Assembly: GCA_021324715.1 (NCBI GenBank)
Contig: JAJPIN010000157.1
Span: forward strand, 1-42,849
Source of the DNA: Nitrososphaeria archaeon
GTDB taxonomy: Archaea > Thermoproteota > Nitrososphaeria > Nitrososphaerales > Nitrososphaeraceae
Direction of reading: 5' to 3'
Length of the DNA stretch: 42,849 bases
Part shown: piece after piece, positions 1 to 42,849 of the stretch
How positions within the stretch are numbered: the first letter of the stretch is position 1
How the letters are laid out: the number at the start of each line of letters is the position of its first letter
Translations under genes and position numbers: made by a program
Notes under the pieces: model-generated
What the model saw: only the letters and a program-made list of their open reading frames with translations
Told to the model about the DNA's origin: nothing
The model's database searches: none

Positions 1-85
1 ACTTTTCCATCTGGGATGATCCAGTCAGGAAGTCCTAGGTTTGCTTGATCTTCTTTGTTCTTTTTAATACGTATTCCTCTACTCA
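1..85 (-). CDS. hypothetical protein, N-terminal part, runs off window start (MSRGIRIKKNKEDQANLGLPDWIIPDGK...)
   Basis: ATG at 85 on minus strand, open to window edge. Confidence 0.5.
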
Positions 86-1084
86 TTAATCCTCCACTAC
101 TTCAAAGCCATCCCAAATATCTTTTTGTTTAGGCATACCATTTATTAACGTTTGTTCTACTGATTTTGATCCACTCATACATATAGCTTTGTACGCACAA
201 TTGGTGTTATATGCGTTGCAAGCTGAGGGAGCGTTTCGTGTAACTTTTTCTGCTTTCCAATCTTCTAATAATCGATCAGCATCTTTAATAGTTTGAGTTT
301 TCCAATCTTCAATCTGAGAATCAGTAACAACTGTTTGGGCGCGTAGGAACAGGGTTTCCGGGGCATTGTAGATGGTCCATCGATCTTGATTGCTATAAGC
401 TGAACCTTTTGATTTGCCGAATCCTTTAGTAGAAATTCCATCAAAGATTACTTTTGAAATTTTATTATTTCCAGTAATTTCTCTTGCGGCCCACACATAA
501 CCCACTGCTTGATAATTGGGAGTAAGTAGTCCAAGAAATGCGGTGAGATCATATGAGGTCTTACGTTCGAGGACGCCATCAACTAAAAGCCCATCAATAG
601 TGCCCCGATAAAAAACTTCGTGACCCGCAGCAGTTTTTCCTAAAAAGATTTCAAATTTGTGCTCAAAACCGCGATATGGCAATGCATCTGGATGATAATG
701 AAAAGTATACTCAGCTATAAGTGTGAGTGCATGTTTAAGAGAACGTTTTTCATCGGAATCTAGGTTTGAGAGTGCATATTGAGATGCTTCTTCAGCAACT
801 TGGTTAAGAACCTTAAGTAACGGATTTGTTACCAATCGCACATCTGGAACTTGTTTTGCTACTGCGAGAGCTTCAATTTCTTGGTAGGCAGCTTCTTTAG
901 TAGGTAACTCAAAAGATGGGTTTTGTGAAGCAACACCAAATAGTTCGGTTCCTAAGTGGATAAGTGTGCCGAAGTTGAGAGCATCGGTTGCACCACCTTG
1001 GATATTAAGTTTGGAATTAAATATAAATTTTTGAGGACAGAGGCGCCAGAGTGTAAGAGTACTATAATCGATATAAAGTTTCAT
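86..1084 (-). CDS. PD-(D/E)XK (Cas4/RecB-like) nuclease
   Basis: ORF 332 aa; N-terminal SxLxxxxxCPxxF, GTIDGLL...LERKTS core, C-terminal Cys cluster CNAYNTNCAYKAIC. Confidence 0.8.
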   Translation of the reverse strand: MKLYIDYSTLTLWRLCPQKFIFNSKLNIQGGATDALNFGTLIHLGTELFGVASQNPSFELPTKEAAYQEIEALAVAKQVPDVRLVTNPLLKVLNQVAEEASQYALSNLDSDEKRSLKHALTLIAEYTFHYHPDALPYRGFEHKFEIFLGKTAAGHEVFYRGTIDGLLVDGVLERKTSYDLTAFLGLLTPNYQAVGYVWAAREITGNNKISKVIFDGISTKGFGKSKGSAYSNQDRWTIYNAPETLFLRAQTVVTDSQIEDWKTQTIKDADRLLEDWKAEKVTRNAPSACNAYNTNCAYKAICMSGSKSVEQTLINGMPKQKDIWDGFEVVED

Positions 1085-1227
1085 TTAAGTATTTCCTGGC
1101 CGAAATATCCAATAAGGATGAGTGAAATTGAATTAAGTAGTATTAGCACTGTATCTTGAATCACTACCCCCACACCCAAGGCCAAAAGAGAAAAGAGGCC
1201 AAGACCTAATAGAATTTTAGGGTTCAT
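1081..1227 (-). CDS. small membrane protein (MNPKILLGLGLFSLLALGVGVVIQDTVLILLNSISLILIGYFGQEILK)
   Basis: 48 aa ORF below track cutoff; ATGA overlap with nuclease start; two hydrophobic segments. Confidence 0.6.
   Translation of the reverse strand: MNPKILLGLGLFSLLALGVGVVIQDTVLILLNSISLILIGYFGQEILK
1167..1175 (+). repeat. CCCCCACAC motif copy 1
   Basis: exact 9-mer. Confidence 0.9.
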
Positions 1228-1454
1228 AAAGTTACTTTCGGAGTTTCGATTTTGGGCTCATTCTGCTTTCGTAAGACTTCAGTACGCAATTTGTCAAGAT
1301 CTTCTTTGGTACAAACCTTAGCTAGAAGAAGGACTGCTTCGAGTAAGCATAAGTAATTATCAAGAGCTTTAATAGTCATAGAATGAATTGACAGCTCAGT
1401 TTCTATGGCTTTAAGGCGTTGATGTACTGAAACATTGCGAACAATGTTACTCAT
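1224..1454 (-). CDS. hypothetical protein
   Basis: ORF track; tight operon overlaps. Confidence 0.55.
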   Translation of the reverse strand: MSNIVRNVSVHQRLKAIETELSIHSMTIKALDNYLCLLEAVLLLAKVCTKEDLDKLRTEVLRKQNEPKIETPKVTL

Positions 1455-1656
1455 TTGTTTCTACCTTAGCATCTTTCTTTGGCAATTGCAATACTTTTTC
1501 GATAACTTTTGTTACTGGAATGTTCCATGCTCTTGCTATAGAATCGACTGTGAGTGCTTTAATTTGGTCTTTAGTTCTATAAGCACGCCGCTCTCTGCGC
1601 TCTCTTACAAATGCCTCTTTCTCTTCGTTTAAAAGGCTATTCCAGGGCTTTCTCAT
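1447..1656 (-). CDS. hypothetical protein
   Basis: ORF track; overlaps neighbours as in operon. Confidence 0.5.
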   Translation of the reverse strand: MRKPWNSLLNEEKEAFVRERRERRAYRTKDQIKALTVDSIARAWNIPVTKVIEKVLQLPKKDAKVETNE

Positions 1657-1892
1657 CGATTAAGCTTACCTCGGTTGCCTTTTGCTAACTCGTCTACTAT
1701 AGCCGATAATACGCGAAGTTTCTCTAATTCTAAACCGTACTTTTTTTCTTCATTTTGAACAATACGATTAAGTAAAGTTGTTTCTAACTCTTTAATATAA
1801 TTACGAATTTTGAAAAGTAAATATATTAATGAAACTGATACAATTATACCGAGTCCGAAGGTATCGATTGTGTGGTCCCAGTGCATTTGCAT
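1653..1892 (-). CDS. small membrane protein with coiled-coil tail
   Basis: TM segment TFGLGIIVSVSLIYLLF. Confidence 0.5.
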   Translation of the reverse strand: MQMHWDHTIDTFGLGIIVSVSLIYLLFKIRNYIKELETTLLNRIVQNEEKKYGLELEKLRVLSAIVDELAKGNRGKLNR

Positions 1893-2402
1893 TTAATCGT
1901 TTCCAGTCCATGGATGGTCACCATGATAGCACCAGTGTTCGGTTATGTATATTGCGTCTTTGATTATGTCTGCACGACTCATATTGTCATTTTTATGGTT
2001 TGGCATTCCAATGATATGCATAAGTTCATGACCAATGATTCCTTCTCTATAGGCTGCGTCTTTTACCGCAAAGAAATTGTCGCTTAGATAGATTGTGTTT
2101 TCTTCAGTAATTGTGACAGCGTAGTTGTCTTTCATGATGGGGTCTGTTGAGTATGCAAAAAAGACTTCGTTATGTTTAATAAGTACTTTTCTATATCTGG
2201 GATAAGTCTTTCGAAAGTAATTACAATTGATTAGTGTTGTATAGCCTCTGGCATAATCGGTATAAATTTGTTCTGCGTTTGCATAAAGTGGAAGTGGTTT
2301 GGGAGTGATCTCATAGGTTGGCTTTAGTTTGAAATAGATTCCAATACCAAAAACAAGGTTTCCAATAAGGATTAAACTTATAAATTTAAGTTCTTTTTTC
2401 AT
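1893..2402 (-). CDS. membrane-anchored zinc metalloprotease-like protein
   Basis: N-terminal hydrophobic anchor; GHELMHIIGMPNH (HExxHxxGxxxH). Confidence 0.65.
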   Translation of the reverse strand: MKKELKFISLILIGNLVFGIGIYFKLKPTYEITPKPLPLYANAEQIYTDYARGYTTLINCNYFRKTYPRYRKVLIKHNEVFFAYSTDPIMKDNYAVTITEENTIYLSDNFFAVKDAAYREGIIGHELMHIIGMPNHKNDNMSRADIIKDAIYITEHWCYHGDHPWTGND

Positions 2403-2854
2403 TAATTAATTCCGAATTTATCTCGATACTTCTTAATAGCATCTTTTTCTTGAGGAGTAATTTCTTCGTGATATTTAGAGTCTGGGCCAGAGCAATCAGA
2501 GGGACATGTTGCATCATCTCGTCCAGGCGAATGTATTCCCCAACGCTTTTGATCAAGCAAAATGTTATAATGATGCCAATTTCTATATGGATAATCCATT
2601 ATGGCTAGGATATCTTTAGGCCAAGGCATATCCATTTGTTTTAATTGTATTGCGCCTGTAGATTCGACATAGTTTCTTTGTTTTCTTGTATTTTCTAACG
2701 CCTCTGATTCATCTTTTCCAAGAGCCCGAAGTAGTAACTTAGCCACTGCAACTGATAGAGAAATACCTTCCTTTGCTGCTACTCTTTCAACGGCAAATTT
2801 AAGTGGCTCGGACACACATACGGTCATTGTAGTTTTAGGAATTTTCTTTTCCAT
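2402..2854 (-). CDS. ribbon-helix-helix-like DNA-binding protein; start re-assigned to MEKKIPKTTMTVCVSEPLKFAVERVAAKEGISLSVAVAKLLLRALG
   Basis: RHH-like TMTVCVSEPLKFAVERVAAKEGISLSVAVAKLL; internal ATG at 2854. Confidence 0.55.
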   Translation of the reverse strand: MEKKIPKTTMTVCVSEPLKFAVERVAAKEGISLSVAVAKLLLRALGKDESEALENTRKQRNYVESTGAIQLKQMDMPWPKDILAIMDYPYRNWHHYNILLDQKRWGIHSPGRDDATCPSDCSGPDSKYHEEITPQEKDAIKKYRDKFGIN

Positions 2855-2913
2855 ATACTTTCGATTCTGAAGCAGTAAGTCTCCTTTGTCAAGCCTTATT
2901 TTTAAAATATTCC

Positions 2914-2937
2914 TTATTATAATAGTAACAAGGGTAC
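2914..2937. repeat. left arm of 24-bp inverted repeat (TTATTATAATAGTAACAAGGGTAC)
   Basis: 23/24 match to reverse complement of 3084-3107. Confidence 0.8.
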
Positions 2938-3083
2938 AGCATAGTTTTGGGGTATTTTCTAGTGGGATCAAAGTGTTGGAAAGTAATTTTGTGAAAACGA
3001 AAAGGGGGGTATAACCAAAAAATATATAATAAAATCAATAACTTACATCTCTCTCTTTCTCATCCCACTTTTTTCACTGTTTG

Positions 3084-3107
3084 GTACCCTTGTTACTGTT
3101 ATAATAA
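3084..3107. repeat. right arm of 24-bp inverted repeat (GTACCCTTGTTACTGTTATAATAA)
   Basis: see 2914-2937; 16-mer TGTTATAATAACGAAT (3097-3112) recurs at 3314-3329. Confidence 0.8.
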
Positions 3108-3129
3108 CGAATCTAACAAATAAGTCCAA
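3101..3129 (-). promoter_or_regulatory. leftward promoter TTGGAC-17-TATTAT overlapping inverted-repeat arm
   Basis: reverse complement boxes 3124-3129 and 3101-3106. Confidence 0.5.
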
Positions 3130-3132
3130 TGA

Positions 3133-3147
3133 CCATATGTGACCATA
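3133..3147. promoter_or_regulatory. operator-like CCATA-N5-CCATA
   Basis: same element (reverse complement) at 5964-5978 and 15297-15311. Confidence 0.5.
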
Positions 3148-3179
3148 TATACTCAGATCGTTTATATGCGTTTTTATTT

Positions 3180-3419
3180 TTATCGAAATAAGCTTTTTTT
3201 GAGCAATTCTAGATCAATTTCTGAGGCAGAAAGACGCTGGTTAGCGGATACTTTTTTACTTCTGTTATTGTCATCAGCCCCCACACGAAGAACAACTTTG
3301 GATGAGTGCTTTTTGTTATAATAACGAATAAGAATGCGGTAAACTGTAGCTTCGCCGAGTTCTTTTATGAGGTCTTTAATTGAGAGTTTCTTCGATGACT
3401 TTGGTGTGGAAGTCTTCAT
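3180..3419 (-). CDS. hypothetical basic protein, possible DNA-binding
   Basis: ORF track, Lys/Arg-rich. Confidence 0.5.
   Translation of the reverse strand: MKTSTPKSSKKLSIKDLIKELGEATVYRILIRYYNKKHSSKVVLRVGADDNNRSKKVSANQRLSASEIDLELLKKSLFR
3278..3286 (+). repeat. CCCCCACAC motif copy 2
   Basis: exact 9-mer. Confidence 0.9.
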
Positions 3420-3546
3420 AAAGATGTTCTATGGTCGATACCCAATCATGGGGCTCAACACAAATACGGATGTAATCGCGAGCTACTTCAGGGAGTGTGA
3501 ATAACTTACGTAATATAATTTCTTCATTTTTTATTTCTCGTTTCAT
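3376..3546 (-). CDS. hypothetical protein (MKREIKNEEIILRKLFTLPEVARDYIRICVEPHDWVSTIEHLYEDFHTKVIEETLN)
   Basis: 56 aa ORF below track cutoff; overlaps 3419 start and 3546 stop. Confidence 0.5.
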   Translation of the reverse strand: MKREIKNEEIILRKLFTLPEVARDYIRICVEPHDWVSTIEHLYEDFHTKVIEETLN

Positions 3547-3776
3547 TAGTTTATCTCTCTTTCATTAGGTGGTTCATAATCCCAATCTAATGTTCCTGGT
3601 ATTGGAATCAAATGACTAACACCTAAATTTAATGGAAACATGAGCCATAGTCCTTTTTGTCGTGGGTCTGGACAGCTAACTATGTTAATCTCACATGTTA
3701 GTTTTTTACCGGGTTTTAGTTGTTTAAGTAATTCTTTATTAAAAGTAGGAACAATAGTTACTTTTTTTGTTTTCAT
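3546..3776 (-). CDS. hypothetical protein
   Basis: ORF track; ATGA-type overlaps. Confidence 0.5.
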   Translation of the reverse strand: MKTKKVTIVPTFNKELLKQLKPGKKLTCEINIVSCPDPRQKGLWLMFPLNLGVSHLIPIPGTLDWDYEPPNEREIN

Positions 3777-4192
3777 GAATTAAACTCCTCTAAATCATCG
3801 CCGCAATCACGACAAATGACATATATTTTGTTTTCTTTCTTTGGATTTCTAATTGGGGTCATTCCAGGAACATGTTGATGAACTCCATAGGCAGTCTTTT
3901 TTGATTGTTTGCTATATGCATGATTGATTAAGTTATAATCCCAACAGTATTGACAATAGAAATCACTAGAATAGATTTCATATGATTTCCATTCGATTCT
4001 ACCGCAACTAGTGCATTTATCTGATGGTATTTGAGTAATTGGATTTTGGTTTTGTTGGTATGAATGATAGCTATCATCACCACTAGCAGAGCATTTAGGA
4101 TTGCCACAGAAGTAATCATCCCGAAGTTTGGTATAGAACCAATAATGAGATGAGCAATAATTACAATTATCTGTTGGCAATGGTTTAGCCAT
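3773..4192 (-). CDS. multi zinc-ribbon protein
   Basis: CNYC, CGNPKC, CTSC, CQYC, CRDC pairs. Confidence 0.6.
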   Translation of the reverse strand: MAKPLPTDNCNYCSSHYWFYTKLRDDYFCGNPKCSASGDDSYHSYQQNQNPITQIPSDKCTSCGRIEWKSYEIYSSDFYCQYCWDYNLINHAYSKQSKKTAYGVHQHVPGMTPIRNPKKENKIYVICRDCGDDLEEFNS

Positions 4193-4367
4193 TAGACCAG
4201 CCTTTATGATGAATTACTAATGAAACTCCGACTTCAGTATTAACCATATATGTACTTCCCCAATGGTTGTCATTATCGAAGATGTTAAAGAGTACTTGTG
4301 TTGCATCTTTCTTGGTAGGTGTTTTAAAGATAGCTACTTTTGGATATATTTTTGATTTTTCTTTCAT
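4185..4367 (-). CDS. hypothetical protein
   Basis: ORF track. Confidence 0.45.
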   Translation of the reverse strand: MKEKSKIYPKVAIFKTPTKKDATQVLFNIFDNDNHWGSTYMVNTEVGVSLVIHHKGWSNG

Positions 4368-4859
4368 TTAGAACTCCAATCCTGATTCAATACCAATGAA
4401 TTCCATACCAATATTACCATTTGAATTGTGAGCTGAACTTATATGGTGAAAAAAGACACCTAATGATATAGAGTTTCTATAAAGACCCGCAGATACATGT
4501 GTAGAGAATTGTAAGTTATTGTCTAGGTATTTATTTTTTGCTGATATGATTGTGAGTCCTTGAGATGCAGATGCATAAAGCCCGAGCTCTGTTTTTATAA
4601 GCAGTGTGGGGGCTAGTGTACCAAAATAGCTGACACCTTCAGTAAGCTCGCTTATAGTTAAGACACCAACTTCGTAATTGAGTTTAAGACAGTTCCATTT
4701 GCTTATTGGAGTAGTTTGTAGGCCAAATGATAAGAATTTGTTACCGCTGTTATCTCCGCGACCATAACCACCTTTAAAGAGGATTGCATTTTGTGCATAT
4801 GCTAAAGATGATGTCATTAATGATACTACTATAATTGTGCTATTTAAGAGTTTTTTCAT
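4368..4859 (-). CDS. PagL-like lipid A 3-O-deacylase (acyloxyacyl hydrolase family), with signal peptide
   Basis: signal peptide MKKLLNSTIIVVSLMTSSLAYAQ; C-terminal GVFFHHISSAHNSNGNIGMEF resembling PagL HxSNA...NxG(I/L)E active-site region. Confidence 0.6.
   Translation of the reverse strand: MKKLLNSTIIVVSLMTSSLAYAQNAILFKGGYGRGDNSGNKFLSFGLQTTPISKWNCLKLNYEVGVLTISELTEGVSYFGTLAPTLLIKTELGLYASASQGLTIISAKNKYLDNNLQFSTHVSAGLYRNSISLGVFFHHISSAHNSNGNIGMEFIGIESGLEF
4604..4612 (-). repeat. CCCCCACAC motif copy 3
   Basis: exact 9-mer (GTGTGGGGG on +). Confidence 0.9.
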
Positions 4860-4986
4860 GGACAGTCTCCAATGCTTTCTCTAGTTGTTTTAGGTCTTCA
4901 AATGCGCTTTGTGCTTCGCCTATAATTCTTTGAAGTTTGAACTTTGATTCTCTGATGTATGCCTGAAGTGTTTCTATTCTTACCAT
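4840..4986 (-). CDS. small coiled-coil protein (MVRIETLQAYIRESKFKLQRIIGEAQSAFEDLKQLEKALETVHEKTLK)
   Basis: 48 aa ORF below track cutoff; overlaps next start. Confidence 0.45.
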   Translation of the reverse strand: MVRIETLQAYIRESKFKLQRIIGEAQSAFEDLKQLEKALETVHEKTLK

Positions 4987-5162
4987 GTATGCCCCCATAC
5001 TTCTAGTTGTTGTTCGTAATATTCTCTTTCTACTAAGATCATTCTAACACATTTCTGGTTTACTTTGTCAACTGATTTGTAACTTCTACAATAGTCTCTA
5101 CTTGCTTTATTTAATTGTCTATACATTTGAATTGTATCTGATGGATATGCGAGATGGTTCAT
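4980..5162 (-). CDS. hypothetical protein
   Basis: ORF track. Confidence 0.45.
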   Translation of the reverse strand: MNHLAYPSDTIQMYRQLNKASRDYCRSYKSVDKVNQKCVRMILVEREYYEQQLEVWGHTW

Positions 5163-5164
5163 GG

Positions 5165-5281
5165 TTATAGTCCTCCTGGAAAGCCTTGAAAGATGCCTGT
5201 GAGAATGTTTACTAATGCATAAGCTGCGAGTGCAACGAGCGATAGAGCACAGATGATAAGAATTATATAGTATTTAGCCAT
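5165..5281 (-). CDS. small membrane protein (MAKYYIILIICALSLVALAAYALVNILTGIFQGFPGGL)
   Basis: 38 aa ORF, one TM; overlaps upstream gene stop. Confidence 0.5.
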   Translation of the reverse strand: MAKYYIILIICALSLVALAAYALVNILTGIFQGFPGGL

Positions 5282-5447
5282 TTGAAACCTTTCGTTTTGT
5301 TGCACATACTTCACAATGAACTCCTCCAACACAGATGTCAATTAGATAATCTGCTAAGACATCGTGATTTGTTGGGAGACATTTTTTGCAACTAAAATAG
5401 ACTTCTTTTCTTTTACTTGCGACTAGTTTTTTAGTGACAACGTACAT
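5274..5447 (-). CDS. Cys-rich mini-protein (two CxxC)
   Basis: 57 aa ORF: MYVVTKKLVASKRKEVYFSCKKC...CEVCATKRKVSNG. Confidence 0.5.
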   Translation of the reverse strand: MYVVTKKLVASKRKEVYFSCKKCLPTNHDVLADYLIDICVGGVHCEVCATKRKVSNG

Positions 5448-5647
5448 AATGACTCCTTAATTGTAAATAAGCTGCTACTAATTGCGCCCTCTAATACTAG
5501 CTTACGTTTGATTGCATCAGATCTATTAAGTAAGATGCAATGTATTTTGCGTCTACCAGTGAACATATTGAGTTCCCATACTTCATAGCGGACTCCGTTA
5601 TTAATTGATTGCATTTTCAGCCACCTTTTTGCAATAAGCACATTCAT
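5423..5647 (-). CDS. hypothetical protein
   Basis: ORF track. Confidence 0.4.
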   Translation of the reverse strand: MNVLIAKRWLKMQSINNGVRYEVWELNMFTGRRKIHCILLNRSDAIKRKLVLEGAISSSLFTIKESLCTLSLKN

Positions 5648-5777
5648 TTAAGAACGAGCCTTGAATTATCTTATATTTTGTTTTGATTCGATTGCCTAAA
5701 TGAGTAGAACATAAAGGAACTAGCTCACTTGAGGTTTCGTCTGCACTTTTAATGATTACTAGGTTATTTGTTTTCAT
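5601..5777 (-). CDS. small protein with CxxC
   Basis: 58 aa ORF: MKTNNLVIIKSADETSSELVPLCSTHLGNRIKTKYKIIQGSFLNECAYCKKVAENAIN. Confidence 0.45.
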   Translation of the reverse strand: MKTNNLVIIKSADETSSELVPLCSTHLGNRIKTKYKIIQGSFLNECAYCKKVAENAIN

Positions 5778-5923
5778 ATTAATCCTTAAATAAGATGGTC
5801 ATAATTACTGCGAATATAATTGCTGGTAATGAGATATACATGTTATTTGCTCCCTTCATTAATTGCAAGATCTATTGTTGCCCACAGTTCTATTAGTATT
5901 TGTGTTATTGATGTCATGATTAG

Positions 5924-5952
5924 AGAATAACATTGCCGATAAGTCAGTGCAA
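5924..5952 (-). promoter_or_regulatory. sigma70-like promoter for the leftward operon: TTGCAC-17-TATTCT with TGn extension; -10 ends 6 nt before an ATG at 5917
   Basis: reverse complement of AGAATA (5924-5929) and GTGCAA (5947-5952), 17-nt spacer. Confidence 0.6.
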
Positions 5953-5963
5953 GATAAAAAATG

Positions 5964-5978
5964 TATGGCTTTGTATGG
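5964..5978. promoter_or_regulatory. operator-like TATGG-N5-TATGG upstream of leftward promoter
   Basis: read directly. Confidence 0.5.
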
Positions 5979-6435
5979 TCATTCTTGAGTCATATTTTTA
6001 TGTATCCCTATTCGTTCGTTGATAGTTGAATTGATGCATTTTTCATGCCATTGTCGTAGCAGACTGAGCATACAAGCGCATCTGCTGCATATCATTCGTA
6101 TCACAATTGGCACAGAATTTGCATTTGGAACTTGTAGCTTTTATCTTTCTGACATTAATGTCTCGGATTAATTACGTATGTAGTGCGACATATGTGACTC
6201 ACCCCCGCCATGGGTGGACCCTATGATGTGTAAGGGTAGTAATAAATGACTAATCTCTCTACGCGCTAACGAAATCACCATTCTAACTATCGAATATAAT
6301 TGATCTTTTTGAGTTATGTAAACTAAGCCGCCCACAAAAATAAAAAACAAAATCCCCACCCAAATTCAAAAAGCCAATAATATCAACCACTTGATGCCGC
6401 ACAATTTCTTGCACAATTTGATGGACTTATTGTCT

Positions 6436-6453
6436 AAAAAACGCCAGTTTTTT
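6436..6453. repeat. perfect hairpin AAAAAAC-GCCA-GTTTTTT in divergent control region
   Basis: read directly. Confidence 0.6.
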
Positions 6454-6463
6454 ACTATCGATG

Positions 6464-6476
6464 GTGCATGATGCAC
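6464..6476. repeat. perfect inverted repeat GTGCAT-G-ATGCAC in divergent control region
   Basis: read directly. Confidence 0.6.
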
Positions 6477-6590
6477 AATGGCTTAAGAAAGTAACTAAAT
6501 AGTAGTTATAAATCTAATGACTTAAAAAGTGAGCAGAATTTAATCATGCACTACTGCATTTTTTATTTGAATAGATTCGAGCACTTATGT

Positions 6591-6596
6591 TATAAT
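6591..6596 (+). promoter_or_regulatory. promoter -10 TATAAT (extended TGTTATAAT) upstream of ATG 6612; TTGAAT 18 nt upstream
   Basis: consensus match. Confidence 0.5.
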
Positions 6597-6611
6597 ACAT
6601 TTTCACCTTTT

Positions 6612-6839
6612 ATGACTAAAGAAGAAGATCTAGAATTCCAAAAATGGCTCGATGAATCTTTCGATGATATGTTTAACGAAGATCCTGGATTTCAACTAAT
6701 CCCATCCCCCACACAAAGTAAAAACAATTGCAAGCATCACCAGAAGAATAAGACCCCAATTGCCCTCCCAGAGAAGTCCTTTGAGAAGTGGTTTGTCTGT
6801 AGAAACTGTGGCAAGCCCATGTCCCAAAAGCCAGATTAA
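6612..6839 (+). CDS. small acidic protein with C-terminal CxxC; start re-assigned downstream of promoter
   Basis: MTKEEDLEFQKWLDESFDDMFNEDP...CRNCGKPMSQKPD. Confidence 0.55.
   Translation: MTKEEDLEFQKWLDESFDDMFNEDPGFQLIPSPTQSKNNCKHHQKNKTPIALPEKSFEKWFVCRNCGKPMSQKPD
6706..6714 (+). repeat. CCCCCACAC motif copy 4
   Basis: exact 9-mer. Confidence 0.9.
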
Positions 6840-6844
6840 AAAGC

Positions 6845-6873
6845 TTGACAAGTGAATAGCAGAAAGTTACTAT
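6845..6873 (+). promoter_or_regulatory. promoter TTGACA-17-TACTAT, 7 nt before ATG 6881
   Basis: consensus -35 with 17-nt spacer. Confidence 0.65.
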
Positions 6874-6880
6874 AAATTAG

Positions 6881-7609
6881 ATGAATCCTCGTGTCCTTAT
6901 CTTTGACATTGAAACGAGATACATAATCTTCCGTGGTTGGAGAACCGGGAAGCAATTCGTAGACCAATCGCAAATCGTACTAGGTGAAGATAGTGATATC
7001 ATCTGCATCAGTTATAAATGGCTTGGAGAGAAACAAATCCATACATTACATTGGGGCCTTCAAGAACAAAGCAGTGCAAATATGATAGAAGCATTCAGCA
7101 AGGTGGTTGAGTCAGCAGATCTCTGTGTAGGTCATAACTGTGATGGCTTCGATATCAAACACATCAATACCCAAAGACTCTTGCACAACCAACCTCCCAT
7201 TGCTTGGCCTTCGTCTGAAGACACCCTAAAACAAATCCGCAAGCAATTCTACTTACCCAGCTATCGCCTCGACTACTTATCTAAACTACTCACCGGCACT
7301 GGCAAAGCCAAGATGGACTTTAGCGACTGGATAGATGTTGTAGAAAAGAAATCTACAAAAGCCCTAAAAAAGATGATCCACTACAATCGCCGCGACGTAA
7401 AGAAGCTAGAAGAAGCCTACAAAATAATCGCACCCCATCTAAAACCAAAACTACATGTAGGCATAGTAACCGGGGCAGGCAAAGATGTCTGTACTCGCTG
7501 TGGTTCAAAAGAATCTCGATCCAAAGGAATCGTATATTTAACTTCTGGTAAGTATAGACGCCGCCAGTGTAAAGCATGTGTAACAATTTATAGAGGAGCA
7601 AAAATATGA
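6881..7609 (+). CDS. DEDD-family 3'-5' exonuclease/RNase H-like protein with C-terminal zinc ribbon
   Basis: LIFDIET, GHNCDGFD, YNRRDV motifs; CTRCGS...RRRQCKAC. Confidence 0.75.
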   Translation: MNPRVLIFDIETRYIIFRGWRTGKQFVDQSQIVLGEDSDIICISYKWLGEKQIHTLHWGLQEQSSANMIEAFSKVVESADLCVGHNCDGFDIKHINTQRLLHNQPPIAWPSSEDTLKQIRKQFYLPSYRLDYLSKLLTGTGKAKMDFSDWIDVVEKKSTKALKKMIHYNRRDVKKLEEAYKIIAPHLKPKLHVGIVTGAGKDVCTRCGSKESRSKGIVYLTSGKYRRRQCKACVTIYRGAKI

Positions 7610-7836
7610 TGTTGTATGATCCAGATGGTCGACTAGAATCACCGTGGGAATGCTCAATCCGCAAAACAAGAAATGGCTACATTGTAACCTGGTATATAGA
7701 GATTCAAGACTCAAAAGAACCTCTCTACCGATTAGAAGAGTATCCCTGCAAATCAATCAAAGAAGCTATTGGCATTGCTACCGAATACTTAGGCGAACAT
7801 AACGTACTCGTAGACATCGTTAACGAAGACGAATAA
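7606..7836 (+). CDS. hypothetical protein
   Basis: ORF track; overlaps 7609. Confidence 0.5.
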   Translation: MMLYDPDGRLESPWECSIRKTRNGYIVTWYIEIQDSKEPLYRLEEYPCKSIKEAIGIATEYLGEHNVLVDIVNEDE

Positions 7837-7845
7837 GCTTCCGGG

Positions 7846-7854
7846 GTGTGGGGG
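7846..7854 (-). repeat. CCCCCACAC motif copy 5
   Basis: exact 9-mer, intergenic, adjacent to promoter. Confidence 0.9.
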
Positions 7855-7859
7855 CTCTG

Positions 7860-7888
7860 TTGAACTATGTATGGCAATGTGATATAAT
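7860..7888 (+). promoter_or_regulatory. promoter TTGAAC-17-TATAAT, 5 nt before GTG 7894
   Basis: consensus boxes, 17-nt spacer. Confidence 0.65.
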
Positions 7889-7893
7889 GTAGT

Positions 7894-8550
7894 GTGGACG
7901 ACTCGACCAAAAATCCCCCTTCAGATGATCTCAAACAAGTATGGCGACAAGAAACCAAACGTAAGCGCCGTGCTGATAAGGTTGCTAAAGAAAAAGAAGT
8001 AGCCTCTGTCTATCAGGCTGATGCTAAAGAGATAGCAGAATCACAGAGTGATTGGGATAAACTTAAGACCTTGGCCCAACTCAAATTTCCCCCACATCTC
8101 GCAGAGAAATTCAAACTAAGACCAGAACAAAGACTCGCTGCTATAGCTTTCTGTATTGGTTGGTCTATAGAAAAGATCTCCCTCGCCTCGGGAATCCACC
8201 GCAACACCATCTCTCGCTGGTTCAATAGTGAAGAGACTGTTCAAGAGTTTATGAAGGCGGTACAATACCATACAGGTAATAAAGACTCTAAAGAGATCAT
8301 CGATAATGAGCAATACACTTCTCTTCAGGTTCTTAAAGATCTTAGGGATGATCCTATGACTTCCGCCTCCACTCGTAAAGAAATAGCTATCTGGTTCTTT
8401 GAACAAAAGCATGGCAAGGCCAAAGAATCCAAAGAGATTAAAGGAATCAATCTTAAAGATCTTACCGAGCAAATGAAGCAAGCAAAGGTAGATGATGTGC
8501 TTGCCTTGCTTGATGATGAGCCATTAGAATCAGATTCCAAAAATGACTAA
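7894..8550 (+). CDS. terminase small subunit (GTG start)
   Basis: HTH AAIAFCIGWSIEKISLASGIHRNTISRWF; directly precedes TerL. Confidence 0.7.
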   Translation: MDDSTKNPPSDDLKQVWRQETKRKRRADKVAKEKEVASVYQADAKEIAESQSDWDKLKTLAQLKFPPHLAEKFKLRPEQRLAAIAFCIGWSIEKISLASGIHRNTISRWFNSEETVQEFMKAVQYHTGNKDSKEIIDNEQYTSLQVLKDLRDDPMTSASTRKEIAIWFFEQKHGKAKESKEIKGINLKDLTEQMKQAKVDDVLALLDDEPLESDSKND

Positions 8551-9235
8551 GTATACCAACTTCCAAAAGAAGCTTATTGCAATGCCCCTGGCTCAGCGGC
8601 TCATTGCTCTACAAGATCCCTACACATTCATTAAAGCCTGCATCTATACCAGAGATGAAGTTGATAAAGATAACCCAGTCAAACTTGCCCCCATGACGCC
8701 AGGACTACCGGGATATAAACCATATGTAGAAACCGCCATACGTGTACTTGAGGCTTGCCCCAGAACTATCTTTGATAAGTCTCGCCGCATGTGGATCTCA
8801 TATACAATCTTAGCATTCTATCTTCATAGATCTTTTACAAACACAGACCAGAGATACGGTATCGTTACAGAAAAGTTTGATAAGAGTGTCGAGCACTTAC
8901 GCAACATGAAGTTAATGTATGAGAACATTCCAGAAGAGATCTACCCTAAAGCTTGTAGGCCCACACTCAAATCACGAGAAGGACTCATTGAATTTGAAGA
9001 GATCGGTTCTCTAATCCATGCTATAGCATCAGGTCCAGACCAAGCAAGGCAGTTCGGGTTCTCAGGCCTGTTTTTTGATGAGTATGACTTCTGGGCAGAC
9101 CAAGAGAGCACCTATGCTGCTGCACTTCCTACACTAGGTAATACAGGTCTTCTCACGATAGCCACTACGCATCAAATGATTGCTACTGGCGAAGACTCTC
9201 ACTATAAGAAGCTTCTCGAGGATCGCCTTGACTAA
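8543..9235 (+). CDS. terminase large subunit, ATPase part (N-terminal ORF of split TerL)
   Basis: Walker-B-like GLFFDEYDFW, motif-III-like TIATTHQ; ends at domain boundary. Confidence 0.75.
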   Translation: MTKYTNFQKKLIAMPLAQRLIALQDPYTFIKACIYTRDEVDKDNPVKLAPMTPGLPGYKPYVETAIRVLEACPRTIFDKSRRMWISYTILAFYLHRSFTNTDQRYGIVTEKFDKSVEHLRNMKLMYENIPEEIYPKACRPTLKSREGLIEFEEIGSLIHAIASGPDQARQFGFSGLFFDEYDFWADQESTYAAALPTLGNTGLLTIATTHQMIATGEDSHYKKLLEDRLD

Positions 9236-10118
9236 GAAAGTCCCAGGTGTGTCTGAGTTATCTCGGTTCCTTCCAGATGATCCTATGGGAGTATCAATTC
9301 ACAAGAATCCTAAGAATGGCTTCGTCGTAGTTGGTTTAGATTACTTTGCTGATCCAGAACGTAGAGATCCTAAGTGGATTCAAGAACAGCGCCAGACACT
9401 TGGTATCAAACGTTGTGCTGTAGAAGTAGAGCGCTCTTGGGAGACCTTTGCAGGTAAAGGAATCTATGACAAAGCATTCTATAAGCACCTGCACATTACC
9501 CCCACACCAATCTCATATAACCCACTATTTCCCATCTTCCGTGGCTGGGATTTCGGTGGCAATCAGTCAGTCGCAATATGTCAAATCATAGATGGTAGAC
9601 TCAACGTCTTAGATGAAATGCCAAACAAAGGACTTAACACCAGAGCCTTTGCCCCAGAAGTAATCTCATATTGCAATTCACGATATGGTAGTGACGTACA
9701 TTATTTAGACATCGTTGACCCCTCCGCTGCTTGGGAAGGTAAGACTGCTGAAGGCAAGGCCTGCACAGATGTGATGCGAGAGTACGACATGCTCCCCATA
9801 GCAGCACCCACAAATGATCCCCAGAAACGAATTGATGCAGTAATAGAACTCCTTATGCGCCTATGTCCAGATGGCAAACCCGCACTTCAGATAAGTCCTA
9901 ATTGCCAAATGCTTATTAGAGGATTTGAAGGAGGCTACCATTATCCAGAGAAAATCACTCAGGCTAAACGAATGGATCGCCCTGTAAAGAATCTATTCTC
10001 CCATATTCATGATGCTTTACAATATGTTGCCCTTCGCATGAAATCTCACAACACAGATCGATCAGAAGAAATAGATTATGAATCAGCCATCACCAGATAC
10101 AAGTTCTCAAATAATTAA
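9228..10118 (+). CDS. terminase large subunit, nuclease part (C-terminal ORF); possible TTG start at 9228 or frameshift product
   Basis: IFRGWDFGG RNase-H-like core, HDALQYV; SD-like GAGGA 5-6 nt before TTG 9228; frame +1 relative to upstream ORF. Confidence 0.7.
   Translation: MTKKVPGVSELSRFLPDDPMGVSIHKNPKNGFVVVGLDYFADPERRDPKWIQEQRQTLGIKRCAVEVERSWETFAGKGIYDKAFYKHLHITPTPISYNPLFPIFRGWDFGGNQSVAICQIIDGRLNVLDEMPNKGLNTRAFAPEVISYCNSRYGSDVHYLDIVDPSAAWEGKTAEGKACTDVMREYDMLPIAAPTNDPQKRIDAVIELLMRLCPDGKPALQISPNCQMLIRGFEGGYHYPEKITQAKRMDRPVKNLFSHIHDALQYVALRMKSHNTDRSEEIDYESAITRYKFSNN
9499..9507 (+). repeat. CCCCCACAC motif copy 6
   Basis: exact 9-mer. Confidence 0.9.
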
Positions 10119-10257
10119 GTTCCACAAAGTCTGTAAAAACTGTAGGATACAGCAACTTTCTCCACTAGAGAAGATCCAAGGTCTTTGTCGCAGCTGTAGA
10201 AAAGTTCTTACTGCTAAGCCAGCCCCCACACGCCCAAAGTATAGCTTCTGCAAGTAG
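10078..10257 (+). CDS. zinc-ribbon mini-protein (MNQPSPDTSSQIIKFHKVCKNCRIQQLSPLEKIQGLCRSCRKVLTAKPAPTRPKYSFCK)
   Basis: 59 aa ORF just below track cutoff; two CxxC. Confidence 0.55.
   Translation: MNQPSPDTSSQIIKFHKVCKNCRIQQLSPLEKIQGLCRSCRKVLTAKPAPTRPKYSFCK
10223..10231 (+). repeat. CCCCCACAC motif copy 7
   Basis: exact 9-mer, upstream of promoter. Confidence 0.9.
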
Positions 10258-10286
10258 TTGCCATATAATGCAATATATGGTATAAT
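10258..10286 (+). promoter_or_regulatory. promoter TTGCCA-17-TATAAT (extended TGGTATAAT), 8 nt before ATG 10295
   Basis: consensus boxes, 17-nt spacer. Confidence 0.7.
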
Positions 10287-10294
10287 CTTATATC

Positions 10295-10555
10295 ATGCCA
10301 ACAGACGTTAAAAAACGGTTGGCCGACGGTACAATCTCGTTAATACCGTTACTTCAAGTATCTAAAAGAGATGGAGGAACATATAGCAACGATTGTTTGT
10401 ACTGCCATCATTGCGGCCATTTCGTACCGCCTCGCACTTGCTTCACACAAAACGAAAAGTATTCGTGTCGCAAATGTGAGAACACTTCTGTTTTTATTAT
10501 TTGGGGCCCTTCGAAATCCGGCAGCTGGAACGCTGAGCTTGCTCCTATACACTAA
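10295..10555 (+). CDS. zinc-ribbon protein
   Basis: CLYCHHC...CFTQNEKYSCRKC; strong promoter immediately upstream. Confidence 0.6.
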   Translation: MPTDVKKRLADGTISLIPLLQVSKRDGGTYSNDCLYCHHCGHFVPPRTCFTQNEKYSCRKCENTSVFIIWGPSKSGSWNAELAPIH

Positions 10556-10557
10556 AG

Positions 10558-12477
10558 GTGACAATGACATCTGAATATGAATCTAAACTCGCTGATCAGC
10601 GACGCAAAGTAGCCGACTTCATTTTAAGCTGTGCAATCGAATCAAGACTAAATGAAAAAGTTCCCCGCCGACTACAAAACAAATTAAATTGGGACTACTT
10701 CCACGGAACAATTGACTGGTCACACAAGCGCGAATCAGATCCCAGAATCCACTTACATAAAATAGGCGTCTCCGCAGAGAGAACTAAAGCTAAATTCAAA
10801 GGTGCCCTAATGAAATGGGACCAATGGATCACAGTAGAACGCCACTATCTTCCCCCCAATCCGATCCTCCCCGACTTCGCTGCAAGAAATTTACTTATTA
10901 AACAACTTAAAAATGCCAAAGCTGAGACTGTAATCTCCGATGCTATCCTTCGTGGGCTTATGGAATCTAGAATCGCTATCAAAATTGGCAGCAAATATGT
11001 TACCAAACCCCGGTATACCAAGGATGGTGTGGGGGCTCTGGTAAGAGATGAAGAGAAAGTCTGGCAACTCAACCTTGATGCTATCCCTTTTGAAGGATTT
11101 CTTATCGATACTGAGAATACTAAAGACCCAATCTATCAAATTGAAGAGTGTAGAGTCGATTATAACCAAGTTTTAGAGCTTTCTTCTGAAGAACAGTCCG
11201 CAGATAAGCCATTTCGCCTAGAAGCGGTTAAATCTTTAGTGGCTTTCCCACAAAGAGAGCAAGAACAGGCTGAAAGAGCTGCTCGCGGCAACTATATTGA
11301 CATTCCAAGGCTTCGTCACCGTAAACAAATCCTAATTCAGAACTTTTACGGCACAATTCTCAATGAAGACGGTACTATTTTCGAATGGGAGACCGAATCA
11401 GGTGAAAAAATCCCTCTAAAGAACGTGTTTTGTGTCATGGCTAACGAATCAGAGCTTCTTATTGACCCAATGCAGAACAAAAGATGGTCAGCGAAGTCCC
11501 CATACATATCAGCAGACCCGCTACGCTCCCCAAGCAATGGTAGAAAAGCTCTTATGGACGCTGGTGTCTTAGTCAATCAAGCTCAAGATGAATTATTCTC
11601 ACTCGCATTAGCTGGTGCTCTTAAAGCAGCACACAATGTCACCTGGTATCGCAAAGATTGGATCGCGGATAAACGAGTCCTCTCTGGTGGTATCCGAGAT
11701 GGTGATCAAGTTGCTATCGATGCATCTTGCCCACCTAATGCCACACCCCTAGGCACAATTAAAACAGGTGAAGTCCCACAAGAAGTATTCACTATGCAGC
11801 AAGTCCTTGATCGAGTATTTGCAGAAAACGTCCTATCAAACCAGATCGACTTAAGTGGTAACTTACCCGGCAAGCAAGTCCGAGCTACTGAAGTCGTATC
11901 AGCATCTACCGCTATTGCAGATGTATTTGATTCAATGAGTGGTGACATTGAACATGATCTTATTGAGCCTCTTGCTGAAGAATGTCTTTATGAGATCGTT
12001 CAACACATTGATGAGATGGATGAAGAAGAAGTTAAATCTTGCTTTGAAGATCGTCAAGACCTAGCAGATCAATTCATGAAACTTTCTCCTAAGAAACGTT
12101 TTGAACAGGTCGCAGGTACTTTCAAATTTGGTGGCAAAGGTCTCCATGGTCTTATTGCAAATCAAGCCAAAGGCCAAATGATGGTAAATTTACTGTCAAC
12201 GATTATGAGCAATCCTCTTACCCAACAAGCAGTCGAATCATCAATCTCACCAGTCAAAATCATTAATGAGATCGCTAAAGGCATGGGTATGGATATCGAA
12301 GAGCTTAAACCATCTCCACAAGAGTCTCAGATGATTCAACAGAAACAACTTATTAGAGAACAGGCATTAGCCCAACAAGCAGGTGGTCAACAACCACAAC
12401 CAGGAAATGCTTCACAAGGATCGCAGCCATCCCCAGAACAACCCGCTGGTAATGGCGCACCCGGACAAGGAATGTAA
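10558..12477 (+). CDS. portal protein
   Basis: 639 aa directly after TerL; Q-rich C-terminus; podovirus-type portal features. Confidence 0.8.
   Translation: MTMTSEYESKLADQRRKVADFILSCAIESRLNEKVPRRLQNKLNWDYFHGTIDWSHKRESDPRIHLHKIGVSAERTKAKFKGALMKWDQWITVERHYLPPNPILPDFAARNLLIKQLKNAKAETVISDAILRGLMESRIAIKIGSKYVTKPRYTKDGVGALVRDEEKVWQLNLDAIPFEGFLIDTENTKDPIYQIEECRVDYNQVLELSSEEQSADKPFRLEAVKSLVAFPQREQEQAERAARGNYIDIPRLRHRKQILIQNFYGTILNEDGTIFEWETESGEKIPLKNVFCVMANESELLIDPMQNKRWSAKSPYISADPLRSPSNGRKALMDAGVLVNQAQDELFSLALAGALKAAHNVTWYRKDWIADKRVLSGGIRDGDQVAIDASCPPNATPLGTIKTGEVPQEVFTMQQVLDRVFAENVLSNQIDLSGNLPGKQVRATEVVSASTAIADVFDSMSGDIEHDLIEPLAEECLYEIVQHIDEMDEEEVKSCFEDRQDLADQFMKLSPKKRFEQVAGTFKFGGKGLHGLIANQAKGQMMVNLLSTIMSNPLTQQAVESSISPVKIINEIAKGMGMDIEELKPSPQESQMIQQKQLIREQALAQQAGGQQPQPGNASQGSQPSPEQPAGNGAPGQGM
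11027..11035 (-). repeat. CCCCCACAC motif copy 8
   Basis: exact 9-mer. Confidence 0.9.
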
Positions 12478-12723
12478 ATGGCTGTGTTACGGGGGACAAC
12501 CAGAAGTCGTTTACCCTCATTTGTAAAAAGTATTATTACACCCATAATTGAGTTATTTCAAACATGGGGATTACTTTCTTTTACATATTCTTCTAAACCA
12601 GAACGCCAAGCAACAATTATAACCACAGGAACAATGCCCCTTTCTATTGCAATAAAAAGTGAACCAGAACAACCTAGACAAGATGTTTTTGTTTCTTTTA
12701 ATTGCACTTATTTTATTCGGTAA
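12478..12723 (+). CDS. hypothetical protein
   Basis: ORF track. Confidence 0.45.
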   Translation: MAVLRGTTRSRLPSFVKSIITPIIELFQTWGLLSFTYSSKPERQATIITTGTMPLSIAIKSEPEQPRQDVFVSFNCTYFIR

Positions 12724-12726
12724 TTT

Positions 12727-14028
12727 ATGTCATCAAGTTTTGTACGAATTCCAGATGATTCAGGATACAGCGGTCCCAGAATACGCACTTTTACAACCAC
12801 GGATGGTGGAAATACAGTTCATCAACATGCAATGGTTTTGGTGGATCAGAATGGTAACCCTATAACACCAACGAATCCTTCTGATACACAACCAATCACA
12901 GGAACTGTCTCAGTAGATAACTTTCCAGCAACTCAACCAGTAAGTGGTCCAATAACAGATACTCAACTAAGAGCCTCCCCTGTTCCCACTACTCTTTCAG
13001 GTCTTACAACTAAAGCATTAAACAATCAAATAGTAGCCACAGATGTAGGTCTTGTTTCACAAACAGTTATTCATGGTCTTACAACAGGTGGTGGCGGAGG
13101 TTATGTAGAGGTAAAAGTAACTCCTTCTGGTGCAGTTGTGGCAGATACCTCAGGATCAACACAACCCATAAGCGGATCAGTAAGTGTAAGCAATTTTCCA
13201 GCAACTCAGCCTATCAGTGGTAGTGTATCAATTTCTAACTTTCCAGGTACCCAACCAGTAAGTGCATCTTCTTTGCCATTGCCTAGTGGTGCAAGCACTG
13301 AAGCAACTCTCGCTTTAATCAAAGCAAAAACAGATAATTTAGATGTGGCATTAAGTACTCGAACTAAACCAGCAGATACTCAAAATATAACTGGGTCAGT
13401 ATCAGTAAGTAATTTTCCTGCTACACAAGTGGTTACAGGTATATTCTTTCAAGCGACACAACCAGTAAGTATTGCATCTCCGATTGTTTCTAAAACTACA
13501 GATGAACAAACACTTACTGGTGTGTATTACTATCATGCTGGTGCTCTGACAGTTCAGGCAGCAGCAGATGCAGCAACAGCAGGTCGTTTTTGGGTAATTA
13601 ATCCTATCGGATCTGGTGGAACTATTCGTATCAAATCTATTGAATTTGCCAGTCAATTAGGCTCTGCTTTAGCTGCTCCAACAAGTCCTAGAATAACAAT
13701 AGAACGAGTTAGTTTCACTGGAACATCTTCGGGTGCAACCTTGACTGCAGCTAAAAGGAAAACATCTGATGCTACACCTAAAAGCATTTTAACAACTGCC
13801 TCAACTGGATTGACGTTAACCGCAGGAAGTGTTATAATGTCTTTACTACCTATCGCCTCTGCCACAGCCGTTGGATATACTGCAAGTGCTGTTGAAAAAT
13901 GGAAACCAGATATAAATGATCGAATTGAACTAGTCCCAGGAGAAGGCATTGTTTGTAGACAAGCAGATACAGGAACTACTTCTGATACTAGAAGATTTAC
14001 TATTGATATAACTTTAGAGGAATTTTAA
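12727..14028 (+). CDS. virion structural/fiber-like protein with SVSNFPATQPxSG repeats
   Basis: repeated VDNFPATQPVSG / VSNFPATQPISG / ISNFPGTQPVS / VSNFPATQVVTG. Confidence 0.65.
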   Translation: MSSSFVRIPDDSGYSGPRIRTFTTTDGGNTVHQHAMVLVDQNGNPITPTNPSDTQPITGTVSVDNFPATQPVSGPITDTQLRASPVPTTLSGLTTKALNNQIVATDVGLVSQTVIHGLTTGGGGGYVEVKVTPSGAVVADTSGSTQPISGSVSVSNFPATQPISGSVSISNFPGTQPVSASSLPLPSGASTEATLALIKAKTDNLDVALSTRTKPADTQNITGSVSVSNFPATQVVTGIFFQATQPVSIASPIVSKTTDEQTLTGVYYYHAGALTVQAAADAATAGRFWVINPIGSGGTIRIKSIEFASQLGSALAAPTSPRITIERVSFTGTSSGATLTAAKRKTSDATPKSILTTASTGLTLTAGSVIMSLLPIASATAVGYTASAVEKWKPDINDRIELVPGEGIVCRQADTGTTSDTRRFTIDITLEEF

Positions 14029-14213
14029 TGTTTAAAAGTATAACAGCAAAACAACCAAAATCAAAGTCTATTAAAAGAAATCCCGTTAGGCATGTTGGTA
14101 AAAAGAAAAGTCCTAAAAAATCAGATGATCTTGGTTTTATGGATTCATTAGGTGGTATCGGTGGCGGAATGCGCGGAACTGGTGAGCCTGGTGATTCAGA
14201 AAGTTCAGATTAA
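14028..14213 (+). CDS. small basic phage protein, tandem paralog 1
   Basis: NPVRHVGKKKSPKKSDDLGFMDSL. Confidence 0.55.
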   Translation: MFKSITAKQPKSKSIKRNPVRHVGKKKSPKKSDDLGFMDSLGGIGGGMRGTGEPGDSESSD

Positions 14214-14214
14214 T

Positions 14215-14400
14215 ATGAAAAAACCCCTATTTAAAAAGCCAGAATTTAAAGCACCCCAAAGAAACAAAGTAAGACATATTGGTCGTAAGAAATCTCTTGT
14301 GGCCAAAGATGTAGGTGATTTGAGTTGGCTTGATTCACTAAGTAAAGGTGCTGGCGGCAATATGTCTCCTGGCCCATCAGATAATGAAGGAGGCAACTAA
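14215..14400 (+). CDS. small basic phage protein, tandem paralog 2 (start re-assigned)
   Basis: NKVRHIGRKKSLVAKDVGDLSWLDSL. Confidence 0.55.
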   Translation: MKKPLFKKPEFKAPQRNKVRHIGRKKSLVAKDVGDLSWLDSLSKGAGGNMSPGPSDNEGGN

Positions 14401-14582
14401 TGCCACTAAAATCAGGACAAGGTAAAAAAGTACGTCAAGAAAACATTGCAGAAATTCTTGATAGTTACAAAAATAAAGGTAGCATTGGTACATCCAAACC
14501 TGCTTCTAAAAAAGCTGCAATCAGACAAGCAGTCGCAATTTCATATGCTAAACAGAGAGAAGGCAAACGTGGCCGGAAATAA
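14400..14582 (+). CDS. small basic phage protein (DUF6496-like pattern)
   Basis: MPLKSGQGKKVRQENIAEIL...KKAAIRQAVAISYAKQREGK. Confidence 0.5.
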   Translation: MPLKSGQGKKVRQENIAEILDSYKNKGSIGTSKPASKKAAIRQAVAISYAKQREGKRGRK

Positions 14583-14796
14583 CTTATTTCAATCAGATGA
14601 TCTACATGGTGGCTCGCAAGCTCCTGTAGAGCAAAAACAACAGTCTAGTGGTGGAGGAGTTGGTGGCGCATTAAAAGGTTTTGCTACAGCAATGGATAAA
14701 GTAGCTCATAATGATGCTCTACAGCAATCTGAAGAAGCTAAAGCAAATAATTCTCAACCACAATTTACTAATCCTAATAGTGCAGGGAGCATGTAA
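14569..14796 (+). CDS. hypothetical protein (GTG start, MAGNNLFQSDDLHGG...)
   Basis: overlap with preceding gene; frame of ORF 14446..14796. Confidence 0.45.
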   Translation: MAGNNLFQSDDLHGGSQAPVEQKQQSSGGGVGGALKGFATAMDKVAHNDALQQSEEAKANNSQPQFTNPNSAGSM

Positions 14797-15014
14797 TGGG
14801 AAAAAAACCAGCAGATGAAGTAATGTTTCAAAATGATAGTGATGAAAAGGAATTCGAAGTTCGTTCTGGTCAGGCTAGAAAAGTTCTTCCTGATTTCAAT
14901 ACCCCAGAGAATAAAGACGCCTATAATCAAAAAGTAAAAGCAGATACAGATGCCGCAGCAGCAAGAGGCGGCAAACTCTATCCTGATGCATTTGATAAAA
15001 CAAAGAAATATTAA
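14796..15014 (+). CDS. hypothetical protein
   Basis: ORF track; TAATG coupling. Confidence 0.5.
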   Translation: MGKKPADEVMFQNDSDEKEFEVRSGQARKVLPDFNTPENKDAYNQKVKADTDAAAARGGKLYPDAFDKTKKY

Positions 15015-15241
15015 TGGAATTTCTTAAACGTGAGTTTGAGGGGCTTCCAGACGCAGTGGTTCAATCCGTCTTGAAGCAACTCGAACGTGCTATTCGTGCT
15101 GCGGCTATCTCCATCCATGACGAGAGCCCCCACACGGATGCGCAGGCCCGACGAATTTGTGCCAGAATCGCTGCCACAATCGAATTTGCCCAAACGTTTA
15201 AGTCCGCTATTGAACCCGAAGATTCCCTCCCGAAAGAATAG
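15014..15241 (+). CDS. hypothetical protein
   Basis: ORF track; TAATG coupling. Confidence 0.5.
   Translation: MEFLKREFEGLPDAVVQSVLKQLERAIRAAAISIHDESPHTDAQARRICARIAATIEFAQTFKSAIEPEDSLPKE
15127..15135 (+). repeat. CCCCCACAC motif copy 9
   Basis: exact 9-mer. Confidence 0.9.
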
Positions 15242-15261
15242 ATCCGCTGGATTTGTCTTCC

Positions 15262-15270
15262 GTGTGGGGG
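15262..15270 (-). repeat. CCCCCACAC motif copy 10
   Basis: exact 9-mer, intergenic, upstream of promoter. Confidence 0.9.
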
Positions 15271-15288
15271 CAGGTGTTATTACTATAC

Positions 15289-15317
15289 TTGCCATATATG
15301 GTATTGTATGGTATAAT
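15289..15317 (+). promoter_or_regulatory. promoter TTGCCA-17-TATAAT (extended TGGTATAAT), 6 nt before ATG 15324
   Basis: consensus boxes, 17-nt spacer. Confidence 0.7.
15297..15311. promoter_or_regulatory. operator-like TATGG-N5-TATGG in promoter spacer
   Basis: read directly. Confidence 0.5.
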
Positions 15318-15323
15318 ACAAGT

Positions 15324-15425
15324 ATGAATGATTTGTCGTGTGTAGATCATTCATTTTTAGGTATGCTGTCGAGCATATTTAATACACGTAAGCCAACAAA
15401 CCCTACGACGGTAGATAGAATTTAG
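15324..15425 (+). CDS. 33 aa ORF MNDLSCVDHSFLGMLSSIFNTRKPTNPTTVDRI, first cistron of head operon
   Basis: ATG at predicted transcription start. Confidence 0.4.
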   Translation: MNDLSCVDHSFLGMLSSIFNTRKPTNPTTVDRI

Positions 15426-15432
15426 AGGCACT

Positions 15433-16134
15433 ATGAGCGAATCACAAACGGATGTTGCGGTCGTACCGCAGGATGCAAAAGAGTCAACACCCCAACCAGC
15501 TCCGGCTGCCAAGGTAGAGCCTATTTTGCTTAAGGTACATGGCAAAGAGTTTGATGTTTCAACGGAGCAAGGCAGGCTTCAACACCAGGCATGGGCTGAA
15601 GCAATGTCAAGCGTAGTCGGAAGACTCGGAGCTGAGGTGGGTACACTTCGGCAGTTCAAAGAAGAGCGAACTCCTTCGGGAGATGAAGCTCAGGTTATAG
15701 CGAAAGCCAAAGAAAAGGCTGCTCAAGGTGAGATTGATCTTGCTTTAGAACAGGTTTTTTCTTACTCGAAAGAGCAAACACTTAAACTAAAATCTGATTT
15801 TGAACGTGAACGTCATAACAATGCGCTGTGGGAAGAGTATTTCGCAGACAGGGCAGAACTGGTAAAACAGTTAGGCAAAGAAAAGATCAAACGTATCGCT
15901 GAGGCAACTCTCGATATCAAAAGTAAAGATAAAGATGCTTTTGCGGTAATGGATGACTTTTTTAAGCCTTTCTTAGTTGTTACTCAGACCCCGAAGAAAT
16001 CTGACGAAAAGCCCCCTTTAAGTCTCTCAGGGAAGGCACCTAATACTTCTTCTGCACCAGAAAAGAAAGCAGATAAAGAACAAGTTTCTATTGATGCTCT
16101 CTTAGATGGTCGATCTATTAACCGGATCAAATAA
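15433..16134 (+). CDS. scaffolding protein
   Basis: acidic/helical, immediately before capsid gene. Confidence 0.6.
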   Translation: MSESQTDVAVVPQDAKESTPQPAPAAKVEPILLKVHGKEFDVSTEQGRLQHQAWAEAMSSVVGRLGAEVGTLRQFKEERTPSGDEAQVIAKAKEKAAQGEIDLALEQVFSYSKEQTLKLKSDFERERHNNALWEEYFADRAELVKQLGKEKIKRIAEATLDIKSKDKDAFAVMDDFFKPFLVVTQTPKKSDEKPPLSLSGKAPNTSSAPEKKADKEQVSIDALLDGRSINRIK

Positions 16135-16168
16135 CTCTTTCGTCATTAAGACGAATTAGGAGTACATT

Positions 16169-17104
16169 ATGTCATTATTTCAAGGCTGGCAAGATTCGCC
16201 TTCAACAGGTGCTTATCAGCAACATGAGGTTATGGAAGTATTCCGCCAAGCAGTCGCGAAAACGATTTGGCTTCCTTATGCTAAACGTATCTCGATTCAG
16301 AGCGGACAATCCGTAACTGTTCCAATCAGAGGGTCACTCGCCGAACCTTCCTCAACATCGGCACTTAACGAGTCTATCTCTATTCCATTAGATAAACTCA
16401 CAATCACCGCTAAAACCATCAGTTTGACCGAACGTGGGCGAGGTGTCATGGTCTCCAAAAAAGGCATGAACCGATCCCCAATCGATCTTTTAGCTGAGCA
16501 TAGAATGGCTCTTGCTGAACAGATGGGACTTGATATGGATACGGTTCTTAAAGCCGGATTCGCGTCAGGTCAGCTCAAGTATGTTGCCACTGGGGCAGCT
16601 TCTTATAACCTCGCTACCAACGGTACCGCAGGTGCAGCAGCTCTCTCCAATGCTAACTTCTTCCACATCCGAAAGATGAGAGATCTCGCTTTCAGAACGT
16701 ATTTGATGCCAAAGAACGACAACGGAAGCTATTCTTTCGTATGTTCTACTGCGTCACTTCGTGGTATCTTGGATGATCCTGAGTTTCTGGAAATCAATAA
16801 ATTTGGTAATCCAGAGAGATTCTCCTCAAACCTATCCGGAAAAATTGCTGACGTGGAAATCTACGAAGATAACCACAGTTTAAGCGATTCTAAAGGAACC
16901 AATAGCGATGTCGGCGAAGGCGTCTTCATTGCTAAAGATGCGGTATATTATGCCGTATTACAAGAACCTTCCATTCATTATGATGCGACCCACGATCACG
17001 GTCGATTCGTGTCACTTGCTTGGTATGGCGATTGGGGTTGTGGAACTTCAACTGATTCGGCAAACGCCGGGTTAGTACGACTCATTCACTTCACATCTAG
17101 TTAA
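16169..17104 (+). CDS. major capsid protein (N4-gp56-like)
   Basis: 311 aa, position after scaffold; ISLTERGRGVMVSKKGMNRSPIDLLAEHRMALAEQMGLDMD. Confidence 0.75.
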   Translation: MSLFQGWQDSPSTGAYQQHEVMEVFRQAVAKTIWLPYAKRISIQSGQSVTVPIRGSLAEPSSTSALNESISIPLDKLTITAKTISLTERGRGVMVSKKGMNRSPIDLLAEHRMALAEQMGLDMDTVLKAGFASGQLKYVATGAASYNLATNGTAGAAALSNANFFHIRKMRDLAFRTYLMPKNDNGSYSFVCSTASLRGILDDPEFLEINKFGNPERFSSNLSGKIADVEIYEDNHSLSDSKGTNSDVGEGVFIAKDAVYYAVLQEPSIHYDATHDHGRFVSLAWYGDWGCGTSTDSANAGLVRLIHFTSS

Positions 17105-17121
17105 TAGAAAGGGGATAAAAT

Positions 17122-17571
17122 ATGGCATTACCATCAGAAAGTCTAGTAATTTTATCACCTCTTGGTGCATCAGGATCGGCAGCGAACTCTTTAGCAGTCA
17201 TTAACATGCAGACAGCCGCGTCAGACAAATGTCTTTTCGTGGTTCCTGTAAAAATGACTCTTGAGCGTTTTGAATTAGCAGTTCCACCTTCAGAGACCGA
17301 TTCCGGGGGCGTTAGCAATATCGCTCTTGAATCTGTATCTGCTGCGAACGCAAGATCAACGTTGTTAACGATTATTATTCCGGCAAGCAATTGTGCGGGA
17401 TCAACGATCTATAAGCTTCCTTCCAGCCCAATAATTCTTAACGCAGGTACATTCCTGTCTGTTAACGTTATTACTGAAGGTGTTAGCAACTTAAACGTGG
17501 TTCCCCGAGTCATCGGTACATATTGTGCTGAAGTCGAAGGCAACCAATCCCTCTTAATCGCTTCGGCGTAA
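17122..17571 (+). CDS. virion structural protein (unknown)
   Basis: ORF after MCP. Confidence 0.5.
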   Translation: MALPSESLVILSPLGASGSAANSLAVINMQTAASDKCLFVVPVKMTLERFELAVPPSETDSGGVSNIALESVSAANARSTLLTIIIPASNCAGSTIYKLPSSPIILNAGTFLSVNVITEGVSNLNVVPRVIGTYCAEVEGNQSLLIASA

Positions 17572-17683
17572 TTTAGAGGCTAGGGAAAAGACCTAGAAAC
17601 AATCATGTGGAAAAGGGGGCGGGATCTTCGCGGACTCGCCTCCAATTCCAACTCTGAAATAAAATCCGCGATGAAAGAATACA

Positions 17684-18274
17684 ATGACTGATATAGTAGC
17701 TGCAAACGTAAGTTACAGCTTCAACATTAAAGATAAACAATTTAAAGGCCGCAGAGGTTTCTCAGCTCGCGGTACGATCTCGTTTGGAAACGGTTCTTTA
17801 ACCTATCCTTCGGGAGGAATTCCATTAACCAAAGCTAAAATCGGGCTTCCACGAGTTCTGAGATCTGTGGAAATTTTAGGTTCAAACGCATCCCTTTACC
17901 AATTTGAATTTGACTACACGAACTCTAAAATCCGACTGTTTCAATCCCCTGCCGGTTCAGTATCGCTCTCTTCAAACAGTGCTGGTACTGCCTCAGGTAA
18001 CGTAGCTGCTCCCACGATTTCCTTTACTTCAAACTCAGGAAACGTAGCAGCGGATAAAGTAATCGGTGTTAACGCCCTTTCAAACGGTGCTGCACTTGTT
18101 GCGAATACTGCACTCGTAAACGTAATCGGCGTTCAAGCCCCTGCGTTCACGGGAGATGCTCTTTCTGCTCACACTCACACTGCCACAGGTACTGCTGGTA
18201 GATTCGTCGAATTATCTGGCGGATCAACAGCTGTTCAAGCATGTGTGTTAGAAGTGGATTGCGAAGGGTACTAA
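17684..18274 (+). CDS. virion structural protein (unknown)
   Basis: ORF track; AHTHTATG. Confidence 0.5.
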   Translation: MTDIVAANVSYSFNIKDKQFKGRRGFSARGTISFGNGSLTYPSGGIPLTKAKIGLPRVLRSVEILGSNASLYQFEFDYTNSKIRLFQSPAGSVSLSSNSAGTASGNVAAPTISFTSNSGNVAADKVIGVNALSNGAALVANTALVNVIGVQAPAFTGDALSAHTHTATGTAGRFVELSGGSTAVQACVLEVDCEGY

Positions 18275-18300
18275 ACCATAACATATAACTTAGGAGACAC

Positions 18301-18714
18301 ATGAATAATTTCAAAGCCCCCCACACACTAAAAATGAACGAAGAAAAAGGATATCAAGAGGTAGATCATTCTACTTCAGAAGAATTTCGACTGTTGGAAG
18401 CGTTGGGGACGCCGAAAGTATTTTATGCTCTAAAAGCAAACAAATACTACAAAGATGCTGAATGCACCAAATTATTCACTGATGAAGAGATTAATGCTCT
18501 TGAACTTCCGATTCCTGCTAAGATTGAGAATGAAAGACGAAAACTCATTAAAGCAGCAAATGATGCGGGAACCGCAGTAGACTTTAAAGCAGTTTATGCA
18601 GCGACCTCACCTACGGAAGTTCTCCCTCCTAAGGCTATTCGTGACCGTTTAGTTAATGTTGATCCAATTGATCGTATGATTAATAGAATCAACAGATCTA
18701 CTATCGGCAAATAA
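18301..18714 (+). CDS. hypothetical protein
   Basis: AGGAG-like RBS upstream. Confidence 0.5.
   Translation: MNNFKAPHTLKMNEEKGYQEVDHSTSEEFRLLEALGTPKVFYALKANKYYKDAECTKLFTDEEINALELPIPAKIENERRKLIKAANDAGTAVDFKAVYAATSPTEVLPPKAIRDRLVNVDPIDRMINRINRSTIGK
18318..18326 (+). repeat. CCCCCACAC motif copy 11
   Basis: exact 9-mer. Confidence 0.9.
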
Positions 18715-18726
18715 GAAAGGAATCCT

Positions 18727-19512
18727 ATGGGATTCGGAAAAAAATTATATGCACGTACTGGACCGATCGCTTTTGCTTCGATTGCTAATAACGTAGTTTT
18801 AAGTCCTCAATCAGGATCAGGAATCAAAGATACTCTTTATCTTGGTCAATTTGAAGTAGGCAACTCATCTGGTGCCAACGCATCGTGTGGATGGGGAATT
18901 CAACTCCCAAATGCTGAATGGAAAGCGGGTCAATGGCTTGCTAACATCTCAGCTTCATATAGTGATAAAACAGCCAACATTCAAGCAGCAGTTGCAAATA
19001 GTTTACCTATAGCAACAACTACAAACAATGATGGTTACGTGATTCAAGCCAGACAAAAATTCAATATAGTGAACCTTATTATCGGTACTGCTCAAAATGA
19101 TGCAGGTACCCCAGAATATACTTATTGGAATGGTTCTGCTTGGTCAGTTCTTGCTACAGAAGCAGTGCCTACGGTAACTTCTACTGGAACTGTAACACTT
19201 GTATTCTTAAGTCCTTCAGATTGGACTCAGACTGCAAGCACAGATTCAGTTGTTACAACTGTTGGTCTTGATTCAGGGATGTATGCCATCAGGGTGAGAT
19301 ACACCACGCATCCATCTGTTACCGCAGGTGTTTTATCAGGACTTAACATAGTAAAACTTTATGACTTCTATGAACTAGTTCCAGATGGAAACAGTATCAT
19401 ATTCCAGGCACAAGGGGAAATAAGAATTCCTGGTAGAGCATCAATTGTTCCGTACTGTAGCACAGCAGATACGAAAAATTGGTGTGATATAGAATATAGA
19501 AACGGGGGGTAA
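18727..19512 (+). CDS. virion structural protein (unknown)
   Basis: ORF track. Confidence 0.5.
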   Translation: MGFGKKLYARTGPIAFASIANNVVLSPQSGSGIKDTLYLGQFEVGNSSGANASCGWGIQLPNAEWKAGQWLANISASYSDKTANIQAAVANSLPIATTTNNDGYVIQARQKFNIVNLIIGTAQNDAGTPEYTYWNGSAWSVLATEAVPTVTSTGTVTLVFLSPSDWTQTASTDSVVTTVGLDSGMYAIRVRYTTHPSVTAGVLSGLNIVKLYDFYELVPDGNSIIFQAQGEIRIPGRASIVPYCSTADTKNWCDIEYRNGG

Positions 19513-19517
19513 TACCC

Positions 19518-20273
19518 TTGGCATTTTTACGAAGATTCCAGCGCGCGTATGCCAGGCTTCGTGGAAGAGTAAGTTCAATCGGAGGATATTTTAATGGATA
19601 TCCCACAGATGGCAATGTTGAACCAAATGTTGTTGCTCAATGGTTATTTAATGAATCATCCGGCAATGCTGTAGATGTTGTCTCAGGTATCTCCCTTCCT
19701 AAATCCGGTGTGGGGGCGCTGACATATTCACAGGTAGCTTCAGGAGCTCTTTTTCAAAGGATTTCTCCTGGGATTCTAACAGCCTCAGATGCGGTTTTTT
19801 ATAACTCGTCACATCAGGCTAGTTGCGATCCAGGAACAGGCGATTTTAGTATTGAGTTGTGGCTTGCAAGTGCTACTTTTAACACTAATAAGTATTTTTT
19901 TGCTACCGCTGATGGAAGTGACAAAGGTTTTGAACTTTCAAATAATAGCACAACAAACATCAGAGTCTATACAAAAGCAGAAGATGGCACAGTGTTAGAT
20001 CAAAATTTTGACCATACAACTGATTTTAATGATGGAAGTCCTCATAAAATTAGAATTATATGGAATAGAGGATCTGGACGGTTAGAATTGCTTATAGATG
20101 GTGTTAGCAAAGGAACACGAGATTTGACTTCTCTTGCAGGTAAAACTATTCAAACGAATACAGTATGTGTTGGCGGTGTTACAGGTGCAATTGCGGCAGC
20201 AGCATCAACATTTTATGAGATCAGATTGTCTTTAAATGCAACAAATAATGCAGGCGGACCTAATGGCGGATAG
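19518..20273 (+). CDS. LamG/concanavalin A-like lectin-domain virion protein
   Basis: FSIELWLAS...GSPHKIRIIWNRGSGRLELLIDGVSKGT. Confidence 0.65.
   Translation: MAFLRRFQRAYARLRGRVSSIGGYFNGYPTDGNVEPNVVAQWLFNESSGNAVDVVSGISLPKSGVGALTYSQVASGALFQRISPGILTASDAVFYNSSHQASCDPGTGDFSIELWLASATFNTNKYFFATADGSDKGFELSNNSTTNIRVYTKAEDGTVLDQNFDHTTDFNDGSPHKIRIIWNRGSGRLELLIDGVSKGTRDLTSLAGKTIQTNTVCVGGVTGAIAAAASTFYEIRLSLNATNNAGGPNGG
19708..19716 (-). repeat. CCCCCACAC motif copy 12
   Basis: exact 9-mer. Confidence 0.9.
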
Positions 20274-20562
20274 TGACCCAGTTAAACAGTATACCTACAC
20301 ATTAACTCAAACTAATGTTGCTTATCCTGGAAAAGATGCATTTATTGCAGGAGTTAATGGTAAGTTTTTTGCTGTTATTTATTTGCCTGAAACAAAAACT
20401 ATTGTAATTGAATCTGATCATGCAGCAAATGATCCTGTTGTTACAAACTATTTAACTACTCAGATGGCTATTGCCACTAATCCTGTAGTTACCGGAGATC
20501 CTGGGATAATTCAAAGTACATTTAATACCGTTGTTAACTTTTTTGGTAATTTATTTAATTAA
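20263..20562 (+). CDS. hypothetical protein (start re-assigned to MADSDPVKQY)
   Basis: overlap with upstream gene. Confidence 0.45.
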   Translation: MADSDPVKQYTYTLTQTNVAYPGKDAFIAGVNGKFFAVIYLPETKTIVIESDHAANDPVVTNYLTTQMAIATNPVVTGDPGIIQSTFNTVVNFFGNLFN

Positions 20563-20573
20563 GGAGATTTTAG

Positions 20574-21158
20574 ATGGCAGTAATTAGATTTGGTGGTGGA
20601 GGCGGGGGAGCAAGTGTAAATGTTGCTGCTAATAGTGTTCTAGTCTCTAACGCCGCAGGTACAGGAATTAACGCAGCGAGCACATCCAATACAGAGATTG
20701 GTTATTTAGTAGGTGCTACTTCAAACATTCAAGCACAAATTAATACAAAAATTGCTGCACCAACGATCGTTTCAACGACTTGGAGTGCAGATCAAACTGT
20801 TAGTGTTGGAACCGCATGGGCCAATGCTGCACAAATTGGTTCAATTTCTCTCTCAGTTACCGCAACAGGTAACCCAATATTACTCTCTTTCTTTGGTTCA
20901 ACGTCATCGGGATCTTCTGGATCTCTTATGGTTGGATATCAATTAGATTCAGCTACACCTCAAAACGTTACAGTTATTACCTCAAGTGCTCAAATCACTC
21001 AAGGTTGCTTTCTTGTTTGGCTTACTGGTGTTTCTGCTGGTGCGCACACTATAAAACTCTTTGGTAATAAAACGAACAATAACGTTACAGTTTATGGAAA
21101 TGCCGGTGCTTGGGGCACAAATGGAAATACACCTAAATTTGAAGCGTGCGTATTCTAA
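20574..21158 (+). CDS. virion structural protein (unknown)
   Basis: RBS AAGGAGA upstream. Confidence 0.5.
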   Translation: MAVIRFGGGGGGASVNVAANSVLVSNAAGTGINAASTSNTEIGYLVGATSNIQAQINTKIAAPTIVSTTWSADQTVSVGTAWANAAQIGSISLSVTATGNPILLSFFGSTSSGSSGSLMVGYQLDSATPQNVTVITSSAQITQGCFLVWLTGVSAGAHTIKLFGNKTNNNVTVYGNAGAWGTNGNTPKFEACVF

Positions 21159-21406
21159 TGAATATCGAGGTAGTTCACAATATTGATAATCTTCCATATA
21201 AGAAAGTCTTTTTTGTAACTAACCCCACTCTCACCTATCAATATATACAAAAAGTGATGGATACCAAAAGAAGTAATGGCATGAAAGTTCGATACACATA
21301 TGATGTAAAGAAAAAGCAGGTTACTTTAGAAGGAAGATCATCCTTACCAGTAAATACATTAGTTAGTATCTTAAAAGATGCTTTCTATATGAAACAGATT
21401 GGATAA
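21158..21406 (+). CDS. hypothetical protein (MNIEVVHNIDNLPYKK...)
   Basis: TAATG coupling. Confidence 0.5.
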   Translation: MNIEVVHNIDNLPYKKVFFVTNPTLTYQYIQKVMDTKRSNGMKVRYTYDVKKKQVTLEGRSSLPVNTLVSILKDAFYMKQIG

Positions 21407-21408
21407 TA

Positions 21409-22401
21409 ATGGTTTTTGAAACTACATCTGAACTCGCAGTACTAGCAGAAAAAGAACTTGGACACCAACTCTCTGGGGCATCTTCACAAAGAGCAGATAT
21501 TGTATCTCACCTAGATCGTGCAAATAAGATCATCTATGATGGTGGGGGACTCCTTAACTACTCAGATGACGGACGAAGACTTCGAAATGAAGTAGTATTT
21601 TCATTTGCTAGATCACAGAATCCTCTTGTAATAACCTTACTTCCAGCGATCACATCCGTAAACGTTACAGCTACGATGCAATCAAATGCACTTACTTTTG
21701 ATGCGGCCCCAGATGGATCAAACTCAGTTGCAGACTATTTTATTCGTATCAATGGAGAAGGAGAAGTCTATAGAATTGATTCACACACAGGAGGATCTAC
21801 TTCAGCAGTTATCGATGGAGATTATGTAGGATCTGCCAACGTATCAGTCGCTTCCTGTTCTATTTTTAAGCTTTGCTACACTATCGGATCAAACACAATT
21901 TCCCAACTAATTTCACCTATCAATATTTTTAGCAAGGTTCGTGGGGTTGAGAACATCTCTATTGTTGATAAAGATGAACTTTATAAGCAATATCCTTTAG
22001 CAGATGTTCAAGTAGCATTTCCTAACATTTGTGCTCTTTTAAAAGAAACTGATGGCAGTATAGTACTACAGTTTAATTCTTATCCAGATAAACTAGAAAG
22101 AATTGAACTAGACTTTATCCCTATTCAAAGCACATTAGATACTCTTACTGTAGATACGGGAATTCCTAAAAAATACCGTGCAGTACTCTCATATTTAGCC
22201 GCCTATTTTATGTCTGCCAGAAACAATGATTCACGAGCACCTAATTTCTTACAAATTGCAAGAGATATGTTCTCAGAATTAGTCCAATGGAATGAACGTA
22301 TGCAATCCACCGCGGATGAAAACTTCGGTAGAGTCTCTATTAGAGGTTTTAACAACCCTCCTATGATCACAGTTCAAAAAGGATACACTTTAGCAGGATA
22401 A
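21409..22401 (+). CDS. head-tail connector/adaptor-like protein
   Basis: position; helical N-terminus and C-terminal YLAAYFMSARNND adaptor-like helix. Confidence 0.5.
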   Translation: MVFETTSELAVLAEKELGHQLSGASSQRADIVSHLDRANKIIYDGGGLLNYSDDGRRLRNEVVFSFARSQNPLVITLLPAITSVNVTATMQSNALTFDAAPDGSNSVADYFIRINGEGEVYRIDSHTGGSTSAVIDGDYVGSANVSVASCSIFKLCYTIGSNTISQLISPINIFSKVRGVENISIVDKDELYKQYPLADVQVAFPNICALLKETDGSIVLQFNSYPDKLERIELDFIPIQSTLDTLTVDTGIPKKYRAVLSYLAAYFMSARNNDSRAPNFLQIARDMFSELVQWNERMQSTADENFGRVSIRGFNNPPMITVQKGYTLAG

Positions 22402-22402
22402 T

Positions 22403-22771
22403 ATGGCTGGCGATATCGGATTAAAACCAGGAATAAAGCTATTATCACAGAAGATGGCACCAAATACTAATGCTTTTTCCTTAGTAAATCGTCCAAGAAA
22501 TAGTAATCTTCTTGTAGCATTCATATTCGTCTGCAATACTGATGCAAATGCAGCAACATTTAGCATATTTCATGACAATAATGGAAGTACATATAATAAT
22601 ACTACAGCACTTTACTATAGGAATGTAATTAACGCCAATTCAACAACACTTTTAGACTTTTCACATTGTGGTATTTCACTTAATAAAGATACTGCTGTGG
22701 GTAATCTGGGTGCTCAGACAAATACAGCAAATATCATCAATTTTACTGTTTATGGAATGGAGACAAGGTAA
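22403..22771 (+). CDS. virion structural protein (unknown)
   Basis: ORF track. Confidence 0.5.
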   Translation: MAGDIGLKPGIKLLSQKMAPNTNAFSLVNRPRNSNLLVAFIFVCNTDANAATFSIFHDNNGSTYNNTTALYYRNVINANSTTLLDFSHCGISLNKDTAVGNLGAQTNTANIINFTVYGMETR

Positions 22772-24432
22772 TGTCCTATCAAAGCCATGTGGCAACTATT
22801 CCATTAGGTCAAGGTGGATTTACAGGAGAAGATAACCAAGATAATATCAATATTACAGACCTAATTTTAGCCAAAAATGTACGTTTTGATGGAAATGTGA
22901 TCCGAAAAGTTGGGGGACTCACTGCTTATGATGCAAATGCAGTCACAAATACACCAAATTGTCTTGCAGGAATTGATTATTGGCCAACAGTTACAGATCA
23001 AAAACAAGTAACTGTTTGGTCAGATGGGTCAGTTTATAAAGAAGTTTCAGGCGATCTTGACTCTGATCTATTAGTTAATTCACTTACCTTCACAGATCCA
23101 GTAACTCTTCTTTCTTGTGGTCAAGAGTATGTGGGAAACAATAGAAAACTACTTCTTTTTTCATTAGGTGTTACTCCCCAAATCCTAAATTCAAATGGAA
23201 CAACCATGGCTAATATGACAAATCTTAGTGTCGACTGGTCTGGTAGTAATATGCCTGCCGCAGCACTTTTTCATGACAACCGTGTTGTAGCCTGGGGAAA
23301 TAACAATAGCCCCCACACACTTTACTTTTCAGCCCTCGATGATCATACCAACTTTGCCTACACCGATCCAAATGATGCAACCTCGTATCCCTTACCTATA
23401 TTTGATATTACTCCAGGTGAAGCTCAATACATCAATGCTTGTCACTCATTAGGTACTACACGACTTTACGTTTTTAAATATCCCACAGGTATCTACTTTA
23501 TTGATACTGATCAGTTAACCTCGCTAATAGCACCCGTTACCACTGTTCGGCGAGATATCGGCGTTGCTGGCCCAAAAGCAATTTGCAAAGCGGGTGATCT
23601 TGGAACTGTTTTTATTGGTCATGATGGACACATCTACAGTCTAGACATGGTCAATGATCCAAATTCAGATTTAAGAAATGCGTGCTTCACTAAAACTAAA
23701 CGTCTTACTCGGTGGCTTAAAGAAAATATCAATTTTGCTCGTCTTAAATGGAGTCAATTGACTTATGATACAAATCGTGGCGAAGTTATTGCTACTTATT
23801 CTAAAAGTGGATCGACTTTAAATGATATAGCCCTTGTGTTTGATGTCAATGATCCAAGCAATATTAAAATTGCCTATGAAGATAGAGGTCAGTATCTTAA
23901 TGCTCTTTGGTTTGTTAAAGATACAACTACTACGTATTTTAATCTTTTTCAGTCCGGTGTGGGGGGCGTGGTCTACAAAGCTAATCAGTCAAATAGGGTG
24001 ATTGGAACTTCGACTGGCTATTCTGCTGAGTTTAAAATACCTTCGACTGATTTTCGGTGGCTTGCTAATCAACAGGCACAAATACAATCAACAGTTAATT
24101 TTGCTCAAGTAGATAAAAGAATCGATTTTATTGAGATGAGGATTCAGGCGTTAGGAAACTATGATTTAAGTCTTGATCTATATATTGATGATATCTATTA
24201 CAATACTTTCAATTTTAACCAGGGATCTGCTGGATCTGTTTTAGATGGTGCAGATACTTTGGATTCTACATTTGTTTTAGGATTTGATGGATTCTTAAGA
24301 CGAAGACTTAAAGTAGGGGGATTTGGAAGACGAATCAGTGCTACTTGTTACAATAGTGGAGCAAACCAAGATTTTGGAGCAGCTACCATGATAATTTATT
24401 TTGATACTTTAGGATCAGGAGGAGAGATTTAA
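22771..24432 (+). CDS. tail protein, packaged-DNA stabilisation-like (beta-propeller)
   Basis: LAKNVRFDGNVIRKVGGLTAYD, propeller-like repeats. Confidence 0.55.
   Translation: MSYQSHVATIPLGQGGFTGEDNQDNINITDLILAKNVRFDGNVIRKVGGLTAYDANAVTNTPNCLAGIDYWPTVTDQKQVTVWSDGSVYKEVSGDLDSDLLVNSLTFTDPVTLLSCGQEYVGNNRKLLLFSLGVTPQILNSNGTTMANMTNLSVDWSGSNMPAAALFHDNRVVAWGNNNSPHTLYFSALDDHTNFAYTDPNDATSYPLPIFDITPGEAQYINACHSLGTTRLYVFKYPTGIYFIDTDQLTSLIAPVTTVRRDIGVAGPKAICKAGDLGTVFIGHDGHIYSLDMVNDPNSDLRNACFTKTKRLTRWLKENINFARLKWSQLTYDTNRGEVIATYSKSGSTLNDIALVFDVNDPSNIKIAYEDRGQYLNALWFVKDTTTTYFNLFQSGVGGVVYKANQSNRVIGTSTGYSAEFKIPSTDFRWLANQQAQIQSTVNFAQVDKRIDFIEMRIQALGNYDLSLDLYIDDIYYNTFNFNQGSAGSVLDGADTLDSTFVLGFDGFLRRRLKVGGFGRRISATCYNSGANQDFGAATMIIYFDTLGSGGEI
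23310..23318 (+). repeat. CCCCCACAC motif copy 13
   Basis: exact 9-mer. Confidence 0.9.
23957..23965 (-). repeat. CCCCCACAC motif copy 14
   Basis: exact 9-mer. Confidence 0.9.
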
Positions 24433-25490
24433 TGGCATTTCCTACACGAGCACATACATTTGTTTCGGGAGCTACACTTACTGCCTCCCAATTAAATACA
24501 GAATTTGATATAGCTATAAATGCTCTAGCAACGGGTACAAAAGATGCAAATGTGGTGGCACTTACTGCTACGTCACTTGCGGTTTCAACTACTACTGACT
24601 TTGTTGGTAACGTCAATGCTAATGCAAACGTTAATATAGGTGATGCTTCTTCAGATACCCTTAAAGTAAATGCTTCTTCTACTTTTAACAATGCAGTCAC
24701 GATCAATGCGGCAACAACTATAAATGCGGCTACCACAATCAATGCCGCAACTACTTTCAATGCTGCAATCACATTAAATGCTGCTGCAAATATTACTGGA
24801 AATGCAAACATCAGTGGTAATGTGAATGCTGCTGGAAATGTAATTGTTGGAGGTACATTAGGTGTTACTGGAATTGTCACACTTACTGCAAATATTGCTG
24901 GTTCACCTAATATTACTGGAACTCTAACTGCTGGTAATATTGCAACTGCTGGCACTTCTCAATCAACAGGAACGGGAACATTTGGAAACGTATCTACGGC
25001 AGGTTCTCTTACTATTGGTTCTATTGCAGCAACTTCAGCTAATATTGTTGCAGCAGCTAGAACCAGAGCAACAGGAACATCTGTAGGAACTGGTGGAGTA
25101 GCAATTAGTGCTACCTCTAGTGGAAGTATATCATCTGGTTCTTATACAGATGTTACAAATCTTACTGTTACTATTATAACGTCTGGCCGGCCAGTAAGAT
25201 TAGAATTAATTGGTAACTCCTCAGTTTCAACTATTGCGCAATCAGATACGGACTCTACTAGCGGTTCTAGAGTACAATTTTTAAGAGATGGAAGTTTAGT
25301 AGGTGCCGAACTTGAAATAGCCATGGCTGCAACAGGTGCTACGGCCACATCAATTAATATACCACCTGGTTGCATATCTTATATAGATACTCCTGCAGCA
25401 GGAACATATGTTTATAAAGTTCAAGCAAAAGTTGTAACTGCTTCTTCTATTTCATTTAATCAATGCAAACTTGTTGCTTATGAACTATAA
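24432..25490 (+). CDS. tail fiber-like protein with NAATTI repeats
   Basis: AFPTRAHTFVSGATLTASQLNTEF; low-complexity NAATTINAATTINAATTF. Confidence 0.6.
   Translation: MAFPTRAHTFVSGATLTASQLNTEFDIAINALATGTKDANVVALTATSLAVSTTTDFVGNVNANANVNIGDASSDTLKVNASSTFNNAVTINAATTINAATTINAATTFNAAITLNAAANITGNANISGNVNAAGNVIVGGTLGVTGIVTLTANIAGSPNITGTLTAGNIATAGTSQSTGTGTFGNVSTAGSLTIGSIAATSANIVAAARTRATGTSVGTGGVAISATSSGSISSGSYTDVTNLTVTIITSGRPVRLELIGNSSVSTIAQSDTDSTSGSRVQFLRDGSLVGAELEIAMAATGATATSINIPPGCISYIDTPAAGTYVYKVQAKVVTASSISFNQCKLVAYEL
24700..24850 (+). repeat. degenerate 18-bp coding repeat (NAATTI/NAATTF)
   Basis: read directly. Confidence 0.6.
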
Positions 25491-25905
25491 TATTCGTAAA
25501 TACCAGTCATCTGATTATGAGATGATCTGCTCTTGGTGGAAAGCAAATAAAATGCCTTATCCAGCAAAGGATTTCCTACCGTCAACTACATATATCTTGT
25601 GTAATGATCTTGGACTTCCTTTAGTAAGTGTGGCACTCATAGTAACAAATACTTCTTATGTTGCTTGGTTAGAACTTCTTATTGCTAATCCAGAAGTCAC
25701 AAAAGAAGAAAGAAAAGATGCTTGTAAAACATTATTAACACATATGATTAACATTACAAAAGATTTGGGATATAAGAATCTTCTATGTCTTGCTCCAAAT
25801 AAAAAATTAGAGCATTTTTATAATGATTTAGGATTTAAAACAGAATTAAAAGACTCATCTATGTTAGTTATGCAACTTAACAAAGGAGATGTATGCCACC
25901 AGTAG
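25471..25905 (+). CDS. GNAT-family N-acetyltransferase-like protein
   Basis: YNIRKYQSSDYEMICSWW...LGYKNLLCLAPNKKLEHFYNDLGFKTE. Confidence 0.6.
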   Translation: MLLMNYNIRKYQSSDYEMICSWWKANKMPYPAKDFLPSTTYILCNDLGLPLVSVALIVTNTSYVAWLELLIANPEVTKEERKDACKTLLTHMINITKDLGYKNLLCLAPNKKLEHFYNDLGFKTELKDSSMLVMQLNKGDVCHQ

Positions 25906-27092
25906 CAGCAGTAGTCGGAGGAGCAGCGTCAGCAGCAGGAGCGATTGCCGGTGCCGTTGGCGGAGGTGGATCATCCTCATCTAGTGGTTATACCCTGCCT
26001 CCAGAACTTGCAATGCAGATGCTCAGCCAGTTTCAGAAATCTTTGCAAGGCACTCAACAGCAGATGCAACAGAATCAACAGATGATTGACATCTATAATC
26101 AAAGATCAAATATTATCAATCAGACTTTGCAGGGATCACTTCCCAATGATGTTGCTATGAAATCTCTTCAACAATCAACAACTCAACTTGCTCAGATGTT
26201 CGGTGGAAATACAATGCAAGCGATTCAGCAAGGGTTTATCGACAAAAATTCAGCAGAGGCCGCAGGACTTATTAAAGAACAAGCTGGCCAGATGCAAAAC
26301 TATGATCAAGGATTCTTAGATAACTTAAAAACTATGGAGTCCCAAGATTACGTAGATCCAGCATTAAAACATCAGCAAGAAGATCAAAGACGTCAACTAC
26401 AACAAGATCTTCAACGTCAAGGTGTTTCACCAGCAGGACAAATGGCAGCACTAAATCAATTTGATCGTAATGCAAGTGATCAACTATTTACGCGATCTCA
26501 AGATCTTAAAAATCAGACTTTCCAACAAGCTCAAATGGCAATAGGTGCAGCAGGATCAGCTTTTGGTCAATATGCTTCAGGAGTAAGTGGTGCTGCGCAA
26601 CTTAATCTACAAGGTCAACAGCAACAGTTTAATCAGGCTCAACAAGGTTATCAAAATATTACTGGTGCTCTTAGCAATGCTCAACAGGGATATGCAGGAC
26701 TTTCGACTCTTCAAGGTAATCAGTTTAATATGGGTCAAACATCACTTCAAGCATCTCGTCAGCTTAATGCAGACACTCAAAATGCTTTCAACCAAATTGG
26801 CCAGTATAAATTTAATAATGATGTCAATCGTTCTCTTGAGATGGGTTTGCTCGGCAATCAAACGGTATATCAACAAACTGGATACAACTCTGGTGGTGGT
26901 ATTGGCGGATTAGGAACAGCAGAAGCAGCCTATCAATCTAATCAATCACAAAAAGGCGCACAAACCTTTATAAATCAATTTGGACAGAATAATCCTTATA
27001 GTTCTTATGTTCAAGGTGGTATCGATCGATATAATAACACATCCAGCACCCCAGCAAGTAGTTCTAATGCACCTTATAGGAGGTTTGTCTAA
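25893..27092 (+). CDS. Gln-rich internal virion/DNA ejection protein
   Basis: hydrophobic Ala/Gly N-terminus, Gln-rich helices. Confidence 0.5.
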   Translation: MPPVAAVVGGAASAAGAIAGAVGGGGSSSSSGYTLPPELAMQMLSQFQKSLQGTQQQMQQNQQMIDIYNQRSNIINQTLQGSLPNDVAMKSLQQSTTQLAQMFGGNTMQAIQQGFIDKNSAEAAGLIKEQAGQMQNYDQGFLDNLKTMESQDYVDPALKHQQEDQRRQLQQDLQRQGVSPAGQMAALNQFDRNASDQLFTRSQDLKNQTFQQAQMAIGAAGSAFGQYASGVSGAAQLNLQGQQQQFNQAQQGYQNITGALSNAQQGYAGLSTLQGNQFNMGQTSLQASRQLNADTQNAFNQIGQYKFNNDVNRSLEMGLLGNQTVYQQTGYNSGGGIGGLGTAEAAYQSNQSQKGAQTFINQFGQNNPYSSYVQGGIDRYNNTSSTPASSSNAPYRRFV

Positions 27093-28348
27093 TGGCTTAC
27101 GAAACAGAAACAACGCAATCTTTAGGCAATCGTATTGGAAGTGCTCTTAAAGGTGTTGGTGAGGCAGTTAAAGGTAGTATAGACCTAAATGAAACTCTAA
27201 AACACAATGAACTTGCTCGTCAAATGGCTCAGCAACAACTAGACCAATCTCACATAGATTTTCAAAATCAAAAAGCTCAAATGAATGATGCTGCACAAAA
27301 TCAGCAGGCAAATACTCAATTTAATGTATTTAAAGCAGCCTTAGGAAAAGATGAAAAAGGAAATTGGATATTAGATAATAATAAAATCAAAGCTGCTTCT
27401 GGTGCTTTATTTCCTCAATATGACACATGGAGTCAGGTTACTGGAAAGAAATCTAATCCAGATCAATTTATTAATGATAATGTTAACTTTGCTAATGCAG
27501 TAGGACCAGATAATTTAGGTGTTTTATCTACTGCTCATGATGATTTATCTGATTTCTCTAAAGATCCTTCTGCACATAAAGTAATTCAAAGTCGTGCTCA
27601 ATCAGCTCTTAATTCAGTAAGACTTATTGATCCTACAAAAGCAGATCTATTAGAAAAAAGTTTTCAAGATGCTAATGCCACATATCAAAAAGCACAACTT
27701 GCAATGCATTTGGTTCAGCAACGCACTGAAGGAAAAGTGGGACAATCCGACGAGAAACGCTTTAATGACGTCGTCGATACTCTCCAGGGGCGTAAGCGTG
27801 TGGGGGCTGGGGCACCTTTTCAGATGGCTCAACAAAGACTCGCACTTGCTGGCGCAGGAGAAAATTGGCTCAATGCTATGAGATCCGGCAAAGTTGTTGC
27901 CAATAAAGCAGCAATACTGCAATTAAAGTCAAACATTGATCAGATGGTCTCTGGTGGTTCTGGTCGATCTGCTGAGATGGTAAAAATGCTCCTTGAGAAA
28001 ACAGGAAAAAGTAACTTAGCTGATGCTCTTCAGTTTGCTTCAAGTAAGCCACAATCTGCTACTACAAAAGAATTTCTTGATCAATATCAAAATGAACTTG
28101 ACGTAGAGAAATCTGCTTGGACTCAAAAAAGAGATGATTACTTAAATGCAGCCACTTCAGATCTTCAAGATGTTCTCGCTAAAGATCCATCAAAACAACG
28201 TCGTTTAGAAGGTATCTTAAAAGGTATTGCTCCCGGATTTAAAATCCAAGGAAGTGCCTCTTCTGGTCCTCAGCCAGGTGATGTTGAGGATGGTTTCAAA
28301 TTTATCGGAGGCGATCCTTCTGACCCTAAAGCTTGGATTCCACAATAA
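27092..28348 (+). CDS. internal virion/ejection protein
   Basis: position, helical. Confidence 0.5.
   Translation: MAYETETTQSLGNRIGSALKGVGEAVKGSIDLNETLKHNELARQMAQQQLDQSHIDFQNQKAQMNDAAQNQQANTQFNVFKAALGKDEKGNWILDNNKIKAASGALFPQYDTWSQVTGKKSNPDQFINDNVNFANAVGPDNLGVLSTAHDDLSDFSKDPSAHKVIQSRAQSALNSVRLIDPTKADLLEKSFQDANATYQKAQLAMHLVQQRTEGKVGQSDEKRFNDVVDTLQGRKRVGAGAPFQMAQQRLALAGAGENWLNAMRSGKVVANKAAILQLKSNIDQMVSGGSGRSAEMVKMLLEKTGKSNLADALQFASSKPQSATTKEFLDQYQNELDVEKSAWTQKRDDYLNAATSDLQDVLAKDPSKQRRLEGILKGIAPGFKIQGSASSGPQPGDVEDGFKFIGGDPSDPKAWIPQ
27798..27806 (-). repeat. CCCCCACAC motif copy 15
   Basis: exact 9-mer. Confidence 0.9.
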
Positions 28349-29802
28349 TGCCTGGCCCATGGGAAAAGTATGCAGCCCAACCGAATCAACCTTCTGTAGC
28401 TGCTTCTAAAGGTCCCTGGTCTAAGTATTCCTCATCTGCGGAATCACAAGCCCCCACATCCCAGAGCCAAGGACTGGCGGAACGAGCTGCGGTTGATACG
28501 TCTGGGGCATCCAAATTCTATCCCGACACAAATATAAGTAAGCCAGAGATGGCTGCCACTCAAGTCGTTTCTGGTATTACTGGAATGAATGCTAGTGAAG
28601 CAGCCTCGCAAGGTCTTAAAGATGCTCTAAAAGAACACGCCATATCTTATGCTGAATTTACCAAGATGAAGCAAGATATGTTAAAAGAAAATCAAAGTGG
28701 CAATTCTTATTCTCAGCAACTAGAAACAGTAAAAGCAGAAAATCCCACACTTTCAGCAGCCAGTGATTTAACTGGTCAAGCAATTAATGTCGCCGGCACC
28801 CAACCTGCATTTGATGAACTTGTTCCGATGGCACTTAAGGCAGGAGGAGAAGCTCTTAAAAATACTTCCCAATGGCTTGGTACAAAAGCAATCGGTTTGT
28901 CTGAAAAAGCAATGACCAAAATTGGGGGTGTTCAAGGTGCTCAAAAACTTGGTCAAGTAATGGATGAGTATGGGCTAACTGAACTTCCACGTACTATGCG
29001 TAAATTGGGTGAAAAGCTATCAGAAGCAGTCAATGTAGCAGGAAGTAAGTTAGGATTGGGATATAAAGAAATCGATAAATCACTTAATACTGCCCAGACA
29101 GGTGATAATGTTATTAATAGCACTTTTGATGATTGGATGAAAACATATAAAGAAACAACTGGAATTGAGCCTGGAAAGAATCTTCAAACTAGTATGCGAA
29201 ATACTTTAGAAGATCGATTTGATCCAAAAAAATTATACACTCATCAAGATATTGCTAACATTGCTACAGATATTCAAAAGAAAGCGTGGGATAAAGCTTC
29301 TTTAGATGCAACAAAAACAGACGTTCAAGCTGGTTTTGCTCTTCGTCGTAATAATATATCTCTTGCTGAGCAATCTGGTGCTTCTCCTGAGCTTTTAGAT
29401 CAAGTAAAAGAAGCATCCAGTGCATACAATAAACTTAAAACTGCCAAAGATGCTATTGATGCTAAGTTATCAAAGAATCCATCTAAATTAAGTGCAGTTT
29501 TAAGTGGTGCACAACATATCGGAGCAGCTGCTTTAGGAAAACCCGTGCTTGCGGCAGATATTGCATATACTGCGGCTAACTCTGCTGTGGGTAAAACATC
29601 TGCTGCGGCAGTAACAAAATTAGGATCTAAGCTTTTAGGTGCTGCGGCTGATATGGGTAAGTTTGGTAGAGTAATGCTCAATGTGGCAGCACAACGAGGA
29701 TATCAGGGACTAGTTGAGTGGCATTTACAGCAATTGGATAATAATCCAGATTATGCAAAAGCATATGAAGATGCTAATGATCAGACCAGTTCTCAAAAAT
29801 AA
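28348..29802 (+). CDS. internal virion/ejection protein (start re-assigned MPGPWEKY)
   Basis: GPWEKY / GPWSKY N-terminal repeats seen in podovirus ejection proteins. Confidence 0.55.
   Translation: MPGPWEKYAAQPNQPSVAASKGPWSKYSSSAESQAPTSQSQGLAERAAVDTSGASKFYPDTNISKPEMAATQVVSGITGMNASEAASQGLKDALKEHAISYAEFTKMKQDMLKENQSGNSYSQQLETVKAENPTLSAASDLTGQAINVAGTQPAFDELVPMALKAGGEALKNTSQWLGTKAIGLSEKAMTKIGGVQGAQKLGQVMDEYGLTELPRTMRKLGEKLSEAVNVAGSKLGLGYKEIDKSLNTAQTGDNVINSTFDDWMKTYKETTGIEPGKNLQTSMRNTLEDRFDPKKLYTHQDIANIATDIQKKAWDKASLDATKTDVQAGFALRRNNISLAEQSGASPELLDQVKEASSAYNKLKTAKDAIDAKLSKNPSKLSAVLSGAQHIGAAALGKPVLAADIAYTAANSAVGKTSAAAVTKLGSKLLGAAADMGKFGRVMLNVAAQRGYQGLVEWHLQQLDNNPDYAKAYEDANDQTSSQK
28451..28459 (+). 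repeat. one-mismatch variant AGCCCCCACAT of the motif
   Basis: 8/9 match with conserved AG prefix. Confidence 0.6.
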
Positions 29803-29893
29803 CCATGAAGACTGCGTACAAGATTGCTACTGTAGTTATGGTAAATGTCATACCTAAACAATATCACAAGGACTTACTGGTGTAAAGGACTTT

Positions 29894-30181
29894 ATGAATG
29901 ATGATCACGACAGAGATTACTTTCTAATCCAATCTATCAATGAAATCAAGCAGATGCAGCGAGATATGAATAGAAATATGGAAAAATTAGTTAACACATT
30001 TAGCGCACATACTCTTGAAGATGCTCAAAACCTAGGCAACATCAAGGTAGCCATATCTAAGCTAGAAGAAAAGAATAAAGTTATCACAACTAGCGCCAGT
30101 CTTGTATGGAGTGGTATTGTGAGTGCCGCAGTAGCCTTAGGTTCTGCCGCGGTTAGTTACTTTCTTAAAAAGCCAAGTTAA
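29894..30181 (+). CDS. holin-like protein (coiled coil plus C-terminal TM)
   Basis: SLVWSGIVSAAVALGSAAVSYFLKK; next to lysis genes. Confidence 0.5.
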   Translation: MNDDHDRDYFLIQSINEIKQMQRDMNRNMEKLVNTFSAHTLEDAQNLGNIKVAISKLEEKNKVITTSASLVWSGIVSAAVALGSAAVSYFLKKPS

Positions 30182-30210
30182 TTGGTGTTTTAAGAAAAAT
30201 GTGTTAAAAT
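30182..30210 (+). promoter_or_regulatory. promoter TTGGTG-17-TAAAAT
   Basis: spacing 17 nt. Confidence 0.4.
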
Positions 30211-30235
30211 AAAGGTTTATAGTGAGGTACTTAGA

Positions 30236-30937
30236 ATGAATTTAAGATGTGTGTTGTGTTCGATTCTCGCTTCCATTGTAGTTGCAATGCTTATTTTTGG
30301 GGACGCATATTCTATGCCATTAAGACCGCTTCCACTAAAGATTATTCCTGAAATAGATCTAACAGTTAATGCTGATAGAATTGTCAATGTCAGAGGGCCA
30401 ATAACTCCGATGGCATCTCAGGATTTTGCTCAAGATATGGCAGAAAAAGACAACGGTAAAGATACTATTTATGTAGTTGTTAACTCTCCTGGCGGAGGTA
30501 TTTTACCAGGTCTAGAGATGATTAAACGCCTTGAGGTTACAAAATCACCAGTCGTTTGTGTTGTAGATGGCCTTGCTGCTTCTATGGCTGCCTTATTCAT
30601 TGCATCATGCCCTGTGCTAGTCGCACACAAGTACTCTATTATCATGTTCCATGAGTACTCTACTATGATTCAGGGATCTAGAAAAGATCTTAGATCTCAG
30701 ATGCAACTTGCTGAAGCTGTCTGGAATGCAATATGCCGTGATACATCTAAGAAGATGGGTATGACTGAAGCTGAATTTAGACGACGCAGTGCTGAAGATT
30801 GGTGGATGAATGGCTATGATGCCACCCAAATAGGATTCAGTAGAGCAGTTTTGAACAGATTTATTGTTAAAAATGAGTCAGAAAACCTATTTAAACAACT
30901 TACTAAGTTTTTTACACCTGAGAAAGAAGTAGAATAG
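30236..30937 (+). CDS. ClpP-like serine protease with signal peptide
   Basis: VNSPGGG, GLAASMAALFIASC (Ser), IIMFHEY (His); hydrophobic N-terminus. Confidence 0.7.
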   Translation: MNLRCVLCSILASIVVAMLIFGDAYSMPLRPLPLKIIPEIDLTVNADRIVNVRGPITPMASQDFAQDMAEKDNGKDTIYVVVNSPGGGILPGLEMIKRLEVTKSPVVCVVDGLAASMAALFIASCPVLVAHKYSIIMFHEYSTMIQGSRKDLRSQMQLAEAVWNAICRDTSKKMGMTEAEFRRRSAEDWWMNGYDATQIGFSRAVLNRFIVKNESENLFKQLTKFFTPEKEVE

Positions 30938-31341
30938 TGTCTTATAAAGCCTTAGCCATTTCGTTATTTATCGCACTTATTGTTGGCTTTGGCATCGGCT
31001 ATACTTTCGTTCCTACAAAAATACTTACAAAAACAGTGGTTGTAGAAAATACTGTAGAGCACAAAAATACAACCACAACTACTACAAAAAAACCAGACGG
31101 TACAGAAACAACGGTAGTAGTTGATAAAGGTACTGTAGAGACAGATAAAAGCACCTCCAAATTAAAAGAAACAGATCGTGGGAATCTTAACTGGATGGTA
31201 TCAGGCTTTTACACCCGAAACTTAGATAGTCAAAGTGAGATCCTAATCTCAATTAACCGACGAGTTTTTGGTGAGGTTTACGTGGGTATTATTGGATCAA
31301 ATAAGGGGTTTGGCGGAGTTGGGTTAAGCTTACGCTTCTAA
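30937..31341 (+). CDS. membrane protein (GTG start), spanin-like position
   Basis: N-terminal TM, Thr-rich stalk. Confidence 0.45.
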   Translation: MSYKALAISLFIALIVGFGIGYTFVPTKILTKTVVVENTVEHKNTTTTTTKKPDGTETTVVVDKGTVETDKSTSKLKETDRGNLNWMVSGFYTRNLDSQSEILISINRRVFGEVYVGIIGSNKGFGGVGLSLRF

Positions 31342-31342
31342 C

Positions 31343-31843
31343 GTGTTTCATATTTGGCCTTGTCCTGATTGTAAAGTCCTCATAAATAACATCACATCGA
31401 AATGTAGTTGCGGGTATATAAAAGTGGTTGAACTAATAACTCTAGACAAATATTTAGGTCTCGTGCCCCCACACGATCCCACACTATTGAGCAATGCTAA
31501 AGATCTCCTCTTAAAAGTAAACTCCCTATTACAAGAGATAGGAATAACTGACGTAGTAATGACCTCTGGTTATCGCTCCCCCGAATATAATACAGCCATT
31601 GGCGGGGCAGCAAATAGTAAGCACACCACATGCCAGGCAGTAGATTTAAGCGATAATGACCGAATTATAGGCATGCGGCTTTATACCTTTCAAGATGGGC
31701 TCATCTCTAGAGGTCTTTATTGCGAGGATTTGGATTATTGTATTAAAAAGAATGGATCTAAGTGGGTGCATATTCAGTCTGTAGCACCTAAATCGGGGAA
31801 TCGCTTTTTCATTCCCTACGCAGGTCCGCCAATACGGAAATAA
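31343..31843 (+). CDS. M15-type D,D-carboxypeptidase endolysin with N-terminal zinc ribbon (GTG start)
   Basis: TSGYRSPEYNTAIGGAANSKHTTCQAVDL...WVHIQ; CPDC..CSC. Confidence 0.8.
   Translation: MFHIWPCPDCKVLINNITSKCSCGYIKVVELITLDKYLGLVPPHDPTLLSNAKDLLLKVNSLLQEIGITDVVMTSGYRSPEYNTAIGGAANSKHTTCQAVDLSDNDRIIGMRLYTFQDGLISRGLYCEDLDYCIKKNGSKWVHIQSVAPKSGNRFFIPYAGPPIRK
31466..31474 (+). repeat. CCCCCACAC motif copy 16
   Basis: exact 9-mer. Confidence 0.9.
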
Positions 31844-31866
31844 AAAACCCCCCGAAACTTACCTGC

Positions 31867-31875
31867 GTGTGGGGG
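31867..31875 (-). repeat. CCCCCACAC motif copy 17
   Basis: exact 9-mer, intergenic. Confidence 0.9.
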
Positions 31876-31956
31876 CTGTGACTACCAGGGGTCTCGAGGG
31901 GCTGACTGTGTAATCCTAATATAGCACCACTAACTTTAGTTGTCAAGTAAGGACTT

Positions 31957-32175
31957 ATGGACATAATAACTATACTTTATATGGGACTTCCTTTAGCACT
32001 TTTAATAATCTATGTATTATTAAATCAGTTCAGTTCTAAGACTAAAACCAAAGCTGATGATGTTGCTAAAGAGATCGTGGGAGAGCTTTTAGAAGGTTTA
32101 GGCAAAGAAGTTCCTCAGCCACTTGATCCTCTACAGGTTGAACGCGATAAAGCTAAAGAAGATCAGAAAAAATAA
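31957..32175 (+). CDS. small membrane protein
   Basis: N-terminal TM. Confidence 0.5.
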   Translation: MDIITILYMGLPLALLIIYVLLNQFSSKTKTKADDVAKEIVGELLEGLGKEVPQPLDPLQVERDKAKEDQKK

Positions 32176-32346
32176 TTACTCTAGGTTTTCTACATCACCA
32201 ATTGGATCATCTGGATTCCAATGGTCTAAGACATAAGCATAACATTTAGGACAAAACTTAGGTGATAGCATTTCTAAATCATCAATCCAATCAATCAGCT
32301 CTTCAGCACGACATCTTTTCTTACATCTAGAACAAACTTTCTTCAT
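32176..32346 (-). CDS. zinc-ribbon mini-protein (MKKVCSRCKKRCRAEELIDWIDDLEMLSPKFCPKCYAYVLDHWNPDDPIGDVENLE)
   Basis: 56 aa ORF below track cutoff; stop abuts convergent gene stop. Confidence 0.55.
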   Translation of the reverse strand: MKKVCSRCKKRCRAEELIDWIDDLEMLSPKFCPKCYAYVLDHWNPDDPIGDVENLE

Positions 32347-32656
32347 ACTCTTTTCTTACTCTACGATAGATCCGTCTGTGTGTCAACTTAAACTTGCGGC
32401 CATGATATGGAGATCTCAAAACTCCATGTGCCAATTCATGAGAATAGAGACTAAGTAAAAAACGAGTTGTATATCTTTTTTTGTTAGTATTTTTAAATCT
32501 CATATAAATAAAAATATCTTTTTTTGTCTGACAGCAATATCCGAAAAAGAGTCCTAAAAAATCATCTGTATTTGTTAGTTCTCGAACAAGAACATTCTTA
32601 ATACCAAGTTTTTGACATATCCGATTAGATATAGCCTGTAGTTTACGCCGGGTCAT
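32327..32656 (-). CDS. SprT-like metalloprotease
   Basis: HELAHGVLRSPYHGRKF. Confidence 0.6.
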   Translation of the reverse strand: MTRRKLQAISNRICQKLGIKNVLVRELTNTDDFLGLFFGYCCQTKKDIFIYMRFKNTNKKRYTTRFLLSLYSHELAHGVLRSPYHGRKFKLTHRRIYRRVRKEYEESLF

Positions 32657-33851
32657 GGGAAAGCCTAGAAAAATGTCTTTCAGAACCTATAATAGTTTCT
32701 CTTATTGAACTCGATCTCTTAAGACCTTCAACAACACCAGTAACGGTCTCACTAACAGAGATAAATTTACCATGCTGTAAGAGTAATCTTCGTAAACCGC
32801 TTTCACTGATAGTATCAGGTGCCAAAGGAATAAGTTCTGCAAGTTGACTATGGAGATCATCATCTTTTTCGATGTTTCTAGTACCAAATGCGCTGATCAT
32901 ATAAGGTTCAACCTCTTCGATCCATTGGAGTGCCTGCTCTATATCACTAATTGATATAATCTTTGAACCTCTCATTGCAGCAAGCGTTATAGCGACTTTG
33001 GTTATATGATCTGGCTTACGACCATAGTAATTCTGGTAAAACTCACCTATAGCATCAAAGCAATCATTATCAGCTTTCTCTGCAAGTTCAATATATCGCA
33101 TTTCAGCTTCTCGGTCAAAAACAATAGGCCCTAATAACGCATAAACGCTTCGTAGGGCTTCGATCAGCTCTTGGTAGCTACCTAGGTCTTGGTTAACTAG
33201 AGATCGTTGTTTTAAGACCCTATTAGGCTCTACTACAAACAAGATACGGCTAGAGAGTCCTGAGGTAATGAGCTTATCTTGGGCCGCAGACTGTAAAAAT
33301 GACTCTGTGGTGCCTCCAAGAAGGGTAAGAGAAGGATTGGCCAGGATTAGGGTCTTATTATCAGTTACAATACGTTTTTGAATCTCTACATAAAGACCTT
33401 TAGAGTCATAAAAATCAATTAATTCATTTGTGAGAGTTCCACCACCAAAATCGACCATATTGATAGCAAGTTCGGAGGCATATACGAATAGAGGAGAAGA
33501 CCTGAGATCCCCCACACCGGGGACAGGATATAACTTCTCTGAGTCTTTGAGTTCTTTATATAGGGCTGCTTGGGTAATCTTCGTTGGTCCAAGACGTGGC
33601 TTTGGCTTACCAGGAATCTCGATCTTATTAAACAAATCTACTGTAAGCTGTGCTGCGGTTGATTTCCCTGCTGCAGGTGGTCCAACAAGAATAGTATACA
33701 TATTAGGAAAGATCACCCCTAGACGACCCCGATCTAACCATACCCGACGCTCAAGTAAAGCAGCAACAATAGTGATAAATGACCACCGATGATACATCAC
33801 AGAACCTTTAATCGGCTCTACGTAATTTAAGTATTTATCTATGAGTTGCAT
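32643..33851 (-). CDS. DUF3987-type AAA ATPase (replication)
   Basis: Walker A VGPPAAGKST; overall DUF3987 pattern. Confidence 0.7.
   Translation of the reverse strand: MQLIDKYLNYVEPIKGSVMYHRWSFITIVAALLERRVWLDRGRLGVIFPNMYTILVGPPAAGKSTAAQLTVDLFNKIEIPGKPKPRLGPTKITQAALYKELKDSEKLYPVPGVGDLRSSPLFVYASELAINMVDFGGGTLTNELIDFYDSKGLYVEIQKRIVTDNKTLILANPSLTLLGGTTESFLQSAAQDKLITSGLSSRILFVVEPNRVLKQRSLVNQDLGSYQELIEALRSVYALLGPIVFDREAEMRYIELAEKADNDCFDAIGEFYQNYYGRKPDHITKVAITLAAMRGSKIISISDIEQALQWIEEVEPYMISAFGTRNIEKDDDLHSQLAELIPLAPDTISESGLRRLLLQHGKFISVSETVTGVVEGLKRSSSIRETIIGSERHFSRLSHDPA
33509..33517 (+). repeat. CCCCCACAC motif copy 18
   Basis: exact 9-mer. Confidence 0.9.
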
Positions 33852-36091
33852 TTAGCTAAACTACCCCAAGCCCCGCCTGATTTAAGATCAAAAGGAATTC
33901 GTCTAGAGACTCCATTTATTACTATGTCGAGTTTGGCATGGGCATCTTTGATGAGTCCCAAAACCAAATTAACTTTGTCCTTATTTATTTGAAGTAAGAG
34001 TGCGTCATGAATTTGGGCCAAAACATTAAAGGATCTATTGTATTCACTTGTCTTTGATAGAAGTATCCACAACTTATTTATTGTATCGACCACAGTTGCT
34101 TGTGGAATAAAACTTAAGCCCTTTCTAACCATTTCTGAATCTAATGGACCGTAGAAGAGTCCCGATCGATGTAGTGGGGTTTCGAGTTTTCTCGTTCGTC
34201 CAAGTTGCGCTTCGATAGTCCCTTGCCAAATAGGAATAGCAGGAAAAGTGGCGGCGCGAGCCTCCAAAAGCTTTCGAGAATCAGCCACACTAATTGACAG
34301 GTCAGCTTCAGTAAGGCAAGAATCCGAGAATTTTTCGGCTCCCATGCCGTAATTACTAGCGTGATTGATCCGTTTTCCCAGCTGTCGTGGGCAAACAAGT
34401 CTACTTTTTTCTGTAACTCTATCTGCTGTGTATTGGTGGACATCTTCATTATTCTCCATTAGCTCTATTAGTTTTTGTTCATTTGAAAGCCAAGCAACTA
34501 CTCGAAGCTCAGCTTGTGAAAGATCAATCTCAACTAAGATTTTTCCTTCATCAGGTATAAATAAATTCTTAATATTTAATGTGGACTGCTCACTCGGTCT
34601 TGGTATCGTGAGGATGTTGAGCCCTGTATCCCAGGGTGTTTTTTGAGCAGAGAATCTTCCACTAATTGTGCCAGCAATATTATAGAAGAAGCGTAATCTT
34701 TTATCTTCATCAAGTAAGAGACTTGCATAGGTGGATTTGAGTTTAGATAGCCGATTGTATATAAGTAAGTTTTCAATAAAGGGATGTGGATTCTTTCTAT
34801 GTAATTTAAGAAGACTTTCACGGTCTGTGGAGGGGCGACCTTTCTTAGTTGGGATTCGATAGCCAAGGGCAATGAGGACACTTTTGATCTGCTTATCTGA
34901 ATTGGGGTTGAACTTTTGCGGGCTTTCTTCAAACACTTCTTTAAAGGCCTTTTTTTCATCTGTATCGTTCTCCTTATCTCTTATTGTTTTACGAATCTTT
35001 CTTGGCTCAACTAAAGGATCTCCAATAGAAGATAAAACATTCATTACCGGAGTAAGTTCTTTATTAAGAGCATCTTTTAATTGCTTAAGAAACTCCTCAT
35101 CTATTTTTACACCCCGGACACATGTATCATACACCAAAGGAATAAGAGGCGCAATATATTCATTATAATGACCCATCTTCTCAGTTCTAGAAAGTTCAGC
35201 AAGTTGTCGCAAATAAACAGTAAATGTTCTAGATGCGTCATAAGCATTGTATCTCCAAAAAGCCTCTACATCCCCAGTAAGTTTAAAATCTTTATTATCT
35301 TTCCATGGAGCACAATAAAGATAAATACGCCCCAAATCACGTAAGCTTTTAGGAAGTAGTGGATTGAGTGAAGAGGCCATAATCATTGTATCTGCCACAT
35401 TCATCTGTGTCTCAATACCATGATATCGTAAGATCATCGTATCAAATATGAAGTTTTGAAATATTTTTAGCTTATCGCTAAGTAAAACCATTTGAATATA
35501 ATCCCACACAACTAACTCTTCTTCAGGAGACCAATAATTAGTTAAATGTTTATTGGCCAGGGGTATACAAATAACCTCTGTCGTAGATGCTGCAAAAGCA
35601 ATAGAAGTGATCTCACAGGTTTCTGGAACACATTCAATATCGATTGACACAGCTTCATTGGTGTTCACAAGTTTGTGTACAAAGGATTCTACATCTTTAA
35701 GTTCAGGTTTTAGGATCGTGTGGGGGCTGGGATCAATAGTAGATGCGCCTAACAGAAGTTGCTTTGCTTTCTTTAGTGACCAGTCTAGCCAATGAGTAGT
35801 TAAATGATCTTTGAAGACTTCTTTATAATCTAGACATGGAATGACTGTGTTTGTTTCTGTTTCTACTATATAACTGTGACAATCAGAAACAGATAAAGTT
35901 GGATCTCCAATAATGGATCGTGTTGCTACGTCTCCAACAGTAACTAAAATGGAACCTTTTGTTGGGATTTCTTCTGGTTTTAAGATCTTTACTTTTTGAG
36001 GGATCTTTAAGCGAGCGAGGGATTGTTCAAACTGTTTTCTGAAGTAGTCTTGTTTATTATCGATTCCGAGAATTTCAATCCTATCATTCAC
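33839..36091 (-). CDS. polA: family A DNA polymerase with 3'-5' exonuclease domain
   Basis: SIDIECVPE exo motif; TISGRFSAQ, LVEIDLSQAELRVVAWLS, QIHDALLLQ. Confidence 0.9.
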   Translation of the reverse strand: MNDRIEILGIDNKQDYFRKQFEQSLARLKIPQKVKILKPEEIPTKGSILVTVGDVATRSIIGDPTLSVSDCHSYIVETETNTVIPCLDYKEVFKDHLTTHWLDWSLKKAKQLLLGASTIDPSPHTILKPELKDVESFVHKLVNTNEAVSIDIECVPETCEITSIAFAASTTEVICIPLANKHLTNYWSPEEELVVWDYIQMVLLSDKLKIFQNFIFDTMILRYHGIETQMNVADTMIMASSLNPLLPKSLRDLGRIYLYCAPWKDNKDFKLTGDVEAFWRYNAYDASRTFTVYLRQLAELSRTEKMGHYNEYIAPLIPLVYDTCVRGVKIDEEFLKQLKDALNKELTPVMNVLSSIGDPLVEPRKIRKTIRDKENDTDEKKAFKEVFEESPQKFNPNSDKQIKSVLIALGYRIPTKKGRPSTDRESLLKLHRKNPHPFIENLLIYNRLSKLKSTYASLLLDEDKRLRFFYNIAGTISGRFSAQKTPWDTGLNILTIPRPSEQSTLNIKNLFIPDEGKILVEIDLSQAELRVVAWLSNEQKLIELMENNEDVHQYTADRVTEKSRLVCPRQLGKRINHASNYGMGAEKFSDSCLTEADLSISVADSRKLLEARAATFPAIPIWQGTIEAQLGRTRKLETPLHRSGLFYGPLDSEMVRKGLSFIPQATVVDTINKLWILLSKTSEYNRSFNVLAQIHDALLLQINKDKVNLVLGLIKDAHAKLDIVINGVSRRIPFDLKSGGAWGSLAKCNS
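35718..35726 (-). repeat. CCCCCACAC motif copy 19
   Basis: exact 9-mer. Confidence 0.9.
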
Positions 36092-36837
36092 TTTACCGCC
36101 GTCAAGACTACAGGCCCCTCGGAAGTAATTGCAACAGTATGTTCAAAATGAGCAGCTAAAGAATCATCTCTAGTTACTACTGTCCAACAATCATTAAGTA
36201 CTAAAGTTTCTGGATTTCCAGCGACTACTACAGGCTCAATTGCTATTACCATACCTTCTTGCAATTCTATACCTGTATTAGGTATACCTTGATTAGGTAT
36301 CTTCGGATCTTCATGCAAAGTACGTCCGATTCCATGACCTGTATATCCTTCTACAACAGAATAGCCGGCAAGTTTTACATATTGCTCTATTGTAAAAGAC
36401 ACATCCCCCACACGAAAACCAGGGGAACAAAGTTTAATTGCCTCGGTAAGAGCCTCTTTTGTGGTTTGGATTAGATCTGAAGCATCTGTAGTGGTGGTGC
36501 CGATGGGTATTGTAATTGCCATATCTGTATTAAAACCATCTAAAATCGCTCCCACGTCCAAAGATAAAATGTCTCCGCCGACTAGTTTGCGATCATTTGG
36601 GATGCCATGGATGACTTCGCTATTGACTGAAGCACAGATATTGTATTCGTAACCTCGGTATCCTTTGAAAGCACTTTTAAGACCTTCTTTTTGAAGCATG
36701 CGAGCAAAGATACCGTCTAATTGTTTTGTAGTGCGTCCCGGAGAGGCAAGTTCTGCAAGTTCAGATAGTACTTTTGCTAAGCGTTTGCCACACTCTTTCA
36801 TTACTTCTATTTCTGATTTTGATTTTAGAATTATCAT
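36088..36837 (-). CDS. map: methionine aminopeptidase, type I
   Basis: SVNSEVIHGIP, LSLDVGAILDGFNTDMA, GHGIGRTLHEDP, GMVIAIEP, FEHTVAIT. Confidence 0.9.
   Translation of the reverse strand: MIILKSKSEIEVMKECGKRLAKVLSELAELASPGRTTKQLDGIFARMLQKEGLKSAFKGYRGYEYNICASVNSEVIHGIPNDRKLVGGDILSLDVGAILDGFNTDMAITIPIGTTTTDASDLIQTTKEALTEAIKLCSPGFRVGDVSFTIEQYVKLAGYSVVEGYTGHGIGRTLHEDPKIPNQGIPNTGIELQEGMVIAIEPVVVAGNPETLVLNDCWTVVTRDDSLAAHFEHTVAITSEGPVVLTAVK
36405..36413 (+). repeat. CCCCCACAC motif copy 20
   Basis: exact 9-mer. Confidence 0.9.
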
Positions 36838-37499
36838 ATACCGTCTGGTGGAATAGCTGTTTTATGTGCATAGGTAAGGGTGCCGAGATTGGGGTGGATT
36901 ATGTAGCCACTAATTAAAATGTATTCATCTAATATTTTTTCAATATCATAGCGAGCAGCAAAATGGTGATATTCTATTGAAATAATTGAGGGAGGTTTAT
37001 GTAATTTCATATAAGATTCGAGAATGGGAAGTTCTGATCCTTCAACATCAAGTTTTAAAATGTCACAGTTGGGTAAGAAATCTGGATGACAGACTCTTAC
37101 TTTCACTTCAGCTGCATTGGGGGTATTTGTAAGATCTTTATCAAGAGAATGCATTCCTGAATTAACATCTGAGAGGTACAGTGTTATTTCTTTATCTGTA
37201 GTAGGGTAAACTGCGGCATTGATTATGCAATAACTCCAAGTTGCGGCACCAGAAGCTTGCATATTTTTGAGATAGTATTCTGCGCTAGTTTTTAAAGGCT
37301 CAAAAGCGATAACATGTGCATTAGGAATTTTATTTAGTATCCAATAGGAATATGCACCTAAGTTTGCGCCAAGATCTAGAACTGTTGGATTGTGGGGGAA
37401 TTCAACGCTACCAAACTCATATTCACCATCAATCACTTTTTTAAGATGTGATTTTAGAAACTCATCTGCACCGAAATATTTAAATGGCTTTAGTGACAT
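36834..37499 (-). CDS. FkbM-family methyltransferase
   Basis: VLDLGANLGAYSYW, VIAFEPLKTSAEYY, ILKLDVEGSELPIL. Confidence 0.8.
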   Translation of the reverse strand: MSLKPFKYFGADEFLKSHLKKVIDGEYEFGSVEFPHNPTVLDLGANLGAYSYWILNKIPNAHVIAFEPLKTSAEYYLKNMQASGAATWSYCIINAAVYPTTDKEITLYLSDVNSGMHSLDKDLTNTPNAAEVKVRVCHPDFLPNCDILKLDVEGSELPILESYMKLHKPPSIISIEYHHFAARYDIEKILDEYILISGYIIHPNLGTLTYAHKTAIPPDGI

Positions 37500-37505
37500 A
37501 TTTAG

Positions 37506-37533
37506 TTGGCCGTTTTTAATTCAGAACGGCCAA
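37506..37533. repeat. 9-bp perfect hairpin TTGGCCGTT-n10-AACGGCCAA just upstream of FkbM start codon
   Basis: read directly. Confidence 0.6.
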
Positions 37534-37559
37534 ACTGATCATGAAAAAAGACTCTAGAA

Positions 37560-38063
37560 CTAAGCTCTGTAAGCAGCAGTACCTTTGACAGAGGTCTTAC
37601 CATTGAAAGTAGTTTCTTCTACTTTAATGATAGCTTCGCGGCCACTTAAGTCAACTGCATCGCCACGGATCGAAATACGGGCCGAGGCACCTTTCCATTC
37701 AGCGCCTTCCTCAAGCTCACCAGTCTGTTCAACAGACACAACACCTGATGTAACATCTTCAGCGGAAACGCCAAGAGCTACTAAGGTATCTCCAAATTGC
37801 TTTGCTTTAGGACGACCATTTTTATCTGTTCCTTCAAGCATTACAGTTAGGTTTACGCCTTTGAGGCCTGCATTTTCTGGATCGGCATGTTTAAAAAACA
37901 TTTGAAGTTTTCTTTCACCGGCCATTGTTTTCTTTACTTTAAGTTCACCCGCTAAAGCCATTCGATATGTTCCAGCAGGAGTTGTAGCAAATTCCTTTTT
38001 GTTTCCTGTGTAAATATCATCCGCGCTTAAGCTTGGGGTGATTGTATTATCATCATTACTCAT
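37560..38063 (-). CDS. DUF669-like / ssDNA-binding-like protein
   Basis: TPAGTYRM..., MFFKHADPENAGLKG; position beside ERF and PolA. Confidence 0.45.
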   Translation of the reverse strand: MSNDDNTITPSLSADDIYTGNKKEFATTPAGTYRMALAGELKVKKTMAGERKLQMFFKHADPENAGLKGVNLTVMLEGTDKNGRPKAKQFGDTLVALGVSAEDVTSGVVSVEQTGELEEGAEWKGASARISIRGDAVDLSGREAIIKVEETTFNGKTSVKGTAAYRA

Positions 38064-38126
38064 TTTTTATTTTTCCTTTGTTTGTTGTTTAATTAATATT
38101 ACTTCAATCTACAATTAGCGTCAAGC

Positions 38127-38315
38127 CTAGGTATTTCTCCTTTTCTTTATAATAATTGTAGAATCGTCTCTAAGCTCCCCAGCTTCTTTATCAATATAGT
38201 CAGTTAAATCTGCTTCTCGGGTGAATACATCAAAATGAGTAAGTCCGCCATCTTCTGTTTGGACTTCATAACGAAATTTGGGAGGTGTTAAATTAAAGTT
38301 TTTGCTGTTCGACAT
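38127..38315 (-). CDS. hypothetical protein (MSNSKNFNLTPPKF...)
   Basis: ORF track, start re-assigned. Confidence 0.4.
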   Translation of the reverse strand: MSNSKNFNLTPPKFRYEVQTEDGGLTHFDVFTREADLTDYIDKEAGELRDDSTIIIKKRRNT

Positions 38316-38493
38316 CTGAAAAATCCCTATCACGATTAATTCGATATACAACATAGTTCTCTAATACAAGATTACCAATAAAACCAACTCCAACAGCAAT
38401 AAAATAGTTATCAGTTAAAAAAGCTACTGTTGCAACACTAATAGCAATTGTAGTTAAATAGATATAAGCAAAAGTCTTTAAAAAGTGTTTCAT
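38293..38493 (-). CDS. small membrane protein
   Basis: two hydrophobic segments. Confidence 0.5.
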   Translation of the reverse strand: MKHFLKTFAYIYLTTIAISVATVAFLTDNYFIAVGVGFIGNLVLENYVVYRINRDRDFSDVEQQKL

Positions 38494-38924
38494 TTTACAA
38501 TCTTTACTGGCATACTGGCAAGGTTTGCATCATCGTCAGCAGCATAAGAACCAATCATAGCAGACAAGGCATAGCGTCGGGCATATGAAATGCAGCTACC
38601 AACACCTTGAGGATCATTTTTAGAAGGGCTCATTACAGTAGTTCCGCAGATCCATTCGCCACTAATGTGGGTAAGTAAAGTTGTGACTGTGATTACGGTT
38701 CCATTACCGCCAGTAAGTTGCACGACTGCAAGACCATTTTTAGCCAAAGGTTCTCTTACGGATTCCCAAACGCTTTGAAGATCTGCATATTTACTTTTGA
38801 AGAATGGATTAGTGCTGTCTTTTATTGCGGGAGCAAGAGTTGCTTGTACTTTTACTAATGCTTCAGTAAGTTTTGAGATTGAAGCACTCATTAAATTTTC
38901 ACTTAGTTTGATTGGGGATTCCAT
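38490..38924 (-). CDS. ERF-family ssDNA annealing recombinase
   Basis: NPFFKSKYADLQSVWESVREPLAKNGLAVVQ...GSCISYARRYALSAMIG. Confidence 0.85.
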   Translation of the reverse strand: MESPIKLSENLMSASISKLTEALVKVQATLAPAIKDSTNPFFKSKYADLQSVWESVREPLAKNGLAVVQLTGGNGTVITVTTLLTHISGEWICGTTVMSPSKNDPQGVGSCISYARRYALSAMIGSYAADDDANLASMPVKIVK

Positions 38925-38931
38925 AGCTTCC

Positions 38932-39147
38932 TTATAAATCGTAGGTTAAATCAAAAATATCTGGTTCTTTTTTACGTTCTAATTCATTACTAAGTTCAAC
39001 GATAGTATCAATCTTTTTCTTTAAATCTGATCCAATTGAACAAACTTGAATAGCAGTAATAAGATCACGCAAACGACGGACTTCGGCAATTAACTCACTT
39101 CGAAGCACAGGCTCTATTGGCTTTCCATCTTTAGAAAAAGAAATCAT
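38932..39147 (-). CDS. hypothetical protein
   Basis: ORF track. Confidence 0.45.
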   Translation of the reverse strand: MISFSKDGKPIEPVLRSELIAEVRRLRDLITAIQVCSIGSDLKKKIDTIVELSNELERKKEPDIFDLTYDL

Positions 39148-39185
39148 ATAAGAACACTGACATATTTTTTATTTGTTGTCAAGAG

Positions 39186-39362
39186 CTATTTCCCAAATTT
39201 CGGGGTCCAGCCGGAACCAATAAGGCTAAAAGAGGTATTATAGGTCGTATTGCGAATCACTGAGCCCCCACACGCCGGACAAGAACGCTTTTTATCCCGA
39301 TCTGCAACAGAGGCTTGAGCATCATAAGGTCCGCATTTTTTGCATACAAAAGTGTAGAGCAT
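39186..39362 (-). CDS. FmdB-like zinc-ribbon protein (MLYTFVCKKCGPYDAQASVADRDKKRSCPACGGSVIRNTTYNTSFSLIGSGWTPKFGK)
   Basis: 58 aa ORF below track cutoff; CKKCG...CPACGG. Confidence 0.65.
   Translation of the reverse strand: MLYTFVCKKCGPYDAQASVADRDKKRSCPACGGSVIRNTTYNTSFSLIGSGWTPKFGK
39265..39273 (+). repeat. CCCCCACAC motif copy 21
   Basis: exact 9-mer. Confidence 0.9.
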
Positions 39363-39547
39363 TAGGCAGGAAGTCTAGAGGTATCTACTTCGGCTTTCAT
39401 TGCGGTTAAAGCATCGATGACTTCTTCTAAGTCTTGTCGTTGGAGTGATCTTAGATGATCAATTGCAGCATCTAAACCAAGGTTGTAGTCTGCATTTCGC
39501 ATATTGGCCCAAGTTGATACTGCGTAACATTGAAGTTTTTCTCCCAT
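39362..39547 (-). CDS. hypothetical protein
   Basis: ORF track. Confidence 0.45.
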   Translation of the reverse strand: MGEKLQCYAVSTWANMRNADYNLGLDAAIDHLRSLQRQDLEEVIDALTAMKAEVDTSRLPA

Positions 39548-39556
39548 AAGTCTCCT

Positions 39557-40024
39557 TTATTTAGATTGCTCTTTTACTGCGCCTGCCATAACTTTCATAT
39601 ATTCTTCAATTATATCTGAATTTTGGATAGAATTACCTACAGATTCTTTTTTGTATCGATCATCTAGATCACTTCTATTTTCTGTTTCGAATGTGCTAAT
39701 AAATACAAGACAGCATAAAGCGTGTGCGATGTGGGACAATCCAGATTCTTCATCCTTATCTTTTCCAGAATTGAAATCCAATAGGTGTCGCTGGGCAGCT
39801 GAGATGAGCCTACTATATAAAATTCCTTTTCGCCAGTTATGAGCAGCATATTTCCGTGCCCCGAAGCCGAGAACTTTCGCAATTTCCACAATAGCTTCAC
39901 TAGGGACCAAAGAGATAGGTGGTTTTTCTGAATCATATTTAAGACCTCCTAAAGAAATTTCTTTTTCATGTGTGTGTTTTGTTATTTGATCACAACTAGC
40001 GCAATCAGGAGCTTCTGGTTTCAT
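39557..40024 (-). CDS. DUF5664 / dATP-dGTP diphosphohydrolase-like (MazG-related)
   Basis: GLKYDSEKPPISLVPSEAIVEIAKVLGFGARKYAAHNWRKG...HLLDFNSGKDKDEESGLSHIAHALCCLVFI. Confidence 0.75.
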   Translation of the reverse strand: MKPEAPDCASCDQITKHTHEKEISLGGLKYDSEKPPISLVPSEAIVEIAKVLGFGARKYAAHNWRKGILYSRLISAAQRHLLDFNSGKDKDEESGLSHIAHALCCLVFISTFETENRSDLDDRYKKESVGNSIQNSDIIEEYMKVMAGAVKEQSK

Positions 40025-40191
40025 ACTGCACCGCTTCCATCGCAATCAGGTTTTTTACAAGCACAAGATTTCATTTCGGCTTCAAGTTCACGAATGTCAT
40101 TACAAGCATCTGAAGCACCATGCCAATCTTCTCTAGAAATGCAAGACATCAAATAGCGAATGAGTGCTTCTTTTTGTTCATCTCTAGTCAT
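40021..40191 (-). CDS. small Cys-rich protein
   Basis: 56 aa ORF: MTRDEQKEALIRYLMSCISREDWHGASDACNDIRELEAEMKSCACKKPDCDGSGAV; ATGA coupling to next gene. Confidence 0.5.
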   Translation of the reverse strand: MTRDEQKEALIRYLMSCISREDWHGASDACNDIRELEAEMKSCACKKPDCDGSGAV

Positions 40192-40342
40192 TCTTCAATC
40201 GTCTCATCTTTGACTTTTTGGAGAGCATGCAAAATCTCACTACATTGTTCATATTCACCATTTTTATCTGCATGTAATGTGCGGAAATACTACATTGCTC
40301 TGTAAGATAATATGCTAATTTTTTAAGGTCTTTGTTAGTCAT
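40184..40342 (-). CDS. hypothetical protein (MTNKDLKKLAYYLTEQ...)
   Basis: start re-assigned by overlap. Confidence 0.4.
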   Translation of the reverse strand: MTNKDLKKLAYYLTEQCSISAHYMQIKMVNMNNVVRFCMLSKKSKMRRLKND

Positions 40343-40556
40343 TTTGACTTTTTTCACACTTAGCGTTTTTGATAATAATGTTTTCATTAAGATCGCAAAT
40401 GATAAGCACATCTTTTTTATTTTGAATACATGAACATTCATTAAGTTCTACATTATATACGTATGTATTACCACAACTTGTTAAAAACATTAAAGCAGCT
40501 GCTACTGCAATGATATGGGCTATTATTAATAAAATTTTTATTATATTGTTTTTCAT
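40335..40556 (-). CDS. small lipoprotein
   Basis: MKNNIIKILLIIAHIIAVAAALMFLTSC lipobox. Confidence 0.55.
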   Translation of the reverse strand: MKNNIIKILLIIAHIIAVAAALMFLTSCGNTYVYNVELNECSCIQNKKDVLIICDLNENIIIKNAKCEKSQND

Positions 40557-40741
40557 ATATCCTTCCAATCAAAATCTTTTAAGTTAATAGATTCTAAGCG
40601 TTTGTAAAATTTGCCCCATCTTTTTTGTGCTTTGCGAAGCAACATCATAAAAACTGCGCCCATAGCTCCTAAGAACACAAATCCTAAGATAATGGCCCAT
40701 ATAGTTGCGAAGGCATCGACAAAATAAACAACCCAGATCAT
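40553..40741 (-). CDS. small membrane protein
   Basis: TM segment. Confidence 0.5.
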   Translation of the reverse strand: MIWVVYFVDAFATIWAIILGFVFLGAMGAVFMMLLRKAQKRWGKFYKRLESINLKDFDWKDI

Positions 40742-40825
40742 AAGAGTTCAAATACCAAATATGCGATTCCGAAGATGCTGATAGCTAGAATGATGATTAT
40801 GTCTAAATTCATAATAACTTAAATA

Positions 40826-41035
40826 TTAAAGATCCTCCAATTTTGAATTAATCAAAGCATCTCTTATAATTACATGCATAAGTTCTAAGTTACTTTCATA
40901 ATAATCATAAGTAATATCAGTAATTCTTTGTTGTTCTTTAATTATTAATCCAGTTAATTTTATTAATAGAATTCCTAATATTCCAAATAAAAAACACAAA
41001 ACAGCACAAATTAAAATTGTGTCATTTGAGATCAT
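40826..41035 (-). CDS. small membrane protein
   Basis: N-terminal TM. Confidence 0.5.
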   Translation of the reverse strand: MISNDTILICAVLCFLFGILGILLIKLTGLIIKEQQRITDITYDYYESNLELMHVIIRDALINSKLEDL

Positions 41036-41535
41036 ACTCCGCCGAGTTCCTTAAATCTAAGTAAGAAAAGCTTTTCTACATTCTTTGAAGCCATAGGTAT
41101 TTTTTTCCATCCTTTTTGAAAGAGACGCTCATCAAATAATACTTCTTTATCTGCTTGGTGAACGATCTTAGTAAAAGGATACTTTAAATTGAATCTTTTT
41201 GCAATAGCTTTCTGAAATCGCTTCTCAAGTCGCTGGTAGTCTTTACAAAGGGCCTTCATTGGAGATGGAACGTCTGCGCAATAAGCCTCGGATGCATCAT
41301 GAAGTAGACCGGCTAAGGCTTCTTTAGGACTGCCTCCATTACGCTCGATCCATTCCGAAACCACAATCGAATGGGCAGCTACAGAATACAGGCTGGGAAG
41401 CTGCCCTGAAAAACGACAAGTAAGTGAAAGACCACGAGCAATGTCAGAAATTCTAATATCTGCTGCGACAGGAGCTTTAGCTTTGATTTTGACTCCGGTC
41501 CAGGTACGAAAGTAATCTTTAGATGTGGAGCGCAT
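41032..41535 (-). CDS. HD-domain phosphohydrolase (YfbR/DatZ-like)
   Basis: SDIARGLSLTCRFSGQLPSLYSVAAHSIVVS...GLLHDASEAYCADVPSPMK. Confidence 0.8.
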   Translation of the reverse strand: MRSTSKDYFRTWTGVKIKAKAPVAADIRISDIARGLSLTCRFSGQLPSLYSVAAHSIVVSEWIERNGGSPKEALAGLLHDASEAYCADVPSPMKALCKDYQRLEKRFQKAIAKRFNLKYPFTKIVHQADKEVLFDERLFQKGWKKIPMASKNVEKLFLLRFKELGGV

Positions 41536-41627
41536 TAAAAAAATCTCCTGCATAGTATACCTAGAATAAATCCACCTAAAAATGCCACCGCCCCCACACC
41601 CAGGACCACTTTCATGAATGTGCGCAT
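41535..41627 (-). CDS. 30 aa membrane protein MRTFMKVVLGVGAVAFLGGFILGILCRRFF
   Basis: C-terminal part of ORF 41535..41861; TM helix. Confidence 0.4.
   Translation of the reverse strand: MRTFMKVVLGVGAVAFLGGFILGILCRRFF
41591..41599 (+). repeat. CCCCCACAC motif copy 22
   Basis: exact 9-mer. Confidence 0.9.
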
Positions 41628-41634
41628 GATTTGA

Positions 41635-41898
41635 TCAAACATAATAGTCCGGATCTTTGTGCTTCCGTGTGGGGGTGTGACCTCGTTCACGGCGGCGACG
41701 TCGCATTTCATTATATCTATCGATGTTTTCATTGTGCCAGGCAAGAGCAATTCGGGCACAGAATTTGCGCCTACAGTTAGGGGAGCATGATTTTTTGCTT
41801 CTATTCTTGGTGTTATCAACAAATTCAGTGTTGCAAATGTTGCAAACTTTTTTGCAGACAAAATCTGGATACTTTTCTAAGTTACCGTCTATAGTCAC
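41635..41898 (-). CDS. zinc-finger protein (GTG start)
   Basis: CKKVCNICNTEF...CSPNCRRKFCAR. Confidence 0.55.
   Translation of the reverse strand: MTIDGNLEKYPDFVCKKVCNICNTEFVDNTKNRSKKSCSPNCRRKFCARIALAWHNENIDRYNEMRRRRRERGHTPTRKHKDPDYYV
41667..41675 (-). repeat. CCCCCACAC motif copy 23
   Basis: exact 9-mer. Confidence 0.9.
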
Positions 41899-42037
41899 TC
41901 CCCGCGCTCCTTTTCTTTACTTGTTTGAGTAGCTCAACTTGCTTTTTTGTAGAGTCAAGCTCACGTTGAATAGCCTTGATTGCTGCAGCGATTCCGTATG
42001 ATCTATAGATTGATTCGATGTCAGTGTTTGTAAGCAT
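41882..42037 (-). CDS. small coiled-coil protein (MLTNTDIESIYRSYGIAAAIKAIQRELDSTKKQVELLKQVKKRSAGSDYRR)
   Basis: 51 aa ORF below track cutoff; tight overlaps. Confidence 0.5.
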   Translation of the reverse strand: MLTNTDIESIYRSYGIAAAIKAIQRELDSTKKQVELLKQVKKRSAGSDYRR

Positions 42038-42801
42038 TAGGGTTTCCTAGGTTCCTTAACTGGGTGAATATAACCACCTTGACTACATACATAGCAGCCA
42101 TCATAAGCAATTGTACCAAAGTGAATGAGATTAATCCAGGGTAAAAGCTTTGGTATCATGCCTGCATCAATAGCTCTAGCACAAAAGAGATAGTCTTCAC
42201 TGAGATAGATCTTTTTGTGTACAGTTGGTTCTTCACGGATTTCACAATCAAAATAAGCTATGACTTCTTCACCAAAGGGAGTCATTGGAATGTGGTTGTT
42301 AGCATAAGTTCCACATAAAGGTTTAATTGCTTGGAATGCAGCACGACTGATAAGCAGGAAGCCGGTTCCTAGATATTTTACTTCAAGGGGATCATAATAT
42401 TTAACTTCTTGTTTTCCGTGTGTGGCTGGAATGATTACGTGTGATCCAGCACAGTGGGCTAGCCAACTATCATGAACACCATTATTAATGTGGGTTCTTA
42501 TGTTTGGCCAATTGATTTCTTTTTTAGAATACGTGGCTCCTAAAATAGGTTCTTTTTTTATTTCTGCGCAAAGGATCATTTCAATTGCTTGAAGAGCATT
42601 AAATCCAATATCAGAGTCAATAAAAATAAGATAATCGGGATCATTTTTAAGCGCGAGGTGTGTTATTGCATTGCGACCTCGTTGGATTAAGGATTCATTA
42701 AAGAGTGTTTGAACACTTAAGTGCATGCCTACTCTATCAGAAAACATTTGAAGATTACCTAATGCCATTGCAAAAGCACCGTGACAAAGACCTCCATACA
42801 T
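42037..42801 (-). CDS. glycosyltransferase-like protein (GT-A fold)
   Basis: YLIFIDSDIGF (DxD), ATYSKK, YLGTGFLLISRAAF, YLSEDYLFCARA; start may lie upstream/off window. Confidence 0.75.
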   Translation of the reverse strand: MYGGLCHGAFAMALGNLQMFSDRVGMHLSVQTLFNESLIQRGRNAITHLALKNDPDYLIFIDSDIGFNALQAIEMILCAEIKKEPILGATYSKKEINWPNIRTHINNGVHDSWLAHCAGSHVIIPATHGKQEVKYYDPLEVKYLGTGFLLISRAAFQAIKPLCGTYANNHIPMTPFGEEVIAYFDCEIREEPTVHKKIYLSEDYLFCARAIDAGMIPKLLPWINLIHFGTIAYDGCYVCSQGGYIHPVKEPRKP

Positions 42802-42849
42802 AGGGGCGCCAACAGCTATTTTAAGTCCTTTAAGAATATCTAATTGTCT

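Follow-up and report, generated by a model that had tools for sequence, protein, structure and literature searches.

The window analysed here comprises 42,849 nucleotides of contig JAJPIN010000157.1, from the MAG of a Nitrososphaeria archaeon (GCA_021324715.1), and is that of a bacterial tailed phage. Its promoters and main genes are listed in Table 1. The large terminase appears as two overlapping genes, 8543-9235, which carries the match to terminase, and another ORF, in the +1 frame, that possibly starts at TTG 9228 behind GAGG, with TTGACTAA as the overlap; the arrangement may be a split gene, a frameshift or an indel. In the rightward lysis region, strong promoter-like sites point leftward at 31918 (-) and 31664 (-), antisense to or within the endolysin gene. 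The leftward genes include a dATP/dGTP diphosphohydrolase, a dNMP phosphatase-like protein and PolA, whose additional matches to DpoZ models score far under the cut-offs of those models, and no PurZ was seen in the window: a faint hint that the phage may have 2-aminoadenine DNA. A further leftward product, 37% identical to a "dpG-synthase-like" protein of a metagenomic phage, hints at a possible modified-guanine pathway.

Table 1. Positions of promoters, genes and leader elements in the window (distances are from the end of the -10 to the start codon)
Feature	Position	Strand	Remarks
Small ORF	5917-5843	-	24 codons; ATG 6 nt from the leftward promoter; no Shine-Dalgarno
Promoter TTGCAC-17-TATTCT	5952-5924	-	6 nt to ATG 5917
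Promoter TTGAAT-18-TATAAT	6567-6596	+	Further strong promoter; in-frame ATG 6612 lies 15 nt downstream of the -10
Promoter TTGACA-17-TACTAT	6845-6873	+	7 nt to ATG 6881
PolB-type exonuclease	6881-7609	+	Predicted leaderless, leader 0-1 nt
Promoter TTGAAC-17-TATAAT	7860-7888	+	5 nt to GTG 7894; extended -10
HTH / small-terminase-like gene	7894-8550	+	GTG start; predicted leaderless
Large terminase	8543-10118	+	
Promoter TTGCCA-17-TATAAT	10258-10286	+	8 nt to ATG 10295; extended -10
Putative zinc-ribbon ORF	starts at 10295	+	86 aa; leaderless or leader up to ~3 nt (moderate)
Promoter TTGCCA-17-TATAAT	15289-15317	+	6 nt to ATG 15324; extended -10
Hairpin 1	15324-15354	+	-10.3 kcal/mol, z -3.5
Hairpin 2	15357-15382	+	-10.7 kcal/mol, z -5.0
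Gene with Shine-Dalgarno behind the 15324 leader	15433-16134	+	AGAGG before ATG 15433; coding signal
Major capsid gene	16169-17104	+	Next after 15433-16134
Endolysin	31343-31843		M15 peptidase
PolA	33839-36091	-	
Methionine aminopeptidase	36088-36837	-	Type I (TIGR00500, 5.5e-84, above cut-off)
dATP/dGTP diphosphohydrolase	39557-40045	-	
dNMP phosphatase-like protein	41032-41553	-	
Relative of a dpG-synthase-like protein	42037-42801	-	

Because the genes and signals of the window are bacterial, unlike those of the MAG, the contig was probably misbinned, which is the simplest reading of a bacterial-type phage contig inside an archaeal MAG. If the contig truly belonged to that MAG, the AT-rich boxes upstream of its genes would be archaeal promoter elements with an accidental resemblance to -10 and -35 boxes; this would fit the archaeal RpoB that shares the bin and the TATA-like stretches about 26-31 nt upstream of 10295 and 15324, but no such stretch lies upstream of 6881 or 7894, and the type I methionine aminopeptidase, the family-A DNA polymerase and the M15-peptidase endolysin all point to bacteria. 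The two sets of genes also have opposite profiles: TATA-like elements peak at -35 to -30 in sampled genes of the MAG, 3 of 40 of which have a Shine-Dalgarno (SD) site, whereas no peak of TATA elements around 30 nt before the starts is seen across the genes of the window, and a strict test finds SDs before 19 of 67. AGGAG-like sites are common at genes inside operons, as the sequence-only reading of this DNA had observed. Archaeal promoters in the window were rejected on this comparison, and an archaeal origin of the contig is very improbable.

The same phage sequence is present in other assemblies: stretches sampled from IMG/VR contig 3300005526_000015, which is equal in length, are identical to the window, and positions 2474-25230 are 100% identical to contig 3300027821_000032 from another dataset. 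Besides the window, one contig carrying both the major capsid gene and gene 10558 was found, again 100% identical; searches with the major capsid protein, 10558, PolA and the endolysin found no close relative. The nearest matches of the methionine aminopeptidase are mostly from Patescibacteria (46-49%), and a tree leaves the phage protein unplaced. In sampled genes of Patescibacteria (genomes L138-L169), -10-like boxes occur at gaps of 5-9 nt in 69 cases against about 29 (29.1) expected, hinting that leaderless mRNAs may be common there; a literature search on leaderless mRNAs in Patescibacteria found nothing relevant. Patescibacteria were not accepted as the host, as their sampled genes, unlike those of the window, lack SDs (a fraction of 0.06, the same as in shuffled sequence), and raised numbers of -10-like boxes occur in them at 15-35 nt too.

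All five promoters proposed by the sequence-only reading to abut a start codon were found, each with a 17-bp spacer and a -10 ending 5-8 nt before the start. This spacing lies within the 16-18 bp of sigma70/sigmaA promoters, and the four on the + strand match the consensus at 10-11 of 12 positions. An extended -10 (TG one base before the -10) is present at four of the five, the 6881 promoter being the exception. Measured from the first T of the -10, the start codons of 6881, 7894, 10295, 15324 and 5917(-) lie 13, 11, 14, 12 and 12 nt away, and none of the five has an SD upstream. The promoters at 10258 and 15289 may be related or co-regulated, because they have 12 of 17 spacer bases in common (P ~0.0017 for one pair, with ten pairs compared). 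These two promoters also share TTGCCATATA and TATGGTATAAT, and hairpins are predicted at the mRNA 5' end of each; they are possibly co-regulated late promoters. Counts of the motifs TTGCCATA and CCATATATGG showed no significant excess.

Promoter look-alikes beside start codons could arise by chance in AT-rich intergenic DNA, and indeed promoter-like sites are no commoner overall than in shuffles (48 in the first 20 kb against 51 expected). With the overall count close to expectation, what stands out is where the best sites lie. Promoters were scored by counting matches to TTGACA and TATAAT separated by 16-18 bp and adding the TG, with at least 10 of 13 counted as strong; the consensus score was simple and the gene list hand-made, no trained gene or promoter callers being used. 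Across 77 gene starts, with the small ORFs at 5917(-) (24 codons) and 15324 (33 codons) left out, a strong promoter with its -10 ending 5-8 nt upstream was found at three, against 0.12 expected from shuffled upstream regions; three were reached in none of 1000 shuffled trials (maximum 2), and no other distance bin holds a strong promoter at a gene start. A looser test, of a -10-like hexamer alone at automatic gene starts, gave no excess at gaps of 5-9 nt (2 against 3.0 expected), which would suit chance, but set against the strict count and the empty bins it leaves that explanation extremely improbable. Since the excess vanishes under the looser definition, the signal is carried by a small number of strong promoters and is not a genome-wide habit. 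Neither was this distance enriched among 1563 genes of 81 other viral contigs, mostly with a related exonuclease (9 cases there, while control bins hold 9-16).

At three of these promoters the start codon is fixed by an in-frame stop 0, 6 or 9 nt upstream (6881, 7894 and 10295, respectively). An in-frame TAG abuts the ATG of the exonuclease gene, whose position agrees with homologues, and no other start occurs in this frame until codon 68, which follows the conserved catalytic DIET motif at the N-terminus; the first 12 nt of the RNA are predicted to be fairly paired, in a weak fold. In distant relatives of the exonuclease the promoter-start arrangement is not shared at the exonuclease gene. 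The -10 upstream of 7894 contains an in-frame TAA, and no further start occurs before codon 60; this gene has a strong coding signal, and its RNA is predicted to have an unstructured 5' end. The TAA upstream of 10295 likewise falls within the -10. The coding signal of the 10295 ORF is weak, at 0.022 compared with 0.075 for the +1 frame; its cysteine pairs suggest that its product may be a zinc ribbon, and a hairpin predicted in its RNA begins at the G of the AUG and is milder than those at 15324. On the leftward strand, the ORF at 5917 is followed by ORFs at 5841-5779 (20 codons) and 5777-5601, with 1-nt gaps between successive ORFs, and the 5' end of the RNA is predicted to be unpaired; the packing looks like that of a real operon, and a leaderless small ORF at 5917(-) is plausible.

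Because these starts are fixed by upstream in-frame stops or tight ORF packing, lack an SD and lie 11-14 nt from the first T of the -10, leaderless mRNAs are predicted, strongly for 6881 and 7894 and moderately for 10295, where the leader could extend to about 3 nt. The claim of the sequence-only reading, that all five first cistrons are leaderless or nearly so, thus finds support at the level of prediction for 6881 and 7894, less firm support for 10295 and 5917(-), and no support at 15324. The next in-frame starts at 6881 and 7894 lie deep in the gene; behind 15324, the gene at 15433 has its own SD.

The strong promoter at 6567-6596 offers another way of reading these genes, in which the abutting promoters are real but 6881 and the others are read mainly as SD-less downstream cistrons of transcripts from upstream promoters such as this one. 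The intergenic gaps are short, and transcription may run on through the intervals. The strong promoters, however, cluster exactly at the leaderless distance, and a downstream cistron lacking an SD would itself need an unusual start, so that we consider this reading decidedly unlikely. For the in-frame ATG at 6612, the same upstream promoter would give a leader of about 7-9 nt; in Lactococcus cremoris no leader of 4-14 nt was observed (PMC10986495), so this pair counts as a candidate.

The fifth site, at 15324, has a different architecture. Two stable hairpins are predicted in tandem here, each matched in stability by none of 200 shuffles, and the first begins at the predicted first nucleotide of the mRNA, so that a stable stem-loop would occupy the extreme 5' end. 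The region 15324-15382 contains a 9-bp perfect inverted repeat, and for folding the first 60 nt from 15324 rank among the top 0.4% in the window. A search of Rfam gave no match. The 15289-15317 site is a real promoter candidate, but ATG 15324 is probably not the intended start: this ATG sits within the stem of hairpin 1, the 33-codon ORF that it opens has no coding signal, and the gene at 15433 is SD-led. For these reasons, together with the tandem hairpins, 15324-15382 is probably better explained as a structured leader than as a leaderless gene.

The shared geometry of the five sites (a 17-bp spacer and a 5-8 nt gap) could instead mean that all of them, 15324 included, are leaderless, with the small ORFs serving as leader peptides that bring ribosomes to the operon. 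There is precedent in mycobacteria, where a 5'-terminal ATG or GTG is both required and sufficient, and small leaderless ORFs lie upstream of many annotated genes (PMC4633059). The burial of ATG 15324 in a 5'-terminal stem of -10.3 kcal/mol with a second hairpin behind it, the missing coding signal and the SD at 15433 speak against such a role, and we regard it as unlikely. The ORF at 5917(-) does resemble the mycobacterial small leaderless ORFs, in that its 24 codons lie at a predicted RNA 5' end and 1 nt from the next ORF; in the mycobacterial coupled class stop and start overlap (RTGA), whereas at 5917(-) they are 1 nt apart, and its translation is putative (PMC4633059).

The leader of T7 gene 10 is a 5'-terminal stem-loop that stabilises mRNA. 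Such stem-loops also stabilise the E. coli ompA and papA mRNAs (reviewed in PMC3997798), and the region 15324-15433 resembles them in that a stable hairpin is predicted right at the 5' end, with an SD-led gene behind it. It differs in having two tandem hairpins, the first with an ATG at its base, and in that its stabilising effect is putative; by analogy, the tandem hairpins likely stabilise the mRNA or regulate its use.

We propose that leaderless first cistrons at 6881, 7894, 10295 and probably 5917(-) are combined with a hairpin leader at 15324, a joint reading to which we give a probability of about 0.62. Host-type sigma70/sigmaA promoters would drive the phage transcription units from very short intergenic gaps, and RNA would start, judging from the position of the -10, at the start codon or within about 3 nt of it at 6881, 7894 and 10295, and probably at 5917(-) too. 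Binding of 70S ribosomes to the 5'-terminal start codon would be the probable route by which the leaderless first cistrons are translated, with many of the later cistrons translated via their SDs. The promoter at 15289 would yield an mRNA that begins with two tandem hairpins and continues into the SD-led gene 15433 and then the capsid gene; the hairpins would most likely guard the message or tune its translation. It is a long shot that this 5'-end architecture also acts as a switch, with leaderless mRNAs at most promoters and hairpin-capped ones at the twin promoters 10258 and 15289.

Leaderless-type promoter placement is already known in phages and is not new here. In Cluster O (Corndog-like) mycobacteriophages, the sigmaA-like promoters PL1, PR2 and PL2, including a divergent pair, are predicted to make leaderless mRNAs, with the start codon forming the very 5' end of the RNA (PMC4351075). 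The divergent pair was checked in the records of Firecracker and Dylan: TTGACA stands in both, the spacers are 18 and 17, and the -10 stops 7 and 8 nt short of the ATG. Like the window, these are dsDNA tailed phages with several sigmaA-like promoters abutting start codons, and they contradict the sequence-only reading in its view that leaderless first cistrons are unusual for a dsDNA phage. The window belongs to another phage lineage, its -10 boxes are near-consensus and mostly extended, and one of its look-alikes is probably a hairpin leader. The suggestion that initiation is altered during infection found no supporting evidence: genes inside operons keep their SDs, so ordinary initiation must work.

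Beyond phages, leaderless bacterial genes start about 12 nt after the first T of their -10 (PMC3160421), and in Deinococcus roughly one gene in three has a -10 motif 6-7 nt upstream (PMC12340547). The window shares with the leaderless genes of Actinobacteria, Deinococcus-Thermus and Lactococcus (PMC3160421, PMC12340547, PMC10986495) the distance of about 12 nt from the first T of the -10 and the lack of an SD. In those bacteria, however, the arrangement is a genome-wide habit of the host, whereas in the window it belongs to a few strong viral promoters.

With these results an uncultivated phage joins the small number for which several promoters are predicted to make leaderless first cistrons. 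They also indicate that a simple distance rule can mislead, as a structured leader accounts better for one of the five similar-looking sites. Recognition of such starts would help the calling of genes in viral metagenomes, since callers based on SDs may mis-start these genes. Were the switch real, a change in host ribosomes or initiation factors during infection would re-weight the phage gene modules.
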